Of a DNA stretch of 64,000 bases, positions 1-64,000 are shown piece after piece. The notes beneath the pieces are model-generated. The model worked only from the letters and a program-made list of their open reading frames with translations, ran no database searches and was not told where the DNA came from. How positions within the stretch are numbered: the first letter of the stretch is position 1; every line of letters begins with the position of its first letter. The stretch is from a virus, in IMG/VR virus record IMGVR_UViG_3300032677_000023, positions 1 to 64,000 of that record. One strand, written 5' to 3'. The position numbers were made by a program, and so were the translations under genes.

Positions 1-11
1 AAAGGTGTAAA

Positions 12-500
12 ATGAAAGAGTTTGATCTTAAGGAAGTAATTGATTTCATCAAGAATTCTTCTAACGAGACAAAGATTTATATCGGCGCTGATTCCGAACG
101 TTATCGTAAGAATGAGGTTTGGTATGCTGATTATACTGTGGCTGTTGTTGTTCATATTGATGGCAACAAGGGTTGTAAGGTATTTGGTAAGTCAGATGTA
201 GAACGTGATTTTGATCAGAAGAAAGAAAAGCCAGCTTTTCGTCTGATGAACGAAGTTTATCGTGCTGCTCAGATGTATATCGACCTTGCCGAAGCCATTG
301 GTGATCGTCATTTCGAGTTGCACCTTGATATCAATCCAAACGAAATGCATGGTTCGTCTTGTGTTATCACACAGGCAACTGGTTATATTCGTGGTATGTG
401 TGGTGTTACTCCAAAGGTTAAGCCAGAGGCACCAGCAGCTTCATTTTGTGCTGATCGTTTGAAGGAAATTCTAACGAACAACGAAAGTATTGCTGCTTAA
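12..500 (+). CDS. RNase H-fold protein, YkuK/DUF458-like
   Basis: This 162-residue protein opens with IYIGADSER at residues 22-30 and has a later LHLDINP segment. This is the acidic pattern of the DUF458/YkuK family, which adopts an RNase H-like fold. The family's biochemical role is not firmly known, so only the fold is proposed. A ribosome-binding site (AAAGGTG) sits directly upstream of the ATG. It is the first gene of the + strand early block and is followed by a truncated tRNA. It could be a nuclease or a catalytically silent nucleic-acid binder. Confidence 0.6.
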   Translation: MKEFDLKEVIDFIKNSSNETKIYIGADSERYRKNEVWYADYTVAVVVHIDGNKGCKVFGKSDVERDFDQKKEKPAFRLMNEVYRAAQMYIDLAEAIGDRHFELHLDINPNEMHGSSCVITQATGYIRGMCGVTPKVKPEAPAASFCADRLKEILTNNESIAA

Positions 501-507
501 ATAATAC

Positions 508-547
508 AGGCGCGTAGCTTAAAGGTGAAGCCGGTCGCTCTTTAAAA
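508..547 (+). pseudogene. truncated tRNA 5' half
   Basis: The sequence reads as an acceptor strand, U8-A9, a D arm whose stem GCTT pairs with AAGC, and the 5' side of an anticodon stem and loop. No matching 3' half follows; AT-rich leader of the endonuclease gene at 592 replaces it. The downstream tRNA-Ile is complete on its own, so this is a leftover. It probably marks where the endonuclease gene entered a tRNA array. Confidence 0.5.
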
Positions 548-556
548 TTTAATTTT

Positions 557-564
557 TATAAATA
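557..564 (+). promoter_or_regulatory. T4-type late promoter (TATAAATA)
   Basis: Exact match to the T4 late-promoter octamer, 28 bases upstream of the endonuclease ATG at 592. It would be read by host RNA polymerase carrying the gp55 homologue encoded at 38018-38575. Confidence 0.55.
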
Positions 565-591
565 CTTCTATAATTAATAGGAGTATTTTAT

Positions 592-1278
592 ATGAAATGT
601 AAATTCTGCAATCAATTAAAGAAAAATTTGAATTCTTTAAGAAATCATGAGAGACTATGTAAAGAAAATACAAATAAAGAAAAAACTTGGATTCAAAAAC
701 GAAAAGAAGCGGGAATAGAAATTAAATTTGATTTTCATCAATCGCCTGAATATAAAGAAAAACAAAGACAAAAAAGATTATTGTGTCCTCCCGCTTCTTT
801 AGAACAAAGACAAAAAGCTTCTATAAAAACAAAAGAATACTATTCTAATCCTGAAAATAGAAAAAAACATTCAAAAATAATGAAAAAGGCGGTATTAGAA
901 CACCCAGAATCTTATTCTGATAAAAACATAGTTGGAAGATCAAAACATTTTACAATCGATGGTGTTAGATTTAATAGCACTTGGGAATATGAAGTTGCAA
1001 AATTTTTAGATAAAAATAATATTAAATGGATCAGAAGTAATATAAAACCAATTTCTTATTTTTGGAATGATGATTGGCATTTATATTTTCCAGATTTTTT
1101 AATTGAAGAATATAATTGTTATATTGAAGTAAAGGGATATGAAACAGATCGTGATAGGGCTAAATGGAGCCAATTAGATAAAAAAATATTAGTAATCAAA
1201 CAAAAAGAAATTGACTTAATAAAAAAACAGAATTATGATATAATTAGTAAATTATCGTCCTATAGCTCAATCGGTTAG
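592..1278 (+). CDS. homing endonuclease, PD-(D/E)XK-like with N-terminal zinc finger
   Basis: The first 25 residues form a Cys-x2-Cys...His-x4-Cys zinc finger (CKFCN...NHERLC). The C-terminal domain contains FPDFLI followed by YIEVKGYE, the D...ExK arrangement of PD-(D/E)XK nucleases. A basic middle region (residues 30-110) resembles the DNA-binding linkers of phage homing enzymes. A close structural relative is on the - strand at 19568-20203, where ExK is replaced by DPK. The gene overlaps the next tRNA: its last codons and TAG stop lie within the first 23 bases of tRNA-Ile. A late promoter precedes it. It is probably a freestanding mobile endonuclease. Confidence 0.75.
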   Translation: MKCKFCNQLKKNLNSLRNHERLCKENTNKEKTWIQKRKEAGIEIKFDFHQSPEYKEKQRQKRLLCPPASLEQRQKASIKTKEYYSNPENRKKHSKIMKKAVLEHPESYSDKNIVGRSKHFTIDGVRFNSTWEYEVAKFLDKNNIKWIRSNIKPISYFWNDDWHLYFPDFLIEEYNCYIEVKGYETDRDRAKWSQLDKKILVIKQKEIDLIKKQNYDIISKLSSYSSIG

Positions 1279-1331
1279 AGCAGGCGCCTTATAAGCGTCA
1301 GATCTGGGTTCAATTCCCGGTAGGACAACCA
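1256..1331 (+). tRNA. tRNA-Ile (anticodon UAU)
   Basis: A complete cloverleaf can be drawn: D arm GCTC/GAGC, anticodon stem GGCGC/GCGTC with loop CTTATAA, T arm CTGGG/CCCGG and encoded CCA. The anticodon reads AUA codons. Position 1 is C opposite A72, an unpaired end otherwise typical of initiator tRNAs. The 5' end is shared with the endonuclease coding sequence, which may explain the odd first base. This is the only tRNA on the + strand in the window. Confidence 0.8.
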
Positions 1332-1351
1332 CTATTTTGAAAGTCTACATC

Positions 1352-1720
1352 ATGAAATATTTGTATCTTTTGCCGATTTTCTTTTTCCTTGGCGGCTGTC
1401 AAACTACAAATTCTTATCCTATAAATAAAATTACCGCTCAAAAAAGCGGTATTGTTGCCTCCTGGTATTCTTCTGGTCGAAGAACTGCCAGCGGTCAACA
1501 TTTCGATCCAAATGGATATTCTGTCGCTCATCGTACCCTACCATTTGGAACTCAACTCAAACTGACTAATCCGAATAATGGAAAGTCCATAGTTGCTATT
1601 GTCAATGACAGGGGTCCATTCGTAAGAGGGACGGGGTTGGACGTTACAAGAGGCGGTGCTCAAAAACTTGGTTTTATTAGTCAAGGTAAAACTAGATTGA
1701 TAATGGAAGTTTTGAGATAA
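1352..1720 (+). CDS. RlpA-like double-psi beta-barrel lipoprotein
   Basis: The protein starts with a lipoprotein signal peptide (hydrophobic LYLLPIFFFLGG before C) and continues with a domain containing ASWYSSG, TASGQHFDP, AHRTLPFGT and VNDRGPFVRG. These are hallmark motifs of the RlpA/DPBB family, which bind or cleave peptidoglycan lacking stem peptides. The ATG at 1352 gives a proper signal sequence; an in-frame TTG 15 bases earlier is less likely. The gene is followed by another exported wall-active protein, so the pair may act in lysis or late envelope remodelling. Confidence 0.75.
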   Translation: MKYLYLLPIFFFLGGCQTTNSYPINKITAQKSGIVASWYSSGRRTASGQHFDPNGYSVAHRTLPFGTQLKLTNPNNGKSIVAIVNDRGPFVRGTGLDVTRGGAQKLGFISQGKTRLIMEVLR

Positions 1721-1760
1721 TATATTTCTCTTAATAGCGACGTAAACAAAAGGAAAAGTA

Positions 1761-2402
1761 ATGAAAAAGCTTATATTTTCACTAGTAGCAATGCTAGTTA
1801 GTATTGGCGTAGTTTCTACAGCTAATGCTAGACCAAGACATAAGAGACATCATTATCATCATGTTGTAGTATACAAGCATAAAAACAAAAAAGTGAATAT
1901 GGTGATTGGTCAAAAACAAGAACCGCAAATATATTATTCGAATGATGACAATAGTCCAGCCGCATTTTTTGCGAAAGATAGAGCAAGAAATGTAGTTGAA
2001 ACTCTTGATAATAACAAAAGAAAGACCCAAGAACATTTTGGGTTTATCGAACAGTCGATCAGACAAGGAAACGGTTTGGCTAATAAAGCATTAAGATATG
2101 TTGGTGCAACAGCTAGACAACTAGGACTTCCTCGTAGCCTTTGGTGTGCTGATTTCATGAATATGATCACACATTCTGGTAATGATCGAACTGCTATGTC
2201 ATATAAACACAGGGGACAACCAGCATCTTATGGTTGTGTTAACTGTGTTGCCGTAACAACTCGTCGAGGCGGTGGTCACGTCGGGGTTGTTTCTGGTTAT
2301 GATAAACATGGTAATCCTATTTTGATTTCGGGAAACCATGGCAGAAAAGTCGGTGTTGGTACTTATGCTAGAAGCAGAGTAGTAGCATACAGATATATAT
2401 AA
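1761..2402 (+). CDS. secreted CHAP/TIGR02594-like amidase, endolysin candidate
   Basis: A Sec-type signal peptide (residues 1-23, ending NARP) precedes a His-rich stretch and a C-terminal domain. That domain has SLWCADFMN (candidate catalytic Cys), GCVNCVAV and GGGHVGVVSGY (candidate His). Cys followed by HVGxV is the pattern of CHAP and TIGR02594 cysteine amidases. A signal-bearing endolysin would be exported by host Sec rather than wait for a holin. AAAAGGAAAAG precedes the ATG. A strong terminator lies immediately after the stop codon. No other lysozyme-like gene is seen in the window. Confidence 0.65.
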   Translation: MKKLIFSLVAMLVSIGVVSTANARPRHKRHHYHHVVVYKHKNKKVNMVIGQKQEPQIYYSNDDNSPAAFFAKDRARNVVETLDNNKRKTQEHFGFIEQSIRQGNGLANKALRYVGATARQLGLPRSLWCADFMNMITHSGNDRTAMSYKHRGQPASYGCVNCVAVTTRRGGGHVGVVSGYDKHGNPILISGNHGRKVGVGTYARSRVVAYRYI

Positions 2403-2432
2403 TGGGGTGGGAGAAATCCCACCCTTTTAATT
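2403..2432 (+). terminator. rho-independent terminator
   Basis: GGGTGGGA and TCCCACCC flank a GAAA loop and are followed by a TTTT-rich run, directly after the amidase stop codon. It separates the lysis-like genes from the small early genes that follow. Confidence 0.85.
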
Positions 2433-2443
2433 TGGAGTTTGTT

Positions 2444-2632
2444 ATGACAACAGAAGAATTAGTTAAATCAGCTGACCTTAATTGGTGCGTAGACATTCTT
2501 AAAAGAATAGAAAGTATAACTAACCGTTTTCCGAGCACTCAGAATGGTTATGCAGTCATAGATTATTCGGATATTGACCAAATTAAATACCTTGTAAAAA
2601 TGGGGCTAAAGGTGGTTAAAGAAGATGAATGA
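2444..2632 (+). CDS. small hypothetical protein
   Basis: 62 residues from an ATG preceded by TTTGGAG. The protein is mildly acidic with no transmembrane segment and no motif I recognise. Its reading frame extends upstream to 2402, but that start would lie on the terminator hairpin and lacks a ribosome-binding site. The gene is followed 1 base later by a promoter, so it is probably expressed with whatever reads through from upstream or is the last gene of a weak unit. Confidence 0.55.
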   Translation: MTTEELVKSADLNWCVDILKRIESITNRFPSTQNGYAVIDYSDIDQIKYLVKMGLKVVKEDE

Positions 2633-2633
2633 C

Positions 2634-2662
2634 TTGACTTTTGAACCGTATCAGGTTATACT
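2634..2662 (+). promoter_or_regulatory. sigma70-type early promoter
   Basis: TTGACT at 2634-2639 and TATACT at 2657-2662 are separated by exactly 17 bases. The same architecture recurs at several other sites in this window, all upstream of likely early genes. It should drive the 35-residue gene, glutaredoxin and the following small genes. Confidence 0.75.
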
Positions 2663-2688
2663 AAGTAAGGTTATGAAGGAGATATAAT

Positions 2689-2796
2689 ATGAAAAGCGAT
2701 CTAGAACTGCTTGTTGAATATGATATGTTTATTTTGGGATTTGATTCCTCAAATTCTGAGGATATTAAGAAATATTGGGAGATTATGCTAGGATGA
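2689..2796 (+). CDS. 35-residue small protein upstream of glutaredoxin
   Basis: An ATG preceded by GAAGGAGATATA opens a 35-codon frame with an acidic, amphipathic product (residues include LELLVEYDMF and DIKKYWEIM). Its TGA overlaps the glutaredoxin ATG as ATGA, the classic sign of translational coupling. Promoter, ribosome-binding site and coupling together support a real gene despite its size. No function is recognised. Confidence 0.65.
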   Translation: MKSDLELLVEYDMFILGFDSSNSEDIKKYWEIMLG

Positions 2797-3056
2797 ACGT
2801 TACAATATATACTAAATCGAATTGTAAATTCTGCGTTAATTCTAAGATGCTACTTAGCTCTAAAGGAATTAATTATACAGAACTAAAGTTAGACGAAGAT
2901 TTTTCTAGAGAAAGCCTTTTGGAAATTTTTCCGAACGCGAAATCTTTTCCTGTTGTTGTTATAGATGGTTTCAACATTGGCGGGTTTGAAAATCTTAAAA
3001 AGTATCTAACTGAAGAAACACAGGATAATCGTAAACTTTTGAATGAGGGAATTTAA
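2793..3056 (+). CDS. glutaredoxin
   Basis: 87 residues with a CKFC active site at residues 11-14 in the loop after the first beta strand, plus the cis-Pro region (FPVVVIDG) and the GGF glutathione-binding motif. Phage glutaredoxins reduce the phage ribonucleotide reductase, as NrdC does in T4. No reductase gene is in this window. The ATG at 2793 overlaps the upstream stop; an earlier in-frame ATG at 2775 lies inside the upstream gene. Confidence 0.9.
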   Translation: MNVTIYTKSNCKFCVNSKMLLSSKGINYTELKLDEDFSRESLLEIFPNAKSFPVVVIDGFNIGGFENLKKYLTEETQDNRKLLNEGI

Positions 3057-3057
3057 T

Positions 3058-3321
3058 ATGATTAATCGCGACGATCTTTTGAACGATCTACGTATGTACG
3101 TGATTGAAGTTCAGTTTAATAAAGTTAACGGCGAACAGCGCACAATGCGTTGTACTCTAAGGCCTGATCTTTTGCCTCCAAAGTATAATATCAATGAAGA
3201 TCATAAATTTCATAGGGAAAATACCGACGTTATTGCTGTTTGGGATATCCTTAACAACGGTTGGCGTTCTTTCCGTGTAGATTCCGTAACTTACGTTCAG
3301 AACGTGAGCCACAATTACTGA
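3058..3321 (+). CDS. WYL_2/DUF2693-like SH3-fold phage protein
   Basis: 87 residues resembling the small Sm-like/SH3 beta-barrel proteins of T4-like phages: VIEVQFNKVNGEQRTMRCTL, an LLPPKY turn, then AVWDILNNGWRSFRVDSV. The family typically shows GxxRxMxCTL followed by VWDxxxxxWRSFR. The function of these proteins is unknown. The start at 3058 has GAGGGAATTTAAT upstream and overlaps the glutaredoxin end. Confidence 0.7.
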   Translation: MINRDDLLNDLRMYVIEVQFNKVNGEQRTMRCTLRPDLLPPKYNINEDHKFHRENTDVIAVWDILNNGWRSFRVDSVTYVQNVSHNY

Positions 3322-3328
3322 GGATAAA

Positions 3329-3613
3329 ATGAAAAAGTTGGTTATAGTCGAATGCATATCTCAACACCGTATTCGTTATTGTGTTGAGGTTGAAGATAAT
3401 ATTGATCCTGCTCTTGATGAAGTCGTTAGAGAAAGTGACGCTGAAAATTTTCATGAGTTTAGTCAGCAACATCTCGGCCAAGTGATCTTTTCTCATAGAG
3501 AAATAAATAAAGAAGAATACCTTCGTATGTTCGATGAAGATAGTCCTTATCTAAAGGGATGGCCTGAAGAACAAAAACTTAAATACATCAACAGGATTAA
3601 TTATGATGCATGA
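3329..3613 (+). CDS. hypothetical protein
   Basis: 94 residues with an N-terminal beta strand (KLVIVECISQHRIRYCVEV) and an acidic helical remainder. GAGGATAAA precedes the ATG, and the stop overlaps the start of the following phosphatase gene, so it belongs to this early operon. It has the look of the DpnD/PcfM-like small phage proteins, but I cannot assign it. Confidence 0.6.
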   Translation: MKKLVIVECISQHRIRYCVEVEDNIDPALDEVVRESDAENFHEFSQQHLGQVIFSHREINKEEYLRMFDEDSPYLKGWPEEQKLKYINRINYDA

Positions 3614-4049
3614 TGTTATTGTTGATATCGACGGCACCATAGCCGACAATTCCCATAGAGTTCACCATATCCGTAAGTCTCCCAAAGATTGGAAGTCTTA
3701 TGAAAAGGGTGTCATGGAAGACGAGCCGCATTTTGACATCATCTATATTCTAGAATCACTTAAAGCTTCTGGTTCGAAGCTGGTACTCTGTACAGGAAGA
3801 ATGGAAAACGAGCGAGACGACACCATTAATTGGTTGAGAATGCATTATCTAGACTTTCTTTTTGACAAGCTTTATATGCGACCACTCAATGATTATAGAT
3901 CGGATGATGTTGTTAAGAAAGAACTTCTTGACCAGATTCGTAAAGACGGTTATAATCCGACAATAGTATTTGAAGATCGTCAACGTGTTGTTGATATGTG
4001 GAGAACAGAAGGTCTTCGTTGTTTGCAAGTCCAGCCGGGCGATTTTTAA
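3603..4049 (+). CDS. HAD phosphatase, polynucleotide kinase 3'-phosphatase-domain type
   Basis: Motif I is DIDGTIADN near residue 8, followed by a CTGRMENERDDT motif II region and a C-terminal VFEDRQRVVDMWR. These match the stand-alone phosphatase domain of T4 polynucleotide kinase (PseT), which removes 3' phosphates from cleaved RNA or DNA ends. The kinase half is absent here. At 148 residues it is the right size for the domain alone. In T4 this activity helps repair tRNAs cut by host anticodon nucleases, which would suit a tRNA-rich phage. Confidence 0.75.
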   Translation: MMHDVIVDIDGTIADNSHRVHHIRKSPKDWKSYEKGVMEDEPHFDIIYILESLKASGSKLVLCTGRMENERDDTINWLRMHYLDFLFDKLYMRPLNDYRSDDVVKKELLDQIRKDGYNPTIVFEDRQRVVDMWRTEGLRCLQVQPGDF

Positions 4050-4057
4050 TAAATAGT

Positions 4058-4111
4058 TGTGTCAGTCGCGGAGTACCAGTCCCACTGACTCTATGTCAAA
4101 CGAAGGACACA
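4058..4111 (+). promoter_or_regulatory. leader hairpin over the ribosome-binding site of a GIY-YIG gene
   Basis: TGTGTC (4058-4063) can pair with GACACA (4106-4111), burying part of the AAGGA ribosome-binding site at 4103-4107. A nested stem GTCAGT/ACTGAC lies inside. Hairpins that hide the ribosome-binding site keep T4 homing endonucleases silent on early transcripts, so a similar role is inferred here. Confidence 0.4.
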
Positions 4112-4114
4112 GCT

Positions 4115-4722
4115 ATGAATATTTATCACGTTTATGCGTATCTTAGAGAAGAAAACAATACACCATATTATATTGGTAAAGGTAAGGGTAGAAGAGCTTA
4201 TAAAAACATACAATAAGCGTTCCAAAAAATAAATCAAAAATTATATTTTATCATAAAAATATAACTAATGAAACCGCTTGTTTTTTGGAAAAATCTTACA
4301 TAAAATTATTTGGTAGAAAAGATATTGGAAATGGTATATTATACAATCAAACGGATGGCGGCGATGGCGGCGACACTTCTAAGAGCGAAAATTATATAAA
4401 AGCTAAGACGGAAGGTAAATTTAATGGTCATCGTCATAAAACTTCAGAACAATTAGAAAAAGCTAACATAAAACGTTCTGTTTCATTATTAGGACATGAA
4501 GTATCTTTAGAAACTAAAAAGAAAATTTCAGAAACTAGAAAAAATAAAAAGATACCTAGTCCAAATAAAGGAAAAACATTCTCCGAAAACATAAAAGAAA
4601 AACTTCGTATTCCTAAAAAGAAATATATTTGTTTTGTTTGTTCAAAAAACATCGGAGGAAAAACAAATCTAATTAGATGGCATAATGAAAACTGTAAAAT
4701 GAAAGGAAATATAAATGAATGA
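4115..4722 (+). pseudogene. frameshifted GIY-YIG homing endonuclease
   Basis: The first part reads YHVYAYLREENNTPYYIGKGKGRRAYKN, a GIY-YIG core, and stops at 4216. The continuation is in another frame from about 4219 (VPKNKSKIIFYHK...EKSYIKLFGRK) and runs to 4722. Comparison with the intact relative at 54964-55620, which reads NTPYYIGKGKDKRAF then VPDDKSKIIFYQ, shows the two pieces are one gene broken by a single indel near 4203-4216. The C-terminus is a CFVC...HNENC zinc finger also found in other endonucleases here. It is probably inactive unless recoded. Confidence 0.8.
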
Positions 4723-5089
4723 TAAATCTTATTGGGGCTATAGCTTACTTTTGGATTGTGCCGAACTCGATCACGGCGCGATCACGAGTTATGAAAATAT
4801 TTACAATTTCACTAAGAGACTAGTCAAGGATATCGATATGGTCGCTTACGGCGAGCCGCAGATCGTTGAATTTGGTTCTGGTAATAAGGCTGGCTATACT
4901 TTGGTCCAGCTTATTGAAACATCGAATATTTGTGCTCATTTTGTTCCTGATGACGGAAATGGTGGTAACGCACTTTACCTCGATGTTTTTTCATGTAAGG
5001 AATATGATGATCAAGTGGTAATCAATTTGGTTAAGGAATTCTTTGGTGCTAAGTATATTAGACCAAACTATTTGACGAGACAGGCGTGA
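4715..5089 (+). CDS. S-adenosylmethionine decarboxylase-like protein (SpeD family)
   Basis: 124 residues ending in a segment typical of phage SpeD-like proteins: AYGEPQIVEFG, GYTLVQLIETSNICAHFV and LYLDVFSCKEYDDQVV. The Ser in ETSN aligns with the serine that becomes the pyruvoyl group in true SpeD, but the usual ESH is changed to TSN, so activity is uncertain. The start overlaps the broken endonuclease end. It stands first in the nucleotide-heptose operon with a stop/start overlap to the next gene, but polyamine synthesis has no obvious link to that pathway. Confidence 0.65.
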   Translation: MNDKSYWGYSLLLDCAELDHGAITSYENIYNFTKRLVKDIDMVAYGEPQIVEFGSGNKAGYTLVQLIETSNICAHFVPDDGNGGNALYLDVFSCKEYDDQVVINLVKEFFGAKYIRPNYLTRQA

Positions 5090-5496
5090 TTACTGGATTT
5101 ACGTGTGGTACATTTGATATTCTTCATGCTGGTCATTGCGCTATGCTTGAAGAATGTCGTAGTCAATGTGACAGGCTGATCGTCGGTCTACAAACCGATC
5201 CGACTATCGACAGACCAAAATTAAAAAATAACCCCGTTCAAAGTTTGCTCGAAAGGTTTATACAACTCAAATCTATTCGTTACGTAGACGAGATATATCC
5301 CTACGAGACTGAAGGTGATCTAGAAAATTTACTAAGTATCATAGACATTCAAAAAAGATTTATAGGTTATGATCATTACGGGGAAGTACATACTGGTCAA
5401 GCTCTTTGTATTCATAGAAATATTGAAATAATTTACAATAAGAGATTCCACCGGTGGAGCTCTTCTAGATTGAGGAATAAGTTGAATGAGTTTTAG
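5086..5496 (+). CDS. cytidylyltransferase-fold nucleotidyltransferase (TagD/HldE-C-like)
   Basis: FTCGTFDILHAGH near the N-terminus carries the HxGH motif that binds nucleotide triphosphate, and RWSSSRLRNKL near the end resembles the ISSTxIR motif. The fold activates sugar or alcohol phosphates (glycerol-3-P in TagD, heptose-1-P in HldE/RfaE). Placement before gmhA, gmhB, talC and hddA homologues makes heptose-1-phosphate the likely substrate; the nucleotide used cannot be read from the sequence. The start codon is GTG at 5086, overlapping the previous stop. Confidence 0.75.
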   Translation: MITGFTCGTFDILHAGHCAMLEECRSQCDRLIVGLQTDPTIDRPKLKNNPVQSLLERFIQLKSIRYVDEIYPYETEGDLENLLSIIDIQKRFIGYDHYGEVHTGQALCIHRNIEIIYNKRFHRWSSSRLRNKLNEF

Positions 5497-6070
5497 TGAT
5501 AAATACTTTGAAGAAGTAGTTTCTATTGCCGAAGCTATAGATAAAAATATGGTGGAGAAGTTAGTTGCCGCTCTCAAAAGAGTCAGAGAATCAAACGGGA
5601 GGGTTTTCGTTCTCGGTGTTGGAGGATCAGCAGGAAACGCTTCTCACCTGGTCAACGACCTACGTAAGCTTTGTGGTATCGAGTCTTATTGCCCCACAGA
5701 TAACGTTCCAGAGCTTACTGCTAGAACAAATGACGAAGGGTTTGACACCGTATTTGATGAATATCTTAAAATCAGTAAGTTAAGTTCAAAAGATGCTCTT
5801 TTTATTTTATCTGTTGGTGGTGGCGATAAGAATAAAAACGTTTCTGTAGGATTAATTAAGGCCATCGATCAAGCAAAATCAAAAAACGCCGTCGTATTGG
5901 GTATAGTCGGTAAGAAAGACGGATACACCGCTTACAACGCTGATTATTGTGTAGTAGTTCCTCCTATTCAACCTTCCAGAATCACGCCACATAGCGAAGC
6001 TTTTCAAGCTGTTATTTGGCATGCTATAGTTTCCAATCCTTCTTTACAGGTTAATAAAACAAAGTGGTGA
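5486..6070 (+). CDS. gmhA: sedoheptulose-7-phosphate isomerase (GmhA-like)
   Basis: A SIS-domain protein of 194 residues, the usual GmhA size. Key motifs are VFVLGVGGSAGNASHLVNDL (phosphosugar-binding Ser loop), LTARTNDEGFDTVF and SVGGGDKNKNV. The enzyme converts sedoheptulose 7-phosphate to D-glycero-D-manno-heptose 7-phosphate. The ATG lies inside the end of the nucleotidyltransferase gene, showing tight operon packing. Confidence 0.85.
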   Translation: MSFSDKYFEEVVSIAEAIDKNMVEKLVAALKRVRESNGRVFVLGVGGSAGNASHLVNDLRKLCGIESYCPTDNVPELTARTNDEGFDTVFDEYLKISKLSSKDALFILSVGGGDKNKNVSVGLIKAIDQAKSKNAVVLGIVGKKDGYTAYNADYCVVVPPIQPSRITPHSEAFQAVIWHAIVSNPSLQVNKTKW

Positions 6071-6071
6071 A

Positions 6072-6602
6072 ATGAATCGAGCAATTTTTTTTGATCGTGA
6101 TGGTGTAATTAATAAACTCGTCGAAAGACCAGATGGTTCTAAAACAGCCCCTTGGTTTCTCGACGAGTTTCAATTTATTGATAATGTTAAAGTAGCGGTG
6201 AATATCGTCAGAAATATGGACTATAAAACTTTTGTTGTAACAAATCAACCTGACGTCAAAGGTCCATTGTCTTACAAAGATTTAGATAATATGCATAGAA
6301 TGATTTCTAATTGGTTGAGAATAGATGATATATACTACGCTGACGATAGAAATTCCAATATGTATAAACCCAACAACGGTATGATTGAAGATATAATTAA
6401 AAAATACTTGATCGATCGTAGTAAATCCTATATAATAGGTGATCGTTGGAAAGATATAGTTGCTGGTAATAGAAGCAAACTAAAAACTATTTTCGTTGGT
6501 GAAGAATACACATACCCTTACGAATATAGAAATATACAACCTGATTATATTGTTTCTAATGTTTTAGAAGCTTGTACCTTGATTGAGGAGATTAATAAAT
6601 GA
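6072..6602 (+). CDS. gmhB: heptose-1,7-bisphosphate 7-phosphatase (GmhB-like HAD)
   Basis: HAD phosphatase with FFDRDGVIN at residues 5-13, VVTNQPDV as motif II, and YIIGDRWKDIVAGNRSKLKTIFV as motifs III and IV. This is the DxD histidinol-P/heptose-bisphosphatase subtype. It removes the 7-phosphate from heptose 1,7-bisphosphate to leave heptose 1-phosphate for nucleotidyl transfer. It sits between gmhA and the transaldolase with very short gaps. Confidence 0.85.
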   Translation: MNRAIFFDRDGVINKLVERPDGSKTAPWFLDEFQFIDNVKVAVNIVRNMDYKTFVVTNQPDVKGPLSYKDLDNMHRMISNWLRIDDIYYADDRNSNMYKPNNGMIEDIIKKYLIDRSKSYIIGDRWKDIVAGNRSKLKTIFVGEEYTYPYEYRNIQPDYIVSNVLEACTLIEEINK

Positions 6603-7330
6603 TTAAATTATACGCCGATGGCGCCGATATGGTGGGAATAATCGATGCGGCTGGAGATAAAACAATAACGGGGTTTACAACTAATCCAACTTTGATGCGT
6701 CAAGCTGGCGTTATGAATTATGAAGAATTTGCCAAAAACGTTATTAAATTTTTGGCAAGGAATAGGCCCGAAACAACTCTAAGTTTAGAAGTGTTCGCCG
6801 ATGAACCTGACGAAATTCGTCGACAAGCTAGAATTATCAGTGATTGGGGTAACGAAAAGAATTATCAAGTATATGTAAAAATTCCTGTCATGTATACTTC
6901 GGGCGAAGATACTTATGATTTGATTCAAAGTTTAAGTTATGAAGGAATTAATCTTAACGTTACTGCGGTTTTTACCGAATATCAAGTAAGCAATATAATC
7001 GATAGATTTTGCCCAGAAGTTCCTAGTATAATTTCAATTTTCGCTGGTCGTATTGCGGACGCTGGTGAAGATCCGGAATCAATTGTTTCTCGTTGTGTTG
7101 GTTTGTATGATGATATTAGAAACGAAGGCGGTAAAGCAGAATTTCTATGGGCTTCTTCTAGAGAAGCTTATAACATTAAACACGCCGAATGGTCCGGTTG
7201 TGATATTATAACCATGACTCCTGATCTCATCAAAAAGGTTAAGGGTTTCGGTAAAGATTTAACACAATTTTCTAAAGAAACTTGCCAAATGTTCTATAAT
7301 GATGCTATTAAATCGGGGTACACAATATGA
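6599..7330 (+). CDS. talC: transaldolase, TalC type
   Basis: A single-domain transaldolase with FTTNPTLMR near residue 26, a Schiff-base lysine in YQVYVKIPV, NLNVTAVFTEYQ, and the late GCDIITMTP motif. Cyanophage TalC proteins are similar in size. In this operon the useful product would be sedoheptulose 7-phosphate made from fructose 6-phosphate and erythrose 4-phosphate, which is the substrate of the neighbouring GmhA. The ATG overlaps the gmhB stop (ATGA). Confidence 0.85.
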   Translation: MIKLYADGADMVGIIDAAGDKTITGFTTNPTLMRQAGVMNYEEFAKNVIKFLARNRPETTLSLEVFADEPDEIRRQARIISDWGNEKNYQVYVKIPVMYTSGEDTYDLIQSLSYEGINLNVTAVFTEYQVSNIIDRFCPEVPSIISIFAGRIADAGEDPESIVSRCVGLYDDIRNEGGKAEFLWASSREAYNIKHAEWSGCDIITMTPDLIKKVKGFGKDLTQFSKETCQMFYNDAIKSGYTI

Positions 7331-8331
7331 TTGGATTTGAAGAAAACGAAATTTCTATAAAGGCTAACGGCGGAACTGAGCTTGCTAAACGTAAGCTAGC
7401 TTCTCTAATTAATCCAAAAGATTTGGAAGAATTTCAAATTGTATGTTCAAGGGAACGCGAACTAAATTGGGAAAAAATTAGAGTTTTCTGGTGTCATGAT
7501 CTACCAGAAGATCCTGAATCGGCGAAGTTCAGGGATCAATCTTTTAGGGATAACTATCATAAGTTTGTTTTTATTTCTAACTGGCAGATGCAAAGGTATC
7601 AGCTAATTCATGGATTGGCTCACGATCCTAAGTCAATCGTAATTGAATCCGGTATTGAACCAGCGCCACAATCAGCTTTGGTTAAACCAAAAGACAAGAT
7701 TCGATTGGTGTACACTTCAACCCCGCAAAGAGGATTGGAAATTCTTTTGCCGGTGTTTGATTCATTGGCGAAGATGCATCCAGAAATTCATCTAGATGTA
7801 TATTCAAGTTTTAAGATTTACGGTTGGGAAGATGCTGATAAGTCGTTTGAGCCTATGTATGATCAAATCAGAAATCATCCTCAAATGACTTATCATGGAT
7901 ACGTTCCTAATGAAGAATTGAAGGAAGCGTTGAACAAGGCTCATATTTTTGCTTATCCAAGTATTTGGTACGAAACCAGCTGTAGAGCTATGTTAGAAGC
8001 TATGTCAGCTGGATTGGTCTGTGTTCATTCTGATGTTGGTGCATTACCAGAAACTTCTGGCGGATTGAATCTTATGTATCATGCCGATCTTATGGACAAA
8101 AATCATCACGCGAATATTTTCATCAATCATCTGAATAATGCAATTAATTTTGTGAAAAGCAATCAGGAACAAAATATGATTATGTTCAATAAGGTTTTTG
8201 TTGATACTCGTTACAACATCAATCTAATCAAACATAAGTGGGATGTGATGATTGAGGATCAACTCGGTAAATATAAGACTGTTGAGTCTCGTGGCAAGCC
8301 ACAACAAAAATTTATTTACAGGACAATTTAA
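7327..8331 (+). CDS. GT4-type glycosyltransferase
   Basis: The protein shows a Rossmann-type start (NGGTELAKRKLAS), FVFISNWQMQRY, a phosphate-binding region (YTSTPQRGLEILLPVF), and the C-terminal signature IFAYPSIWYETSCRAMLEAMSAG followed by VHSDVGALPE. This is the E-x7-E donor-binding pattern of family GT4. Its place before the heptose kinase suggests a nucleotide-heptose donor. The acceptor could be host lipopolysaccharide, a virion protein or modified DNA. The start overlaps talC and the stop overlaps hddA. Confidence 0.8.
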   Translation: MIGFEENEISIKANGGTELAKRKLASLINPKDLEEFQIVCSRERELNWEKIRVFWCHDLPEDPESAKFRDQSFRDNYHKFVFISNWQMQRYQLIHGLAHDPKSIVIESGIEPAPQSALVKPKDKIRLVYTSTPQRGLEILLPVFDSLAKMHPEIHLDVYSSFKIYGWEDADKSFEPMYDQIRNHPQMTYHGYVPNEELKEALNKAHIFAYPSIWYETSCRAMLEAMSAGLVCVHSDVGALPETSGGLNLMYHADLMDKNHHANIFINHLNNAINFVKSNQEQNMIMFNKVFVDTRYNINLIKHKWDVMIEDQLGKYKTVESRGKPQQKFIYRTI

Positions 8332-9329
8332 TGATTCTTTCTAAAACGCCTTTGCGTATTAGTTTCTTTTCCGGCGGCAGCGACATGCCTTCTTTCTTTG
8401 AAAAGGAAAGCGGCGCTGCTTTGTCTGTTACGATTGATAAGTACATCTACGTGATGCTTCATAAGACTCCTCATTTGGGAATTAAGATCATGTACGACAC
8501 GATCGAAGAATTCCCCGACGTCGAACAGATGCAACACGCTATTACTAGAGAAAGTTTGAAACACTACGACGTGATTAAAGAGTATACGATCGCTTCGATC
8601 GCCGATATTTTAGCTAAAGGATCTGGACTTGGATCTTCTTCGGCCTTCACTATCGGTCTGGTTAATTGTCTGGCGCATAGAGACGAACAGAGCCGTTACT
8701 CGTTGTTGACGCGCGAGTATCTAGCTCAAAAGGCATATTATATCGAACGAGAACTATGTAAGTATCCAGTCGGTAAGCAAGATCAATACGCCTCGGCTTA
8801 TGGCGGTATGAACCTATTTGAGTTTCATGGTGACGGTTCTGTTGATATTAAACCTTTAACTTACGATCGAAATCTTTGGAGTAATCTAGAAAGGAGATTG
8901 TTACTTGTTTATTCTGGTCGCGGACGTAATGCAAATTCTATTTTACAGAAACAAGCGGCTGCAATGAACGAAAAAGATAAGTTTGACTTAGTCAGAAGGT
9001 CTAGAGATAAAGCTTTTATTGGTGCAAAATTGCTGAGCGAAAATAAACTCGACGATTTCGGTAGTTTGCTCCATGAAGCGTGGATGGATAAAAAGGGTGT
9101 CGCCGCCGACATCACTAACGACTACTTCGACCAGATATATGATAGAGCTCTAAAGGCTGGCGCTCTAGGCGGAAAACTTCTCGGTGCAGGCGGTGGTGGT
9201 TTCTTCTTATTTTACGTCGATCCCAATAATCGCGATAAAGTGATACAATCAGTAACTAGAGACACCAACTGTAAAATTTACGATTTCGGTTTCACGGATT
9301 ACGGTTCAAGAATAACAAGCAGCTGCTAA
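8331..9329 (+). CDS. hddA: heptose 7-phosphate kinase, HddA-like GHMP kinase
   Basis: The N-terminus KTPLRISFFSGGSDMPSFF is the GHMP substrate motif of HddA-like kinases, followed by the ATP loop GSGLGSSSAFT near residue 100 and the C-terminal GGKLLGAGGGGFFLFY motif. HddA phosphorylates D-glycero-D-manno-heptose 7-phosphate at C1, giving the alpha-1,7-bisphosphate. Length (332 residues) fits. It is the last gene of the operon, and a promoter for the next unit begins 17 bases later. Confidence 0.85.
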   Translation: MILSKTPLRISFFSGGSDMPSFFEKESGAALSVTIDKYIYVMLHKTPHLGIKIMYDTIEEFPDVEQMQHAITRESLKHYDVIKEYTIASIADILAKGSGLGSSSAFTIGLVNCLAHRDEQSRYSLLTREYLAQKAYYIERELCKYPVGKQDQYASAYGGMNLFEFHGDGSVDIKPLTYDRNLWSNLERRLLLVYSGRGRNANSILQKQAAAMNEKDKFDLVRRSRDKAFIGAKLLSENKLDDFGSLLHEAWMDKKGVAADITNDYFDQIYDRALKAGALGGKLLGAGGGGFFLFYVDPNNRDKVIQSVTRDTNCKIYDFGFTDYGSRITSSC

Positions 9330-9345
9330 ACCTAAATAATAGTGC

Positions 9346-9374
9346 TTGACGAAAAATAAATTATAAGGTATAAT
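9346..9374 (+). promoter_or_regulatory. sigma70-type early promoter
   Basis: TTGACG at 9346-9351, 17-base spacer, TATAAT at 9369-9374. It lies between the heptose operon and the RNase H unit and should drive 9402-12883. Confidence 0.8.
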
Positions 9375-9401
9375 ATATTATGAAACCCAAAGAGAAATTA
9401 A

Positions 9402-9785
9402 ATGGATAGTAACAACGTCGTAATTTTTCCAAAACAAAATTTAAATGTTAAGATTCCTGAATTTTCTATGGAAGAAATAAATCGTAACGTCGAAATGATG
9501 AAACACTATCATATTCAAGAAACTCTATCCAATTTAGCCCCAATCATTTTCAATCAATTAGAAATTGCTGGATTTAATATTTCTGACGAAGAAGATGAAG
9601 ATATTAAAGATGGCGCTTTTGTCGTAGAATCGTTAAGATCTATAATGTGTAAATATTACGGTATATATCATCCATTTCAAAAAATTGCCGATAGCGTGTT
9701 TGTTCCGGATAAAGAAGAAACTGGTGCTCTAAAAATAACTGACTCTCTTAATATAGAATTGAAAAATATCTCAAACAAAAGGTGA
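9402..9785 (+). CDS. conserved T4-like hypothetical protein
   Basis: 127 residues, acidic, helical, with no transmembrane segment; notable stretches are FSMEEINRNVEMMKHY and SLRSIMCKYYGIYHPFQ. It precedes rnh directly and is first behind a good promoter. No function is recognised. The ATG is preceded by AAAGAGAAATTAA, a weak ribosome-binding site. Confidence 0.55.
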   Translation: MDSNNVVIFPKQNLNVKIPEFSMEEINRNVEMMKHYHIQETLSNLAPIIFNQLEIAGFNISDEEDEDIKDGAFVVESLRSIMCKYYGIYHPFQKIADSVFVPDKEETGALKITDSLNIELKNISNKR

Positions 9786-9789
9786 AATT

Positions 9790-10629
9790 TTGATTATCGT
9801 TGATCTGTCTCAGGTGATGTTGTCTAATCTTATGATGCAACTAGGCAACCATACAAACGCTCAAGTTGAAGAAAATATGATTAGACATATGGTCCTCAAC
9901 TCGCTTCGTTCTTATAAGTCAAAGTTTGGTGATGAATATGGAGAAATGATTATTGCTTGCGACAATACAAACTATTGGCGTAAACAAGCTTTTCCTTATT
10001 ATAAAGCCAACCGTAAAAAGAATCGTCTTGCTTCAGAGTTAGATTGGAAATCTATTTTCGAATGTATGAATAAGATTAGGGCAGAGCTCAAAGAATTTTT
10101 CCCGTATAGAGTTATTGATGTTGAATCTGCTGAGGCTGACGATATTATAGGAACTCTGGTTAGAGAATTTGACGATAAAATTCTTATACTTTCTGGGGAT
10201 AAAGATTTCGTTCAACTTCATAATCGCAACAACATTAAACAATATGACCCCACTAGAAAAAAGTGGTTGTCTCATAACGATCCCCAAAAATTCCTTAAAG
10301 AACATATTTTAAAAGGTGACTCTGGCGATGGCGTACCTAACGTACTTTCTGCTGATAATTGCTTTGTTGTTGGGGACCGTCAGAAACCGTTGACTTCTAA
10401 AAAATTCGATCATTATATGAATTTAGACCCGTCTAAATACGATAGTATGGTAGCTAGAAACTATCAACGTAATAAAGAGCTTATTGATCTTAACTTTACT
10501 CCAGAAGAAATTAGAAGTAAGGTTATAGAGCAATATAATAATCAAAACAATAAAGATAAATCTAAGTTGATGAATTATTTCATCAGCAACAAACTTAAAA
10601 ATTTAATGGAAAATATTGGAGATTTCTAA
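9790..10629 (+). CDS. rnh: RNase H / 5'-3' exonuclease (T4 Rnh-like)
   Basis: The protein has the FEN/5'-nuclease layout of T4 RNase H: N-terminal VDLSQVM, the central ACDNTNYWRKQAFPYYKANRKK, VESAEADDIIGTL, LSGDKDFVQL, and the helix-hairpin region KGDSGDGVPNVL. Several aspartates bind the two metals. T4 Rnh removes RNA primers from Okazaki fragments. The start codon is TTG at 9790 with AGGTGA upstream. Length (279) is slightly shorter than T4 Rnh (305). Confidence 0.88.
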   Translation: MIIVDLSQVMLSNLMMQLGNHTNAQVEENMIRHMVLNSLRSYKSKFGDEYGEMIIACDNTNYWRKQAFPYYKANRKKNRLASELDWKSIFECMNKIRAELKEFFPYRVIDVESAEADDIIGTLVREFDDKILILSGDKDFVQLHNRNNIKQYDPTRKKWLSHNDPQKFLKEHILKGDSGDGVPNVLSADNCFVVGDRQKPLTSKKFDHYMNLDPSKYDSMVARNYQRNKELIDLNFTPEEIRSKVIEQYNNQNNKDKSKLMNYFISNKLKNLMENIGDF

Positions 10630-11040
10630 ATGCAGGTTGGTGTAGCTGAGTTCCTAGAAAAGGTTGGGAAACTCAAGAAAACTGAAGAAAAAGTAGCCGC
10701 AATAAAAGCCAACGATAGTTTGGTTTTACGTGTGGTTCTTCAAGGATGTTACGATCCCTCTATTGTTTGGTTGTTACCAGAAGGTGCACCTCCATATAAG
10801 CCGAACGATCTTAACGACCAGGAAGGTGTTCTAATTAGAGAATGTACGAAACTTAGATATTTCATCAAAGGGTTTCACGATAATCTAAATCAAAACAAAA
10901 GAGAAACGATGTTCGTTCAACTACTTGAAAATTTAGCTCCCAAGGACGCTGAGCTTCTTTGTCATATTAAAGATAAGAAACCCCTTAAAGGAATTACCCT
11001 TCAACACGTAGTAGAGGCATTACCCGGACTTATTCGATGA
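10630..11040 (+). CDS. DUF6433-like phage protein
   Basis: 136 residues; helical N-terminus, then LRVVLQGCYDPSIVWLLPEGAPPYKPND, a stretch typical of a conserved T4-like family of unknown function. It begins at the codon after the rnh stop and overlaps the next ATG (ATGA), so it is part of the rnh-phoH operon. Confidence 0.6.
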   Translation: MQVGVAEFLEKVGKLKKTEEKVAAIKANDSLVLRVVLQGCYDPSIVWLLPEGAPPYKPNDLNDQEGVLIRECTKLRYFIKGFHDNLNQNKRETMFVQLLENLAPKDAELLCHIKDKKPLKGITLQHVVEALPGLIR

Positions 11041-11228
11041 GCAAACAGAACGTTAAAAAGTTCAAAAAGAACGATTTTTCTTACGAAGAAGAAGATAACT
11101 ATGACAACCGTAGTTATTACCTAGAAAAAAAGAAACAAAAGCGAATAGAAAAAGCCCTTAAAACTAAGGATATTTCCGGGTTGCTCGAAGAAGATGAAGA
11201 CGACTATCACGAAGATGATTGGAAATAG
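11037..11228 (+). CDS. small charged hypothetical protein
   Basis: 63 residues: a Lys-rich N-terminus, a central KKKQKRIEKALK helix and a strongly acidic C-terminus (EEDEDDYHEDDW). The start overlaps the preceding stop. Similar dipolar small proteins are common between rnh and late genes in T4-like marine phages; the function is unknown. Confidence 0.6.
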   Translation: MSKQNVKKFKKNDFSYEEEDNYDNRSYYLEKKKQKRIEKALKTKDISGLLEEDEDDYHEDDWK

Positions 11229-11230
11229 AT

Positions 11231-11473
11231 ATGCCAACTTATTTGTTTATTAACAATGAAACCGGCGAAGAGTATGAAAATTTCATGAGCATTTCAGCTC
11301 TTGAAATCTATTTGAAAGAAAATCCCCAAGTAACTCAACTCGTTAACGGAGCTCCGTTAATCCATTCCGGTAGAGGTCTAAAAAAACCAGACTCTGGATT
11401 TAGGGATGTCCTTAAAAAGGTGAAAAGAGAAGCCCAGAGAGGAATAAGTAGAAGCACCGTTAATACTTTTTAA
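11231..11473 (+). CDS. FmdB-like small phage protein
   Basis: 80 residues starting MPTYLFINNETGEEYE, the N-terminal pattern of FmdB-type regulators and their phage relatives. The CxxC zinc-binding pairs of FmdB are absent, and ISALEIYLKENPQV follows instead. The ATG at 11231 follows the upstream stop by 2 bases; the start at 11219 lies within the upstream gene. Role unknown. Confidence 0.55.
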   Translation: MPTYLFINNETGEEYENFMSISALEIYLKENPQVTQLVNGAPLIHSGRGLKKPDSGFRDVLKKVKREAQRGISRSTVNTF

Positions 11474-11484
11474 TCAGGATAAAA

Positions 11485-12231
11485 ATGGAACATAGTAAGC
11501 GTCTAACAAGAAAAGAAAAAAGAATCCTTCGTCAGCAAAACGGAAAAGAAAATACAAATCAAGAAAAATTAAATTTTAATCTTAAACACGTAGAACCATT
11601 AACCGAAAATCAAAAACGTTCTTTTGAAGCCTATCAACAAGGCAAAAATTTAATGCTTCACGGGATTGCTGGAACGGGTAAGAGCTTCATATCTTTATAT
11701 CTAAGTTTGAACCAGATATTATCCGAAAACAGCGTTTACAAAAAGCTTGTTATTGTTAGAAGCGTTGTTCCAACAAGAGATATGGGATTCCTACCCGGAA
11801 GTCCTAAAGAAAAGGCCAAAGTTTATGAATCTCCTTATTATGCGATATGTTCTGAATTATTTGGAAGAGGAGATGCCTATGATTACCTCAAAAACAAGAA
11901 CCTTGTTGAGTTTATATCAACTTCTTTCATACGCGGTGTTACTCTTAATGATTGTATTATTGTCGTTGATGAAATAGCTAATCTAACTCTCCACGAGCTT
12001 GATTCTGTAATTACTCGTGTTGGTAAAAATTGTAAAATTATATTCTCTGGAGACTTTAGACAATCTGATTTCACTAAAGATCAAGAAAAGAATGGTCTCA
12101 ACGATTTCATGCGTATTATTAAAAGAATGAAATCTTTTGAATTCATAGATTTTCAACGCGAGGATATTGTTAGATCAAAAATGGTAAAAGATTATATTAT
12201 ATCAAAAGAAGAATTAAGAATTGTCACGTAA
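11485..12231 (+). CDS. phoH: PhoH-like P-loop ATPase
   Basis: 248 residues with Walker A GIAGTGKSF near residue 60, IVRSVVPTRDMGFLPGSPKEK, Walker B-like CIIVVDEIANL, and IIFSGDFRQSDF. This order is diagnostic of the PhoH family, common in large phages, probably a nucleic-acid-dependent ATPase. The N-terminal 35 residues are basic. It is preceded by CAGGATAAAA and overlaps the exonuclease gene that follows. Confidence 0.88.
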   Translation: MEHSKRLTRKEKRILRQQNGKENTNQEKLNFNLKHVEPLTENQKRSFEAYQQGKNLMLHGIAGTGKSFISLYLSLNQILSENSVYKKLVIVRSVVPTRDMGFLPGSPKEKAKVYESPYYAICSELFGRGDAYDYLKNKNLVEFISTSFIRGVTLNDCIIVVDEIANLTLHELDSVITRVGKNCKIIFSGDFRQSDFTKDQEKNGLNDFMRIIKRMKSFEFIDFQREDIVRSKMVKDYIISKEELRIVT

Positions 12232-12883
12232 AATATTCAAACATAATTTTGTACCATTCGTCGAATTAAAAACCGAAAATATTAACGGGCGGCGCCACTA
12301 CGTGCTGCCCGATGGCGTCACTAAACTTAAATCAGTAACAACTATACTAGGCGAAAAATTAGACAAAACTGCATTGATTGAGTGGAAGAAAAGAGTCGGT
12401 GAAGCTGAAGCTCAAAGAATTTCAACTCAAGCCGCTCGAAGAGGCACAGCCATACATAAAATGGCTGAGAAATATGTTCTAAACGAAAACAACATATTTG
12501 AAAATCAAATGCCTGTTAATATAGAATCATTTGATCCTATTAAACAAATACTAGATAAACATGTTGATAATTTATTCGGCGTTGAGTTACCTCTTTATTC
12601 TAAATCTCTTAAGTGTGCCGGTCGAACAGACTTGGTTGGTGAATATGATGGCGTTTTGTCTATCATAGATTTCAAAACTTCAAGGAAACCTAAGAAATTA
12701 GAATGGATCGAAAACTATTTACTTCAATCCACAGTTTATTCCATGATGTTTGAATGGACGTATAAAATAGCAGTTCCACAAATCGTTATTATTATCACAG
12801 TTGATAATGAAAAAACGCCCCAAGTATTTAAACTGGAGCGTTCTCAATATGTTAAAAGAGTGTTGGAAGTGTTTACTTCATAA
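12221..12883 (+). CDS. PD-(D/E)XK exonuclease, Cas4/RecB-like
   Basis: The core motifs are AARRGTAIHKMAEKYV (motif I His), CAGRTDLVGEYDGVLSIIDFKTSRK (D...DxK) and YLLQSTVYSMMFE (the QxxxY motif of RecB-type nucleases). The start codon is TTG at 12221, inside the phoH end. Several T4-like phages carry such a nuclease beside recombination or replication genes. The 3' end overlaps the convergent gene at 12873-13226 by 11 bases. Confidence 0.82.
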   Translation: MSRKIFKHNFVPFVELKTENINGRRHYVLPDGVTKLKSVTTILGEKLDKTALIEWKKRVGEAEAQRISTQAARRGTAIHKMAEKYVLNENNIFENQMPVNIESFDPIKQILDKHVDNLFGVELPLYSKSLKCAGRTDLVGEYDGVLSIIDFKTSRKPKKLEWIENYLLQSTVYSMMFEWTYKIAVPQIVIIITVDNEKTPQVFKLERSQYVKRVLEVFTS

Positions 12884-13226
12884 ACATAAAAATTAATAAC
12901 ACGAAAATTAAAACTCCCCAAAAATATTTCGATGAGATCAAAGAATTCAAAGCTTCTGTTTCGGCTTTGGATAATTTCTTTGATCTCATTTTTTTGTATT
13001 TAATTTTCTTAGGACCAGAAGAAAAAATAGTTTTTCTCATAGTCATACCACCAGCGTGATATGTTTGTGTTAGTTTAGTTTTTCCGTTTGGAGATTGAGA
13101 AATCGTAGTTCTACCATTTTTATTACCAATAGATTGTGAATGGGTAAATCCTTTACCATAATTCGTTGTTGTGGTAAATCTAACTCCGCCAGGACCTTTT
13201 ATTGTTCTTTTAACCCAGTTTGCCAT
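12873..13226 (-). CDS. hypothetical protein with C-terminal membrane anchor
   Basis: 117 residues; Gly/Thr/Ser-rich basic N-terminal two thirds, then a single hydrophobic segment (FWGVLIFVLLIFMFM) at the very end. This suggests a tail-anchored inner-membrane protein. It lies next to the holin-like and lipoprotein genes and may belong to the lysis or envelope functions, but no family is recognised. A GATAAATA element 27 bases upstream is close to the late consensus. Confidence 0.5.
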   Translation of the reverse strand: MANWVKRTIKGPGGVRFTTTTNYGKGFTHSQSIGNKNGRTTISQSPNGKTKLTQTYHAGGMTMRKTIFSSGPKKIKYKKMRSKKLSKAETEALNSLISSKYFWGVLIFVLLIFMFMK

Positions 13227-13230
13227 AAAA

Positions 13231-13259
13231 AATACTCCGGAATGCGCTCCCGGAGTATT
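13231..13259 (-). terminator. rho-independent terminator
   Basis: AATACTCCGG and its exact complement flank a 9-base loop, followed on the - strand by a T-run. It ends the unit 14411-13301. Confidence 0.8.
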
Positions 13260-13300
13260 TATCTTCGTATTTTAAATGATGTATTAAAGTAACAATTTCA

Positions 13301-13657
13301 TTACTGAACAAACACACCAGTAACTTTAACAACCTGACCGTTAGGCAGTACTACGTTAGCGACAACAGGTGCATTAGATTTACGTACAGCGCCTGCCTTA
13401 ACAGGAGCGGCTGGTGTTACTGAAGCATTCTTAACAGCAGCACAAATAGCGTTAGCAATAGAATTTGCATCAGTGGTTACGTTAGATGATACATTAGGAA
13501 TCATTCCAGCAAGTTCAACAGCGGTTGGAATGAATTGACAAGCCTGAAGAGTTGCCGCTTGAATCTGTGCAGCAGTGATAGTTGTTCCCGCAACATTACA
13601 ACCAGCCAAAGCTAATCCTGATACTAATACTGTTCCAATTAAAATATTCTTGTTCAT
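13301..13657 (-). CDS. putative lipoprotein
   Basis: A lipoprotein signal peptide ends in LALAGC at residues 15-20. The mature part is Ala/Val-rich with NAICAAVKNAS, then a small C-terminal beta domain (VVLPNGQVVKVTGVFV). An outer-membrane spanin subunit is one option given the neighbouring holin-like gene, but no inner spanin partner is obvious. The start overlaps the upstream stop (ATGA). Confidence 0.6.
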   Translation of the reverse strand: MNKNILIGTVLVSGLALAGCNVAGTTITAAQIQAATLQACQFIPTAVELAGMIPNVSSNVTTDANSIANAICAAVKNASVTPAAPVKAGAVRKSNAPVVANVVLPNGQVVKVTGVFVQ

Positions 13658-14217
13658 TTAGATTCTCCTATATATTGTTGATAAATTTTTTGTTCTGTTG
13701 GGTCTAATTCTTGACCATCTTTTAATTTTTGAATAATCACCATCATTTCAGCGTCCATCGGCGTTGTGTTTTTACCTAAAAACACCAAAATATCCAATAT
13801 TTTTAAAACTGGTGCTGATAGAGGAACAAATGGCGAAATAAGTTTAGCTATATCGTCTATTAATGAACTACCAGCAAGAAATGGGTTGTTTCCCATTAAT
13901 GCATCTTTTATGCCTTTCCAATCTATTCCTTCTGCTATTAGAATAGACTGAATAATTTTCTTAATATCTAATTTTTCAGAATTTGATTTTGGATAACTGT
14001 CGGCAAATCCAGCCAACATTTTAATTACTGCCTCGGCAACATTTGCTTGAGGAACAAAAGGTTTTGCAATTTCAAAAGCATCTTCCAAAGAAACAACACC
14101 TAATCCTAACCAATCTGAATTTTGAAATTTTTGACGTAATTCAAACCAATTAAGATTAGATGCAATTTGAATAGCGTTTTTTAAATTCGCTATTGTTTGA
14201 TCGTCTATATTAATCAT
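13654..14217 (-). CDS. hypothetical protein in lysis-like cassette
   Basis: 187 residues, helical, with a duplicated flavour: EDAFEIAKPFVPQANVAEAVIKML and IDDIAKLISPFVPLSAPVLKIL have the same pattern, suggesting two repeats. It lacks a signal peptide. It is coupled by overlaps to both neighbours (holin-like gene upstream, lipoprotein downstream). No function is recognised. Confidence 0.55.
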   Translation of the reverse strand: MINIDDQTIANLKNAIQIASNLNWFELRQKFQNSDWLGLGVVSLEDAFEIAKPFVPQANVAEAVIKMLAGFADSYPKSNSEKLDIKKIIQSILIAEGIDWKGIKDALMGNNPFLAGSSLIDDIAKLISPFVPLSAPVLKILDILVFLGKNTTPMDAEMMVIIQKLKDGQELDPTEQKIYQQYIGESK

Positions 14218-14411
14218 TTACTTGCTGGAGTTTCAGGCATAACAATAGCTAGAAGTCCGCCAACAGCAACACCAACAGCAATTATACTATCTCCCAAAGC
14301 ACCGGGGAATAATGTATGTATTGATACTGCCACTAGTCCGCCGCCAGCCCATGTGCTAGGCTCTTTAACTCTATCTGCTACCCATACAAGTGCTTTAATA
14401 ACTTTATCCAT
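14214..14411 (-). CDS. holin-like small membrane protein
   Basis: 65 residues with an amphipathic start (KALVWVADRVKEPSTW) and two hydrophobic segments (GGLVAVSIHTLF and SIIAVGVAVGGLLAIVM). Size and topology fit small holins, and STWAGGG is a motif seen in such proteins. The ATG at 14411 has TGGAGG 7 bases upstream, better than the earlier in-frame ATGs. A late promoter lies at 14450-14457. Confidence 0.6.
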   Translation of the reverse strand: MDKVIKALVWVADRVKEPSTWAGGGLVAVSIHTLFPGALGDSIIAVGVAVGGLLAIVMPETPASK

Positions 14412-14449
14412 TATAACCTCCATATTTTTATTACCCAAAGGGCCATTCT

Positions 14450-14457
14450 TATTTATA
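14450..14457 (-). promoter_or_regulatory. T4-type late promoter (TATAAATA)
   Basis: Exact late octamer on the - strand, 39 bases upstream of the holin-like ATG. It supports late expression of the unit 14411-13301. Confidence 0.6.
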
Positions 14458-14473
14458 AAATATGGATATTAAA

Positions 14474-14498
14474 AAAGGGCGGGGATGAACCCACCCTT
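14474..14498 (-). terminator. rho-independent terminator after the Ro-like gene
   Basis: On the - strand AAGGGTGGG and CCCGCCCTT form a stem with one mismatch, followed by TTTTTT. It ends the Ro-like gene. Confidence 0.8.
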
Positions 14499-14508
14499 AA
14501 TTAGAAAT

Positions 14509-15942
14509 TTAGAAGTCGTAGCGATCAGACATTAATGTCTTAAGCATGATCGCCTCCGGAGTAAAGTCCTCCAAATCAGCAGCCAACACCGACTTAACGA
14601 TAGTTGGAGAGAAACCAGAAACAAGAGCAACGCCTCGTTCATCGAACTTAACAGGCACATTTTCATGTGCATTCAAGTTCCAGAAAACGATGTTAGGCAT
14701 ATTGTAAGCATGATAGATATACTTACGAGCAATCATTTCCATAGCAGAGTCATCGTGAGTAGTGCACTGATCAAACTGCATGTCCGAAAGAATCAGCAGC
14801 ATTGCAGGCATTTCTGACTGAGGAACATTACCTTCAATTGCAGTGAGAAGGATTTTATCCAGCGCGAGATGCAGGTTAGTGTTCATGTCCCACTTCGAAG
14901 TTACCATCTGCTTAACCTTATCGAGGATGTTACCACGAAGATGAAGCAGCTCAGGCTTGCCAGAGAAAGTCAAGAACGTATCCTTAAACTTACCAGTGTT
15001 CTTTTCAGCAAGGTAAAGACCAAGAGAAACAGAAACGTCAAGGCAAGTTACCTTCGACTTGGAGTTATAGCCACCAGCAGGTGAAGTCATTGAACCAGAA
15101 ACGTCAACGAGCGGAAGGATGTTTGCATCACCAACAAAGTTAGGAAGATCATCCCACTGAGCACGAATGTGATCGAGGTTCGACTGATTATATGACGCAT
15201 TGTAACCGTAAGGAGAAACACCCTTCAGCACATCATACGGATAAACCGCACCAGCATTGACCTTGACAGTCTTTGCTACTTCAGGATCCTTCGAAACAAG
15301 AGCAGTAGTCCACTCCTTATACTTCTCAGTGTGACGTGAGAAAGCCTTCTTATATCTAGAAGAAGCAAGCGAAGGAACATGGTTGAAATTAATTTCATCC
15401 CAATTCTTAGCGCACATGTCCTGCTCAACAACCTTGGTCAAGCTAACCAGTGTCTTACGATACTGCTTAGGTGACATTCCAAGGAACGAACGAAGTTCAG
15501 CGGCTTCCTTACCCTTACGTGGCATCCACTTAGCAGCAAGACCATTCTTGGCTTCAAGAGCATCACGAACCATCGCAAATGCGATCTGACGCAAATCACC
15601 CTTGGTAACAAAGATATCGTCCCAACGTCCAAGCTCGGGAACACGCTTCAAAAGACGCTCCGCATATGCAGGATCATGATCACAAGCATATTCTAGAATA
15701 TCCCGGAAAATCTTACGCTCACCAGCGCCTCCGCGAATATCACGCGCCCAAAGAACAACACGGCCAGCCAATTCCTTATCTTGAACATAAGCTGCCGTAA
15801 AGTCAGGAATTACGTTCTTACCGCGAGATGCACCAATCTTATAGAAAAGATCAGTAACTGAATTGGCAGTAGACTTACGAGCCTTCATACCATTAGTAGT
15901 ACGAGCAGTCTGGTTCTTAACGGCATTAACAAATGTTGACAT
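14509..15942 (-). CDS. Ro60-like TROVE/vWA protein (DUF2828 family)
   Basis: 477 residues. The N-terminal HEAT-like half carries WARDIRGGAGERKIFRDIL, GRWDDIF, and WDEINFNHVPSLASSRYKKAF, matching DUF2828/TROVE proteins. The C-terminal von Willebrand A domain has a MIDAS motif DVSGS at residues 280-284 and ILSDMQF. Ro60/Rsr proteins bind Y RNAs and misfolded RNAs and help in RNA quality control. Here the gene lies directly downstream of a structured non-coding region and a tRNA array on the same strand, suggesting a role in RNA handling. GGAGAAGTGAA precedes the ATG. Codon use is more GC-rich than neighbouring genes, hinting at a separate origin. Confidence 0.75.
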   Translation of the reverse strand: MSTFVNAVKNQTARTTNGMKARKSTANSVTDLFYKIGASRGKNVIPDFTAAYVQDKELAGRVVLWARDIRGGAGERKIFRDILEYACDHDPAYAERLLKRVPELGRWDDIFVTKGDLRQIAFAMVRDALEAKNGLAAKWMPRKGKEAAELRSFLGMSPKQYRKTLVSLTKVVEQDMCAKNWDEINFNHVPSLASSRYKKAFSRHTEKYKEWTTALVSKDPEVAKTVKVNAGAVYPYDVLKGVSPYGYNASYNQSNLDHIRAQWDDLPNFVGDANILPLVDVSGSMTSPAGGYNSKSKVTCLDVSVSLGLYLAEKNTGKFKDTFLTFSGKPELLHLRGNILDKVKQMVTSKWDMNTNLHLALDKILLTAIEGNVPQSEMPAMLLILSDMQFDQCTTHDDSAMEMIARKYIYHAYNMPNIVFWNLNAHENVPVKFDERGVALVSGFSPTIVKSVLAADLEDFTPEAIMLKTLMSDRYDF

Positions 15943-16102
15943 TTCACTTCTCCTTTGTTATCAACAGATTGAACTTTTTTCTATTTTGCATATAGATTTT
16001 ATTATTGCTGAACTCAATCTTAATTAAACAGTATCACTTTTTGCTTTTTTTGATTACAAGTCAAATGCATTTTGGATTGCTGAAATGATACTTAAACTTA
16101 TC

Positions 16103-16320
16103 AGGTTAGTCGCGGTATTGTGGTCCACCATCCTCCGAAGAGGTTCAGGTTATTACGAGTAACCCCGAAGGATTCTCGACCACCCAGTGTTCATCAAAGT
16201 TCCCCCATCTTTCGATGGCTAAATCTCAGAAGGAAAGTCAAGCTTTCCAGAAGATGCCTCTAATCACTGCCTTCGCTGTTATCGCGATTTCAAACATAGG
16301 TTGTGTGCTGTATCTAACCT
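16103..16320 (-). ncRNA. candidate structured RNA upstream of the Ro-like gene
   Basis: No open frame fits, but dense pairing does. AGGTTAG at the 5' end pairs with CTAACCT at the 3' end. Inside are CCATC-GAAA-GATGG, GGAAAG/CTTTCC, CCTC-TTCG-GAGG, AATCC-TTCG-GGGTT enclosed by CGAG/CTCG, and GTGGTC/GACCAC. GNRA and UUCG tetraloops are typical of stable RNAs. A promoter at 16336-16364 would start transcription about 7 bases before it. A 12-base inverted repeat (16108-16119 and 16338-16349) also frames the region, its upstream arm overlapping the promoter. The remaining 160 bases to the Ro-like gene are AT-rich leader with no further clear structure. Identity unknown; no tmRNA or RNase P core was recognised. 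Confidence 0.55.
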
Positions 16321-16335
16321 TAATTCTTATCATTT

Positions 16336-16364
16336 ATAATACCGCGACTTAAGTTAAAAGTCAA
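16336..16364 (-). promoter_or_regulatory. sigma70-type promoter for the structured RNA and Ro-like gene
   Basis: On the - strand TTGACT (16359-16364), 17-base spacer, TATTAT (16336-16341). It sits between tRNA-Ile(GAU) and the structured RNA. Confidence 0.75.
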
Positions 16365-16374
16365 GTAGTATTTT

Positions 16375-16448
16375 TGGTGCTTCTGCGTGGAATCAAACCA
16401 CGGTAGATCGATTATCAGTCGATTATTCTATCATTGAATTACAGAAGC
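16375..16448 (-). tRNA. tRNA-Ile (anticodon GAU)
   Basis: Acceptor GCTTCTG/CAGAAGC, D arm ATTC/GAAT, anticodon stem ATCGA/TCGAT with loop CTGATAA, T arm CGTGG/CCACG, encoded CCA. It is the last tRNA of the array. Confidence 0.85.
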
Positions 16449-16486
16449 ATTAAATGGTGCCGGATGAGAGATTCGAACCGCCTAAA

Positions 16487-16642
16487 ATCTCATTTATTAT
16501 ATTTAGACCCTAAAAACGAATATCTTATAAAGACAGATATTAATAAAATTATAAATGCATCAAACCAAAACAATATATATGTAATTGTTATTGGCAAAAA
16601 ACACATTAATTTAGAGTCAATTAAAGAAATGGTAGGGGATAG
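16487..16642 (+). pseudogene. C-terminal relic of a homing endonuclease
   Basis: The + frame encodes LLYLDPKNEYLIKTD and continues with INKII...NNIYVIVIGKKHIN. This matches the C-terminus of the intact endonuclease at 19568-20203 (YLDPKNDYLIN, then EEKINKVCDQNKIKVLILNKNQ). Only about 50 residues survive; the N-terminal zinc finger and nuclease core are missing. The relic is on the strand opposite to the surrounding tRNAs and its end runs antisense into tRNA-Val. It is dead as a nuclease. Confidence 0.7.
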
Positions 16643-16703
16643 AGGTAACGCTCCTCTTCTTCCTGCTTGTAAAACAGGCACTCTACTTTTAAGTTAATCC
16701 CCC
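16630..16703 (-). tRNA. tRNA-Val (anticodon UAC) with aberrant T loop
   Basis: Acceptor GGGGGAT/ATCCCCT, D arm ACTT/GAGT, anticodon stem CCTGT/GCAGG with loop TTTACAA, perfect T stem AGAGG/CCTCT and encoded CCA. The T loop reads AGCGTTA instead of the near-universal TTCRANY, which removes T54, T55 and C56. Either functional with a non-standard elbow or decaying. Confidence 0.6.
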
Positions 16704-16747
16704 AAAATTATTTTAGGTTGCTCTACCTCTGTGCTAATCCGGCGTAT

Positions 16748-16824
16748 TGGCGCGACGGAAGGGAGTCGAACCCTCATTGCCCTGATTGAAAGTCAGGTTT
16801 CCTAGGCCGTTAGAAGACCGTCGC
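16748..16824 (-). tRNA. tRNA-Glu (anticodon UUC)
   Basis: Acceptor GCGACGG/CCGTCGC, anticodon stem CCTGA/TCAGG with loop CTTTCAA, T arm GAGGG/CCCTT, discriminator G, encoded CCA. Confidence 0.9.
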
Positions 16825-16828
16825 ATAA

Positions 16829-16918
16829 TGGCGGAAAGGGTGAGATTCGAACTCACGGAACCCTTTCAGGTTCGCTAGTTTTCAAGACTAGAGCCATCAA
16901 CCACTCGGCCACCTTTCC
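16829..16918 (-). tRNA. tRNA-Ser (anticodon UGA)
   Basis: Type II tRNA with long variable arm; acceptor GGAAAGG/CCTTTCC, anticodon stem CTAGT/ACTAG with loop CTTGAAA, discriminator G, CCA encoded. Confidence 0.9.
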
Positions 16919-16932
16919 ATTATTCTTTATAT

Positions 16933-16961
16933 AGTATATTCTAAGACTTGTTTAAAGTCAA
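16933..16961 (-). promoter_or_regulatory. sigma70-type promoter inside the tRNA array
   Basis: On the - strand TTGACT (16956-16961), 17-base spacer, TATACT (16933-16938), in the only sizeable gap between tRNA-Trp and tRNA-Ser. It should drive the last part of the array independently of the main promoter. Confidence 0.75.
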
Positions 16962-16970
16962 GCATTATTT

Positions 16971-17046
16971 TGGCACCCCGTCAAGGACTCGAACCCTGCT
17001 CTTCGGTTTTGGAGACCGAAACATCGCCCCTAAATGCTTACGAGGT
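16971..17046 (-). tRNA. tRNA-Trp (anticodon CCA)
   Basis: Acceptor ACCTCGT/ACGGGGT, anticodon stem TCGGT/ACCGA with loop CTCCAAA, discriminator G, encoded CCA. Confidence 0.85.
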
Positions 17047-17063
17047 ATTGTTTCTATTTATAA

Positions 17064-17153
17064 TGGCGGAGAGTGAGAGATTCGAACTCTCGGTAGAGTT
17101 TCCCCTACGTCTCGTTAGCAGTGAGGTGCCTTAGACCGCTCGGCCAACTCTCC
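17064..17153 (-). tRNA. tRNA-Ser (anticodon GCU)
   Basis: Type II tRNA; acceptor GGAGAGT/ACTCTCC, loop CTGCTAA, long variable arm, T arm GAGAG/CTCTC, CCA encoded. The anticodon stem has mismatches at its two ends (CCTCA against CGAGA). Confidence 0.8.
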
Positions 17154-17158
17154 ATTAA

Positions 17159-17234
17159 TGGAGCTTCCCCACGGAATCAAACCGTATCCTCACGTTCTTC
17201 AGACGCACGTGCACATCAGTTACACCAGAGAAGC
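17159..17234 (-). tRNA. tRNA-Phe (anticodon GAA)
   Basis: Acceptor GCTTCTC/GGGAAGC, D stem GTGT/GCAC, anticodon stem TGCGT/ACGTG with loop CTGAAGA, encoded CCA. The discriminator is U rather than the usual A of tRNA-Phe. Confidence 0.8.
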
Positions 17235-17242
17235 ATTAAATT

Positions 17243-17318
17243 TGGATCGGGGAGCAGGGGTCGAACCTGCAGTCTTACGGAGTCAAAGGCCGAGATGTTA
17301 CCATTACACCATCCCCGA
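17243..17318 (-). tRNA. tRNA-Gln (anticodon UUG)
   Basis: Acceptor TCGGGGA/TCCCCGA, Gln-like D arm, loop CTTTGAC, T arm GCAGG/CCTGC, encoded CCA. The anticodon stem is weak: 27-43 and 31-39 are mismatched. Confidence 0.75.
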
Positions 17319-17331
17319 ACAATTCTTAATT

Positions 17332-17409
17332 TGGTGCCGAGTGGTGGGCGTCGAACCCACTTTAATCAGGATATGAATCTGATGCGATAGCCAATACCGC
17401 CCCATCGGC
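17332..17409 (-). tRNA. tRNA-Met/Ile2 (anticodon CAU) with bulged acceptor
   Basis: D arm GCGG/TCGC, loop TTCATAT, T arm GTGGG/CCCAC, encoded CCA. The 3' acceptor strand has eight bases, so a C must bulge for GCCGATG to pair. CAU could mean initiator Met, elongator Met or Ile2 after lysidine modification; the sequence does not decide. Confidence 0.65.
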
Positions 17410-17424
17410 ATTATTTGTATTTAG

Positions 17425-17500
17425 TGGTACCCGCTCTTGGATTCGAACCAAGTCTACCTGATCCACAATCAAGTGTGCTGACCAACAACACTAAGCGAGC
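17425..17500 (-). tRNA. tRNA-His (anticodon GUG)
   Basis: Acceptor GCTCGCT/AGCGGGT, anticodon stem CTTGA/TCAGG with loop TTGTGGA, T arm CTTGG/CCAAG, encoded CCA. The usual G-1:C73 His identity pair is not present (A73). Confidence 0.8.
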
Positions 17501-17505
17501 ATAAT

Positions 17506-17582
17506 TGGTGCCCATGGTAGGACTCGAACCTACAAAACTCGGAGTTTGAAGCCGATACGTATACCAATTCCGTCACAAGGGC
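17506..17582 (-). tRNA. tRNA-Leu (anticodon CAA) with short variable loop
   Basis: Acceptor GCCCTTG/CATGGGC, Leu-like D arm containing GGAATTGGTA, anticodon stem TCGGC/TCCGA with loop TTCAAAC, T arm GTAGG/CCTAC, encoded CCA. The variable region is only about five bases, whereas tRNA-Leu is normally type II with a long arm. Confidence 0.7.
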
Positions 17583-17583
17583 T

Positions 17584-17659
17584 TGGCGCTGTTTGAGAGG
17601 ATCGAACTCCCGACATCCTGATTACTAAACAGGTGCTCTACCAACTGAGCTAAAACAGC
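17584..17659 (-). tRNA. tRNA-Thr (anticodon AGU)
   Basis: Acceptor GCTGTTT/AAACAGC, D arm GCTC/GAGC, anticodon stem CCTGT/TCAGG with loop TTAGTAA, T arm GGGAG/CTCTC, discriminator G, encoded CCA. A at position 34 is unusual in bacteria and their phages outside tRNA-Arg(ACG). Confidence 0.8.
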
Positions 17660-17666
17660 ATTATAA

Positions 17667-17747
17667 TGGTGCGCCTGGCAAGACTTGAACTTGCACCCGA
17701 AGACCAGTTTCTAAGACTGGCGTGTCTACCTATTCCACCACAAGCGC
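17667..17747 (-). tRNA. tRNA-Leu (anticodon UAG)
   Basis: Acceptor GCGCTTG/CAGGCGC, anticodon stem CCAGT/ACTGG with loop CTTAGAA, a short variable hairpin with TTCG, encoded CCA. Its first 18 bases also encode the end of the HNH gene at 17730-18242. Confidence 0.85.
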
Positions 17748-18242
17748 AGATTTTCTTTTTCTCCATGTCATTGTAAATGAATGGCAATTTGGGCAAAGAC
17801 CTTCTAAATTATTTCTATCGTTATTATTCGTATTGCCATCTTTATGTTCTAATTCAAGTTTTATGGGTTGACCTAACCACTCAAATATTCCACAGTTATT
17901 ACATTTAAAGTTTTGTTCTTCAAAAACTCTTCTTCTTTTTTGACCAGAACTAAGATCTTCAAACATTTTTGACAAATACAAATTTTCTCTTTTCTTTTTT
18001 ACTTTTTCTGATATACGGTTTCTAGTTTCTTCATTTATTGCGGAAAGGCGTTTTTCAATATGTTCTTGACTTTGTTTCTTTCCTTTATTGGATGGAGATC
18101 TTCCAATTAATTTTTCACTAACTTTTAAATTAATTTCTTTTCTTTTTGAGAAAGTAGAAAAAGCCGAAGCACATTTTTTACAACAAAATCTTCCAGAACC
18201 ATATTCACCTGAATGAGTTTCTTTACAATATTCACATAACAT
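17730..18242 (-). CDS. HNH homing endonuclease ending inside tRNA-Leu
   Basis: 170 residues: N-terminal CEYCKET and CCKKCASAF zinc fingers, a basic helical linker (residues 40-115), then the HNH nuclease module FKCNNCG, LELEHKDGNTNNNDRNNLEGLCPNCHS. The final codons SALVVE and the TAG stop lie within the acceptor and D arm of tRNA-Leu(UAG). The - strand late element TATAAATA at 18276-18283 precedes it. The C-terminal tail comes from the tRNA sequence and is unlikely to matter for catalysis. Confidence 0.8.
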   Translation of the reverse strand: MLCEYCKETHSGEYGSGRFCCKKCASAFSTFSKRKEINLKVSEKLIGRSPSNKGKKQSQEHIEKRLSAINEETRNRISEKVKKKRENLYLSKMFEDLSSGQKRRRVFEEQNFKCNNCGIFEWLGQPIKLELEHKDGNTNNNDRNNLEGLCPNCHSFTMTWRKRKSALVVE

Positions 18243-18275
18243 TTTTGAACCTCCAAAGTAACTTTTATATAAAGT

Positions 18276-18283
18276 TATTTATA
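18276..18283 (-). promoter_or_regulatory. T4-type late promoter (TATAAATA)
   Basis: Exact octamer 34 bases upstream of the HNH gene start at 18242, within the tRNA array. Confidence 0.55.
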
Positions 18284-18299
18284 AAAGTTCGTTTTTCAG

Positions 18300-18374
18300 T
18301 GGAGCGTCGAGCGGGAATCGAACCCGCATCTCTTGGTTGGAAGCCAAGAATAATAACCACTATACTACCGACGC
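18300..18374 (-). tRNA. tRNA-Gly (anticodon UCC)
   Basis: Acceptor GCGTCGG/TCGACGC, anticodon stem CTTGG/CCAAG with loop CTTCCAA, T arm GCGGG/CCCGC, discriminator U, encoded CCA. Confidence 0.88.
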
Positions 18375-18375
18375 G

Positions 18376-18446
18376 AGCGGGGAACGAGAATCGAACTCGT
18401 ACGATTACCTTGGCAAGGTAACAGGCTACCACTACATCACCCCCGC
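18376..18446 (-). tRNA. tRNA-Gly (anticodon GCC), no encoded CCA
   Basis: Acceptor GCGGGGG/TCCCCGC, anticodon stem TTACC/GGTAA with loop TTGCCAA, discriminator U. A single base separates its end from the next tRNA, so CCA is not encoded and must be added by the host CCA enzyme. Confidence 0.85.
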
Positions 18447-18447
18447 A

Positions 18448-18518
18448 TACTGCTGCTCCGATTCGAACGGCGTTATTCTCTTGTCGAAATAGTGTTTCCC
18501 ATCAACACCGACAGCAAT
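18448..18518 (-). pseudogene. degenerate tRNA-like element
   Basis: ATTGCTG pairs fully with CAGCAGT as an acceptor. A D-arm-like stem and a TTCGAAT T loop with a 4-of-5 T stem are present. The anticodon arm does not fold into a 5-bp stem and 7-base loop with U33, and CCA is missing. Likely a decayed tRNA gene. Confidence 0.5.
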
Positions 18519-18523
18519 TTAAA

Positions 18524-18600
18524 TGGAGGTCAGTGAAGGACTCAAACCCTCAACCTTCGCGTTCGTAGCGCGATGCTCTATTCAGTTGAGCTAACTGACC
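18524..18600 (-). tRNA. tRNA-Arg (anticodon ACG)
   Basis: Acceptor GGTCAGT/ACTGACC, anticodon stem TCGCG/CGCGA with loop CTACGAA, encoded CCA, discriminator U. The first 23 bases overlap the 3' end of the HNH gene at 18578. Confidence 0.88.
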
Positions 18601-18901
18601 TTTTTCTTTTATTTTTTATTTTTTTCGTAGCTTTCCAAAGCTGTACCCCACTTTTTTCAAGTTTATGAATTTCATTATGACAATTTCTACAGACAGGAAC
18701 TAAATCTATACCTATATGTTCATTTCCAAGACGTTTATATGTTCTATGATGTAAATCTAATGGGACGTTAGACGCTTGGCAACAATAACAATTCCATTTT
18801 CCTTCGCCTTTTATTTGTTTATATAAATTTGAAGAGTAGAAATCTTTTCTCTTTTTTTGCCATTCTTTTGAATTGATATAATCATAATATTTCATATACA
18901 A
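18578..18901 (-). CDS. small HNH homing endonuclease ending inside tRNA-Arg
   Basis: 107 residues with CYCCQASNVPLDLHHRTYKRLG and LVPVCRNCHNEIHKLE, a compact HNH domain with two zinc-binding CxxC-type pairs. The N-terminus SKEWQKKRKDFY is typical of phage HNH proteins. The C-terminus KRSVSSTE and the TAG stop are encoded by tRNA-Arg(ACG). No late promoter is clear upstream, and the ATG follows closely after tRNA-Cys. Confidence 0.8.
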   Translation of the reverse strand: MYMKYYDYINSKEWQKKRKDFYSSNLYKQIKGEGKWNCYCCQASNVPLDLHHRTYKRLGNEHIGIDLVPVCRNCHNEIHKLEKSGVQLWKATKKIKNKRKRSVSSTE

Positions 18902-18910
18902 GACTTTCTA

Positions 18911-18985
18911 TGGAGGTGCCTCCCAGAATCGAACTGGGTTCTCAAGGTTTTGCAGACCTGTGCATTGCCATCCTACTCAGGCACC
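18911..18985 (-). tRNA. tRNA-Cys (anticodon GCA)
   Basis: Acceptor GGTGCCT/AGGCACC, anticodon stem CAGGT/ACCTT with loop CTGCAAA, discriminator U, encoded CCA. Its acceptor supplies the TGA stop of the small gene at 18977-19183. Confidence 0.88.
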
Positions 18986-19183
18986 AATATATTCTATTCT
19001 TGGATCACTAGGAGTTGGTTGACCATACCATATGGTTGTATCCATTTCCATAATACGATAGATGCGATATTCTGGATAATTTTGTTCAAATAAATTGAAG
19101 ACATCATTAACAATTTCGACATTACGAACAACACGAGTATGTTGTTTCATATCATAATTATATTGAACGATTACGTCAGTCAT
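18977..19183 (-). CDS. small hypothetical protein between tRNAs
   Basis: 68 residues, starting MTDVIVQYNYDMKQH with AAAGGATTTTGAT upstream; beta-rich start then VNDVFNLFEQNYPEYRIYRIM. The frame is open further upstream through two tRNA genes, but only the ATG at 19183 has a ribosome-binding site. The TGA stop is inside tRNA-Cys. It has no zinc finger or nuclease motif. It resembles small T4-like proteins of unknown role. Confidence 0.6.
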   Translation of the reverse strand: MTDVIVQYNYDMKQHTRVVRNVEIVNDVFNLFEQNYPEYRIYRIMEMDTTIWYGQPTPSDPRIEYIGA

Positions 19184-19199
19184 ATCAAAATCCTTTAAT

Positions 19200-19275
19200 T
19201 GGCTGGGGATCAAGGACTCGAACCTCGGACATCCAGATTCAGAGTCTGGCGTTCTACCAACTGAACTAATCCCCA
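19200..19275 (-). tRNA. tRNA-Gln (anticodon CUG)
   Basis: Acceptor TGGGGAT/ATCCCCA, anticodon stem CCAGA/TCTGG with loop CTCTGAA, discriminator G, encoded CCA. Confidence 0.88.
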
Positions 19276-19281
19276 ATATAA

Positions 19282-19355
19282 TGGCGATCCTAAAGGGACT
19301 CGAACCCTCCTTTACCCGTAGACAGCGGGTAGCCTTCCCTGACGGCAATAGGACC
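19282..19355 (-). tRNA. tRNA-Asp (anticodon GUC)
   Basis: Acceptor GGTCCTA/TAGGATC, anticodon stem ACCCG/CGGGT with loop CTGTCTA, T arm GAGGG/CCCTT, discriminator G, encoded CCA. Confidence 0.88.
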
Positions 19356-19362
19356 ATTAATT

Positions 19363-19435
19363 TGGTTGCGGTCGCTGGTGACGCTCCAGTTCTCTAGCTT
19401 ATGAGGCTAGCATGGCACTTTTCCACTACCCCGCA
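19363..19435 (-). tRNA. tRNA-Met (anticodon CAU) with aberrant T loop
   Basis: Acceptor TGCGGGG pairs at five of seven positions with GACCGCA; anticodon stem CTAGC/GCTAG with loop CTCATAA; T stem CTGG/CCAG closes a loop AGCGTCA instead of TTCRANY; CCA encoded. The T loop matches that of tRNA-Val at 16630 (AGCGTYA). Function is uncertain. Confidence 0.6.
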
Positions 19436-19442
19436 ATAAAAT

Positions 19443-19481
19443 TTATCTAGCAAACAACAAAATCCATTGTACTCGCATCAT
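19443..19481 (-). other. possible 12-codon mini-ORF between tRNAs
   Basis: ATGATG preceded by AAAAGGAAAC opens a frame of 12 codons ending TAA just before tRNA-Met. The ribosome-binding site is good but the product is too short to judge; it may be a leader peptide or a gene relic. Confidence 0.2.
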
Positions 19482-19500
19482 TTTTTGTTTCCTTTTAATA

Positions 19501-19577
19501 TGGTGCTGAAGAAAGGACTCGAACCCTCAACCTTCGCATTACAAGTGCGCTGCTCTACCAATTAAAGCTACTTCAGC
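19501..19577 (-). tRNA. tRNA-Thr (anticodon UGU)
   Basis: Acceptor GCTGAAG/CTTCAGC, D arm GCTT/GAGC, anticodon stem GCGCA/TGCGA with loop CTTGTAA, encoded CCA. U8-A9-G10 serves as the stop codon of the endonuclease gene at 19568. Confidence 0.88.
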
Positions 19578-20203
19578 AATTTAATTATTTCATTCCAACA
19601 TAGTTGGTTCTTATTCAAGATTAACACTTTAATCTTATTTTGATCACAAACTTTATTTATTTTTTCTTCATCAGAAAATCCTAAACTGGGATTATTGTTA
19701 TTGATCAAATAATCGTTTTTTGGGTCCAAATATATATTATAATCAATCAAATACATATCTGGAGTATATGTTCTATGCTTACCATTTCTATCAACATAAT
19801 TAAATTTTTTACAAGTATCCCATCTTATATTATTCTCGTCTAATGATTGTGCAACAATCAATTCATATGTTGAACCAAGAATTTTATCTTTATATCTTAT
19901 TCTTCTAGATTGTGAAACGCCACCCAATCCTCTTTCTTTAGCAAGCTTACTCATCTTTATTTTTACAGATTCTGTTTGACCTCTTTTTCGATTTGTATCA
20001 GCTATTCTTTCTAAAGCTTCTTTGGATATTTTAGGTTTTTGTAAACCTAATTCTTTAGCCTTTTTATATTGATTAGAATGTTTTCTGATGCTAAAATCAT
20101 AAATTCTAATTTTACGATCGGGATTTAATTTACACATTCTTTGATGATTTCTCAAAGAATTATTATTTTTACATTCTTTATTACAAAAAGTACAAAGTAG
20201 CAT
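19568..20203 (-). CDS. homing endonuclease with N-terminal zinc finger, degenerate PD-(D/E)XK
   Basis: 211 residues. The N-terminal zinc finger CTFCNKECKNNNSLRNHQRMC closely parallels the enzyme at 592-1278. A basic helical linker follows. The C-terminal domain has GSTYELIVAQSLDENNIRWD and TPDMYLIDYNIYLDPKNDYL, where the usual ExK is DPK, so either a variant active site or an inactive one. The stop codon TAG is the U8-A9-G10 of tRNA-Thr(UGU). A late promoter at 20231-20238 precedes it. Confidence 0.75.
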   Translation of the reverse strand: MLLCTFCNKECKNNNSLRNHQRMCKLNPDRKIRIYDFSIRKHSNQYKKAKELGLQKPKISKEALERIADTNRKRGQTESVKIKMSKLAKERGLGGVSQSRRIRYKDKILGSTYELIVAQSLDENNIRWDTCKKFNYVDRNGKHRTYTPDMYLIDYNIYLDPKNDYLINNNNPSLGFSDEEKINKVCDQNKIKVLILNKNQLCWNEIIKLLK

Positions 20204-20230
20204 TTTTATCTTTAATATTACGTTGATTTA

Positions 20231-20238
20231 TATTTATA
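20231..20238 (-). promoter_or_regulatory. T4-type late promoter (TATAAATA)
   Basis: Exact octamer 28 bases upstream of the endonuclease gene; it overlaps the 3' arm of the structured RNA at 20235-20330. Confidence 0.55.
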
Positions 20239-20330
20239 ATTATCGTATCAGTTCTCCAGCCCTTTGGGAGCGCGACTTCCCTATTCACCTTCACAGAATT
20301 TTCGCACGTCTGCTAGACACGATAATTATA
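20235..20330 (-). ncRNA. candidate stable RNA in tRNA array (96 nt)
   Basis: A perfect 12-bp stem (TATAATTATCGT with ACGATAATTATA) closes the element. Inside are GTCT-AGC-AGAC, a GGGA/TCCC stem and a CTCC/GGAG stem. There is no coding frame of note. T4 also encodes two stable RNAs of unknown function within its tRNA cluster, so an analogous RNA is proposed. Confidence 0.5.
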
Positions 20331-20446
20331 ATTCGCTGTGGTTTTAGAACATTAGGACCACCATCCTAGACTCGGAACTTTTCAGCCCGGAATTACCGAC
20401 TAACCGTGGGTCGGCGCGTGTCTATTAAGCGACAAACCTTAATTAT
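20331..20446 (-). ncRNA. candidate structured RNA in tRNA array
   Basis: Several short stems are visible: TCGCT/AGCGA closing, CCGAC/GTCGG, and TAGGA/TCCTA around TGGTGG. It contains the blocks ATTAAGGTT near the 5' side and GGATGGTGG near the 3' side, both also found in the RNA upstream of the Ro-like gene. Boundaries are approximate. Confidence 0.4.
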
Positions 20447-20515
20447 CATATGGTAGAGATTCTAGATTTCTCCTTTACCAAGCTACGAGCTTCCTAGCAA
20501 CTGAGCGACCATATG
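20447..20515 (-). ncRNA. tRNA-like hairpin element
   Basis: CATATGGT and ACCATATG form an 8-bp closing stem. A D-arm-like stretch GCTCAGTTGCTAGGAAGC follows the 5' arm, and a GAGA/TCTC stem stands where a T arm would be. No usable anticodon arm or CCA is present, so it is a tRNA-derived RNA or a decayed tRNA. Confidence 0.4.
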
Positions 20516-20518
20516 AAT

Positions 20519-20650
20519 TTAAATTCCCAAAGACTCGTTTATATATGAAATAGCCTCTTCAATACAAGTTATGGTTTTTTCATCTTCTATATGTTTATTC
20601 TTAAGCATTATTAAAACAAACAAAACTTTTTTAAGCTTCTCATAATCCAT
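20519..20650 (-). CDS. 43-residue small protein
   Basis: An ATG with AAAGGATATATT upstream opens a frame of 43 codons, with a product starting MDYEKLKKVLFVLIMLKNK and ending INESLGI. It is amphipathic and helical and lies between tRNA-Ala and the tRNA-like element. Good initiation signals make it a plausible gene; function unknown. Confidence 0.55.
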   Translation of the reverse strand: MDYEKLKKVLFVLIMLKNKHIEDEKTITCIEEAISYINESLGI

Positions 20651-20674
20651 AATATATCCTTTATGTTTTTAGAT

Positions 20675-20748
20675 TGGTGGAGACGGAGAGAATCGAACTC
20701 TCAAGTACGCCGTGCAAAAGCGTCAGTTTACCGTTAGCTTACGCCCCC
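20675..20748 (-). tRNA. tRNA-Ala (anticodon UGC)
   Basis: Acceptor GGGGGCG/CGTCTCC, anticodon stem ACGCT/GGCGT with loop TTTGCAC, T arm GAGAG/CTCTC, encoded CCA. Confidence 0.85.
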
Positions 20749-20753
20749 ATTAT

Positions 20754-20832
20754 TGGCTCCTGTCGTAGGGATCGAACCTACCTAATCAGTGGTTAACAGC
20801 CACGTCCATGCACCAAGCTCGGATTGACAGGA
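20754..20832 (-). tRNA. tRNA-Asn (anticodon GUU)
   Basis: Acceptor TCCTGTC/GACAGGA, anticodon stem CGTGG/CCACT with loop CTGTTAA, T arm GTAGG/CCTAC, discriminator G, encoded CCA. Confidence 0.85.
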
Positions 20833-20844
20833 ATAAAACTTTAT

Positions 20845-21429
20845 TTATACGTTAGCGAGAACCTTTTGCGTCTTGAAGCAAAACCAACAAGTAGAAGGTG
20901 TTACTCCGACTTTCTCGTTAACGAGATGGTCTCTAACAGCCTTCATAATTCCTTGATAAGGATCTGCGAAATCGTGTCCAGCCAACAAACCACCAACTTT
21001 AACTTTTGGAAACCAAGCCAAAAGGTCTTTACGAAAAGATTCATAATCGTGAGAAGCGTCAATAAAGACAAAATCCAAAGACTCATCTTCGTAAAGACTA
21101 GCCGATTCTGTGCTATCTCCCTTAATTGCTTCGTAATGACCAACAACAGGCCTCATATTATCCTTAAAAACACCCAACAAACGACCCGCCTTATTGTCCG
21201 GATCAAACATCTGACCAGGTTCGATAACAGATCCGGTAAAATTATCGATACAATCTAACTTAATATCTTTACCGCTATTGATAATTTCTACAGCCAAAAA
21301 AGCAGAGCTCTGACCTTTCCAAGTACCTATTTCAACGAAATGAGCCTTGTCGGGCGCAGTATCAACTGCATACTTAAACATATCCGGATAATTAAACCAA
21401 CCTTCAACGTTCTGATAAAAATGTTCCAT
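20845..21429 (-). CDS. class I SAM-dependent methyltransferase (Methyltransf_24-like)
   Basis: 194 residues with FVEIGTWKGQSSAFLA (SAM motif I), LDCIDNFTGS, LDFVFIDASHDYESFRKDL and VGGLLAGHDFADPY. This set is typical of Methyltransf_24/cephalosporin hydroxylase-like enzymes that often act on sugars or small molecules. The target is unknown; its partner upstream is a 2OG oxygenase, so the pair may modify a glycan, base or protein. GGAGTTATAT precedes the ATG. Confidence 0.75.
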   Translation of the reverse strand: MEHFYQNVEGWFNYPDMFKYAVDTAPDKAHFVEIGTWKGQSSAFLAVEIINSGKDIKLDCIDNFTGSVIEPGQMFDPDNKAGRLLGVFKDNMRPVVGHYEAIKGDSTESASLYEDESLDFVFIDASHDYESFRKDLLAWFPKVKVGGLLAGHDFADPYQGIMKAVRDHLVNEKVGVTPSTCWFCFKTQKVLANV

Positions 21430-21441
21430 ATATAACTCCTA

Positions 21442-22113
21442 TTAATCCGTATCCATAACGATATCGCCCGATACCGCAATTCTATAATCATCTGAAGTGT
21501 AGAAAGGGTTAACTGAATGACCTAATCCTTTGGGGAACAGACAAATTATACCTTCATAAGGATGATCGACCGGAATAGGATGACTTCTAACTTGACCAAG
21601 AATATCTGTGTAATAAAAGACAAACATTGAAGCACACTTAAGAGTGGCCTTTGGAAAAACCGCTATTTCATCTTGAATATTATAAGGTATCTTCGTCCAG
21701 ATAACGAAAGAATAAACACCACCATGAATATGATGAGGATGAAATTCGTGCTTCTTTTGGAAGTTAGCCCAAACGTCTTTAAACTTAAACCGTCTTGGAT
21801 GCGAAGCAACGTTAACTACTTCGTTGATAAAATGCGGTTGCGATCTATGATTGTGTAAATCTATCAAGCTATTAATATAATCCAACAAAACTGGAGAAAG
21901 TTCTTTTGTAAAGTCATATTCTCTTGAAATGTTTGCAGTAAGTTTATAACCAGCTTCTACAGAACCTTCAAACTCTTTCTCAACAGCGCCGTCGGTTACT
22001 TCACGAACCTTAGACATTATATCTTCAGGAACTCTATGAAATACAACACCGTTATTAGGGAAAGTATAGAATAAGGCTTGATCGCCTTGTAAATTAGAAA
22101 TTTGATCTGCCAT
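21442..22113 (-). CDS. 2-oxoglutarate/Fe(II) oxygenase (TIGR02466-like)
   Basis: 223 residues from the ATG at 22113 (AAAGGTGAAC upstream). The iron ligands are likely H128 or H130 in HPHHIHGG and H199 in GLGHSVNP, with R211 in the YRIAVSGD segment binding 2-oxoglutarate. Proteins of this type are common in T4-like marine phages; their substrates are unknown. The late octamer at 22150-22157 precedes it. Confidence 0.78.
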   Translation of the reverse strand: MADQISNLQGDQALFYTFPNNGVVFHRVPEDIMSKVREVTDGAVEKEFEGSVEAGYKLTANISREYDFTKELSPVLLDYINSLIDLHNHRSQPHFINEVVNVASHPRRFKFKDVWANFQKKHEFHPHHIHGGVYSFVIWTKIPYNIQDEIAVFPKATLKCASMFVFYYTDILGQVRSHPIPVDHPYEGIICLFPKGLGHSVNPFYTSDDYRIAVSGDIVMDTD

Positions 22114-22149
22114 AATTTGTTCACCTTTAAGTATATTGATCAATATTAT

Positions 22150-22157
22150 TATTTATA
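22150..22157 (-). promoter_or_regulatory. T4-type late promoter (TATAAATA)
   Basis: Exact octamer 37 bases upstream of the oxygenase ATG; it should also transcribe the methyltransferase gene. Confidence 0.6.
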
Positions 22158-22161
22158 CGAT

Positions 22162-22240
22162 TGGTAGACCATATCAGATTCGAACTGATGTATGACAGAG
22201 ATTAAGAGTCTCCCGCTAAAACCAACTCAGCTAATGGTCC
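22162..22240 (-). tRNA. tRNA-Lys (anticodon CUU)
   Basis: Acceptor GGACCAT/ATGGTCT, anticodon stem GGAGA/TCTCT with loop CTCTTAA, T arm ATCAG/CTGAT, encoded CCA. Confidence 0.82.
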
Positions 22241-22246
22241 ATAAAC

Positions 22247-22330
22247 TGGTGCCGAGAGTAGGATTCGAACCTACCGTGTTATAAACGTCCGATTTACAGT
22301 CGGGTGCCCGGCCACTTAGGCGGTCTCGGC
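22247..22330 (-). tRNA. tRNA-Tyr (anticodon GUA)
   Basis: Type II tRNA with variable arm; acceptor GCCGAGA/TCTCGGC, loop CTGTAAA, T arm GTAGG/CCTAC, encoded CCA. Confidence 0.88.
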
Positions 22331-22335
22331 ATTAA

Positions 22336-22412
22336 TGGTCGGGGATGCAGGATTCGAACCTGCGACCTCTCGGTCCCAAACCGAGCGCACTATCAAGCTG
22401 TGCTAATCCCCG
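22336..22412 (-). tRNA. tRNA-Pro (anticodon UGG)
   Basis: Acceptor CGGGGAT/ATCCCCG, anticodon stem CTCGG/CCGAG with loop TTTGGGA, T arm GCAGG/CCTGC, encoded CCA. Confidence 0.9.
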
Positions 22413-22433
22413 TAAATTTTCTTACGTAGTAAT

Positions 22434-22509
22434 TGGAGGACCCACTCGGATTCGAACCGAGAACCTAGAGATTAAAAGTCACTTGCACCACCAATTGTGC
22501 TATGGGTCC
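22434..22509 (-). tRNA. tRNA-Lys (anticodon UUU)
   Basis: Acceptor GGACCCA/TGGGTCC, anticodon stem AGTGA/TCTCT with one T-T mismatch and loop CTTTTAA, T arm CTCGG/CCGAG, encoded CCA. First tRNA of the operon. Confidence 0.85.
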
Positions 22510-22514
22510 AACAC

Positions 22515-22568
22515 ATTAAGCTCTGACGACTCTTTTTGTTCAGATCAAGGACATCTGTCCAGCTTAAT
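22515..22568 (-). ncRNA. small closed hairpin RNA upstream of tRNA-Lys
   Basis: ATTAAGCT/AGCTTAAT closes a 54-base element with an inner GGACA/TGTCC hairpin. It sits 6 bases upstream of the first tRNA, and may be a stable RNA or a processing signal. Confidence 0.4.
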
Positions 22569-22570
22569 AA

Positions 22571-22690
22571 TTGTTTCTTCGTCAGCGTCACGAATACGCT
22601 TGTTTCGAGCAAGCCCTTCGGATTCAAGGTCACGACGTTCTAAAGAACTAATACTCGTGACGCTGACGAAGAAACAACCGAAGTTGTTTC
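22571..22690 (-). ncRNA. long-stem leader RNA of the tRNA operon
   Basis: Two 23-base arms (22571-22593 and 22655-22677) are exact complements and enclose 61 bases with GCTTG/CAAGC and GTTCT/AGAAC hairpins. The outer 8 bases of one arm (22671-22678) can instead pair with 22683-22690 around a UUCG loop. The element lies about 35 bases after the main promoter. Stable RNA, RNase III site or switch are all possible. Confidence 0.55.
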
Positions 22691-22728
22691 AACGTAATTC
22701 CTAACAATGTCAAACAGCCTATAAACTT

Positions 22729-22757
22729 ATATTATCTTAGGAGCGATTTAAAGTCAA
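22729..22757 (-). promoter_or_regulatory. main promoter of the tRNA operon
   Basis: On the - strand TTGACT (22752-22757), 17-base spacer, TAATAT (22729-22734), directly after the terminator of the HTH gene. It should transcribe the leader RNAs and the tRNA array. Confidence 0.75.
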
Positions 22758-22779
22758 CCCCTAATTTTACTCATTAAAA

Positions 22780-22803
22780 AAGGCGGGGATTTCGCCCCGC
22801 CTT
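22780..22803 (-). terminator. rho-independent terminator
   Basis: AAGGCGGGG and CCCCGCCTT with a 6-base loop, followed by a T-run on the - strand; it ends the HTH gene. Confidence 0.85.
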
Positions 22804-22827
22804 AAGAAGTTCTATTTCTAGAACCTT

Positions 22828-23085
22828 TTAGACGAGACCAGCCGCAATAGCCTTGTATCCTGCGGCGATAACTTGGCGTGACGGTGTACCGAAACGGTAC
22901 TTGTTTTTTACCACGCCTTTAGAATTCGTATGCTTATTACAGTAAATCGGATACCCTTCCATACGAAGAGAGTATACAACATCATGTGGATTAGCGACGT
23001 TATAACGAGCAGAAATCTGCTTAGCAGTAAGCTCTTCGCCGTTAAGGACCAACGCTGTATATACCTTATCAATCTTTGAATTCAT
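22828..23085 (-). CDS. winged-helix-like DNA-binding protein
   Basis: 85 residues; KVYTALVLNGEELTAKQISARYNVANPHDVVYSLRMEGYPIYCN reads as a helix-turn-helix with a following wing, the arrangement used by phage regulators that select on DNA. It has its own early promoter and terminator, suggesting an early transcriptional regulator. The ATG at 23085 has AGGAGA 5 bases upstream; the earlier ATG at 23103 lacks this spacing. Confidence 0.65.
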   Translation of the reverse strand: MNSKIDKVYTALVLNGEELTAKQISARYNVANPHDVVYSLRMEGYPIYCNKHTNSKGVVKNKYRFGTPSRQVIAAGYKAIAAGLV

Positions 23086-23112
23086 TCTTTTCTCCTGTTT
23101 CATTATTTAGTC

Positions 23113-23141
23113 ATTATAACTCGAGATTTATTAAAAGTCAA
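23113..23141 (-). promoter_or_regulatory. sigma70-type early promoter
   Basis: On the - strand TTGACT (23136-23141), 17-base spacer, TATAAT (23113-23118), 28 bases before the HTH gene start. Confidence 0.82.
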
Positions 23142-23159
23142 ATATTTTTTTGACTTTCA

Positions 23160-23573
23160 TCAGCCCCTTCTTGATTTAGAGCCGACTGTTGTCAAATCAG
23201 TTTCCGGCGTCGCGTATTGCAATCCACCTTTATTAAAGAGGGGCATAACCCGACTCGCCTTATCAAGAATCTGTTTCTGAACTTCAGAAGATTCTTTATG
23301 CAAGTTGGTCATAACTCCACGTTTAACACAGGAAGACGCATCACCCGACAATCCCGAAGAAACGTAATCGCTTTGATCAACTTTCATATACTCATTATAC
23401 CGCTCTTTAAATTTAAAGTCAAGGGCTTTTTTATCGGCTTTTTTGCCTTTTGTCATAGACAAAACCCAGGCTTCGTGTTTGGCGGTTGCCTCCGCAAGTT
23501 TCTTACTTTTAGAGGGCTTTCTTTTCTTTGTTCGCGTAGTAGTATAATACGCCGGTAAAAGATGCATCGTCAC
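23160..23573 (-). CDS. hypothetical early protein, Lys-rich
   Basis: 137 residues; a basic N-terminus (TRTKKRKPSKSKKLAEATAKHEAW) and no recognisable domain; the end is GSKSRRG. The GTG at 23573 has AGGAGG 6 bases upstream and is preferred over the ATG at 23567. A strong early promoter precedes it. Basic early proteins of this kind often bind nucleic acid or host machinery, but nothing specific can be said. Confidence 0.55.
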   Translation of the reverse strand: MTMHLLPAYYTTTRTKKRKPSKSKKLAEATAKHEAWVLSMTKGKKADKKALDFKFKERYNEYMKVDQSDYVSSGLSGDASSCVKRGVMTNLHKESSEVQKQILDKASRVMPLFNKGGLQYATPETDLTTVGSKSRRG

Positions 23574-23600
23574 AACGACCTCCTTTCAAACCATACACGT

Positions 23601-23629
23601 ATTATACCCTATGATTTTTTAGAAGTCAA
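23601..23629 (-). promoter_or_regulatory. sigma70-type early promoter
   Basis: On the - strand TTGACT (23624-23629), 17-base spacer, TATAAT (23601-23606), 28 bases before the start at 23573. Confidence 0.82.
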
Positions 23630-23854
23630 GTCATTTTTGAGGTAGAAATCATTTTTAGAAGAAATTTGTTCGATAATTTTTTCTAAAGAGTTTCTAACGC
23701 TTTCTCTAGCAGGCACGTATCTTTCTTCTTTGATACGGTTCATTTGTCTGTAGTTAGAATACTTCTCTTCCTCCCACATATCGTCTCTTGCGTCTATCAT
23801 TTCTTCAAGAGCGTCAATGAATTTATCTAAAGTTTTCTGATGCAGCCTCGACAT
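23609..23854 (-). CDS. hypothetical protein, coiled-coil-like
   Basis: 81 residues, nearly all predicted helix with heptad-like spacing (LDKFIDALEEMIDARDDMWEEEKYSNY). Its start overlaps the end of the upstream gene, and its end overlaps the early promoter of the next gene. No family recognised. Confidence 0.55.
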   Translation of the reverse strand: MSRLHQKTLDKFIDALEEMIDARDDMWEEEKYSNYRQMNRIKEERYVPARESVRNSLEKIIEQISSKNDFYLKNDLTSKKS

Positions 23855-24179
23855 CTTCGCTATCCTCCAAATCTTCGACGATTATATATTGAGCGTCTTT
23901 ATCAAGTTCTGCATAAGCTTCTAACAAAGTTCTAACCTTATTAAGACGATTGATTACTTTATTAATAGTTTTTTGAGAAACCTCGTCATTGTATCCTTCT
24001 TGAAGATCCATCAATACCGCGTCTAAATTACTATCGACCGAATAATCTATATGAAATTTTGTTATTTGGCCGTCTTTAGAAGCTGTTTGTAACTTAAGAG
24101 GAGGAAATAGAATCTTTTTAATTTCTTCTATTATTTTATCAGATGGAGTTGGCGGATCTTTCTTTAAGAATTTAAACAT
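23823..24179 (-). CDS. hypothetical protein downstream of regA
   Basis: 118 residues with an N-terminal FKFLKKDPPTPSDKIIEEIKKILFPP and an acidic C-terminus (VEDLEDSEDVEAAS). In T4 the DNA polymerase gene follows regA, but here this small gene takes its place. It is conserved in style with hypothetical proteins of other T4-like phages. No function. Confidence 0.55.
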   Translation of the reverse strand: MFKFLKKDPPTPSDKIIEEIKKILFPPLKLQTASKDGQITKFHIDYSVDSNLDAVLMDLQEGYNDEVSQKTINKVINRLNKVRTLLEAYAELDKDAQYIIVEDLEDSEDVEAASENFR

Positions 24180-24197
24180 AATATAATTTCCTTCTAA

Positions 24198-24596
24198 TCA
24201 ATTCTTTTTTCTACCCATATTATACTTAGCCTCTAAAATCCAATCTTTTTTCTCTTTATGATTGATAATTTTGATTTGACTCATTGGAGAAATTGGTTCT
24301 TTAATCTTTTGCGGTTCCACCACTTTCAACAATCCCCAATCTTCCAAAAGGCTGACGATCTTATTACGGCGTCCTTTATCTTCATCTGAAAAATTTGAAG
24401 GCTTACCGTCTATCGAAAACATTTCTTTGAAATGGACGATATAATATTTTCCTTGTTTGTGAAAAATATGACAAGATTGATATAACTTTTTATCTTTTCT
24501 AGAAGCGACACCAATACGAGTTAGAGTTTCTTTAATTTTAAGAAAATCTTCTTCTTCCGCTATTTTCACTTCAATCAACGAATCTAGAATATTCAT
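24198..24596 (-). CDS. regA: RegA translational repressor
   Basis: 132 residues closely following T4 RegA: LIEVKIAEEEDFLKIKETLTRIGVASRKDKKLYQSCHIFHKQGKYYIVHFKEMF, then LLEDWGLL and a C-terminal YNMG. RegA binds early mRNAs over the ribosome-binding site and represses translation, including that of the clamp-loader genes. The T4 order 45-44-62-regA is kept, with an oxygenase gene inserted before it. Confidence 0.93.
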   Translation of the reverse strand: MNILDSLIEVKIAEEEDFLKIKETLTRIGVASRKDKKLYQSCHIFHKQGKYYIVHFKEMFSIDGKPSNFSDEDKGRRNKIVSLLEDWGLLKVVEPQKIKEPISPMSQIKIINHKEKKDWILEAKYNMGRKKN

Positions 24597-24613
24597 ATTT
24601 GCCTCTTTTCTTA

Positions 24614-25624
24614 TTATTTTACATTATTATACCATAAATTATAAAGGTTAGGGTATTTTTCTATATTTAGGCTTTTTTGATCTTCTAAATTTGCACACTC
24701 AATATACTTGAGATTCAATATAATATCATCATCAAGTTTAATAAACGAACCATCATTAAACTCTATATTATTATCAACATAAGTTTCCAACGTTTTTGGT
24801 CTATTGATTCTAGAAAAATATGAAACCAATTCAAAAGTCTTTTCGCCAAATTCATTTATAATTAAGTCTTTATCTTCTAATTTTAAAAGTTGATTTCTGT
24901 ATATTGTCGTACCAAAAACAGAATGTAATCCAGCCGCAAAACATACATGTTCAGGTAAATTACCATTTTCCAATAATTGATAGGTTCTAACCAGATGATC
25001 GTGTAATGAACCTATCATATGATTATAATTCAGCGCATTATGTTTAACAAGAAATCTACTTAATTTTTCAAAATTATCAGAACGTTTTCTTCTAAATTTA
25101 AACATTAATGTTTTTCTCAAACCATTATATTTTCTAGAAACGCCACGTGCGCAATGTTGTATGTTTGATTGAAAAATAACAACACGATTCTTTTTTGGTA
25201 TTACAGAAAAAACTTCTTCGTTTGGTGTTATGAAAGATGTTTCTCCACCCCAATCAAATTCCCATTTACCCTCAACCAAATAAAATACAAAAGTAATTTC
25301 GTCAGATCGGGTACTATCTGTATGATAATAACCATCAACTCCAAAAGTATGTCCTCCTATATAACATCTAATTAAAACAGTATTATCTAAAATATCAATT
25401 TTATCAGTTATATAATTTTTAACGTGTAATAAAAATTCAGGAATATTGTTGGAAACATCTGATAAATTTTTACTATTAGTTTTTCCAAAATCTAAAAACC
25501 AATGGCCATGTGGGTCGTTTTGCTCATGAGAAAGCCAACCATATCTCATTGGCGAATTATTATAATCCTTGAGCAATTTGTTTAATATTTCTTCGGTAAA
25601 AAAATTATCTAAAACTTTCATCAT
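24614..25624 (-). CDS. 2OG/Fe(II) oxygenase fused to HD-like DUF6817 domain
   Basis: Residues 1-180 form a prolyl-hydroxylase-type domain with H101xD103 (YHTDSTRSD), H157 (NIQHCARG) and basic 2-oxoglutarate ligand candidates R163 or R170. Residues 190-330 contain SLHDHLVRTYQLL, HVCFAAGLHSVFGTTIY and TFELVSYFSRI, resembling the HD-like DUF6817 domain. Oxygenase-HD fusions are known in natural-product and nucleotide modification. The gene separates gp62 from regA and is coupled to gp62 by an ATGA overlap, so it is expressed with the replication genes. Substrate unknown. Confidence 0.72.
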   Translation of the reverse strand: MMKVLDNFFTEEILNKLLKDYNNSPMRYGWLSHEQNDPHGHWFLDFGKTNSKNLSDVSNNIPEFLLHVKNYITDKIDILDNTVLIRCYIGGHTFGVDGYYHTDSTRSDEITFVFYLVEGKWEFDWGGETSFITPNEEVFSVIPKKNRVVIFQSNIQHCARGVSRKYNGLRKTLMFKFRRKRSDNFEKLSRFLVKHNALNYNHMIGSLHDHLVRTYQLLENGNLPEHVCFAAGLHSVFGTTIYRNQLLKLEDKDLIINEFGEKTFELVSYFSRINRPKTLETYVDNNIEFNDGSFIKLDDDIILNLKYIECANLEDQKSLNIEKYPNLYNLWYNNVK

Positions 25625-26004
25625 TTATCTAAACCACCTTTTTCTAATTTTTTCTTTATTTCCTTCAATTGTTCTTTGGAAAGAATAAAAGATGCAGTCT
25701 TAGCTTTATTATAATTATATCCAAAATATTCTTGAATGGCTTCAATATTGCTATCTTTTTCTTTCTTGGCCCACTTACTATTAGTTCTTTTTGTTGGGCG
25801 TATAATATTTATGAAATAATCGAATTGAAGTTTTTTGTCTAAATGACCGTTAAGATTCATTTCTTGAGCGTGAAGTATAGTGTCTTTATGATACGACAAG
25901 GCTCTATTAGTTAGAAACGGAGAATATGATTTCTCCGTCACTTCGTCAACTATAAGATTTTTCTTTGAATAAAGAATAGAATTTACATAATCAAAAGGGT
26001 TCAT
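25621..26004 (-). CDS. 62: clamp-loader small subunit gp62
   Basis: 127 residues. NRALSYHKDTILHAQEMNLNGHLDKKLQFDYFINIIRPTKR followed by KWAKKEKDSNIEAIQEYF matches the T4 gp62 core (MNxxGxLDxxxxFxYLxxxxxxxKRxxKWAK). It complexes with gp44 to load the gp45 clamp. The ATG at 26004 overlaps the gp44 stop as TAATG, as expected for translational coupling. Shorter than T4 gp62 (187 residues), like many distant relatives. Confidence 0.85.
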   Translation of the reverse strand: MNPFDYVNSILYSKKNLIVDEVTEKSYSPFLTNRALSYHKDTILHAQEMNLNGHLDKKLQFDYFINIIRPTKRTNSKWAKKEKDSNIEAIQEYFGYNYNKAKTASFILSKEQLKEIKKKLEKGGLDK

Positions 26005-26942
26005 TAGTTGAATTCCAAATTGATCATAATTTCCGTTAGACAAGCCATAAGATTAATTTCCTGATCCGCAACGAAAGCCGCTTGATATTGATATTTACCC
26101 AATATCAACACCAGTTGAGCTACATCGGTAGGAGGGAGAAATTCTGAGGCTGTATCATACAACTGACGAAATATACTGTTCTGATCATTATCAAGATTTT
26201 CCCCAACCCATTTACGTAGCCCAGAAAAATTCTTTTCCTTGAGCATAGAAACCAGTTCCTTGATAGAAACTTGTTGTAGGTTAGCCAAAATACCAGAATC
26301 AATTTTACCCGTCGCCGAATAACGCTGAAGCTCGTTAAGAACTCTACGCCAATCAGGAAAATGTTTTTGAATTACTTCTGCGACGACAGCTTTATCGAAT
26401 TCTATGTTTTCAGAATTAAGAATGTTTGACACTCGCTTCATAAACTGCATCGCGAGTTTCGCCATTTCTTTTTTACCGATTTTAAAGTCGATAACCGAAC
26501 AACGAGAATGAAGAGGCTCGATAATCCTATTTTTAAAGTTACAAGTAAGAATAAACCCGCAATTTCTAGAAAACTCTTCCATGAAGTTACGAAGAGCCGG
26601 TTGAGTCGAATTGGCGTTTAGATAATCCGCCTCATCAAGAATAACATACTTACGCCCTCCAGAAAGAGAAACAGATGAAGCGAAGTTTAGGATTTCGTTT
26701 CTAAGAGTGTCGATATTACCATTCATAGAACCGTTAATAACAATGTAATCACAACCAAGCTGTTCTAACATTGCTCTAGCTACCGTTGTTTTACCAACAC
26801 CGGCAGAACCAGAAAGAATAAGGTTTGGAATATTTTGTTGATCTACAAACTGTTGAAAAACAGCTTTTAATTCAATCGGAAGGATAGTTTCTTCTATAGT
26901 TTTTGGGCGATACTTCTCGACCCACAGGAACTCTTCTCTCAT
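26004..26942 (-). CDS. 44: sliding-clamp loader ATPase gp44
   Basis: 312 residues of the AAA+ clamp-loader family: VEKYRPKTIEETI, Walker A GSAGVGKTTVAR, Walker B YVILDEADYLN, sensor ILTCNFKNRIIEPLHSRC with the arginine finger in the SRC motif. It opens and loads the gp45 clamp. A promoter (TTTACC-N17-TATAAT) lies at 26976-27004 and GGAGATATATT precedes the ATG. Confidence 0.95.
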   Translation of the reverse strand: MREEFLWVEKYRPKTIEETILPIELKAVFQQFVDQQNIPNLILSGSAGVGKTTVARAMLEQLGCDYIVINGSMNGNIDTLRNEILNFASSVSLSGGRKYVILDEADYLNANSTQPALRNFMEEFSRNCGFILTCNFKNRIIEPLHSRCSVIDFKIGKKEMAKLAMQFMKRVSNILNSENIEFDKAVVAEVIQKHFPDWRRVLNELQRYSATGKIDSGILANLQQVSIKELVSMLKEKNFSGLRKWVGENLDNDQNSIFRQLYDTASEFLPPTDVAQLVLILGKYQYQAAFVADQEINLMACLTEIMINLEFN

Positions 26943-26975
26943 AATATATCTCCATGATAAAAAAAGAGGAACTAT

Positions 26976-27004
26976 ATTATAGCCCCTCCCAAGTCAAAGG
27001 TAAA
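26976..27004 (-). promoter_or_regulatory. probable promoter for gp44-gp62-regA
   Basis: On the - strand TTTACC (26999-27004), 17-base spacer, TATAAT (26976-26981). The -35 is weak compared with the early set. Confidence 0.5.
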
Positions 27005-27005
27005 C

Positions 27006-27659
27006 TTAGAAAGTTGAAGACTGCTCTACTGCAATCCAATAATCAGCTTCCTTGCCCTTAAAGCAAGAAATACCTTTAGAACAAATACTAACTTCATAAT
27101 CTCCAGGGATGATCTTGATATTTTCAGACTTAAAAATAGCCTTAAAAGTTTTATTGGTTGTTCCGATTTCAACAGAATACACATCACCAGAAGGATTCTT
27201 GGTGTCGGCGGCTTGCAAGCTAATTAGCTTTCCGTCACCAACAACGACAATTTCCGGAAGTCCCAAAACGCCAGCAGCCTTTTCAACGTCCTTCAAATTA
27301 TCATTGGTTAGAGTGAAAGTAACGTCGATAGAAGGAAGCTTGATTTCCTTTTCCGGAGTCTTAGTAATCGTGCTTTCGTCGGCATAAGTATAATGAGTGC
27401 TCTTGTTGGCGTCGAAAATATTAACGTACTTATCATTGAAATCTAGTTCGGGGTTGTTGAACAAACTCAATGCAGAAATAAAACGATCAAGATTATAGAT
27501 CGCAAAACGCTTATCAAATTCAGTTGTTACCGTCGCCTTTGCCATAATAGTCTTAGACGTCGAAATAGTCTTCAATGTATTACCTTCCTGAATTACGATA
27601 GAAGGATTAATCTTTGCGAAGTTCTTAAGTACATTAATTGTATTAGTATCAATCTTCAT
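27006..27659 (-). CDS. 45: sliding clamp gp45
   Basis: 217 residues with the two-domain beta/alpha layout of gp45: MKIDTNTINVLKNFAKINPSI near the start, FDKRFAIYNLDRFISALSLF in domain 1 and GDYEVSICSKGISCFKG near the C-terminus. It acts as the polymerase processivity clamp and, with gp55, in late transcription. Adjacent to gp44 as in T4. Confidence 0.93.
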   Translation of the reverse strand: MKIDTNTINVLKNFAKINPSIVIQEGNTLKTISTSKTIMAKATVTTEFDKRFAIYNLDRFISALSLFNNPELDFNDKYVNIFDANKSTHYTYADESTITKTPEKEIKLPSIDVTFTLTNDNLKDVEKAAGVLGLPEIVVVGDGKLISLQAADTKNPSGDVYSVEIGTTNKTFKAIFKSENIKIIPGDYEVSICSKGISCFKGKEADYWIAVEQSSTF

Positions 27660-27690
27660 AATTTATTCACCTTTCGTTAATTTAAATATT

Positions 27691-28548
27691 TTACTTCTTC
27701 TTCTGTTTACCGCCTAGCTGAGAAGGGTCAGCAGTAGCGGCAGCGCCAATTGACGCCAAATCAGCAAGAGAACCACCAAAAATATACGTTCCTACATGCT
27801 GCATTTTCATCCATGGGCAGAACCATGTCTTAAGTTCAATTTGTTGAGCCTTTTGACAAAACCAATAGTCTTCGGACAAGTATCTCTTTGAGACTGGATC
27901 GACTTCAGCTTGAAAATACATCATGATCTCGCGAGTACCGTCAAAGTGCTCAGTGCGAACATGATCTGGCTTATACATATACTGAGGATATGAGTCCGTA
28001 AACTTCTGCATTGCTGGCTTAGTAATCATCATAAATCCAGTTCCAATTTCTAGAACTTCACAAGGTTCTCCAATAGCAATTGACTGTTGACCGCCCTTTG
28101 GATTAAATACAAAATCGCCAACAAACTTTTCAAGCACGTTAGGATCAGCATCGGCAACACCCTTATCTACCGCACGTTTAATCTTTTCCCAAGAAATACA
28201 CTTTTTAGGATAAGGTCCGCCAATGATATCATACTTTTCTGGATTTTGTGCTTGAAGAGCCATCAAGGCGATAACGTCTTGGGGATTAAATCCAATATCA
28301 GAATCAATAAACATCAAATGTTCTGCATCGGAACGCATAAACTCATCGCAACAGTAATTTCTTGCGCGCGTAATCAGTGATTCGTTAAACAAAAAATAAT
28401 ATTGAAGCGGTATTCCATACTGAGCACAAATCGCCGAAAGATCAGCACAAGACTTAGCAAACATACCAGCACATGCGCCACCATACATTGGAGTGGCGAT
28501 AAAAAGCTTACGCTTTCTTAATTCTTCTACGTTAATGTTAATTTCCAT
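27691..28548 (-). CDS. GT-A fold glycosyltransferase, candidate DNA-base glycosyltransferase
   Basis: 285 residues; IATPMYGGACAGMF near the start, the metal-binding motif IDSD at residues 81-84, ESLITRARNYCCDEF, and a late SEDYWFCQKA region. This is the GT-A/Anp1-like pattern found in phage glycosyltransferases. It lies between gp45 and the TET, pyrophosphorylase-like and kinase genes, so transferring a sugar to a hydroxymethylated base is a reasonable role; a protein or surface target is possible too. No phage sequence rule fixes the donor. Confidence 0.7.
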   Translation of the reverse strand: MEININVEELRKRKLFIATPMYGGACAGMFAKSCADLSAICAQYGIPLQYYFLFNESLITRARNYCCDEFMRSDAEHLMFIDSDIGFNPQDVIALMALQAQNPEKYDIIGGPYPKKCISWEKIKRAVDKGVADADPNVLEKFVGDFVFNPKGGQQSIAIGEPCEVLEIGTGFMMITKPAMQKFTDSYPQYMYKPDHVRTEHFDGTREIMMYFQAEVDPVSKRYLSEDYWFCQKAQQIELKTWFCPWMKMQHVGTYIFGGSLADLASIGAAATADPSQLGGKQKKK

Positions 28549-28551
28549 ACT

Positions 28552-28848
28552 TTATTCACCTTTATTTTTATAATGATCGTTAAACAAACACATTAGCGTG
28601 TAATGTAGGGTTTTCATCAAGTCATCTTTGTTATTACCATTTTTCTTACCATAACGCCAAAGATATTTTAATCCTGTGTTACGAAAAGTAGGAGTGGCGT
28701 CCCCGAGAGCAATCCATGCATCAAAACATTGAACATCGTTTTCTGTTTTGTAATGAGCATCGTATGTCTTATCTATATAGGCTTTGAAATCTTCAATAAT
28801 CCGATCTTCAGCATATTTGTATGAGATTTTTTTATCTTTACTTGTCAT
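28552..28848 (-). CDS. DUF3310-like small protein
   Basis: 98 residues with CFDAWIALGDATPTFRNTGLKYLWRYGKKNGNNKDDLMKTLHYTLM, the DUF3310 (SaV-type) pattern of KYLWRxGxK. DUF3310 proteins are common phage proteins, proposed to be linked to nucleotide metabolism. The ATG at 28848 overlaps the kinase stop; the longer frame starting at 28917 would run inside the kinase gene. Confidence 0.7.
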   Translation of the reverse strand: MTSKDKKISYKYAEDRIIEDFKAYIDKTYDAHYKTENDVQCFDAWIALGDATPTFRNTGLKYLWRYGKKNGNNKDDLMKTLHYTLMCLFNDHYKNKGE

Positions 28849-29377
28849 TAATAATATCCACAATTCTTTCAAAGACAACCAATTGGTCTTTTTTATTATT
28901 ATTTTCAAACTTTTCAACGTTAAACATAATATTGAAGTTTGTCATTATGTTATTCAATTTAGTTTCTCTACCCGCCAACCAAGTTTCATTTTGGTCGCTA
29001 CCGCGTTCTTTATAACGTTCTGTTCTAATATCTTTCGTAGTTGATAGATAAATTACTGTTGTATCGAAATTATCAATACAATGTTCTAGGAAAGAAGAAG
29101 TAAATAACCTATCACCCTCAAATAATACTATACTATCTTTACTCAAAAAGTCAAGAAACTTTATTGCTTCCGGTTGTACTGCCATTGACATACGATCTGT
29201 CCCTGAAAATACTTCCCCTTCTTCGTATTTACCCAATACGTAAATGTTATCAAATTGAAGGTAAGGAACTAATTTATAACTTGTATACTTGGGTTCAAAT
29301 TTATATTTTTCCAATATCATTTTCATCAACGTGGATTTACCGGAACCAGGTTCTCCGCCAATAGCAATAATTTTCAT
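28838..29377 (-). CDS. P-loop kinase, candidate hydroxymethyl-base or nucleotide kinase
   Basis: 179 residues with Walker A GGEPGSGKST at residues 7-16, FEGDRLFTSSFLEH near residue 85, and DIRTERYKERGSDQNETW as a lid-like basic segment. In viral base-modification systems P-loop kinases phosphorylate a hydroxymethyl base in DNA to prime its replacement. Its overlap with the pyrophosphorylase-like gene supports that role here. A plain nucleoside monophosphate kinase cannot be excluded. Confidence 0.65.
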   Translation of the reverse strand: MKIIAIGGEPGSGKSTLMKMILEKYKFEPKYTSYKLVPYLQFDNIYVLGKYEEGEVFSGTDRMSMAVQPEAIKFLDFLSKDSIVLFEGDRLFTSSFLEHCIDNFDTTVIYLSTTKDIRTERYKERGSDQNETWLAGRETKLNNIMTNFNIMFNVEKFENNNKKDQLVVFERIVDIINDK

Positions 29378-30516
29378 ATAAATTTCTCCAAATTATTATT
29401 CAAATTTTGATTAAAATCATTCTTAAAACATTCCCAATCATTATCCATCATTATAACTTGACCAGTCTTTAAATAATGATTTTGTTTAATTGGGTGAAGA
29501 CCTGGATCTGAAGGATTACATTCTAACCTTAAATTATTCGGTAAATATTTTTCTCTAGCTTCCCAAAATAAATTAAAATCTTCTTTACCTTCCCAAACCT
29601 TTTCGGCTCTTTTAATTCTATCATGAAACATATCCACATAGACATTAGGATATCTTCTATTTTTACGGTGCCAAGATTTATAACAACAAAGCGTTGATTC
29701 AAGAGTAAAATAAGAAACGTCTTTATAAAAAGGTTTGTTTTTAAATCTTATTTTAGATTCTTCAAGAAGTAATTCTCCTTCTTCGATCAACCAACTTAAA
29801 TGTTCTTTTTTATATCCTTGAAAATTCGGATTTGTTTTATTGTGCCAATCTAGATCATCTCTACCTAACACAATCGCTAAACCGTTTCTATGAGATTTAC
29901 TACCAGACATATCCGTCAAAAATAATTCATCACAATCTACATCAAGCCCAATTATACGCTGATATTCAAGGAAAGAAAAGGTCGAAAGCCTACCAAAAGC
30001 ATAAAATTTATTTAACACAGTTTCCCAACAGTTTTTGAAACTACCCAATTCTTCCCAAAATTGTTTTTGTGTTTCATTACCAACTAAAGTTTGATAAGAT
30101 TCTAGAGCTTTACCAAATTTAGTTTTACAATAGCGGCGGTCCATATCCCATTCTAATTTATTCCAATTATCCAATATATATTGTTGAATTTCATTCGGAT
30201 TAATATTGAAATTTGGATATTTTTTAAAGATGGTCCAAGTTGTTACTATATTTTGACTTACGCCGTTAATAAACGTCAACCAATACATATCTTCTTCTGT
30301 TAAAGAAAATTTGTATTGTAAATAAGGAAACATAAAATATACCGCCCCTGGATGAGAGCGATATTTAAGATGAAATTCATAAAATCTTAAAAATACTTCG
30401 CGGCGATATTGTGGTTCGCGAAAATCCATACCTTGTTTGAGGTCAATTATTTCTTTTGTTTTTTCTATTTCGCTCCATCTACCTATAGGATGGACACTAT
30501 TTTCATTAATCATCAA
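29374..30516 (-). CDS. aGPT-pyrophosphorylase-like base-modification protein
   Basis: 380 residues. The segments YAFGRLSTFSFLEYQRIIG, LFLTDMSGSKSHRNGLAIVLGRDDLDW, STLCCYKSWHR and YPNVYVDMFHDRIKRAE match the alpha-glutamyl/putrescinyl thymine pyrophosphorylase families from viral base hypermodification. These are thought to displace the (pyro)phosphate from a phosphorylated hydroxymethyl base with an amine or amino acid. The start overlaps the TET-like gene and the end overlaps the kinase gene, so the three are one translation unit. The family call is from memory of these motifs. Confidence 0.65.
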   Translation of the reverse strand: MMINENSVHPIGRWSEIEKTKEIIDLKQGMDFREPQYRREVFLRFYEFHLKYRSHPGAVYFMFPYLQYKFSLTEEDMYWLTFINGVSQNIVTTWTIFKKYPNFNINPNEIQQYILDNWNKLEWDMDRRYCKTKFGKALESYQTLVGNETQKQFWEELGSFKNCWETVLNKFYAFGRLSTFSFLEYQRIIGLDVDCDELFLTDMSGSKSHRNGLAIVLGRDDLDWHNKTNPNFQGYKKEHLSWLIEEGELLLEESKIRFKNKPFYKDVSYFTLESTLCCYKSWHRKNRRYPNVYVDMFHDRIKRAEKVWEGKEDFNLFWEAREKYLPNNLRLECNPSDPGLHPIKQNHYLKTGQVIMMDNDWECFKNDFNQNLNNNLEKFI

Positions 30517-31879
30517 AGAAATCCTCTAAACTAGCTGCAGCTTCTTTCTTATACGGATCTTCCATATTATGAGCTTTCAGATAATCATACCACTCTTGAT
30601 CTTCCCACATACCGGGGGAAACTCCGTTCCAAAGAGGTCTCCAAAGTTTATGCGATTTATTCAATCTACGCTCGTCGACAAATTGTTTACGTAGATTTTC
30701 ATATTCGAAAGATTTAAGCTCAAGCATTTTTTCACGGAAATAACAAACGATTGAAATACGTTCTGCTTTTTCATGATTGAGTTTAATTTCAGTATTACCA
30801 TGAATTACTTCATGATTATTCACCAACAATAGGTCTCCAGGACGAACATTAACCGCTATTCTTACTTGCGGAAACACTAGATATCCGCCTGTGTATTCTC
30901 CATCACCTAGAACCAACAGGTTCGATAAACCTTCGTTTAAATCTCCGGCGTCTCTATGACAAGCAGTCCTAAACGATTTGTTAACAGTAATAGTTGTAAA
31001 AACTGTTCCAGGAACTAGATATCTGGGGTCAAGCTTATCAGCTGCTTCTTTTTGGTTGTTCCAACGCCATGGCAACAAATCTTTGAATCCGCGATTCAAA
31101 GATTGTAGGAAAGGATAAGCTTTCTTAAATAGCTCTGGGTTTTTTTCAGTATAAGAAGTCGCGCGGCCGTAAGGAATTCTCGGGTAACGATCATACCAAC
31201 CAGCGACGCCCGAAAAAACGGATTGAGCGTAATTAGTGTCCGAAATCCATTCATTAAAAGCTCTTTCAGCTTCAGCTTTGATCATTTCATGAGGCTTATT
31301 ACTTAGACCATCAACCCATTTATCAAACCAACCAAAATAATCAGGATATTCTTTCATAACTTCGCTACGTAACCAAACGTGTCCGCGAACTTCTTCCTTA
31401 TCGCCTTTACCTTCTTTATACTTTTTTCTAATAGATTCAACAGTTTTCTTTTCTCCAGTAAATTCCCCAAGATCAGCACCGTTGTCTAAAAACAAATTAA
31501 GAATTTCTAATTCATAAGCGTTCACCCAATCGCGGCCGCCTGGTCCTTGAGCTTCCAATATTTCTCCACGCGGGCCAGCAGCCAGTCCTCTGTTTTGACT
31601 TTGTGTCGCAGCTTCACGAAGCCCCTCGTAAGCCAACTTTTGTTCTTCTGTAGAGAAATAATTTTTACGAAATTTAAAAGCTATTCTACGTTCGTCATTA
31701 CCTTTCATACAATCGCTACACTCTAGATCACAACTGGCTTTTCGGGATATATCACAAAGAGGTGGTAAATAACAATCTGTATCTTCATTGATTACAATAT
31801 CATAATCAGATTCAGTCGGGAACTTACCCAACATATGTTCTGAATCAAAAATTTGTTTTGCTACTATACGTTTAACCAT
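30506..31879 (-). CDS. TET/JBP-family 2OG dioxygenase (5-methylpyrimidine oxidase-like)
   Basis: 457 residues. The C-terminal half has TVNKSFRTACHRDAGDLNEGLSNLLVLG with the iron ligands H308 and D310, GGYLVFPQVRIAVNVRPGDLLLV, and NHEVIHGN with H360 as third ligand. HRDAGD is the TET/JBP signature. Such phage enzymes oxidise 5-methylpyrimidines in DNA to hydroxymethyl bases. The N-terminal part has a Cys cluster (CDLECSDC). The ATG at 31879 has AAGGAGA upstream; the frame's first ATG at 31894 does not. A promoter sits at 31921-31949. No DNA methyltransferase is in the window. Confidence 0.82.
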   Translation of the reverse strand: MVKRIVAKQIFDSEHMLGKFPTESDYDIVINEDTDCYLPPLCDISRKASCDLECSDCMKGNDERRIAFKFRKNYFSTEEQKLAYEGLREAATQSQNRGLAAGPRGEILEAQGPGGRDWVNAYELEILNLFLDNGADLGEFTGEKKTVESIRKKYKEGKGDKEEVRGHVWLRSEVMKEYPDYFGWFDKWVDGLSNKPHEMIKAEAERAFNEWISDTNYAQSVFSGVAGWYDRYPRIPYGRATSYTEKNPELFKKAYPFLQSLNRGFKDLLPWRWNNQKEAADKLDPRYLVPGTVFTTITVNKSFRTACHRDAGDLNEGLSNLLVLGDGEYTGGYLVFPQVRIAVNVRPGDLLLVNNHEVIHGNTEIKLNHEKAERISIVCYFREKMLELKSFEYENLRKQFVDERRLNKSHKLWRPLWNGVSPGMWEDQEWYDYLKAHNMEDPYKKEAAASLEDFFDD

Positions 31880-31920
31880 ATTGTTCTCCTTCAATATCTA
31901 CACATACTATATATGCATCA

Positions 31921-31949
31921 ATTATAGCTTAATTGTGACGTATTATCAA
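31921..31949 (-). promoter_or_regulatory. sigma70-type promoter of the TET operon
   Basis: On the - strand TTGATA (31944-31949), 17-base spacer, TATAAT (31921-31926), 42 bases before the TET-like ATG and overlapping the end of the MazG-like gene. Confidence 0.72.
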
Positions 31950-32329
31950 CTTCTTATTTTCTTTTCTAAGATTTTTTTAACGTTTGGAGGAGTCCAACCT
32001 TCGGGCTTCATTATTTTACCATCTTCACGACGAAGTACTTTACCATCAACAAGTTTAGCCATATTACTTCTATGAACTTCAGCAAAAATATCGTCGAGAG
32101 GAATGCCATAAGAAACGGCAGTACCACAAGCGATGTAAATAATATCAGCTAGTGCATCAGCGACTTCAACAAGATCATTGAATGATTCACCGTCCATATA
32201 TTCTCGGACTTCTTCTCTAAGAAGCTTTACTCTAAGCTTGCGCTCATCGTCATCAGGAAACTCTGGCTTATCGCCAATACGCTGACCAAATGCCTGATGA
32301 AAATCACGAACGTCTGTAAACATAGTCAT
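31946..32329 (-). CDS. MazG-like nucleotide pyrophosphohydrolase
   Basis: 127 residues: DVRDFHQAFGQRIGDKPEFP, LRVKLLREEVREYMD (EExxE) and DLVEVADALADIIYIACGTAV (ExxDxxxD). These are the metal-binding motifs of all-alpha NTP pyrophosphohydrolases in the HisE/MazG superfamily. It may shape dNTP or modified-dNTP pools; its place beside the base-modification cassette is suggestive. Start overlaps the upstream stop. Confidence 0.82.
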   Translation of the reverse strand: MTMFTDVRDFHQAFGQRIGDKPEFPDDDERKLRVKLLREEVREYMDGESFNDLVEVADALADIIYIACGTAVSYGIPLDDIFAEVHRSNMAKLVDGKVLRREDGKIMKPEGWTPPNVKKILEKKIRS

Positions 32330-32616
32330 TTTGATTCTTCCTTTTTTATAGCCCAAGCAGACCCTAGTGTATCTCTAAAAAATTTACCATCTGCAGCTTG
32401 CTTGATAGCATCTTTACCATAAGCTTTACTAATTTTTGAATCAAGAGAAGATTCTCTCAATTTAAAATTTCCCTTTAAATACGCAATAACAGAACGAAAT
32501 AAAAAAATTCTTTCTTCTTTTTTACGGTGTATTTCTTTTGGAGAATTTCTCTTCCAAGTTTTTATTTCTTCTTCTAATTCTTTTTCTAAAGACAAAATCA
32601 TTTCGTCTTTATTCAT
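32326..32616 (-). CDS. hypothetical protein
   Basis: 96 residues, charged and helical (LEKELEEEIKTWKRN, KKEERIFLFRSVIAYL). The C-terminus GKFFRDTLGSAWAIKKEE is distinct but unrecognised. Coupled by overlaps to both neighbours. Confidence 0.55.
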   Translation of the reverse strand: MNKDEMILSLEKELEEEIKTWKRNSPKEIHRKKEERIFLFRSVIAYLKGNFKLRESSLDSKISKAYGKDAIKQAADGKFFRDTLGSAWAIKKEESK

Positions 32617-32816
32617 TGCTTGTTACTCATAAGACAAATTGCATTACCTTGAGATGTAGGAACAAATGAACCACCAACAGAAATGCACTTATCCATAGAT
32701 GCATAATATTTCTCATTCGTACTTTGAACGCCAAAGTAAATCATACTTACAATACCTAAAACCATTACTGTCGCACAGGTCCATCCAATAAACCAGTCCC
32801 ATTCCCAACTACGCAT
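32613..32816 (-). CDS. small single-pass membrane protein
   Basis: 67 residues with an N-terminal Trp-rich lead (RSWEWDWFIGW), one transmembrane segment (TCATVMVLGIVSMIYFGV) and a short periplasmic tail carrying two cysteines (KCISVGG, AICLMS). It may affect the host envelope; no family is recognised. Confidence 0.55.
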   Translation of the reverse strand: MRSWEWDWFIGWTCATVMVLGIVSMIYFGVQSTNEKYYASMDKCISVGGSFVPTSQGNAICLMSNKQ

Positions 32817-33360
32817 TGATCCACTCCGGAGGTTGTCTGTTAGTCCATTTGTGTAAATTTTTCTTACCTTCGCGATAATAATTACGATAATTGATTATCG
32901 GGTCTTTAGAAATAATATACTCTTCTGCCATACAAGATGGCATCTCAGTCCACTCCCAAGCTTTCAAGTTATGCGGCGGAGATTGAAGCATATATGAGAG
33001 TTCACCGTAGCATTTGTGCGTTTTGTTATAACGATGATTATACTCTCGCATCAAAGCGTAAAAGTGATCTACGAGCCAATCGTAGTTACGTACAGAAGTG
33101 CGGCACCAAACGGCTGACGGATGATTGATATGCGTAGCAGCATACATAACATCGTCACGAGCGTCTGGAAGAATCCAACGACGAGCTTTACGACCAGTTG
33201 CTGATTTACCTTCGATTTCTTGACCATCAAGTACTCGATGTGCTGTCGAAAGCAGCTGTGCGCTCTCGAGAATCATTTTAACAACGTGTTTATCTACGAG
33301 CGCCTGAGCAGCGTCCATAGGATCTTCGTCAACGTAGAAGATATTAATAAGAACCTCCAT
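32809..33360 (-). CDS. conserved T4-like protein of unknown function
   Basis: 183 residues starting MEVLINIFYVDEDPMDAAQALVDKHVVKMI, followed by ESAQLLSTAHRVL, RARRW-type and HPSAVWCRTSVRNYDWLVDH segments. This is a family I associate with T4-like marine phages (cyanophages and relatives), with conserved His and Asp residues suggestive of an enzyme, but no activity is known. The frame extends upstream to 33444 into the facing endonuclease gene; the ATG at 33360 is preferred. Confidence 0.62.
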   Translation of the reverse strand: MEVLINIFYVDEDPMDAAQALVDKHVVKMILESAQLLSTAHRVLDGQEIEGKSATGRKARRWILPDARDDVMYAATHINHPSAVWCRTSVRNYDWLVDHFYALMREYNHRYNKTHKCYGELSYMLQSPPHNLKAWEWTEMPSCMAEEYIISKDPIINYRNYYREGKKNLHKWTNRQPPEWINA

Positions 33361-33362
33361 TT

Positions 33363-33370
33363 TATAAATA
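33363..33370 (+). promoter_or_regulatory. T4-type late promoter (TATAAATA)
   Basis: Exact octamer on the + strand, 30 bases upstream of the isolated + strand HNH gene at 33400, consistent with its own late control within a - strand region. Confidence 0.6.
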
Positions 33371-33399
33371 GATGATAACGAATTACAAAGGTTATTATA

Positions 33400-33948
33400 A
33401 TGTTTCCTGAACCCAAAGTCAAACGTTTTCTTGATCGATATCAAAAGTTAATAGAAACATATAAATCAGTTAATGTTACGATACATGAAAATCATCACAT
33501 ATTACCTAAATGTCTTGGTGGTAAAAATGATAAATCAAATTTAATTAAGCTTCCTCCTAAAGCTCATTTTCTTGCCCATTATTTTTTATGTAAAGCGTAT
33601 CCAGATAATAGAAAGTTGAAACATGCATTTGCTATGATGATTGTTTCTAACCCATATCAATCAAGACCATTTACTGGAGCTATGTATGAACAAGCTAAGA
33701 AAGAAAGATCTAATGCATTAAAAGGCGTTCCAAGACCAGAATGGGTGAAAGAAAAACTTAGAAAACCTAAACCGAACAAAGAAAATTATAAAAATGCAAA
33801 ATCAGAAAGTCATAAAATAGCAATAGGATTAGCTCTAAAAGGAATAGTACATAAAAATGACACTTGTATACATTGTGGTAAAATAGCTACTGTGTTTAAT
33901 ATTAGTCGATGGCATAACAATAATTGTAAAACAAATTTACTATTTTAA
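33400..33948 (+). CDS. HNH homing endonuclease with C-terminal zinc finger
   Basis: 182 residues: HENHHILPKCLGGKNDKSNLIKLPPKAHFLAHYFLC is a full HNH motif, followed by a NUMOD-like basic repeat region (RPEWVKEKLRKPKPNKENYK). The C-terminus CIHCGKIATVFNISRWHNNNC is a zinc finger almost identical in layout to those at the ends of GIY-YIG enzymes at 4115 and 58194. It is a lone + strand gene facing the unknown gene at 32809 and the deformylase, which its last bases overlap. Confidence 0.82.
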   Translation: MFPEPKVKRFLDRYQKLIETYKSVNVTIHENHHILPKCLGGKNDKSNLIKLPPKAHFLAHYFLCKAYPDNRKLKHAFAMMIVSNPYQSRPFTGAMYEQAKKERSNALKGVPRPEWVKEKLRKPKPNKENYKNAKSESHKIAIGLALKGIVHKNDTCIHCGKIATVFNISRWHNNNCKTNLLF

Positions 33949-34476
33949 AAGATGTTCATAATACTCTCCAAGGGGATTCACTTGAATCGCAGAAACGTCA
34001 CCACGTTTCCAGCTCTTCAAAGCTTGATCTCTATGATAACGATTAGCTCTGTTATAGAATATAACCCCATCTAGGTGATCTAGTTCGTGTTGAAATATTC
34101 TAGCACTCATACCCGTAAACTGTTTCGTCAAAGTGTCGCTGTTAGGCGTCTGAAAACGAACTCTTATATGTTGAGGACGCTTTATTTTAACTAATAATCC
34201 GGGATAAGTCAAGCACCCTTCTTCAAGGGAAACTTCTTGTTCGCCTAATTGAACTATTTTGGGGTTGAAGCAAACAAAGTTTTCTGGAGCTCCTCTCATC
34301 GCAAAAATACGGTAAGGAACTCCAACTTGATTAGCAGCCAGACCAATACCCCCAGAGTCATACATGAATTTAACAATTTCTTTGCTGAAATCGATAGGAT
34401 CAAAAGGAGGGTGAGCGAAATCAAAAGGCTTACATTCAGTAGTAAGTATAGGGTCATTTGGTTTTACTAGATTCAT
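33940..34476 (-). CDS. def: peptide deformylase
   Basis: 178 residues with the three deformylase motifs: GGIGLAANQVG, EEGCLTYPG and QHELDHLDG. The Cys and two His bind the metal. It removes formyl groups from nascent phage proteins. Phage deformylases are usually shorter at the C-terminus than cellular ones; this one is close to full length. Confidence 0.93.
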   Translation of the reverse strand: MNLVKPNDPILTTECKPFDFAHPPFDPIDFSKEIVKFMYDSGGIGLAANQVGVPYRIFAMRGAPENFVCFNPKIVQLGEQEVSLEEGCLTYPGLLVKIKRPQHIRVRFQTPNSDTLTKQFTGMSARIFQHELDHLDGVIFYNRANRYHRDQALKSWKRGDVSAIQVNPLGEYYEHLLK

Positions 34477-34491
34477 TATTATTTTCCTTAA

Positions 34492-34665
34492 TCAATTCCA
34501 ATGTTTTATTACTCCAGCGATAATAAATAGGTTTGTTATAATATAACTTAATACAATTACAGTTCTAATTATAGCGATTTTATCGGATTCATCATCACTT
34601 TTGCCTGATTTTTCTCCGAGCGCCTTCGCCCATATGCGCCAAATGTTATTCATTGTTTTGTCCAT
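34492..34665 (-). CDS. small membrane protein, conserved in T4-like phages
   Basis: 57 residues: MNNIWRIWAKALGEKSGKSDDESDKIAIIRTVIVLSYII has an amphipathic start and one transmembrane segment. The pattern is common in T4-like marine phages. The ATG at 34665 (MDKTM) or 34653 (MNNIW) could be used; the longer frame to 34755 lies in the facing gene. Confidence 0.55.
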   Translation of the reverse strand: MDKTMNNIWRIWAKALGEKSGKSDDESDKIAIIRTVIVLSYIITNLFIIAGVIKHWN

Positions 34666-34699
34666 GTAAATAAAACTTAACTTAAAGAAAGGATAAAAT

Positions 34700-35077
34700 A
34701 TGAAAAACGGATTAACTATAGGACAATTTCTAGCCGATAAAGTAGCTTTTAGCATGGGATCTTGGACGTTTTTAATTATACAAACAGCGATGTTGGCGGT
34801 GTGGATACTCTTTAACGTATTTTCTCCAAATAATTTTGATCCTTATCCATTCGTATTCCTAAATCTTGTGCTTAGTTTTCAAGCTGCTTATGCCGCTCCA
34901 GTTATCATGATGGCTTCTAATAGACAAGAAGAAATAGATAGAGATCGTAGTATAAAAATATACGATCTCGAAAAACAACAACATAAAAATTTATCTCATC
35001 TATTAGAGCATATTGATCAACATTTTCATTTATTGAACCAAAGAATTGATAAAATCGAATCAACTCGCCAATCTTGA
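34700..35077 (+). CDS. DUF1003-like membrane protein
   Basis: 125 residues with LADKVAFSMGSWTFLIIQTAMLAVWILFNVF and PYPFVFLNLVLSFQAAYAAPVIMMASNRQEE. This is the DUF1003 layout: two transmembrane segments, the conserved DPYPFxxLN turn, and a cytoplasmic coiled coil. AAAGGATAAAA precedes the ATG. The role of DUF1003 proteins is unknown. It is one of few + strand genes in this half. Confidence 0.75.
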   Translation: MKNGLTIGQFLADKVAFSMGSWTFLIIQTAMLAVWILFNVFSPNNFDPYPFVFLNLVLSFQAAYAAPVIMMASNRQEEIDRDRSIKIYDLEKQQHKNLSHLLEHIDQHFHLLNQRIDKIESTRQS

Positions 35078-36769
35078 AAAATTCTTGTGTTTTTCAAACT
35101 TGAGAACTCTATCAAATTTATCATATAATTGGTCGCCTTTATGACTTATTATAAACGTGTTTGTGTCAGAAGTCAAGCTTTTTATTATCTTAAGAAATTC
35201 TTCTGTGCCGTTTCCGTCCAACGAGCTATCGAAAACTTCGTCCATGATCAAAAGGTTAGTATTAATACTATTACGCAACTTAGCCACAGCGCGCCAAGTA
35301 AATAATATCGCCAAATTGATTCGCATCTTTTCGCCTTCAGAAAACGATTCATAAGAAAATTCGTCGCGGAACCTGGATTTGATGGTTTCATTAAATTCCT
35401 CATTAAGTTCAAATTGACACATAAATTCCATCGCCGAAAGATATTTATTAATCAGTTTGTTGATAACTGGTATGTACTGTTTGATGATACGAGCTTTAAT
35501 TCCGCCATCTTTCAATAAGATAGAAGCAGCGTTTAATATGTTTCGATCCTCTTTAACGATGACGATTTTTAATTCTAACTCTTTCAATTCGTTTTCATAA
35601 TCCGTAATATTATTGTCTGTGCCTTCAATCTGTTTGTTTTTAATTAAATTGATATCCTTTTTCAATTCGTTTATATAATTATTCATAGTTTTGATATCAG
35701 TTTCAAGTTTATATATTTCCATCTCTTTATTTCTAATATCATTTAATATTAACATAATTTCATTGAGACGATTATTAGAAGCTTCATATTCTACGGCTAG
35801 TTTATTCAAACCGTCTTGCGATTCTTCAATAATCTCCTTTTTTTCATTTATAGTTTTTTCTCGAAAATCTTCTTGTATTGATTGTTTACAAGTTGGACAA
35901 TCTTTATGTTTATCAAAGAAATCAACATCGCGGTTCAACAAAGCAACTTTAGCTTCTATTTGATGTTTGAGTTGAGAAAGCTTTGTAATTTTCTTATTTA
36001 CTTTATCTTGATCTATGATTTTTGAATTTAATTCTTTAACATTTTCAATAAACGTTTCTAACTTACTCAAATTATTTTGAATTTTGATTTCAGTTTCTTT
36101 GATTAAGATTTGCTTTTCGGAAATAATATTTTCGTTATTGTTTTGTATACTCAAAAGATGTTTCTTTGTTAATTCTATTTTAGAATCAATAATTTTCTTT
36201 TCGGACATTTTATCACGCAATAGTTCATTGTTATCTGATAACTTATCTTTCAACAAAGAATTCATGGTAGTGAAAATTTGAAGCTCTAACAAATCTTCGA
36301 TAATTTCTCTACGATTAGAAGCGGATAATTGCATAAATGGTTGAAACGTTGCCGAACCAAGAACAACCACTTGACAAAACGATTTGTGATTTACTTTGAG
36401 TATTTGCTTTTCAAGTATTTCTTGATAATCTTTCATTTCCGCAGATTGATTCATCAGTGTCTCGTTTTGAAACACTTTAAACACCGAAGGCTTCATACCT
36501 CTAACAATTTTATACTCTTTATTTTGTATAGAAAATTCCACTTCAACTAACAATCCTTTTTGATTGATAGAATTTAATAGTTGTGGTTTGTTGATTTTAC
36601 GAAACGGTTTACCAAACAAAACAAAAGAAAGAGCATCTAGTATAGTAGATTTACCAGCCCCATTTTCACCAACTATTAATGTAGTGTTATTTTCATTAAG
36701 AGAAATTTCCGTAAATATATTTCCGGTCGAAAGAAAATTCATCCATCTTAATTTTTTAAATGTAATCAT
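35060..36769 (-). CDS. 46: recombination nuclease subunit gp46 (SbcC/Rad50-like)
   Basis: 569 residues: Walker A GENGAGKSTILDALSF near residue 35, a long coiled coil interrupted by the zinc hook CPTCK, the signature FSEGEKMRINLAI, and Walker B NLLIMDEVFDSSL. With gp47 it resects DNA ends for recombination-dependent replication. Its ATG overlaps the gp47 stop. Confidence 0.95.
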   Translation of the reverse strand: MITFKKLRWMNFLSTGNIFTEISLNENNTTLIVGENGAGKSTILDALSFVLFGKPFRKINKPQLLNSINQKGLLVEVEFSIQNKEYKIVRGMKPSVFKVFQNETLMNQSAEMKDYQEILEKQILKVNHKSFCQVVVLGSATFQPFMQLSASNRREIIEDLLELQIFTTMNSLLKDKLSDNNELLRDKMSEKKIIDSKIELTKKHLLSIQNNNENIISEKQILIKETEIKIQNNLSKLETFIENVKELNSKIIDQDKVNKKITKLSQLKHQIEAKVALLNRDVDFFDKHKDCPTCKQSIQEDFREKTINEKKEIIEESQDGLNKLAVEYEASNNRLNEIMLILNDIRNKEMEIYKLETDIKTMNNYINELKKDINLIKNKQIEGTDNNITDYENELKELELKIVIVKEDRNILNAASILLKDGGIKARIIKQYIPVINKLINKYLSAMEFMCQFELNEEFNETIKSRFRDEFSYESFSEGEKMRINLAILFTWRAVAKLRNSINTNLLIMDEVFDSSLDGNGTEEFLKIIKSLTSDTNTFIISHKGDQLYDKFDRVLKFEKHKNFSRLAS

Positions 36770-37830
36770 TCTAAAGCTATAGCCTCATTGTATATTTCTA
36801 CAATTTTATTTTCTAATTTAGTTTTATCTATAGATTTATCTTCAAAAGACTCAATATAGTTTTTGAATATATCTATTGTTGATTCAGCTTCATTAACTAT
36901 ATCTTTATCATCCTCGAGGTTTAAATTCAAATGGTCTTCAACTATCTGTAAATCAATGGGGTTAACGTTTTCTATATTTTCAATGAATTTATCGAACCAA
37001 TAAAGATTGTTTTTTTCTTGAACGATAACCTTAACCATACAATTTCTATATTCGTTGTAATTTATTTTATTGTTAACGAATTTTTCATCAGAATCATTAT
37101 ACCAAATTTTCTTAAACATTTTGTAGGGGTTTTCTACAAATTGTATTTCTCTTGTTTCCGTATCATATACATGAAACCCTTTAGGATCATTATAATCAGA
37201 CCAAGTAAATTCTGCATGAGAACCTAGATAAAATATAGTCCCGTCTGTTGATCTATGATGATAATGACCCGACATCACCAAATCAAATTTAGAAAAAATA
37301 TTACGGTCGTCTCCATGAGATACAATAGAACCTTTATGCATCTCAAACCCTGAGATCTCCAAATGACCCATAACTATTTGAGCTTCTGTAGATTTAATTT
37401 TTTCCAATGTTTGTTTTCTGTTATCATCACAAATCCAAGGTACAAACAATATTTTTGTTCCATCAAACTCTACTTCTTCCGGGAACTTGTCGTATATCTT
37501 AAACGGATAAGACCCCGAAACTAACTCGTTTAAAGCGTTGACGGAATTAGTGTTTTTAAAATAAGTATCATGATTACCCGCGATGATGTGAACGTCGACG
37601 CCGCCGTGAGATAAAGGTTCTAGAAAATCTTCCCTGAGTCGACGAGCAGTATTAATGTTAATATATTTGCGACGATCGACAAGGTCTCCTAGATGAATAA
37701 CCGTACTAATTTCATTCTTAAGTAGATAAGGGAAAAAGATATTATCAAGAAATATTTTAGAATTATCGAGAAAAGCGACATTATCGTTACGAACTCCCCA
37801 GTGTGTATCTGTAATAAGAGCGATCTTCAT
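36766..37830 (-). CDS. 47: recombination nuclease subunit gp47 (Mre11/SbcD-like)
   Basis: 354 residues of the metallophosphoesterase family with DTHWG, IHLGDLVDRR, AGNHDTYF and GHYHH motifs. It forms the nuclease of the gp46/47 complex. It follows a 70-residue unknown gene and gp55, as in several T4-like genomes. Confidence 0.95.
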   Translation of the reverse strand: MKIALITDTHWGVRNDNVAFLDNSKIFLDNIFFPYLLKNEISTVIHLGDLVDRRKYININTARRLREDFLEPLSHGGVDVHIIAGNHDTYFKNTNSVNALNELVSGSYPFKIYDKFPEEVEFDGTKILFVPWICDDNRKQTLEKIKSTEAQIVMGHLEISGFEMHKGSIVSHGDDRNIFSKFDLVMSGHYHHRSTDGTIFYLGSHAEFTWSDYNDPKGFHVYDTETREIQFVENPYKMFKKIWYNDSDEKFVNNKINYNEYRNCMVKVIVQEKNNLYWFDKFIENIENVNPIDLQIVEDHLNLNLEDDKDIVNEAESTIDIFKNYIESFEDKSIDKTKLENKIVEIYNEAIALE

Positions 37831-37833
37831 AGT

Positions 37834-38046
37834 TTATCTTTTTCTAGTATTAGGGTCCATTCTTTTATTTTTAGAATGATCTATTGGTTTACTTACGTTA
37901 TGTTTATAGATTGCCTGCGCACAATAGTCTCTTATAGCTTCTAATCTGAGCTGATAATTCATCAATTCGTTTTCTCTAACATTTTTATCATTAAGTTTTT
38001 CAACTAAGTCTTGAATATTAATCGGTACTAAGTGTAGATTTTTCAT
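37834..38046 (-). CDS. small hypothetical protein between gp55 and gp47
   Basis: 70 residues from the ATG at 38046, which lies within the end of gp55; MKNLHLVPINIQDLVEKLNDKNVRENELMNYQLRLEAIRDY is followed by a basic tail. Such a small gene sits between 55 and 47 in other T4-like phages. Function unknown. Confidence 0.6.
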   Translation of the reverse strand: MKNLHLVPINIQDLVEKLNDKNVRENELMNYQLRLEAIRDYCAQAIYKHNVSKPIDHSKNKRMDPNTRKR

Positions 38047-38575
38047 TTTCTTGTTCTTCCTCTGAAAACAATTCAACTCCTTTAAGTTTACCCTTCTTTG
38101 AAGCAAAAGTCAACTTACTTTCAAAAGACCTTACCAATTCATTTGAATATTCATTAGACTTCAATTGCATGTTATCATTATCTGTCCAAAGTTGATTTGT
38201 TAGGAAACTATTCTCGAAGTTTTTATGTTTAATGTAAGTTTGCTTTTTTTCCTTTTGTATACGTCTAAGAAAAGCGTTCCAAGCTATCTGAGTAAAATAT
38301 GCAAACGGATTATTAGTTTTATCCGGGTTGAAATTATCAACAGCGGCTATACAATCATGAATACCGTCTGAAATCATATCTTGTTTGTAAGTATATCCGG
38401 AAAAATTAGGTTTCTTGGCTAAATTTTCACAAATTAAAATAATTGACTGACCTATGTAATTTGAAACTTGCGGCATAGGTTTATCATCTTCAATAGCTTG
38501 TTTTAATTTTGTTTTATATTCTATGATAGAGGTATACAGAGTTTTGTTGTTGATATAATTTCTTGGTTTCTTCAT
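38018..38575 (-). CDS. 55: late-transcription sigma factor gp55
   Basis: 185 residues with DGIHDCIAAVDNFNPDKTNNPFAYFTQIAWNAFLRRIQKEKKQ, the sigma region 2 of gp55 that recognises TATAAATA. The C-terminal FESKLTFASKKGKLKGVELF and acidic tail include the clamp-binding end. It works with gp45 and (in T4) gp33 at the late promoters seen throughout this window. Confidence 0.93.
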   Translation of the reverse strand: MKKPRNYINNKTLYTSIIEYKTKLKQAIEDDKPMPQVSNYIGQSIILICENLAKKPNFSGYTYKQDMISDGIHDCIAAVDNFNPDKTNNPFAYFTQIAWNAFLRRIQKEKKQTYIKHKNFENSFLTNQLWTDNDNMQLKSNEYSNELVRSFESKLTFASKKGKLKGVELFSEEEQENEKSTLSTD

Positions 38576-38633
38576 TTTAGTCCTTTACTTTTTTTGCCAA
38601 TGTAGTATAATCACTAATGTGATGATGATAATA

Positions 38634-40085
38634 TTAGTAGTTTAAGGAAACATTATATAGTTTATAACTGAACTTCTCCTCATTGTATATCTTTACTCGT
38701 TCCATAAAGTGTAACAAAGTGAAGTTCTTTTTAGACTTCCATGATATATCGTCAGCAATATCATATAATACCGCTTCTTCTTTAGATTCAGACTTACGTA
38801 ATCCACGACCGATAGACTGTAAGTTTCTAACTCTAGACTTCGAAGGACTAGAGAATATTATATTGTGAAGGTTTTTAATATTAACGCCTGTAGAAAACGT
38901 TCCATAAGAAGCTACGATAATAGCATTAGTTTCGTTTTCAACTATTTTCCTTATTTCTTCGCGTTCTTCTCCATCAACAGAACCTGAAACATAATATATT
39001 TTTCTATCTGGAGCTTCTGAAATTAAATTATCGTAAAGAGCTTTACCGTGTTTTTCTACAAACTGAAATAATAAAAGAGTGTTACCATTAAGCGATAAAG
39101 CTAGATTACGAATGAATTTGTTTCTTGCTTCTAATCTAACTATGAAATCCATCTCGGATTGATAATCCGATGCTCTAGCTAACATTTTACGGGTAGATTC
39201 AGGGTGTGATAGAACAATAGCTTTTATTTTAAAAGAAGCCAAATGTTTTTGTTCTATTAATTCTGATGTTGATGTTACTTTTCTGACAGGTCCGAATAGA
39301 CCTTCTAACACTAACTTATTAGTTTGAGTGCCGTCTAAAGTTCCGGTAAAACCAAATCTATATTTACAATCATCGAGTTTAGACATTATAGAGGTTAGTG
39401 ATTTGGCTTTGAATAGATGTGCCTCGTCTCCTATGACTACATCAAACTGTTTATAAAACTCTTTAGGAAGCTTATAAATGGACTGCCAGGTAGAGATCGT
39501 GATTGGTTTAGTCGTCTGTTTATCTTGACCAGAAAATATTCTATGAACGTATTTAGAAGAATCAAAACCATAGTCGGCAAAATCAGAAGCAAGCTGAGAA
39601 ACGAGAGAAGTTGTTGGAACGATAATAAGAGTGCGTTTAGCATAATACCTCACTAAAATATAAATGATGAAAGATTTTCCTGAAGCTGTTGGTGATAAAA
39701 GAAGCGATCTTCTTTCTCTTACAGCATGAATAAAAGCGTTTAATTGATAATCTCTGGGTTGAATAGTTGGTTTAAGTTCATCAATAAATTCTTTTGCTTC
39801 TTTGACTGAAAATTCTTCTGATGAAAAATCGGAAAGATATTCTAATTCATAATTTCTTGATTTACAAAATTCTTCAACATAACGATTAAGACCAGCGTAT
39901 AATTGACAAGTCATCGGATTGAGTAAACGTATTTTACCATCCCACATCTTATTACGATAAGCGGGTGTAAATTTTGCGCCCGGAACATCAAAAGTAAAAT
40001 AACTGCTCATCTCCATAATTATTGAAGGTTCGGCTATTATCTTATTGTATAATTCGTTTATTTTGAATATTTGTACTGTATTCAT
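38634..40085 (-). CDS. uvsW: DNA helicase UvsW
   Basis: 483 residues of a superfamily 2 helicase: QLNAFIHAVRERRSLLLSPTASGKSFII (motif I), VIGDEAHLF (motif II), FGFTGTLDG (III), LLLFQFVEKHGKALY (IV), ASYGTFSTGVNIKNLHNII (V) and QSIGRGLRKSE (VI). UvsW resolves branched intermediates and R-loops. It follows uvsY and ends before gp55. Confidence 0.95.
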   Translation of the reverse strand: MNTVQIFKINELYNKIIAEPSIIMEMSSYFTFDVPGAKFTPAYRNKMWDGKIRLLNPMTCQLYAGLNRYVEEFCKSRNYELEYLSDFSSEEFSVKEAKEFIDELKPTIQPRDYQLNAFIHAVRERRSLLLSPTASGKSFIIYILVRYYAKRTLIIVPTTSLVSQLASDFADYGFDSSKYVHRIFSGQDKQTTKPITISTWQSIYKLPKEFYKQFDVVIGDEAHLFKAKSLTSIMSKLDDCKYRFGFTGTLDGTQTNKLVLEGLFGPVRKVTSTSELIEQKHLASFKIKAIVLSHPESTRKMLARASDYQSEMDFIVRLEARNKFIRNLALSLNGNTLLLFQFVEKHGKALYDNLISEAPDRKIYYVSGSVDGEEREEIRKIVENETNAIIVASYGTFSTGVNIKNLHNIIFSSPSKSRVRNLQSIGRGLRKSESKEEAVLYDIADDISWKSKKNFTLLHFMERVKIYNEEKFSYKLYNVSLNY

Positions 40086-40519
40086 TATGAACCGCTTGTA
40101 AATCTTATAAAATCAATAGCAGATTTAATCTGATATCCTCTATTAGTTAGGCTTTTGATAATCGATTCTAAAAATTCTATTTTTTCTTGTTGATACCCTA
40201 TTTTGAGAGACATATTAATAAGGTCTTCATCAGCTTCCATATACATAGGTATATCGGTTTTAAGTATCAAACCTTTTGCTGGTAGTTTCCAACCTTTGGT
40301 TTGTGTTTCTTCGTTTGGTCCTTGACTCAAAAATTCATATTTTTCTAACTTTAATTGTTTTAAATTAGCTTCTTGTTTGCGAAGAATCAATTTTTCGTTA
40401 ATGTAAATATTGTAATATTTTTGATGTAAAGAAGGAATTTTAAGAGCTTCATCACCCAATTCAGTTCTATCTATAATAGAATCTTTTTTCCAAAGTTCAG
40501 AAATTTCATCAATATTCAT
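40085..40519 (-). CDS. uvsY: recombination mediator UvsY
   Basis: 144 residues. NIDEISELWKKDSIIDRTELGDEALKIPSLHQKYYNIYINEKLILRKQEANLKQLKLEKYEF fits UvsY (xWxxDxxID...LxxExxxIPxLHxKY), and NRGYQIKSAIDFIRFTSG matches its C-terminus. UvsY loads the UvsX recombinase on single-stranded DNA. The ATG at 40519 is preferred over one 12 bases upstream. Confidence 0.9.
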   Translation of the reverse strand: MNIDEISELWKKDSIIDRTELGDEALKIPSLHQKYYNIYINEKLILRKQEANLKQLKLEKYEFLSQGPNEETQTKGWKLPAKGLILKTDIPMYMEADEDLINMSLKIGYQQEKIEFLESIIKSLTNRGYQIKSAIDFIRFTSGS

Positions 40520-40545
40520 AATACACCTCATTTTATTAATATTAC

Positions 40546-40574
40546 ATTATACTATACTTTTCTAGAAAAGTAAA
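40546..40574 (-). promoter_or_regulatory. probable promoter of uvsY-uvsW
   Basis: On the - strand TTTACT (40569-40574), 17-base spacer, TATAAT (40546-40551), 27 bases before the uvsY ATG. Confidence 0.6.
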
Positions 40575-40575
40575 G

Positions 40576-41100
40576 CTAAATCTTATTAATATCGTAGTAA
40601 GTGTATTTGAAAGAGGCCGAAGCTTCAATATAATTAACGTCCGAGTCTGTTGTATTGAATGTCAATCCTGATAGGCTTATAGGAAAAGCGTCTACGTAAA
40701 TTGTTTCGTAATTAGGCGCTTTATCGCTCGTCAATACAGTCAAAGAAATATCCGAATATATACCATCGCCTGTATAAGAAGGATTGTTGGCTAAATCAGC
40801 GTATTCAGAAAAATCTTTTGGTTTACCTAAAGCTTTGAGCCAATTATGTATCTCAAGATAATTCTGTAAATCTTCATCAACTTTAAATGTAATACTTAAA
40901 GCGTCATAATCTATGTGTTCGCCAGGAAAGGGAATATTTACAAAAGGAGTCGCTGTAATGGCCGGTTTAATTGAAATAGGAGCTATGTTAACTTTTTGAA
41001 CGAAAAAATTAACGTTTGGAGCTTTTTTGATTTGAAATCTGAAATTGAGCGGACTAAGAAAATTACGATTTTCCGGTGTTGTATTATCTAGTGCTGACAT
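40576..41100 (-). CDS. tail tube-fold completion protein (gp3/gp19-like)
   Basis: 174 residues: NRNFLSPLNFRFQIKKAPNVNFFVQKVNIA, FPGEHIDYDALSITFKVDEDLQNYLEIHNWLKALG and a C-terminal YIEASASFKYTYYDI. This is the fold shared by tail tube and tail-completion proteins of T4-like phages; the position after gp23 and before uvsY is where gp3 lies in related genomes. The tube protein itself is at 49285-49899. A late promoter precedes it at 41123-41130. Confidence 0.75.
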   Translation of the reverse strand: MSALDNTTPENRNFLSPLNFRFQIKKAPNVNFFVQKVNIAPISIKPAITATPFVNIPFPGEHIDYDALSITFKVDEDLQNYLEIHNWLKALGKPKDFSEYADLANNPSYTGDGIYSDISLTVLTSDKAPNYETIYVDAFPISLSGLTFNTTDSDVNYIEASASFKYTYYDINKI

Positions 41101-41122
41101 TATCGTTATCTCCTTTTCATAC

Positions 41123-41130
41123 TATTTATA
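41123..41130 (-). promoter_or_regulatory. T4-type late promoter (TATAAATA)
   Basis: Exact octamer 23 bases upstream of the tail-completion gene and just after the gp23 terminator. Confidence 0.7.
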
Positions 41131-41133
41131 CAT

Positions 41134-41157
41134 AAAAAAGGGGAGCCGAAGCTCCCC
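41134..41157 (-). terminator. terminator after gp23
   Basis: GGGGAGC-TTCG-GCTCCCC on the - strand followed by TTTTTT, 34 bases after the gp23 stop. A textbook rho-independent terminator with a UUCG loop. Confidence 0.92.
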
Positions 41158-41190
41158 AGTTTGCGGTTTGAAACCGTCTTTTTGTATATC

Positions 41191-42594
41191 TTACATAAGG
41201 TTGTTAACAATAACGCGACGATAGTAAACGTTAGTGTTAATAGTAAGAGCGCCAGAACCCTTAGTTAGACCCTGAGCAAATGGGTTAGCAACAACGCCAT
41301 AACGAGTCTTGAACCCAATCTTTGGCTGGAATGTTGACTGATCAACTGCGCGTACCATCTGTAGAGGAACGTATGGGCAATAGAACAGACCGGCGTCGAA
41401 GGCTGATGAACCCTTATAACCTACAGTGATATAGTTACCGCCGATAGCATATGGATCAATATAAACCTTTAGACGACCGTTAAGAACACCAGCAAAAGTA
41501 TTACCAGTATCATCAACTTCTAGCTTGTTTGAGTTAAGAGCAGGAGCGTAATCAAGAACACCGGCCATCTGTAGAGCGGAAGCAACGTCCGAAGAACAGA
41601 TAACGATGTTACCCTTACCACGACGAGTTGTACGAGCGATAAAGTTAGCTTCACGTTCAAGCTGGAACATAAGACCCTTGAACTTTTCAACTGACCAACG
41701 GCCATTTGAGTCTGTATCTAGGTCGAATACACCTGCAGTAGTTGTATTCTGCTGAGCGCCGGCAACCGCTGTGATGTTGATTGTACGAACAATTTCACGA
41801 TTGATTTCAGCAAGAATTTCAGCTGAAAGAATGTTTGAAAGTTCTGTTTCAGCATCAAGACCGTGAATTGCCTTAAGGTCCTGTGCGAGTTCCATTGTAT
41901 ACTCTGCCTTTAGAGCGCGAGTATTAGCAGTTACAGTAACCTTTTCAATTGTGAAGGCCATCTGTGGGAAAGCGTTACCTGAATCAACACCAAGAGATTC
42001 GCCCTGTGATGTTGACATACCCTGTCCAGTGTTATAAGTGTTGGTAGCTGTAAGTGGTGAAGTATTAGTTGCACCAGGAATAGTACCAAGGAAGCCCTGA
42101 CCAAATGTATTTGGATTAACGCCAGTAAGACCACCTTCACCAGTGAAGGCTGTGTTAACTTCGTTGTAGAAAGTTTCGTTATCTTGGGTCTGGCCGTTAG
42201 CAAGACCGTTTGTACCAGTCTGGTTAGCGTAACGTGAACGCATTGCGAAGATAAGTCCAGTAGGACCAGTCATTGGCTGAACGCCGCAGATATCATAAGC
42301 AATGAGGTTAGGCATTGCACGACGTACAAGAGAAATCAATACTGGGTCGAAAGTATCGATACCACCAGCGCCAGCAGTTGACGATGAAGAACCCATCGCG
42401 TTAACTGGAAGTAGTGACGATGTTTCTGAAAGAGTCTGATAACCGCCGTGAGCTCCTGATTCGGCTAGAGCCTTTTCAGTGTTTTCGAGCATCATTGCAG
42501 TTACAGAACGGCGGTGCTGATCCTTGATAACGCCAAGAGCGTCATGGTCAAGAACTGGAGCCCACTTATTTTGAATTTCCTCAGCTAGATACAT
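41191..42594 (-). CDS. 23: major capsid protein gp23
   Basis: 467 residues with gp23 hallmarks: FDPVLISLVRRAMPNLIAYDICGVQPMTGPTGLIFAMRSRY, ALKAEYTMELAQDLKAIHGLDAETELSNIL and GNIVICSSDVASALQMAGVLDY. The N-terminal 60 or so residues are expected to be removed by the gp21 protease during head maturation. It has its own late promoter and terminator, consistent with very high late expression. Confidence 0.97.
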   Translation of the reverse strand: MYLAEEIQNKWAPVLDHDALGVIKDQHRRSVTAMMLENTEKALAESGAHGGYQTLSETSSLLPVNAMGSSSSTAGAGGIDTFDPVLISLVRRAMPNLIAYDICGVQPMTGPTGLIFAMRSRYANQTGTNGLANGQTQDNETFYNEVNTAFTGEGGLTGVNPNTFGQGFLGTIPGATNTSPLTATNTYNTGQGMSTSQGESLGVDSGNAFPQMAFTIEKVTVTANTRALKAEYTMELAQDLKAIHGLDAETELSNILSAEILAEINREIVRTINITAVAGAQQNTTTAGVFDLDTDSNGRWSVEKFKGLMFQLEREANFIARTTRRGKGNIVICSSDVASALQMAGVLDYAPALNSNKLEVDDTGNTFAGVLNGRLKVYIDPYAIGGNYITVGYKGSSAFDAGLFYCPYVPLQMVRAVDQSTFQPKIGFKTRYGVVANPFAQGLTKGSGALTINTNVYYRRVIVNNLM

Positions 42595-42631
42595 TTATTT
42601 TTCCTTTCGGGTTAATTAAGTTATTTCAATT

Positions 42632-42639
42632 TATTTATA
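42632..42639 (-). promoter_or_regulatory. T4-type late promoter (TATAAATA) of gp23
   Basis: Exact octamer 38 bases upstream of the gp23 ATG. Confidence 0.75.
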
Positions 42640-42651
42640 AAATTTAGTTTT

Positions 42652-43944
42652 TTACTTCTTAACTGTTCTTGCAAGAGCTTGAACGTAACGGTTAACGGCA
42701 GGATCAATATTTACAACAGTTCCTACTTCACCTTCAAAAGTTTCTTCTTGAATGTTTGTTGAAGTAGTTTGTTCCTGTCTAAAATAGTTTTCCTTGATGA
42801 TCTTCAATTTCTTTTCATAAATTCCAAGATCTCCGTCGAATTCAATTCCTTCAGCGAGAGTCGCGAACTTTTCCTGCTGTGTTAGTGCAAGGTCGGAAGC
42901 GAGTTCTTCAAAAATATCCTTTGCTGATTCTTCAACAACAATATTCTTTAGTTCTACGTTTTCAGAAATTGTTTCATTAAGTTTTTCTTCAAGTTCATTT
43001 ACCTTATCGGCAAGAGCTTCAAGAACATCAACCTGTTCCTGTGGCACAGAAATGTAGTGCTCAGCGAACAAATTCTTCAATCCTTCGATAAATTCTTCTG
43101 CAAGTTCGTTACGAAGTGTTGATTCAATAGCAACCTCGTTTTCCTTCATCCAATTTTCAACTACGTAATCTAGATAAGTGTCTAGCTTAGAAGTAATTTC
43201 TTCTTTGAATGAAACAAGGCTTTCGTTAAGCTGAGCTTCGAATTCTTCTTCAAGACGAGCAGACTCAGCTATAACGCGCGCTGATACAGCAGCTTCAAAC
43301 AATGTTGCGGCAGTATCTTTAAATTCTTCTGATAGTTCTTGACCTTCAAACATAGCTTCAACGTCTTCTTTGACATTAAGCTTTGGCATAGGCATCTTAG
43401 TCTTTGGACCCTTTGCGGAAACAGCTTGAGAAGGATGCATATCAATTGAAGACTGATTTGAACCTGACTTATCGCCAACGCCCCAATCTTTGCTTGGACC
43501 ATAAAGGCCGATTACTTTATTGAAAAAGTCAACCATGTCATTTTTGCCCATGCCGTTCATCATGTGCATCATGCCTGTCATCATACCAATCTTTGACTTA
43601 GTAAGAGCCTTTGGATCACCAATTGACTTTGCGGCTGGGTGAAGAGAAGCTGCAGCAGCTGTTTCTTCTTCGACTTTACCGAAAGCAGCGGGTCTTTTCT
43701 TACCCTTGTTTTCTTTTTCGTCCTGTTTTTCGTCTCTCTTTTCAGATCCTTTGTTTGTCTTAGACCAACCTTGTTCGCGGTCAGATTCTTTAGAATCTTC
43801 TTCTTCCTCTTCTTCGCCTTCTTCTTCCTCTTCTTCGCCTTCTTCTTCCTCACGATCTTTAGCCTTAGCCTTCTTTTTCTTGGCTTCTTCTAAAGTAGCT
43901 CTAAGAATTTCTTCAAATTCACGATTTTTGTTGGTTCCAGACAT
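42652..43944 (-). CDS. 22: prohead core scaffold gp22
   Basis: 430 residues, larger than T4 gp22 (269). The C-terminal 230 residues are helical and coiled-coil-like (MFEGQELSEEFKDTAATLFEAAVSARV and later segments), as in gp22. The N-terminal 100 residues form a very charged insert: a run of Glu residues at about 32-50, then Lys/Glu-rich sequence. Scaffold proteins are cut into peptides by gp21. A late promoter lies at 43973-43980. Confidence 0.88.
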   Translation of the reverse strand: MSGTNKNREFEEILRATLEEAKKKKAKAKDREEEEGEEEEEEGEEEEEEDSKESDREQGWSKTNKGSEKRDEKQDEKENKGKKRPAAFGKVEEETAAAASLHPAAKSIGDPKALTKSKIGMMTGMMHMMNGMGKNDMVDFFNKVIGLYGPSKDWGVGDKSGSNQSSIDMHPSQAVSAKGPKTKMPMPKLNVKEDVEAMFEGQELSEEFKDTAATLFEAAVSARVIAESARLEEEFEAQLNESLVSFKEEITSKLDTYLDYVVENWMKENEVAIESTLRNELAEEFIEGLKNLFAEHYISVPQEQVDVLEALADKVNELEEKLNETISENVELKNIVVEESAKDIFEELASDLALTQQEKFATLAEGIEFDGDLGIYEKKLKIIKENYFRQEQTTSTNIQEETFEGEVGTVVNIDPAVNRYVQALARTVKK

Positions 43945-43972
43945 TTAAGGTCTCCTTATTAGAATTTAAAAT

Positions 43973-43980
43973 TATTTATA
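43973..43980 (-). promoter_or_regulatory. T4-type late promoter (TATAAATA) of gp22
   Basis: Exact octamer 29 bases upstream of the gp22 ATG, overlapping the end of gp21. Confidence 0.7.
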
Positions 43981-44653
43981 TTAGGGTAGTTTTTACTGTC
44001 AACGAAGCTATATAATTTTCAAAAATAGCCAATTGTTGTTCTTCTATTTGACTTCTAGTCATTTTATTTAACGCTTTTTTAGTGTTCATCAATTTTTCTT
44101 CGTACCAAGTATCTTTAACCGGATCATAAAGCCAATCAACTCCTTCCATAATTCCTTCAACAAAAGCGTGTGGGGCTGAAGGATCGTGAACAATATCAGC
44201 AGCAGTGGCTAATCTATAATCGTCTTGAACTTCCATTGCTCCATCTTTACCAGATTTAAGCGATCCTAGACCTCTTGAAGAAACACCAAATTTACCACCA
44301 GATTTAAGAAGACCTTTAGCTATATTGCCCATAGGCGTATCAGTAAGTTTTGCCTTACCAATATAGTTTTTACCTTCTTTTTTAAGATCTATAATAATAT
44401 GAGAAACTCTATCTAGGTTAATTGAAGGGCCGGCAGGGTGACCCAATTCACCAAAAGCGCGACTTGATTTGACCATTTCTTTCATATAACGACCAACTTC
44501 TTTATCCAAAATATGAATTGGATAAATTCTTCCGTTGCGATTTTTTAAATCGCCTTGAAGAAACACGCCATGAATATAATGTTCTTTTTCGCCATCTTCT
44601 TTGGCTTCTGAAAGATATTCAACTTCTTCGAATACTTCTGTTATTAACTTCAT
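43976..44653 (-). CDS. 21: prohead protease gp21
   Basis: 225 residues: HYIHGVFLQGDLKNRNGRIYP, SSRAFGELGHPAGPSINLDRVSHII and GGKFGVSSRGLGSL. The His in GELGHP and the Ser in GVSSRG form the serine-protease active site of this family. It processes gp22, gp23 and core proteins. Confidence 0.95.
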   Translation of the reverse strand: MKLITEVFEEVEYLSEAKEDGEKEHYIHGVFLQGDLKNRNGRIYPIHILDKEVGRYMKEMVKSSRAFGELGHPAGPSINLDRVSHIIIDLKKEGKNYIGKAKLTDTPMGNIAKGLLKSGGKFGVSSRGLGSLKSGKDGAMEVQDDYRLATAADIVHDPSAPHAFVEGIMEGVDWLYDPVKDTWYEEKLMNTKKALNKMTRSQIEEQQLAIFENYIASLTVKTTLI

Positions 44654-44662
44654 TTTTGTTCC

Positions 44663-46309
44663 TTATGACATTGCTTCTTGCGCAATAAGATGCGCCGCAA
44701 CGTTTGTTGATGTTGAATTTGTAGAAACAGCAACAGTCAAAATATCTGGAGCATTACCTCTGATATTATTATAAAGAGCGAATAAGTTAGTCAAATCAAA
44801 AGTCTGTAGACCAGAACCACCAGCTGGTGCTGAAAATGCGTAAACAACTTCGCCAGTATTTGCGGTAACAGCATTAGCTGTATAATCTCTGGAAGATAGA
44901 GAATTGAAAGAACCTAATGTATTTATAGGAGTAAATGTAGCATTAGTTAGTGATACAGGATTTGTTGCAGTACTTACAATAAGTTCAATAATCGCAGAGG
45001 CGTCAGAAGAAACAACGAGCTGTTGTGGCAAAATTTGACCACGATTTACAAGACCAATTTGATAAGCGTATGCGCTATTTGGAGTAAATGTTCCGGTGCT
45101 GTTATTTGATAATGGAGAAGAATTAGAAACAATATCAGTAACGTAAATAGAATTAGCCGTATTGTTAGCGATACGTCCTACGAATGTATTGGAAGAAGAA
45201 CCAGTTCCTTGGAAAGAAACTGCTCTTCCGACAAACTGATTTGCAGTCCAAACAGAAGTTCCATTTACTGAAAAATATGTTGAATTAGCGCCAGATGTAA
45301 CAATGTTATTAGAAGAACTATTGCCACTAAATTCAACCTTACCCATCTGATTCATTTGTACGGAAACAACTGGATAACGTGTTGTATTGGCAGGAATATT
45401 TCTGCGATTTATACCAGGAGGCAAACCATAAGAATAAGTAAATCCGCGTTGGTCGTCTCTACGACCTTCAACCATAACTGATACGCCGAAGTGAACTAGT
45501 ACTGAATTTGCAGTTGTCGCTCCAATGTTACGTTGTTCATAACGAACTGGTAAGTTGCCTGTGCGCGACCATGGAAATTGTTGTGGCGTTCCACGGTAAG
45601 TAGAATTACCAGTACCAACTTCATGAAGAACATAAGGTTCGCCATTAAGCTGACAACCCCAACGAATAGCTCCGGCGCCATACCAAGCATATTCGATCCA
45701 AAGCATTTGAATTTTTGTCCAATCAATTAGTGTGGCGACTGGATCACCATACCAATTTTCGAATGAAAACTTAGTATCTACAGGAGCTGTTGACGTATAT
45801 GTGCCGTCATTGAAATTAACTGTACCTGCATCAGAACGAATAACACAATAAATTCCTGATGGATTATTGGCAGTTGCAACACCCTGTTCGAAAAATGCAC
45901 CGTTGCCGTCATCAAAAAAACCAACGCGCTGTACATTGTTTGAAGTTGGCGCGCCAAAATTCATAGCGGTTGCCATATACATAGTTTTGCCTGGCTGATA
46001 ACGCATGTAAGGACGAGACTGGCGGATAGTCAAATCACCTGCATTATTACCAACGAGCATTCTAACACCGCCCATACCAGCGAGATGCATAATATTTGCT
46101 GCTGATCCAGCAGAAGCGGTGTTGGCTGTTAGATTTTCCCAACGCATTGGCTGAGTACCGTATTCGAAATCAGCTTCATAAATATTTTGATGTAAAGAAA
46201 CTTTCATTCTGCCCACAACGTCGCGAACACGACTTGGCAAAAGAACTGACTCAGGACGAGTCGTCTTCATTGTGTAGTTGTTAGTACTTGCTGGATACGT
46301 AATTGACAT
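44663..46309 (-). CDS. virion structural protein within the head operon
   Basis: 548 residues, Ser/Thr/Asn-rich and beta-type; the first 320 residues are a distinct domain (RPESVLLPSRVRDVVGRMKVSLHQNIYEADFEYGTQPMRWE) and the rest are repetitive surface-like strands (FVGRIANNTANSIYVTDI). It stands between gp21 and the core genes where T4 has nothing, so an extra head component such as a decoration or head-fibre protein is suggested. No T4 counterpart. Confidence 0.65.
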   Translation of the reverse strand: MSITYPASTNNYTMKTTRPESVLLPSRVRDVVGRMKVSLHQNIYEADFEYGTQPMRWENLTANTASAGSAANIMHLAGMGGVRMLVGNNAGDLTIRQSRPYMRYQPGKTMYMATAMNFGAPTSNNVQRVGFFDDGNGAFFEQGVATANNPSGIYCVIRSDAGTVNFNDGTYTSTAPVDTKFSFENWYGDPVATLIDWTKIQMLWIEYAWYGAGAIRWGCQLNGEPYVLHEVGTGNSTYRGTPQQFPWSRTGNLPVRYEQRNIGATTANSVLVHFGVSVMVEGRRDDQRGFTYSYGLPPGINRRNIPANTTRYPVVSVQMNQMGKVEFSGNSSSNNIVTSGANSTYFSVNGTSVWTANQFVGRAVSFQGTGSSSNTFVGRIANNTANSIYVTDIVSNSSPLSNNSTGTFTPNSAYAYQIGLVNRGQILPQQLVVSSDASAIIELIVSTATNPVSLTNATFTPINTLGSFNSLSSRDYTANAVTANTGEVVYAFSAPAGGSGLQTFDLTNLFALYNNIRGNAPDILTVAVSTNSTSTNVAAHLIAQEAMS

Positions 46310-46323
46310 ATTTAATTATACCT

Positions 46324-47226
46324 TTAAATGTTTACAGCACCATCGGCGCTACGATTAGCATATTGATTGGGTACTGTGTTTGGATTATATGGAGTATCTG
46401 AAGGCGCATCTTCTTTAACCTTCTTTTTACCTTTTTTGGTTTTTCCATCTTCAAGCATAGGTTCAGCAAATTCTTCTTTAACGTCTTTATAAAGAATGTA
46501 ATCATGGATGCTACCAATTGAAGCCTTTGCCATTGCAACTTTTGCTTGAACCCAAGGTTCGATGTGCATACCTGATGGCATTTTTTTAAGAAGTTCTTCT
46601 GATTTAGCTACGATAGCTCTTAGTTCTGTTGTTACCATACTAATTTCTTCAGGAGTGTCGTCAACGTTTTTTGCTTCATCGATATCTTCTTTACGCATCA
46701 TAGAATACTTAGCTCCAAGGGCCATGCGGATGCGTTCTTCTTTAGATTTACCTGCGAACTTTGGATTTTTTGAATGAACAAAATCTTTAATTACTTCTCC
46801 TGTAGGAGTTTTTTTAGTAATTACTTCATCAAGTTTTTTACCACCTAGGATCAACTTTTTCTTTGTGGCCATACCACCACATTCACACTTTGCGCCTTCG
46901 TACATTTTTCCACAAGCTTCACATTCCATTTTTTTTGATTCATAAACTGATTCGTCTTTACCCTTTGAATGACCGAAGTTTTTCATTCTTTTGTCGTTCA
47001 TAGAGTATTTTGTAGAACCTTTATATACGTCGTCTCCATTACCAACACGATCGTCGTGTTTTTCAGTTTTGTGAGCTGCAACAAAATCCTGTTCGCTTTT
47101 TGGTTTTGGTTCGTAATCAACCCCAGGATCTTTACCTGTAGAACCTGCCTCTACAGAAGATTTTTTAACACCTTTGTAATCTTGTTTTCCCTTTGGGGCT
47201 AAATCTCTAAGAGGCTTCTTTTCCAT
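46324..47226 (-). CDS. prohead core-region protein with zinc ribbon (gp68 position)
   Basis: 300 residues, highly charged. Residues 100-118 hold CEACGKMYEGAKCECGG, a CxxC...CxC zinc ribbon. The C-terminal part contains GMHIEPWVQAKVAMAKASIGSIHDYI, a motif seen in T4-like head proteins. It occupies the place of gp68, a minor prohead core protein, but is twice its size; a core protein fused to a zinc module is the likely reading. Confidence 0.6.
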   Translation of the reverse strand: MEKKPLRDLAPKGKQDYKGVKKSSVEAGSTGKDPGVDYEPKPKSEQDFVAAHKTEKHDDRVGNGDDVYKGSTKYSMNDKRMKNFGHSKGKDESVYESKKMECEACGKMYEGAKCECGGMATKKKLILGGKKLDEVITKKTPTGEVIKDFVHSKNPKFAGKSKEERIRMALGAKYSMMRKEDIDEAKNVDDTPEEISMVTTELRAIVAKSEELLKKMPSGMHIEPWVQAKVAMAKASIGSIHDYILYKDVKEEFAEPMLEDGKTKKGKKKVKEDAPSDTPYNPNTVPNQYANRSADGAVNI

Positions 47227-47423
47227 TATTCTTCTTCCTCTGTGTTAATTTCCGAATTATCGTTCGAATAAATTTTTTGAGCTATATCAATTTTTTTATT
47301 TTGTACAGCTATTTGTATTCTATCTCTCATCAAATTACCGAAAGCGTCATTAAAATCAATTGGTCTTTGATCTAAAGAGCTAGTAATTAAATCTTCTAAA
47401 TTATATTTATTATCTTCAGTCAT
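47226..47423 (-). CDS. prohead core protein gp67-like
   Basis: 65 residues: LDQRPIDFNDAFGNLMRDRIQIAVQNKKIDIAQKIY followed by a very acidic tail (NSEINTEEEE). Size, acidity and position between the portal and gp68-like genes match gp67, an internal core protein cleaved during maturation. Confidence 0.7.
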   Translation of the reverse strand: MTEDNKYNLEDLITSSLDQRPIDFNDAFGNLMRDRIQIAVQNKKIDIAQKIYSNDNSEINTEEEE

Positions 47424-47439
47424 TTAATTATCATCCTTA

Positions 47440-49245
47440 TTATTGAACTTGCTGCTGTTGCTGATTTGAAGCAATTCCCATTTGTCTAATATAATCTCTG
47501 TTTTTAGCAACAACTTGAACAGCCGCTTTATATTTGGCTTCGTCCTGCATAGTACGATTGCCTTTCTTTTTCTTCATTTGATCAACTGTGACCATAGCCT
47601 GACGAATAGCTTCTCTTTTTTGAGCATCTTCGTCTTGAGGAGGCTGTTGACCTTCTTGTTGTTGAGGCTGTTGCATTGCAGCCGCTTGTTGTGCCGCCAT
47701 ATTTTGTTGCTGTTGTAATTGTATATTATTTTCTATCGCAGGATTAACCCAACGCGGATCGCCTGTTTGATTTTCAGCATTGATTTGAGCATCCATTTCC
47801 TCAATATCATCTTCTGACTGTTGAAGAACATTTTTACGAATCCATTCATGCGAATAATATTTACCAACCATATCCTGAAGGTTACGAGCAAGGTTAGCGC
47901 GACCTTCTTCGATTTCGTTATCTTTGAGTTCTGTGAAATAATTGTCTTTAGAATAATCAAATTTTATATCAGTAATAATTGATTCACAGTCTTCAATAGT
48001 CATTACGCCTTTGAGGACCAGCTGTTTTTCCAACATTTTAATGAATAATTGAGAAAATTTTGATCTTAAACGTATAACAAATCTAGCGAATTTTAATTCG
48101 TCTCTAGTAATTTCTGTTGCTCTACCAATAGAAAACAACGAATCTGAACTGAGTCTGCTTACTGGCACATTGAGCGTTTGATAAAATTTCTTTTGAAAAT
48201 ATAAAACGTCGTCCATTTGACCTAAAGTTTGACCGCCCGGAAGGGTAGTAACTTCCGTACCTCTTCCGCCTTCACGACGTGGAAGCCAATAATCTTCCAA
48301 CATAGTCATGAATTTGCGGTCGTCTCTTACTTCGCCTGATGAGGCGTCGTAAATTAATCTGTTTTTATGTTTAACCATAATGTCTCGAACGTATTGTTCG
48401 GCTTTCATTTTAGGTAAGTTACCTACGTCAATATACCAAATTCTGCGCTCCGGCGCGCGAGCTAAACGGTAAACGACCAAAGCGTCTTCAAGTGTTCTAA
48501 GTTGATTAAGAGCCTTAATCGCTTTGTGTAAATAAGAAAGAACTAAAGTGCCTTGATTATCTGTCAAACCAGAAGTGATATGTAAAATAGAATCTTTGGC
48601 AATTTTGAGACCAGTAGTAGCTGGCCCCGTAGTTTTATTTCCGTAACTGAAACCTTTATCGTTGAATACGTAATATTCATTGATCGTTTTAGGAATAACT
48701 GCATCTCCAGCGTTATCACCTCCCGCCATAATTTTCTTTTTTGATACTTCTCTTACTTTACGAATTTTACGTGGATCAATATAACGTACTTCTTTAATAC
48801 CGTCTTTTTGGTTCGCTTGATCAACTATAACGTGATAATATAGGCGACCATCAATATACCAACGGCGATAGATATCGTAAGCGTGTTTATTAAAGTCTAA
48901 AATTTTCAAACAATTATGAAATTCTTCTCTAATAACTTTTTTGATATTATCTGATATTTTAACGTTATCAAGATTAATGTCGACGATGGTTTGTTCATCT
49001 ATCGACATTGATTCGTTAACAATTTCATCAACCGCAGCATCACATTCTGGTTGTAAAGCCATTTCTCTATACTTTGTAACAAGTTCGGCTTCTGTTCTTA
49101 CCGTGCCGTCAAGGTCTACGTATGTACCGTAAGAACCACCAGCCGCTACAACAACAGCACCGTCGTCGCTATCTTTAGGAGCAAACGACGGTAATGTTTC
49201 CTGTGCTTGTTTACGTTTAAATTCAAACCCAAAAAGTTCTGCCAT
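47440..49245 (-). CDS. 20: portal vertex protein gp20
   Basis: 601 residues: EYVQLDLDG-type start region, KYREMALQPECDAAVDEIVNESM, FHNCLKILDFNKHAYDIYRRWYIDGRLYYH, RIWYIDVGNLPKMKAEQYVRDIM and VSRLSSDSLFSIGRATEITRDELKFARFV are all gp20 hallmarks. The C-terminal tail is Gln-rich (QQQQNMAAQQAAAMQQPQQQ). It forms the dodecameric DNA entry pore. Confidence 0.96.
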   Translation of the reverse strand: MAELFGFEFKRKQAQETLPSFAPKDSDDGAVVVAAGGSYGTYVDLDGTVRTEAELVTKYREMALQPECDAAVDEIVNESMSIDEQTIVDINLDNVKISDNIKKVIREEFHNCLKILDFNKHAYDIYRRWYIDGRLYYHVIVDQANQKDGIKEVRYIDPRKIRKVREVSKKKIMAGGDNAGDAVIPKTINEYYVFNDKGFSYGNKTTGPATTGLKIAKDSILHITSGLTDNQGTLVLSYLHKAIKALNQLRTLEDALVVYRLARAPERRIWYIDVGNLPKMKAEQYVRDIMVKHKNRLIYDASSGEVRDDRKFMTMLEDYWLPRREGGRGTEVTTLPGGQTLGQMDDVLYFQKKFYQTLNVPVSRLSSDSLFSIGRATEITRDELKFARFVIRLRSKFSQLFIKMLEKQLVLKGVMTIEDCESIITDIKFDYSKDNYFTELKDNEIEEGRANLARNLQDMVGKYYSHEWIRKNVLQQSEDDIEEMDAQINAENQTGDPRWVNPAIENNIQLQQQQNMAAQQAAAMQQPQQQEGQQPPQDEDAQKREAIRQAMVTVDQMKKKKGNRTMQDEAKYKAAVQVVAKNRDYIRQMGIASNQQQQQVQ

Positions 49246-49284
49246 GTTAAAATTTACCTTTCACAGTACTGTATATACTATATA

Positions 49285-49899
49285 TCAATTCGGTCCAAGA
49301 GGACCATCTGTAGTTGCAGCGCCTTCATAAGTATTTGTACCGCCAGCTTGTTTTGTAGAAGTTTCAACTGTTGGAAGCCAATAATCATAAGCGAAGGTAA
49401 CAGGAAAAGTTTCAATAGTATTTTGCGTATCCCAATCAAGAGCGATAGCGCCAATATTAGTTGGGAAAGCGCCGTACATTGTATATTCTCTGATCATTTC
49501 GCCTGTTTTGGCGTACTGAGCAATTTGAAGATCTGTCTTATAAAGTTCAGTATCAATCGCTGCGTCACGAACGTTTGATTCAAGACGATTTAAAGCGTTT
49601 GACCAAAGTTCAAACATTGAACGAACAGAAAAATCTTCATCGTTCATTACTGTTACATTCCAATCTGTAAAAGTGCGGTCTCCAGCCAATTTAATCTTGC
49701 GGCCGAAGTAACCTATGTCGAAAGAAGAAACTTGGGAAGGAGGAAGTTCGGCGGCACGAGCAACCAAAGTAAACTTTTGTACAGAAACGCTGTCTATACC
49801 AATACCCGCAGGAACTGATAGAGTGATGTTGAATAGTGATGGTCTGGCACCACCGTATACCAGACCATTTGTTTTGAATGTGTTAATATTAAAAGGCAT
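49285..49899 (-). CDS. 19: tail tube protein gp19
   Basis: 204 residues: RPSLFNITLSVPAG, FTLVARAAELPPSQVSSFDIGYFGRKIKLAGDRTFTDW and IREYTMYGAFPTNIGAIALDWDTQNTIETFPVTFAYDYW are the gp19 core. It lies between sheath and portal genes as in T4. Confidence 0.94.
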   Translation of the reverse strand: MPFNINTFKTNGLVYGGARPSLFNITLSVPAGIGIDSVSVQKFTLVARAAELPPSQVSSFDIGYFGRKIKLAGDRTFTDWNVTVMNDEDFSVRSMFELWSNALNRLESNVRDAAIDTELYKTDLQIAQYAKTGEMIREYTMYGAFPTNIGAIALDWDTQNTIETFPVTFAYDYWLPTVETSTKQAGGTNTYEGAATTDGPLGPN

Positions 49900-49932
49900 T
49901 TATATTACTCCCTTAGAGTTCTTATCTATTTA

Positions 49933-52269
49933 TTAGTAATTACCAACAATTTGCGAGAATTGAACTCCAGTAGCCACAGCCACAAAGTTCAACTGAATGA
50001 AGTTGATTGCTCTTGCTGGTTTAATATAAATGTCGCCAACAAACTGATTAGCATCAACGATTGCAGGAGTATTATTAGTTGAGTCACAAACAACGAGATA
50101 ATCAGTGATACCGCGCTGTCCTTGAACCGTTCTTAGATAAGGGTTAACAAGGTTTCTGAACTGAGCTTGTGTAAACGCATCGTTAAACTCGAATAGAGAA
50201 TACTTTGCAGCTATAGAAATAGCTCTTTCAAGAACAATAAACAATCTACGAACGTTAATACGATCAAACGCCGAAGGTTTAGTCTGATAAGTCTTATCGC
50301 CATAAAGAATAGTACCAGTTCCCTTAAGCGTAATAACCGGGTTAACGTTATTAGAATAAAGAACATCTCTACTTGCATGACCTGGATTATACGCAAGCTT
50401 AATTACGTTCTTGATTTGGCCTCTATTAAGACCAGCTGGTGACCACCAAGGAGCGTTGGTTTGATCTGTTCTGGCACATAGACCAGCAATATCCCCGTTT
50501 AATGGAATCCAACGATTGATGTCATTATACTTATCGTATTGATACTTATAACCGGAATCAATAACGGCATATGACGTTGAATGTAGATTATTTGCAACCC
50601 AATTAACGATAGATGTAGCTTCTTGATTGTAATTATTAAGCATCAAAGATTTATCTGGGCTGATGAAAGCAACACAATCCATTCTTTGAGTTGTAATGTT
50701 ATCAATAATATAATTTGCAAGCTGATAAGTTTGACCAGCCGCTCCCGCAGGATATCCTTGCATGATTAGATCGACTTGAATATTTTCTTTGTTCGCGAAA
50801 TAATTATAAGCTGTGCCAAGAATAGAAAGTGGAGCAGTAGTTTCTGAATAACCGTCAGCGCCTAGAGTTAATATATAGTCACCAGGGTTTAGATTAGTTG
50901 ATGAAGAAATATTCATAGCAGTTGCTGAAGCAGCTCCTGATCTATCGTTAGCCCACCAAATATACTTAGAATTTTTATTAATAACGTTTACATAATAATT
51001 AGTTGAACCATCTAAGTTAAGAGCGTCTGAAGCTCTGGAAACGTTCTTATATGTTTCTAGAATTGTACCAGGAGTTCCAGTGAACATTCCGTTATCATCA
51101 ACGACTACAACCGAAAGCTGATCTTGAGCGGCTGTATTTCCGTTGTTTTGAACCCACTGAGACTGTCCTGGTCCTGTACCAACAGCGTTATAAAATTCCC
51201 AATATCTCTGTACAGAAGTATTTGATGTATAAGCTGTGTGAAGTCTTAATGGAGCCTGAAAATTGAAAGTTATAGAAGAAGCGCTGCTATTAGTTACAAC
51301 ATTAGAAATATTAGTTATGTAAAGATATTGAAAACCAATAGAATTATTACCAACAACTATATTATCACCTACAGTGAAATCGTTATAAACTGCTGAAGCT
51401 GCAACATTTGTTTCTGTTACGAAACCTCCAGATCCTGGGGTCAATACTAGAGAAGCTGTGTTACTTCCGATACTTGTTGTAAATAGACCAGTATAAGAAT
51501 GACCCGTTGATGAATTTGCATAAGCAGAAGTTGTATTTGCGTAACCAGAAATAGCTATATTTGAAGAAAACGCTGTGGCCGAATCACAAACTGCAACTCT
51601 TAATGAGTTACCAATATTTCCTGGATATTTCGCAACATAAAGCACGTTTGAATCAAAATTATTTATTGAATTGGCGTAATAATGATCAGAATTTACGACA
51701 ATCTGATTAACAAGGTTGGCAACAACTGCTGAGTTAGAAGCCAAAGCAACTGCTGTATAAGCTGTACCTGGGTTTGCGAAATAAAGATTCAAAGGAGTGT
51801 TAGAAGTTGTTACGACCGAAGGAATACTAATAGCTGTAGAGTTAACAACTGTTATAGTAGTTGCCAAAGAACCGCTAACAATAGAACTATTGCTTGACTG
51901 AGCTACGTACATTCCATTTGTAAGCTGACTTGTATTACCAATGAAAGTGCTACTATTAGAACTAGAAACTGAATTAGAATAAAAAGAAAGAGCTGGTGTT
52001 GCGCCTGCAGTGTTTGCAGCGCGAGAAACGTAAAGCGAATTTCCGTAAGCTAAGAAGTTAGCAGCTGTGAAAAAAGTTTCCGCGTTAAGATTTGAAGGTT
52101 CGCCGAAATTCGAAACAAGATTTGGTTCTGAATCAACTAAAACTGCCTGGCCGACTGGACCCCAAGCAAAAACGCCGCCGATGGCGCCTGTTGAAGTGGA
52201 TACGGCAGGAACAATTGTAGTAAGATCAATTTCGGTAACATTTACACCTGGGCTAAGTTGAACTGGCAT
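49933..52269 (-). CDS. 18: tail sheath protein gp18
   Basis: 778 residues: SPGVNVTEIDLTTIVPAVSTSTGAIGGVFAWGP at the start, FISPDKSLMLNNYNQEATSIVNW, and C-terminal FDRINVRRLFIVLERAISIAAKYSLFEFND, TDYLVVCD and IKPARAINFIQLNFVAV match gp18. It is about 120 residues longer than T4 gp18 (659); the extra part is a Ser/Asn/Val-rich surface insert at roughly residues 100-400. Confidence 0.95.
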   Translation of the reverse strand: MPVQLSPGVNVTEIDLTTIVPAVSTSTGAIGGVFAWGPVGQAVLVDSEPNLVSNFGEPSNLNAETFFTAANFLAYGNSLYVSRAANTAGATPALSFYSNSVSSSNSSTFIGNTSQLTNGMYVAQSSNSSIVSGSLATTITVVNSTAISIPSVVTTSNTPLNLYFANPGTAYTAVALASNSAVVANLVNQIVVNSDHYYANSINNFDSNVLYVAKYPGNIGNSLRVAVCDSATAFSSNIAISGYANTTSAYANSSTGHSYTGLFTTSIGSNTASLVLTPGSGGFVTETNVAASAVYNDFTVGDNIVVGNNSIGFQYLYITNISNVVTNSSASSITFNFQAPLRLHTAYTSNTSVQRYWEFYNAVGTGPGQSQWVQNNGNTAAQDQLSVVVVDDNGMFTGTPGTILETYKNVSRASDALNLDGSTNYYVNVINKNSKYIWWANDRSGAASATAMNISSSTNLNPGDYILTLGADGYSETTAPLSILGTAYNYFANKENIQVDLIMQGYPAGAAGQTYQLANYIIDNITTQRMDCVAFISPDKSLMLNNYNQEATSIVNWVANNLHSTSYAVIDSGYKYQYDKYNDINRWIPLNGDIAGLCARTDQTNAPWWSPAGLNRGQIKNVIKLAYNPGHASRDVLYSNNVNPVITLKGTGTILYGDKTYQTKPSAFDRINVRRLFIVLERAISIAAKYSLFEFNDAFTQAQFRNLVNPYLRTVQGQRGITDYLVVCDSTNNTPAIVDANQFVGDIYIKPARAINFIQLNFVAVATGVQFSQIVGNY

Positions 52270-52318
52270 TTTTAAGGTCTCCTTTATGGGATTCTATGGT
52301 ATAATTTATTTTTATTTA

Positions 52319-53482
52319 TTAAAAATCTTGATTTACGTTCCACATCCAACTATCGGGCACAAACTTTTCAATCGTTTCGTCGTATTCATCCCTACCATCA
52401 AAAACAAAACCAAATGGTGACATATCTTGTTCTAAATCTTCTTCCGTCTTTTCTCTTAAAGACATCAGAGTATTTATGTTAGTATAATCTTTGAAATATT
52501 GTTGTTCTGACAACCAAGAAAACAAAACCAAACACATTACCAAATCATCGTGACATCCTGGTTCTGCTTCGTAACTTGTACCTTTTTTAGAAAACGTGGC
52601 TAATTCAGCGATTGTATGAAAATCGTTAATTATAAGTTGATTTTGTTCAACAAGAAGTTTTAAAATAGAACAACCTATAGATTTAACAATTTTGGTAGTC
52701 CTAATACCCTTGTCAACGCCTTTTCCGCCAAATCCGGAGGTGATTCTTTTACCCGATCTACCAGCGTTTTCTGTGAATAGAACATTATCATAACTGAAAT
52801 CGTAATGTAGCGTGTGAGAAACTTGTTCTCCAATATCATTAACTTCAACAAGAACAGAAGCGTTGTTATATGCTTTAGCTACTCTATGAATAACTTCAGC
52901 GTAATCTACTGGAGTTACGGCATTATTTCTATATAAAGCTGCTTGTTGATAAGGCATCTTTGTAACATCAATTAATTGGAAAGCCGAATAATCTAATCCT
53001 TTACCTCTAGAAACGTCGCAAATCATCAGATACATATGATCTTTTTCTGGCGCGAAATATTGAATAAGACCTTCTTTTTCAACTATAGGGGCTCTTGGTA
53101 CTAATTCTTTTAATTTCCAACCGGCAATAAGAGTTCCGGAAGAGCCAAGAAATTCACAATTGTGACTAATAAATTCGTTTGAAATATATGCATTGTTTTT
53201 TGAAACGTTAACTGGATCGTAAACAATTTGCGGTTGTAATTTTTTTATAGAAATTATTGGTTCGCCGCAAACTTTGTCATTAATTTTTAAATTAGAAACA
53301 AATTCAAAATTATTTTCAGAAATCATAATTTTATGATCTGATGAACATCCCAATAATTTTCCGGAAGCCAAAGTTAATTCTAATATATTTTCTTTAAAAA
53401 CTGATCTGATACCATCAAAATCGGACCAACCGTCTTTAGTTAAAATTTCGAATTTACTATTTGGTCGAAAAGATGTTTCCAT
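52319..53482 (-). CDS. 17: terminase large subunit, C half, preceded by C-terminal split-intein piece
   Basis: Residues 1-108 are an intein C piece: FEILTKDGWSDFDGI, LTLASGKLLGCSSDHKIMI (block B with His), VYDPVNVSKNNAYISNEFISHN ending in the HN splice motif. Residue 109 is the +1 Cys (CEFLGSSGTLIAGWK) of the C-extein, 279 residues with the RNase H-like nuclease domain (ICDVSRGKGLDYSAFQLI, VEVNDIG, CHDDLVMCLVLF). The piece must join the protein from 54080-54967 by protein trans-splicing to give gp17. The 5' end overlaps the endonuclease gene upstream. Confidence 0.9.
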   Translation of the reverse strand: METSFRPNSKFEILTKDGWSDFDGIRSVFKENILELTLASGKLLGCSSDHKIMISENNFEFVSNLKINDKVCGEPIISIKKLQPQIVYDPVNVSKNNAYISNEFISHNCEFLGSSGTLIAGWKLKELVPRAPIVEKEGLIQYFAPEKDHMYLMICDVSRGKGLDYSAFQLIDVTKMPYQQAALYRNNAVTPVDYAEVIHRVAKAYNNASVLVEVNDIGEQVSHTLHYDFSYDNVLFTENAGRSGKRITSGFGGKGVDKGIRTTKIVKSIGCSILKLLVEQNQLIINDFHTIAELATFSKKGTSYEAEPGCHDDLVMCLVLFSWLSEQQYFKDYTNINTLMSLREKTEEDLEQDMSPFGFVFDGRDEYDETIEKFVPDSWMWNVNQDF

Positions 53483-54036
53483 ACTATTGTTTTTCCTGAT
53501 ATTATTTTTAAAATATTTGTATTAGTCATACCAAACAATTTGGCGTTTTCATTTGCAAATTTTCTCTCATGTGAAAGATATTTTCCATTTTTTTGTTTTA
53601 ATTGTGATTCTACCGGTGTATTAATAAATTTTTCTAATAATAATTTAATATTTTTTTCTTCGAATTTTTTAGAATGAACTTTTCCTTTTCTTTTTTCCGA
53701 CCATATTTTTTTCTGTTTTTCTGAATGAATTTTTTTACCTTTATTCCAAGGAATATATCCTTTTTTATTTCCACCAATGCCCGGTCTTTTTTTACCCTTT
53801 TGTATATCAGAAATGTATTCTGGAGACAATTTCATTCTTTTTGCAATACAAACACAAGCTCCCCAATCGCCTTGTGAATAATGTATATCATAATGTTCTT
53901 CAATAGTTAGTAATGATAAATTTGAAATTTCATTATTTTTATGGTTTCCGTCTTTATGGTGTATTTCATAAGAACGACCGTTTTTGTCTTTTGGTATAGG
54001 ACCGTAATGATTTTTCCATATTTTTCTATAATTCAT
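53440..54036 (-). CDS. HNH homing endonuclease inserted in the fractured gp17 gene
   Basis: 198 residues: WKNHYGPIPKDKNGRSYEIHHKDGNHKNNEISNLSLLTIEEHYDIHY is an HNH motif; repeats of GKKRPGIGG, GKKIHSEKQKKIWSEKRKGKVHSKK and the late NAKLFGMTNTNILKIISGKT are NUMOD/IENR-type DNA-binding modules. It has its own late promoter (54060-54067) and lies exactly between the two intein pieces, so the split site was probably made by or for this gene. Its 3' end overlaps the intein C piece by 43 bases. Confidence 0.85.
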   Translation of the reverse strand: MNYRKIWKNHYGPIPKDKNGRSYEIHHKDGNHKNNEISNLSLLTIEEHYDIHYSQGDWGACVCIAKRMKLSPEYISDIQKGKKRPGIGGNKKGYIPWNKGKKIHSEKQKKIWSEKRKGKVHSKKFEEKNIKLLLEKFINTPVESQLKQKNGKYLSHERKFANENAKLFGMTNTNILKIISGKTIVWKHLFDQIVNSKF

Positions 54037-54059
54037 AAATAAAATCTCTTAATTTTATA

Positions 54060-54067
54060 TATTTATA
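54060..54067 (-). promoter_or_regulatory. T4-type late promoter (TATAAATA) between the gp17 halves
   Basis: Exact octamer 24 bases upstream of the inserted HNH gene; it would also transcribe the gp17 C half. Confidence 0.65.
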
Positions 54068-54079
54068 AAACCAAAAAAC

Positions 54080-54967
54080 TCACAACCAAAATAAACATTC
54101 TTCTATCGTCATTTTAGATTCTATCTTAGTAATTTTATCTCTAACAGTTATTATAGTGTTTCCAGTAACACATTCGTTTTCCTGAGCAAATTTTTCAAGG
54201 TCAAAATTAAGACCCTCAAGCATTTTTTGTTTCCACTCTTCGTCTCTTCCAGGTACTTCTCTCCAATCAACTTTAATTGGAGTGTAACCATTCTTGCCTT
54301 CCAAGGCAAGAGCCCAAGTTTTATAAAAATGATTCAAACCGTTCGGCGTTGAAACTAGAACTACTTTAGAGCTTTTTCTAGAAGAAATTGTCGGAAACAC
54401 TGACGTAAAAAACTCTTGCCAATTATCAATGTGTGCTGCTTCGTCGATGAATAGAAGATCAATAGAATAACCACGGATAGCATCAGCGGAAGTTGCAGAA
54501 GCTATAACTCTTGAGTTATTTTCTAGTTCCATAGAACCTTCGTTCCATTTTTCAACGCCTTGTTGCAACCATTTAGGAAGGTGTTGATAGCCGAAGTGCA
54601 CTTTACCGAGAATTTCTCTGGCAGTATCACCTTTGTTAGCTAGTAAGGCGACCGTTTTTTCTGAATTGAAAATAATAAACCAAAGAATAAAACCGCAAGT
54701 CGTCGTTGATTTACCTGCCTGTCTTGCGGTTGTTACAATATTGAAACGGTTTTCAGCAAAAGATCGTATCATCTTTTTTTGATAAGGATATAATTTGAAA
54801 CCAACCAAACCATCGTCGCTTATGATTTTCATATAAGTTTCGATGAAATATATCGGATCTTTTTCACATTTCATATATTCTTTAATAAGCTCAGGCGTCC
54901 ATTCAATATTTTGACCTGCACGCTTCAGCAGCATATTTCCGTTATATGTGCGTATTGGTTTACTCAT
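54080..54967 (-). CDS. 17: terminase large subunit, N half, with short N-terminal split-intein piece
   Basis: Residues 1-265 are the gp17 ATPase: YPYQKKMIRSFAENRFNIVTTARQAGKSTT (Walker A), SIDLLFIDEAAHIDNW (Walker B) and VLVSTPNGLNHFYKTW (coupling motif), ending FAQENE. Residues 266-295 (CVTGNTIITVRDK...EECLFWL) begin with the catalytic Cys and block A of an intein and then stop. An N piece of only about 30 residues is the hallmark of atypically split inteins; AceL-TerL in terminase is the best-known example. Start overlaps the GIY-YIG gene stop (ATGA). Confidence 0.9.
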   Translation of the reverse strand: MSKPIRTYNGNMLLKRAGQNIEWTPELIKEYMKCEKDPIYFIETYMKIISDDGLVGFKLYPYQKKMIRSFAENRFNIVTTARQAGKSTTTCGFILWFIIFNSEKTVALLANKGDTAREILGKVHFGYQHLPKWLQQGVEKWNEGSMELENNSRVIASATSADAIRGYSIDLLFIDEAAHIDNWQEFFTSVFPTISSRKSSKVVLVSTPNGLNHFYKTWALALEGKNGYTPIKVDWREVPGRDEEWKQKMLEGLNFDLEKFAQENECVTGNTIITVRDKITKIESKMTIEECLFWL

Positions 54968-55620
54968 AATTTTTCGACCTTCTTTTTATACGGTCCTCTT
55001 TTTTTACCTAATCTAGCCAATCCGCTATTTTTTCCAATTAGTTTTTTTGTTTCTTCGGAACGTTTAATTCCATAAGATGGACTATCTTTACCTTTTTTTG
55101 CAACTAAAATGCCTTCTTCAAAAAGCTTTTTCATTTTTATTTTCATCAATTCGCTATGTTCCGGTCTTTTTTTACCGGTATTGATTAATTTTGCTGCTTT
55201 AGAAGCATTTAAAGCAAATTCTCTTTTATGTTTACCTATATTTGATTCGCTTATTTTATTTTTTGTTTCTTCGGTTTTTGGTTTTGATTTATGTGTTTGA
55301 GAAGCTATTTTTCTTTGATAGTTGGATTGTATCAACCCAGAACAACCTTCGCCTCCATCTGTCAAATTTCTCAATATTCCAGTTTCGTTATTTTTTCTTC
55401 CGAACAATTTAATATATTTCATTTCTAAATTTAAAGCATCTTTTTCTTTCAAACTAGTTTGATAAAATATTATTTTAGATTTATCATCAGGAACTTTAAC
55501 ATTTTTATTTTTAGAAGAAAAAGCTCTTTTATCTTTACCTTTACCAATATAGTAAGGAGTGTTATCTAATTCTCTTAGGTAAGCATAAACATAAAATATA
55601 TTTAAATCATTGATCTTCAT
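54964..55620 (-). CDS. GIY-YIG homing endonuclease between gp16 and gp17
   Basis: 218 residues: IFYVYAYLRELDNTPYYIGKGKDKRAF is the GIY-YIG core, then EMKYIKLFGRKNNETGILRNLTDGGEGCSG (with the conserved Glu of the domain further on), and a Lys-rich NUMOD3-type tail (TGKKRPEHSELMKIKMKKLFEEG, SYGIKRSEETKKLIGKNSG). It is the intact counterpart of the broken gene at 4115-4722. Inserted between gp16 and gp17 without breaking either; overlaps both. Confidence 0.88.
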   Translation of the reverse strand: MKINDLNIFYVYAYLRELDNTPYYIGKGKDKRAFSSKNKNVKVPDDKSKIIFYQTSLKEKDALNLEMKYIKLFGRKNNETGILRNLTDGGEGCSGLIQSNYQRKIASQTHKSKPKTEETKNKISESNIGKHKREFALNASKAAKLINTGKKRPEHSELMKIKMKKLFEEGILVAKKGKDSPSYGIKRSEETKKLIGKNSGLARLGKKRGPYKKKVEKL

Positions 55621-56035
55621 TATCTTTTCTCATTCCGAGTATCATTTTTTGTAAATCTGCAGTTGATCCAACAAAAAGATTATTATTAATAGTTTTTGCT
55701 TGATCGTTTAAAGGTTCGTCAGAGTGTTTAATTTCTCTTATTTTAGTTTGTAATTCAAGTAAATTTTTATTTGCTTGAACGCTCGTATCAATCAATTTTG
55801 CCAATACTTCAAAAGCTCTTGGATGTTGCGAGCTTGCTGCAATTTCTGAAAGTTTATCTATGGCATCTTGAGCGGTTTCTACCATTGTTATGATATTAGC
55901 TCTGGCCAATTCAAAATCGTTTTGAGCACTATCATTGTGTGCATCAGATATAATTGATCTGACTGCACTATCAGTTGACAATGGCGTTACCCCCAAAGCT
56001 TTGCCAATAGGGTCATTATTTGCGTTTTCTGTCAT
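55607..56035 (-). CDS. 16: terminase small subunit gp16
   Basis: 142 residues: DPIGKALGVTPL, DFELARANIITMVETAQDAIDKLSEIAASSQHPRAFEVLAKLIDTSVQANKNLLELQTKI, matching gp16, a helical ring protein that regulates gp17. Overlaps gp15 at its start. Confidence 0.93.
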   Translation of the reverse strand: MTENANNDPIGKALGVTPLSTDSAVRSIISDAHNDSAQNDFELARANIITMVETAQDAIDKLSEIAASSQHPRAFEVLAKLIDTSVQANKNLLELQTKIREIKHSDEPLNDQAKTINNNLFVGSTADLQKMILGMRKDNEDQ

Positions 56036-56874
56036 ATTAAATCATCGTTAGGGGTTATAATATCAATGAAACCGTAATCATCGGAAACTTCGATTTCTTG
56101 ATACGGTATGGTTAAAGATATATTTGAGGTAGGAGTTCCGTTGACCGTCAAACCAGGTTGTATAGATATTTTTTCCGAAGGAGAAGTATTACCCACCGCA
56201 TTTTGTAACTGACCGTCCGGAACACCGTTTGGTATATAAAAAGTAGTGTTGATAAATTTAATAATTCCGGCAGATTTAACAGGACCATAAAGATAACCTT
56301 TGAGAGTTAAATCTAACGTCCAAATAATAGCTCTGCGTTCTTTAAAATCTTTATCGTAAGTATCTTCATATTTAACGTCGTTCAAAATAACAGGTATATC
56401 TTTTATTTCTTCAACTTCCGGAATCAATTTAACGGTTGTTGTCCAATCAGGTGTGAAATAAGGTAAAATTTGTTCGATAATTTTTGTTCCATCTTCTGTA
56501 TTCTTAACGTAAATATAAACTTTAAATTCAAAATTATAAGGTACAGGATTGTACTGATATTTGAAATTATTAGAATCTTTTTTTACGGCGATTTTACCAA
56601 CAGTGTTTAATTTTCTAGTTCCGTCATATCTTATTTGGCCCATTTCAAAAGAAATTAATGGGAGCGTTGGTGTCGCGGTTTGTCTTGATATGTCAGGGTC
56701 TTGTAACACACGCGCCAGCATTTTATCTTTGGGCGCATAAGTAACGGGTACTTTAATAATTCCAGTTTGATTTCCGGATTTATCTGTTTTTATTATTACT
56801 ATATCGTTGACAAGTGTTCCAACTAGAATAACGTATTTTCTTATAAGCGAGAAATAAAAATTTTGACCAAACAA
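56032..56874 (-). CDS. 15: tail sheath stabilizer gp15
   Basis: 280 residues: MFGQNFYFSLIRKYVILVGTLVNDIVI, KDKMLARVLQDPDISRQTATPTLPLISFEM, RKLNTVGKI, and FTPDWTTTVKLIPEVEEIKDIPVILN are gp15 motifs. It caps and stabilises the contracted-tail sheath. Confidence 0.95.
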   Translation of the reverse strand: MFGQNFYFSLIRKYVILVGTLVNDIVIIKTDKSGNQTGIIKVPVTYAPKDKMLARVLQDPDISRQTATPTLPLISFEMGQIRYDGTRKLNTVGKIAVKKDSNNFKYQYNPVPYNFEFKVYIYVKNTEDGTKIIEQILPYFTPDWTTTVKLIPEVEEIKDIPVILNDVKYEDTYDKDFKERRAIIWTLDLTLKGYLYGPVKSAGIIKFINTTFYIPNGVPDGQLQNAVGNTSPSEKISIQPGLTVNGTPTSNISLTIPYQEIEVSDDYGFIDIITPNDDLI

Positions 56875-56876
56875 TA

Positions 56877-57596
56877 TTAAAATCCTTCAGCGAATGGGTC
56901 TTTAGTACTGAAATCAATAAAACGATCTGATTCGTCTGATATTTCTTGATTATCAGAATTTTGAACTTGTGTCTTAAGTATAGCATTTTCTACAACAATA
57001 TAGTCACCATTTTCGTTAATTAACGGCGACTTGTTTTCGTTGAAAACAACAAAATCTAGTTGGTTTGTATCGAAGTTTTTTTGAAGTATATCAATTTCCG
57101 GAATACCCGTGTTGAATATTTCGTTAGAATACTCGAATAATTCACACGTTGCTTCCCATGTCTGTAGAGCCCCGAGTTGATAATACATCTCAAATTTTTG
57201 AACGAATTTAATTTGAAAGCATTTTTTATTCAAAGGAAAATAAATTAAATCGCCTTCGTTTGGTCTTGGTTGAGTTGTAAATGTTCCAACTTCTTCTTGA
57301 AATCTTCTTTGAGCCATAGAAAATATAACTTGGTCTCTTATTTCGATACCAAATTTAGACATAAAATTGCCGTCGCCTTTGAAACCATCTATATTCTTAA
57401 TATAAATTTCCAAAGGAAATGCTTGTTCGTAGCTAGATTGATCGTCAGCACCGTAAATAGAATCATAATTATTGATTTTACGGGGTATGTAAAGCATATC
57501 TTCCCCGTATATTCGAATTGATTCAATAATCAAATTCTCAATAAGTAATTGTTCTTGTGATGATTGGAAGTTATTAAAGAAAAACGATGTAGCGAT
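56877..57596 (-). CDS. 14: neck protein gp14, probable AUC start
   Basis: The body of the protein (SIRIYGEDMLYIPRKINNYDSIYGADDQSSYEQAFPLEIYI, NFMSKFGIEIRDQVIF, PNEGDLIYFPLNKKCFQIKFV, YYQLGALQTWEA, ending TKDPFAEGF) matches gp14. A frame opened at the TTG at 57533 would lack the conserved N-terminus. In frame upstream is ATSFFFNNFQSSQEQLLIE, which parallels T4 gp14's start (MAT...), initiated at ATC (57596) 5 bases after a perfect AGGAGG. No ATG, GTG or TTG lies nearby. Thus an AUC start (239 residues) or a sequencing change of ATG to ATC. Confidence 0.85.
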   Translation of the reverse strand: MATSFFFNNFQSSQEQLLIENLIIESIRIYGEDMLYIPRKINNYDSIYGADDQSSYEQAFPLEIYIKNIDGFKGDGNFMSKFGIEIRDQVIFSMAQRRFQEEVGTFTTQPRPNEGDLIYFPLNKKCFQIKFVQKFEMYYQLGALQTWEATCELFEYSNEIFNTGIPEIDILQKNFDTNQLDFVVFNENKSPLINENGDYIVVENAILKTQVQNSDNQEISDESDRFIDFSTKDPFAEGF

Positions 57597-57597
57597 T

Positions 57598-58173
57598 TTA
57601 GCCTCCTGATTCTCTTTTTCTATCCACCAACGTCATTTTTCCTATTTTTCTTTCTTCAGGATCTTTTGTTGTGGTATGAGCGTGCGTTTTATCGCCTTGT
57701 TTTAATTCAACACGAGAACCGTCTGGTTGTTCGCCATGAACGTCAATATCAGGATGATTCATCATTCTATGCCAAACTTTTTGCGCACCTACGGAATGAC
57801 TTGTTCCTACCAAAACTCTATTATGTTTATGTATTAGATGATGATAAACGTCATTCATTTTTACCGGAGAATTTTTTCTGGCATGCGCCGTTAAAAACTT
57901 TAATCTTAGAGAACCATTTTTATCTTTAGAAGTTTCTGAATTTGTTAAAACATGATGTATTTTTTTATCCTCTGGGTTCCAAGTGTAATGAGTCATTCCA
58001 CCGCCTGTATTATGAGAAGCATATACATGCATTCCCCCAACTTCTCCTATCTTTTCAGAATTTTTTCTGAATGTTGTGGGATCGTTTACCGTATTAGAAC
58101 CAGAAACTTCCGGCGATCTAACGTCAGGTTTATCGGTCAACCAAGCTTCCGAAAATTGTTTGAAAGAAATCAT
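57598..58173 (-). CDS. hypothetical protein in neck operon
   Basis: 191 residues, His-rich (KWHRMMNHPDID-like, THAHTTTKD). It starts ISFKQFSEAWLTDKPD, a short leader seen in several T4-like small genes, and has a GTSHSVGAQKVWHRMMN segment. Its last codons carry the ribosome-binding site for gp14. Role unknown; ATG at 58173 preferred over 58203. Confidence 0.6.
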   Translation of the reverse strand: MISFKQFSEAWLTDKPDVRSPEVSGSNTVNDPTTFRKNSEKIGEVGGMHVYASHNTGGGMTHYTWNPEDKKIHHVLTNSETSKDKNGSLRLKFLTAHARKNSPVKMNDVYHHLIHKHNRVLVGTSHSVGAQKVWHRMMNHPDIDVHGEQPDGSRVELKQGDKTHAHTTTKDPEERKIGKMTLVDRKRESGG

Positions 58174-58193
58174 ATGTAACCTTTTTTGTATAT

Positions 58194-58874
58194 TTAAGCG
58201 CAAGCGATTTTTTGTTTACATTTTTCATTATGATATCTTGCAACGTTTCCTTTATTACCAATAAAATCGCAATAAATACATTTAATTTTCATATTATTTA
58301 GTTCTTTGAACTTTGATGTTTCTCTAATATGATTTTTACGTTCTTCAGAAAGTTTTTTGCCTCTATTAGCAGATGCTGCAAGAGCTCTTGCTTTAGAGTT
58401 GTCTTTACCAGTATTTTTTCCTTTATTAGAGGCGCTCATTTTAGCTCTAACTTCCGGCCTTGATGAACCATTATCTCTTTTTGTCAACCCAGCAAGATAT
58501 TTTTCTCGGACATCAGGACGATACATTGCTTCTTTAGTTTTTTGTGAGATTATTTCGGATAAAATTTTAGTTTTTTCTTCATCATTCGACCAATGACTAA
58601 AATGATGATTGTGGAGATTATAATATCGTTTGCCCAATTCTTCTTTTTTAATCATAGACAACCAACGATATTCTTCTTCAAGTAAATCTTTTTTATTTGT
58701 ATAAACTTTAGATATTATTTTTCTCTTGAAATCTTGTCGTCTTCTTTTATATGCGGAAGTCATATTCGAAGAAGAACAAATGTAACCATCATTTTCAAGA
58801 CCCCAATGACAACCTATATAATATCTTTTATGTTTACAATCATACCAAATATAAACAAAACCGTACTTTTCCAT
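58194..58874 (-). CDS. GIY-YIG homing endonuclease with C-terminal zinc finger
   Basis: 226 residues: YGFVYIWYDCKHKRYYIGCHWG is a GIY-YIG variant, followed by EEEYRWLSMI and a Lys/Ser-rich NUMOD3-type region (SRPEVRAKMSASNKGKNTGKDNSKARALAASANRGKKLSEERKNHI). The C-terminus CIYCDFIGNKGNVARYHNEKC is the shared zinc finger. It is inserted between gp13 and the next gene. ATG at 58874 has AAGGAG 8 bases upstream. Confidence 0.85.
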   Translation of the reverse strand: MEKYGFVYIWYDCKHKRYYIGCHWGLENDGYICSSSNMTSAYKRRRQDFKRKIISKVYTNKKDLLEEEYRWLSMIKKEELGKRYYNLHNHHFSHWSNDEEKTKILSEIISQKTKEAMYRPDVREKYLAGLTKRDNGSSRPEVRAKMSASNKGKNTGKDNSKARALAASANRGKKLSEERKNHIRETSKFKELNNMKIKCIYCDFIGNKGNVARYHNEKCKQKIACA

Positions 58875-58928
58875 TTTAAACACTCCTTCAGCGTTGTTGC
58901 TATAAAAGTATTTAGTAAAGTAAATAAA

Positions 58929-59669
58929 TCAGCCGATAAAATCTGTCACCGGTAAACTGTAAGTGTAAATCATCTCCTTTTCTAAAGCAGCCTTTTCAGT
59001 AACAGCTTCATCATAAATTTTTTGACCATTAAATTTCAAACCACCAGGCATTTGCATACCTTCAAACTTCTTTAGATTTTGACCCCATTGTTCTTTAATA
59101 AGACATTCTGCATAACGAGCCAACCAACGATCGCCCCAACAACGTGGAAATTGATCGGGGTCGATAATTTGATACGCTTCAATAATTAAATAATCACCTG
59201 GATTGATAATACTCCAATCCATATCGATATAACAACGGTTCATATGACGATTATATCTTAATGGTTGTTTGCCAACCAGCATTTGTTCTAAAAATTGAAC
59301 ATGCTGCATGGCCATATAATAAGGAACCATTGAAACTGAAGTAAGAGTATACAAATCATTCAAGGCTATCTGATAACGAATATTGAATAAGTTATTTGTA
59401 TTAAGAGCCTGACCAATTTCAAATAGGTTAACAACACCAATGATATTTTCTGGCATTGTTACGTAACGATTTGTTATATCTTGTGGCTGTACTTGATATT
59501 TGAAATAAATTTTATCCGCGCCGTCGAAATGATAATCCCAAAAATAACGAAGAGCTTCATCAATACGATCTTCTACTTGGTCATTATCAACGTTGATTTC
59601 GATTACCGGAGCGCCTAATTTTCTTAGGCAGTAATCTTTAAATTGTTGTCTATTCGTTGGTAATGCCAT
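58929..59669 (-). CDS. 13: neck protein gp13
   Basis: 246 residues: LPTNRQQFKDYCLRKLGAPVIEINVDNDQVEDRIDEALRYFWDYHFDG, YVTMPENIIGVVNLFEI, NRHMNRCYIDMDWSIINPGDYLIIEAYQIIDP and RWLARYAECLIKEQWGQNLKKFEGMQMPGG are gp13 hallmarks. It forms the neck with gp14. Confidence 0.95.
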   Translation of the reverse strand: MALPTNRQQFKDYCLRKLGAPVIEINVDNDQVEDRIDEALRYFWDYHFDGADKIYFKYQVQPQDITNRYVTMPENIIGVVNLFEIGQALNTNNLFNIRYQIALNDLYTLTSVSMVPYYMAMQHVQFLEQMLVGKQPLRYNRHMNRCYIDMDWSIINPGDYLIIEAYQIIDPDQFPRCWGDRWLARYAECLIKEQWGQNLKKFEGMQMPGGLKFNGQKIYDEAVTEKAALEKEMIYTYSLPVTDFIG

Positions 59670-59953
59670 TAGAATTTACCTTCTGAAAATACGTTGATGA
59701 ATACTGTATTATCTTCCAACGCTTCTATCTCATGCCATTCGTTTTCAACTAGATTCGCGGGCTGTGTGTCTTTATTAAACATAACTTCTTTATTTTCTTT
59801 TCTCAATATACAAGAACCCGAAGTACAAAACGTTGCATGTGCGTAAGCATGAGTATGCTTTGGTAATCCTTGACCCTTATCAGCGTGATAGATATTTAAT
59901 CTTGCTCCATCATAAACAAAAGAATGTGCCGGAGCTATCGTAGTTATCGTCAT
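59669..59953 (-). CDS. cupin-domain protein
   Basis: 94 residues forming a single cupin barrel: LNIYHADKGQGLPKHTHAYAHATFCTSGSCILRKENKEV has the HxH...E/H pattern of cupin motif 1, and ENEWHEIEALEDNTVFINVF motif 2. Small cupins recur next to gp13 in T4-like marine phages. The ligand is unknown. Confidence 0.78.
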   Translation of the reverse strand: MTITTIAPAHSFVYDGARLNIYHADKGQGLPKHTHAYAHATFCTSGSCILRKENKEVMFNKDTQPANLVENEWHEIEALEDNTVFINVFSEGKF

Positions 59954-60282
59954 ATAGTCTGCGTACCCGTAGATATAGGTTGTGGTGTATTAGCAATATT
60001 TATAACCGGTTGATTAATAGGATTTAATATAGTATTATTAGAAGATACGTTTGCGAATTGAGCTGTTACATTGGCAACATAAGCCAAAGCAGCGTTCGAT
60101 GTTGAAGCGGCGATAACCTCTTCAAGAGTGGGTTCTGGTTGTGTATAATTCCAAGTTTTTATATACGGTCCCTTACCGTCGCTATCATCTTGTAGAACGA
60201 TAGTTTTCCCGTCAATAAACGGTGTGATATTTGACTGTAATTCGGGATATAAAATAATAAGTCCAAGATGTAAGTCTGCCAT
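59950..60282 (-). CDS. hypothetical tail-associated protein
   Basis: 110 residues: DLHLGLIILYPELQSNITPFIDGKTIVLQDDSDGKGPYIKTWNYTQPEPTLEEVIAAS resembles small proteins that accompany tail fibres (XkdW or DUF4376-like, ending in a PxPTLEEV helix). A similar partial protein lies at the end of the window. It may be a fibre assembly or attachment factor. Confidence 0.55.
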   Translation of the reverse strand: MADLHLGLIILYPELQSNITPFIDGKTIVLQDDSDGKGPYIKTWNYTQPEPTLEEVIAASTSNAALAYVANVTAQFANVSSNNTILNPINQPVINIANTPQPISTGTQTI

Positions 60283-60291
60283 AATTTCCTC

Positions 60292-60804
60292 TTATGATCT
60301 GATATAATAAAGTTGTAAACTATTACCGTAATTAGTTACCGCCGCGCTATTATAAGATACACCCAACGCCTGAACATATACAGTGGTTCCTGAGGTCAGA
60401 TAAAAAACGGTGTCTACATTTCCTCTAAAATTATATCCTGCAGGAATATTACCACCGCCATATGTATATCCATTCATCTGACCGCCTTGATAAGATTGTC
60501 CGCTACTTGTCATTAATCTAGTGAGAGCGGCCATCAAATAACTATAATAAACCCCAGTTGCTGCGTTTATTTGATAATATCCGGTTATAGGAATTGTATA
60601 ATAATTTCCACCGGAATTCCAACCTGAATGAGTATCTTCAAAAACCGTATTGAAAGGAATAGTCGTATAAGTTCCAGAAGAAATCGACGTTGATGACGTG
60701 TAATATACAGATAATACAGGTATATTACTATTCAATATAGCCGCACTGGTTTGAGTAGTACTATCTGGAAACGTTATACCTGAATTGTTAATTGACGTTG
60801 ACAT
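60292..60804 (-). CDS. C1q-like tail fibre protein, copy 1
   Basis: 170 residues. The start STSINNSGITFPDSTTQTS is a conserved phage fibre leader. The rest is a C1q/TNF-like jelly roll with TYTTIPFNTVFED, YYTIPITGYYQINAATGVYY and a C-terminal NSLQLYYIRS. First of three tandem paralogues (also at 60814 and 61354), each about 170-180 residues and each 8-9 bases apart. Likely homotrimeric receptor-binding or decoration fibre tips. Confidence 0.75.
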   Translation of the reverse strand: MSTSINNSGITFPDSTTQTSAAILNSNIPVLSVYYTSSTSISSGTYTTIPFNTVFEDTHSGWNSGGNYYTIPITGYYQINAATGVYYSYLMAALTRLMTSSGQSYQGGQMNGYTYGGGNIPAGYNFRGNVDTVFYLTSGTTVYVQALGVSYNSAAVTNYGNSLQLYYIRS

Positions 60805-60813
60805 AATTAAATC

Positions 60814-61344
60814 CTAAAAACGTACTTGGTGAATATCTAAAATTGCGGCGGCTATTTGAAAATTATAATTTGTTACACAACAACAACAACCAGAATACGA
60901 AACATTTCCGTAACCCATTACATATACACCTATCTTATCACCGGAATTAAAATGAAGAATCGAAGTTCCTCTTGTGCGATAAGATTGTGGGGCAAAAGAA
61001 TAAGGTTGAAAATAATTTTCTGAAAAAACAGGTGTTCCATTGACTCCTATCGCTGAACCAAAAATATAAACACCACTTGTTACTGCGTTAACACCAACCA
61101 AATAAGAAACACAGTAGTAACCAGATTGAGGAACTGTAAACACATGATTTGTTGCGTCGAAAGAACTTGAATTATCATAAGACCCAGCATTAATTGGAAC
61201 TAACACCCAACTACCAGGATAAGTTGTAATAGTTGGATTCGTTGTAATATATGCTCTACAAACAACATGTGGAGTGTATCCGGAAGAAGCTTGTGTTGAT
61301 CCGTCTGGAAATGTTACTCCTGTGTTTGTTAAAATAGTTGACAT
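60814..61344 (-). CDS. C1q-like tail fibre protein, copy 2
   Basis: 176 residues: leader STILTNTGVTFPDGSTQASS, then SWVLVPINAGSYDNSSSFDATNHVFTVPQSGYYCVSYLVGV, the C1q core. A CCCCV cluster near residue 154 is unique to this copy. Same organisation as neighbours; sequence divergence suggests receptor specialisation. Confidence 0.75.
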   Translation of the reverse strand: MSTILTNTGVTFPDGSTQASSGYTPHVVCRAYITTNPTITTYPGSWVLVPINAGSYDNSSSFDATNHVFTVPQSGYYCVSYLVGVNAVTSGVYIFGSAIGVNGTPVFSENYFQPYSFAPQSYRTRGTSILHFNSGDKIGVYVMGYGNVSYSGCCCCVTNYNFQIAAAILDIHQVRF

Positions 61345-61353
61345 ATATTAACC

Positions 61354-61893
61354 TTAATTAACTAAATGACCAGATAAAAAAGAACTTTGAACCGCGATGC
61401 CCGAACCCAAAGTAAACACATTTCCTTGCGCGTAAAGAGTCAAAATTTGACCAGAATTCAAATATAATAATATAGAAGCAGATTGACCTATAAATCCCAT
61501 ACCATAATTTCCTGAATTCATGTAATATACACCATCATCTTCTACATTAGTTCCGTTAACTCTTAAATTCATATCATAATATGTCATGCCGTATATAGAA
61601 GATACGATATAGTAATAACCATGTAATGAAGCGCCGTAATTGATTCTATAATATCCATTTATAGGAATAGTGTATTGATAATTTGTTGTGTCCACACCAC
61701 CATGACTATCAAAATTGTTTTTATTCAAAATCATTTTTGTCTGAGTCGCGTTACTAATAGCGTAATCGCTTCCACTATATTGCATATTAAAAACTGGTAT
61801 GTTACTGCTTATTCTAGTAAGTTGTGAAGAACCAGTGGTTTGTGTCGTACTATCAGGGAAAACTATTCCAGAACTATTCAAAATTGTTGACAT
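61354..61893 (-). CDS. C1q-like tail fibre protein, copy 3
   Basis: 179 residues: leader STILNSSGIVFPDSTTQTTGSS, then QTKMILNKNNFDSHGGVDTTNYQYTIPINGYYRINYGASL, the C1q core, and a C-terminal SGHLVN. Stop is 2 bases from the S74 fibre gene start region. Third of the tandem set. Confidence 0.75.
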   Translation of the reverse strand: MSTILNSSGIVFPDSTTQTTGSSQLTRISSNIPVFNMQYSGSDYAISNATQTKMILNKNNFDSHGGVDTTNYQYTIPINGYYRINYGASLHGYYYIVSSIYGMTYYDMNLRVNGTNVEDDGVYYMNSGNYGMGFIGQSASILLYLNSGQILTLYAQGNVFTLGSGIAVQSSFLSGHLVN

Positions 61894-61895
61894 TA

Positions 61896-63848
61896 CTAAC
61901 CTCTATTTTTCAATTCTTCAATTTGTCTCTGTTGATCTTTGATCGCTTCAATTAATAAAGGTATGATTTTTTCATACTGAACCGTCTTATAGTTTTCACC
62001 AGATCTAGAAACAAGTTTTCCATCAACATAGTCGGTGTCGAATGGCGCCGGTCTAATGATTTGTGGCAACACGGCTTCAATTTCTTGGGCGATAACTCCA
62101 ACCTGTTCGCTGTCATCCGTATAACCGTAACTAGCTGCGATTTCGTTGCTTCTGTAAGTTACACCGGATATACTCATTATCTTATCGATGGGATTGCTTA
62201 TAGGAACAATGTCAGTCTTCAATCTCTTATCAGAATAATAAGCTGTTATCTGATTAGTCGCTCTGATTTCACCAGTAGTTCCTGAAGCGGCTGTTCCGAC
62301 ACCAAGAGAATTTACTTGTATATTGCTCGTGCTACTTATGCCATTCGACCAATATACTGAAGAACCATTAGAAGTTAAAGTTTGTCCCGCGACGCCGTAA
62401 CCACCATTAGCATATATTCCAGAGGTTGTGTTTAATATCACAGAACCGGTAAAACGAGCACTTCCACTAACATCTAACAAATAGGCCGGAGAACTCGTGC
62501 CGATACCCATATTACCATTAGATACGTGATAAGCGGCAGTGCCGATAGTAAACGTATTAGTAACGGATTGATTTGCGTATACAGAAGAATTTGATCCACC
62601 AGATATATTAATCGACCAAGTACCTGAAGCGCCTGTACCAGTTAACGTAGGAGCATAACTATTATAATTTGAAGTAGTAAGAGCTAAACTACCATTGACA
62701 TATAAATTGGTTCCATTTAATTGGTAATTACTTCCATCATAATAAATATATCTAGTTCCACTATTATTTAAAAATAAAACACCAGTCGTCGGCGCGACCG
62801 AACGGTAAATATATACGTCGCCAGTGAATGTGGCGCCAGATAAAGCAGCGTAGTTGTTTAAATTTGCTTGTAATTGAGTATTAGATACAACATTAGCGGA
62901 GGATACAGAGCCAACATAAGAAGTGTTATTAGATGTTAACGTAGCTACATTTGAAGCCAATCCAGCGGTCGTTTGATAATTATTCAAATTTGCGCTTAAT
63001 TGACTTGTGTTTACATAAGAAGAATAACTGATACCGCCTAGATAATTAGAGTTATTTGCAGTTAATAAAGCAACATTAGAAACCAAACCGCCGTTTGTTT
63101 GATAATACGAAGCTGGTTGACCATTGAAATATGTAGAATTATTTGAAGAAAGAATAGCGACGTTTGAAGAAAGTCCAGCCAAAGTTTGATAATTAGAAAG
63201 ATTTGATTGTAGTTGATTATTAGAAACTACGTTCGCAGCAGATACAGAACCAACGTAAGAAGTGTTGTTAGAAGTTAATGACAATACGTTTGCTGCTAAT
63301 CCAGCGGTCGTTTGATAATATGAAACGGATTGACCGTTGAAATATGTAGAGTTATTTGCAGTTAGTGTTGCAACGTTTGCTGCTAATCCAGCGTTTGTTT
63401 GATAATTAGAAAGATTTGATTGTAGTTGATTATTAGAAACTACGTTCGCAGCAGATACAGAACCAACGTAAGAAGTGTTGTTAGACGTTAGAGTAGCAAC
63501 ATTAGCAGCCAAACCACCATTTGTTTGATAATAAGACGATGGTTGGCCATTAAGATACGTAGAGTTATTGGCAGATAATGTTGCAACGTTTGAAGATAAT
63601 CCGGCGGTAGTTTGATAACTGGAAGCTATGGTTCCGCCTAGATAAGATGAGTTGTTAGAAGTTCCCGTAAAATTTGTAGAATTAACAGAAACATTAACGG
63701 AAGAATTACCAACAGAAATTACAGATCCGTTAGCAAAAATACCGTTAGATGTAGAATTTATGTTATTAAAATAAATTCCTGTGGAATTAGCGGCAAACGA
63801 TGTATTTGCCACAATACCATTTTTAGCTACGAATACTGTATCTGTCAT
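61896..63848 (-). CDS. tail fibre with S74-type intramolecular chaperone
   Basis: 650 residues. The N-terminal 330 residues are built of repeats (NNSTYLNGQPSSYYQT, LSSNVATL, NNTSYVGSVSAANVVSNNQL units), then a collagen-like or beta-helical shaft. The C-terminal DKRLKTDIVPISNPIDKIMSISGVTYR, GVIAQEIEAVLPQII and EKIIPLLIEAIKDQQRQIEELKN are the peptidase S74 domain, which trimerises the fibre and then cuts itself off. It carries a late promoter and opens the fibre operon. Confidence 0.88.
   Translation of the reverse strand: MTDTVFVAKNGIVANTSFAANSTGIYFNNINSTSNGIFANGSVISVGNSSVNVSVNSTNFTGTSNNSSYLGGTIASSYQTTAGLSSNVATLSANNSTYLNGQPSSYYQTNGGLAANVATLTSNNTSYVGSVSAANVVSNNQLQSNLSNYQTNAGLAANVATLTANNSTYFNGQSVSYYQTTAGLAANVLSLTSNNTSYVGSVSAANVVSNNQLQSNLSNYQTLAGLSSNVAILSSNNSTYFNGQPASYYQTNGGLVSNVALLTANNSNYLGGISYSSYVNTSQLSANLNNYQTTAGLASNVATLTSNNTSYVGSVSSANVVSNTQLQANLNNYAALSGATFTGDVYIYRSVAPTTGVLFLNNSGTRYIYYDGSNYQLNGTNLYVNGSLALTTSNYNSYAPTLTGTGASGTWSINISGGSNSSVYANQSVTNTFTIGTAAYHVSNGNMGIGTSSPAYLLDVSGSARFTGSVILNTTSGIYANGGYGVAGQTLTSNGSSVYWSNGISSTSNIQVNSLGVGTAASGTTGEIRATNQITAYYSDKRLKTDIVPISNPIDKIMSISGVTYRSNEIAASYGYTDDSEQVGVIAQEIEAVLPQIIRPAPFDTDYVDGKLVSRSGENYKTVQYEKIIPLLIEAIKDQQRQIEELKNRG
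63184..63485 (-). repeat. 89-bp direct repeat pair in fibre gene
   Basis: Bases 63184-63272 and 63397-63485 are identical, 213 bases (71 codons) apart, and related but less exact units flank them. Identical DNA over 89 bases implies recent duplication or gene conversion, allowing shaft length change. Confidence 0.85.
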
Positions 63849-63879
63849 AGATTCCCTTTCCTCTTATGACGTTTATTCT

Positions 63880-63887
63880 TATTTATA
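63880..63887 (-). promoter_or_regulatory. T4-type late promoter (TATAAATA) of the fibre operon
   Basis: Exact octamer 32 bases upstream of the S74 fibre ATG. Confidence 0.72.
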
Positions 63888-63889
63888 TA

Positions 63890-64000
63890 TTATTCTGTTA
63901 TAGCGGCAAGTTGTTCGTCGGTTGGTTTAGGATACGTTTGATTCTCCCATTTTTCGATATAATCGCCTCTTTCATCTGCATCATTTCGCAAAGATATTGT
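63890..64000 (-). CDS. C-terminal fragment of a tail-associated protein (partial)
   Basis: The last 36 codons of a gene entering from beyond the window: SLRNDADERGDYIEKWENQTYPKPTDEQLAAITE followed by TAA. The ending YPxPTDEQL resembles the small fibre-associated protein at 59950. The 5' part is outside the window. Confidence 0.55.
   Translation of the reverse strand, partial: TISLRNDADERGDYIEKWENQTYPKPTDEQLAAITE

What the first reader, a model, noticed from the sequence alone, without database searches (positions are those of the whole stretch)
52319..54967. Fractured terminase gene joined by an atypically split intein, with an HNH gene in the break
The sequence shows gp17 in two genes. The N half ends in CVTGNTIITV plus 20 residues and stops. 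The C half begins with a 108-residue intein C piece ending HN, then +1 Cys and CEFLG of the terminase. Between them lies an HNH gene with its own late promoter. Split inteins with an N piece of 25-30 residues are rare; AceL-TerL, also in a terminase, is the known model, and fractured genes with freestanding nucleases have been described from metagenomes. Here the whole arrangement appears in its genomic setting, so packaging would depend on protein trans-splicing.
Basis: partly seen in the sequence, partly recalled or inferred. Interest (0 to 1): 0.9.

Follow-up and report, generated by a model that had tools for sequence, protein, structure and literature searches.

The report
Split-intein terminase with HNH homing nuclease
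In this T4-like phage the DNA-packaging motor gene is broken in two and should be rejoined at the protein level by a split intein; a DNA-cutting gene sits in the break, and near-identical phages exist with an unbroken gene or with the cutting gene deleted, so the spread of such an element can be tested directly.

Summary
terL is fractured into an N gene (54080-54967, ending in a 30-aa IntN) and a C gene (52319-53482, beginning with a 108-aa IntC). A 198-aa HNH gene lies between them and overlaps IntC by 43 nt. IntC matches the atypically split consensus intein Cat by sequence (1e-9) and by predicted fold (TM 0.85).

Near-identical contigs carry three alleles: A, split intein plus HNH (window, L009, L010); B, the same split intein with HNH deleted by 557 bp between 11-bp repeats (L011, L012); C, an empty site with intact terL (L013/L093). 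Allele C fixes the boundaries exactly and argues against an RNA intron.

Dozens of other phages carry split inteins here, mostly with GIY-YIG genes in the break. The window's HNH enzyme is a chimera: an I-TevIII-like head on the DNA-binding tail of those GIY-YIG enzymes. Every significant tail hit I found lies in this terL break, which argues for homing to terL.

The arrangement is not unique: cultured Vibrio phages and coliphages have fractured terL genes, and AceL/GOS/Cat are known atypical TerL inteins. It is a new variant of a known kind. Trans-splicing and cleavage are inferred, not shown.

The parts
54173..54967 (-). TerL (gp17) N-extein, 265 aa, ATPase domain
   Evidence: PF03237 2e-22, phrog_5989 2e-65; 99% identical to the intact TerL of L013
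54083..54172 (-). IntN, 30 aa: CVTGNTIITVRDKITKIESKMTIEECLFWL, followed by stop TGA at 54080-54082
   Evidence: direct reading; C1 conserved in all same-site relatives, IntN 29-35 aa; absent from the empty allele L013
54060..54067 (-). T4-type late-promoter-like box TATAAATA, 23 nt before the HNH ATG
   Evidence: kept upstream of IntC in allele B
53440..54036 (-). HNH nuclease gene in the break, 198 aa
   Evidence: PF13392 7e-12; residues 1-78 are 63% identical to I-TevIII of phage Bp7
53443..53691 (-). C-terminal DNA-binding tail (residues 116-198), shared with GIY-YIG enzymes that occupy the same break in relatives
   Evidence: HMM of GIY-headed tails only: E 3.6e-15 in the window, next best 0.48; 46% identity to the L099 tail
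54060..54070 (-). left 11-bp imperfect repeat TTTTATAAATA used in the HNH deletion of allele B
53503..53513 (-). right 11-bp imperfect repeat TTTTAAAAATA; 557 bp from the left copy, equal to the deletion in L011/L012
53440..53482 (-). 43-nt overlap of the nuclease 3' end with the IntC gene start
   Evidence: the same 43-nt overlap with GIY-YIG genes in L023, L025, L099
53159..53482 (-). IntC, 108 aa, own ATG; block B CSSDH, block G ISHN
   Evidence: PDB 6dsl CatC 1e-9; AF2 pLDDT 91 and top PDB fold match 6dsl; PF14890 2.4e-5, below its cut-off
52319..53158 (-). TerL C-extein, 279 aa plus stop, starting with Cys+1 (CEFLG), nuclease domain
   Evidence: PF17289 1e-6; 100% identical to intact TerL of L013

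Best explanation
A mobile split intein sits in the large terminase gene of a T4-like phage. The two genes are translated separately. IntN (30 aa) and IntC (108 aa) associate, fold into one Hint domain and trans-splice E265 to C266, giving a normal 544-aa gp17. The HNH gene in the break encodes the homing enzyme of the unit. Its tail recognises intein-less terL, its I-TevIII-like head cuts there, and repair from the donor copies IntN-HNH-IntC into the empty allele. The HNH head was acquired by replacing a GIY-YIG head on a tail already committed to this site. When the nuclease is lost (allele B), the gene stays fractured because trans-splicing alone keeps it alive. Shown: anatomy, exact boundaries, three natural alleles, the shared tail. 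Inferred: trans-splicing activity, cleavage site, homing.
For: Fracture and intein motifs. IntC to Cat by sequence and fold. L112, a same-site relative, matches the engineered Cat intein in both halves (CatN 1.6e-5, CatC 1.9e-55). Empty allele C with 353 bp upstream and 239 bp downstream identical to the window. Allele B: 557-bp deletion between 11-bp repeats, leaving the HNH 3' tail as a remnant, with IntN and IntC 100% intact. Catalytic residues C1, block-B His, His-Asn and Cys+1 kept across the 14 same-site split inteins compared, down to about 28% IntC identity. Tail: GIY-only HMM hits the HNH tail at 3.6e-15, 54.9 bits against at most 12.0 in 2000 shuffles. In 21 whole virus records all clear hits are in the terL break. 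42 of 42 contigs fetched by tail alone have IntC directly downstream. I-TevIII relatives elsewhere lack the tail.
Against: No splicing, cleavage or homing experiment. The IntN match to CatN is not detectable on its own, since 30 residues carry little signal. The HNH model is of low confidence (pLDDT 69, no PDB fold match). The 592-bp identical flank is compatible with co-conversion but also with generally low divergence (0.2-2% nearby). Host and lytic viability are unknown, because the record is a metagenomic fragment.
Confidence: 0.85

Rival explanations
1. Genes in pieces without splicing: the two TerL halves work as a two-subunit enzyme and the intein remnants are inert, as in the HEG-split ribonucleotide reductase described in the literature (cited in PMC10448857).
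For: Both halves keep complete domains (ATPase and nuclease). HEG-made genes in pieces are known.
Against: Intein catalytic residues and the Hint fold are kept across the 14 same-site loci compared, down to about 28% IntC identity. Inert remnants would decay. A same-site relative (L112) is nearly identical to the engineered Cat intein. L109 has the two halves in one open frame.
Confidence: 0.05
2. The HNH gene is a passenger or a decayed freestanding endonuclease that does not home to this terL site; the split intein is vertically inherited.
For: Allele B lives without the nuclease. L102/L117 also have a nuclease-free split intein. Few contigs of this species are known.
Against: The HNH frame is intact with the catalytic HNH core conserved. 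The tail is found only in this break across HNH and GIY-YIG enzymes. The intein is present or absent at 99% flank identity.
Confidence: 0.13
3. An RNA intron (group I or II) interrupts terL, as in the ICP1 terL described in PMC10448857.
For: terL RNA introns exist in other phages.
Against: No Rfam intron at gathering or E<=5. GAA|TGT offers no register with U before the 5' site and G at the intron end, as group I needs. Both intein halves are translated, conserved proteins, with a stop after IntN and an ATG for IntC.
Confidence: 0.01
4. Assembly artefact, or a defective genome with a broken terL.
For: Metagenomic record.
Against: The same junctions are in independent contigs L009/L010 (allele A) and L011/L012 (allele B), and the same kind of architecture is in cultured phages.
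Confidence: 0.01

Closest known systems
AceL-TerL, GOS-TerL and the Cat consensus: atypically split TerL inteins (PMC13014065; PDB 6dsl)
   Same: TerL host, CEFLG-type C-extein, short IntN (25-35 aa), split after the first helix (S2), Hint fold
   Different: Those are known from metagenomic fragments and engineered forms. Here there is a 69-kb phage record, an HNH gene in the break and natural empty and nuclease-less alleles. IntC is only about 29% identical to the L112 (Cat-like) IntC.
Fractured genes (Dassa et al. 2009, known to me by citation and memory only; the paper is not held)
   Same: Gene halves with split-intein pieces and a freestanding endonuclease gene between them
   Different: As I recall, those were canonically split inteins with other, VSR-like nucleases. 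Here the split is atypical and the nuclease is HNH.
Pseudomonas phage MIJ3 PolB split intein with HNH gene in the break (PMC6892783)
   Same: Split intein with an HNH gene between two gene halves in a complete phage genome
   Different: PolB not TerL; no allelic series and no tail homology reported in the passages read
Vibrio phages VP-1, K469, 1.244.A terL (GenBank)
   Same: Split intein at the same terL residue; related nuclease tail
   Different: GIY-YIG nuclease fused in frame behind IntN, not a separate gene
Escherichia phages HY03 and phiS terL (GenBank)
   Same: Fractured terL with split intein and nuclease in the break
   Different: Other insertion site (after Walker B Asp-Glu) and, in HY03, a TnsA-like nuclease (PF08722)
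I-TevIII (T4-like nrdB intron endonuclease)
   Same: Catalytic head, 63% identical over residues 1-78
   Different: Resides in an RNA intron and lacks the terL-break tail

Membership tests
Class 1 intein (Hint) | Cys/Ser at position 1 | tested here: met
   C1 of IntN at 54172
Class 1 intein (Hint) | Block B histidine (TxxH-like), C-terminal His-Asn and C/S/T at +1 | tested here: met
   SSDH, SHN|C; invariant or nearly so in A4/A5
Class 1 intein (Hint) | Hint fold | tested here: met
   IntC model pLDDT 91; top PDB hits are inteins, Cat TM 0.85
Class 1 intein (Hint) | Splices and ligates exteins | not testable with these tools
   needs co-expression of the two halves
Class 1 intein (Hint) | Precise in-frame excision restores the host protein | tested here: met
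   empty allele L013/L093 joins GAA|TGT exactly
Atypically split intein (AceL/Cat type) | Naturally split with IntN of about 15-37 aa | tested here: met
   IntN 30 aa with its own stop, IntC 108 aa with its own ATG
Atypically split intein (AceL/Cat type) | Sequence kinship with the TerL inteins | tested here: met
   CatC 1e-9; same insertion site as L112, which matches CatN and CatC
Fractured gene with freestanding homing endonuclease | Nuclease gene between the split halves | tested here: met
   HNH at 53440-54036
Fractured gene with freestanding homing endonuclease | Nuclease drives insertion into empty alleles | tested here: inconclusive
   presence/absence polymorphism and site-specific tail support it; activity not tested
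HNH homing endonuclease, I-TevIII type | HNH catalytic core | tested here: met
   PF13392 7e-12; 63% identity to I-TevIII over 78 aa
HNH homing endonuclease, I-TevIII type | I-TevIII C-terminal DNA-binding region | tested here: not met
   C-terminus replaced by the terL-break tail
Group I/II intron | Intron RNA structure and splice-site bases | tested here: not met
   no register with exon U and terminal G

The most novel reading that the evidence does not exclude
The terL break holds a long-lived homing unit in which a DNA-binding tail is locked to one terL site and encoded overlapping the IntC start, while catalytic heads (GIY-YIG, HNH) are exchanged on it. The nuclease acts in trans for a split intein, and the unit cycles through empty, split plus nuclease, and split without nuclease states visible in one phage population. 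This would be a complete homing cycle for a fractured gene and a natural demonstration of head swapping in place.
Probability: 0.6. Interest if true: 0.75.

Novelty: new variant of a known kind. Interest (0 to 1): 0.62.

Why it matters
How fractured genes with split inteins arise, spread and lose their nucleases is, as far as I know, inferred from scattered metagenomic fragments. Here one phage population shows the empty, occupied and nuclease-deleted states with 99-100% identical flanks, so the homing substrate and product are known to the base. The nuclease comparison gives a prediction: one tail and one target, with different cutting heads. It also gives the natural setting of the Cat/AceL-type inteins used in protein chemistry: the Cat-like TerL intein has a GIY-YIG gene in its break in dozens of contigs.

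Tried and rejected
RNA intron: Rfam at gathering over the window and at E<=5 over the break gave none. Direct PDB search with IntN alone gave nothing. PDB fold search with the HNH model gave no significant match. NCBIfam has no model for these halves above cut-off. Co-conversion was examined by mismatch density: 592 bp around the site are identical between empty and occupied alleles, suggestive but not decisive. I considered whether allele B might precede allele A; rejected, because B still carries the last codons of the HNH tail, which are conserved in the homologous tails of other phages. Papers by Dassa 2009, Bachmann 2015 and the Cat structure paper are not held.

Full report
WHAT IS THERE. 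On the minus strand the order is terS (55607-56035), a GIY-YIG/NUMOD3 gene (54964-55620), terL N gene (54080-54967), HNH gene (53440-54036), terL C gene (52319-53482), tail sheath (49933-52269). The N gene ends with 30 residues that are not terminase, starting at a cysteine (CVTGNTIITV...); the C gene starts with 108 residues that are not terminase and end in SHN, followed by CEFLG. Removing both leaves 265+279 = 544 residues.

IT IS A SPLIT INTEIN. IntC hits the C-part of the consensus atypically split intein Cat in the PDB (6dsl_B, 1e-9) and the Pfam intein model below its cut-off. Its AlphaFold2 model (12 related sequences, pLDDT 91) matches Cat best of all PDB entries (TM 0.85, E 3e-7), followed by other inteins including VidaL. 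C1, the block-B histidine, His-Asn and Cys+1 are kept across the same-site relatives compared. The literature describes naturally atypical split sites by IntN of 15-37 aa, with AceL-TerL and GOS-TerL split after the first helix (PMC13014065); 30 aa fits that class.

EXACT BOUNDARIES AND THREE ALLELES. Scanning IMG/VR gave near-identical contigs. L010 and L009 repeat the window (allele A; L009 begins inside the HNH gene). L011 and L012 (99-100% DNA identity around the locus) have identical IntN and IntC but lack the HNH gene: 557 bp are missing between the imperfect repeats TTTTATAAATA and TTTTAAAAATA, IntN still ends in its stop, and IntC starts 40 nt further on in another frame, so the gene is still fractured. 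The remnant in front of IntC is the 3' end of the HNH gene, so B derives from A. The TATAAATA box is kept and now lies just in front of IntC. L013 (full contig L093) has an intact terL; GAA|TGT is joined exactly where splicing is predicted, and the first 353 bp upstream and 239 bp downstream are identical to the window. An exact-match scan found this empty junction in one contig and the IntN junction in three.

NOT AN RNA INTRON. No Rfam intron is found. Because intron and downstream exon would both begin TGTG, the boundary could slide by up to four bases, but in no register does the exon end in U while the intron ends in G, as a group I intron requires (direct reading).

THE SAME SITE IN OTHER PHAGES. 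A scan with aligned IntC, with cultured records, gave many split inteins at this terL position (L023/L025 one codon away). In the break there is: GIY-YIG (L023, L025, L099, L100, L101, L103, L108, L110, L112), HNH (window, L105), a putative DUF559-type nuclease (L113), an unclassified gene (L116), or no gene (L102/L117, L011, L012). In Vibrio phages the GIY-YIG domain is fused behind IntN (VP-1, K469, 1.244.A). L109 has IntN and IntC in one open frame. IntN is 29-35 aa throughout, apart from the fused forms. L112 matches both CatN (1.6e-5) and CatC (1.9e-55), so the engineered Cat/AceL-type inteins belong to this set of fractured terminases. Coliphages HY03 and phiS are fractured at another terL site (after Walker B Asp-Glu); HY03 has a TnsA-like nuclease gene there. 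The arrangement is therefore a known kind that is present, though mostly unlabelled, in public genomes.

THE NUCLEASE IS A CHIMERA WITH A SITE-SPECIFIC TAIL. Residues 1-78 are 63% identical to I-TevIII; I-TevIII relatives in 81 phage records match at 60-80% identity, and in every listed record over this part only. The C-terminal region is instead 44% identical (residues 75-197) to the GIY-YIG enzyme in the terL break of L099. A profile of GIY-headed tails alone scores the window's HNH tail at 3.6e-15 (next best in the window 0.48) and 54.9 bits against at most 12.0 in 2000 shuffles. In 21 whole virus records all clear tail hits are in the terL break, and 42 of 42 contigs collected by tail sequence alone have IntC directly downstream (the collecting queries were themselves tails from terL breaks, so close relatives are over-represented). 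The weak tail hits among 50,697 phage records are led by the terL break of Vibrio phages (E 2-8, not significant alone). In window, L023, L025 and L099 the nuclease and IntC genes overlap by exactly 43 nt, as expected if the tail was inherited in place while the head changed. A tree of tails places the window with L099 (GIY) rather than L105 (HNH); an AU test disfavours one HNH clade (p 0.021, chosen after the tree was seen, so suggestive only).

MECHANISM. Shown: fracture, exact boundaries, the three alleles, tail homology. Inferred from established intein and homing biology: IntN/IntC association and trans-splicing to make gp17; cutting of intein-less terL by the HNH enzyme; repair that copies the unit; later loss of the nuclease by repeat-mediated deletion, with the fracture persisting because trans-splicing suffices. 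Nuclease and split intein would be a trans partnership similar in logic to the collaborative homing described for introns (PMC10448857).

LIMITS. No wet data; the host is unknown; the record is a 69-kb fragment; only one contig shows the empty allele. The late promoter is a plausible consensus match. Dassa 2009 and the primary AceL, GOS and Cat papers were not available, so statements about them rest on citing papers, PDB records and memory.

Noticed in passing
window 54964-55620 (-); L093 6495-8550: A GIY-YIG/NUMOD3 gene is wedged between terS and terL with short overlaps on both sides. It is absent from the empty-allele contig L093, where terS and terL are adjacent, the terS part that aligns differs by about 30%, and the TerL N-terminus differs (MKAVKTYNG against MSKPIRTYNG): a second HEG polymorphism a kilobase away.
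   Followed up: partly
L093 5897-6502: The empty-allele contig has its own GIY-YIG-like ORF upstream of terS; HEGs seem to change place around the terminase genes.
   Followed up: no
L120 38-3201, L121 958-4028: Another terL fracture at Walker A (QVGK|C...HN|TTT) with a DUF559-type (PD-(D/E)XK-like) gene in the break.
   Followed up: partly
L007 (Vibrio phage VP-1) 1843-4059: One terL carries two inteins: an unsplit one at Walker A and the split one at the CEFLG-type site.
   Followed up: no
L111 1768-4008: A terL N gene with a large unsplit intein carrying what look like LAGLIDADG-type motifs as well as the split-intein N piece at the CEFLG-type site.
   Followed up: no
window 16375-22509 (-): Cluster of about two dozen tRNA genes in a 69-kb phage fragment.
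   Followed up: no
PHROG phrog_5989: This terminase N-half family (347 positions) aligns into the IntN piece, so it may be built from fractured N halves carrying the intein.
   Followed up: no
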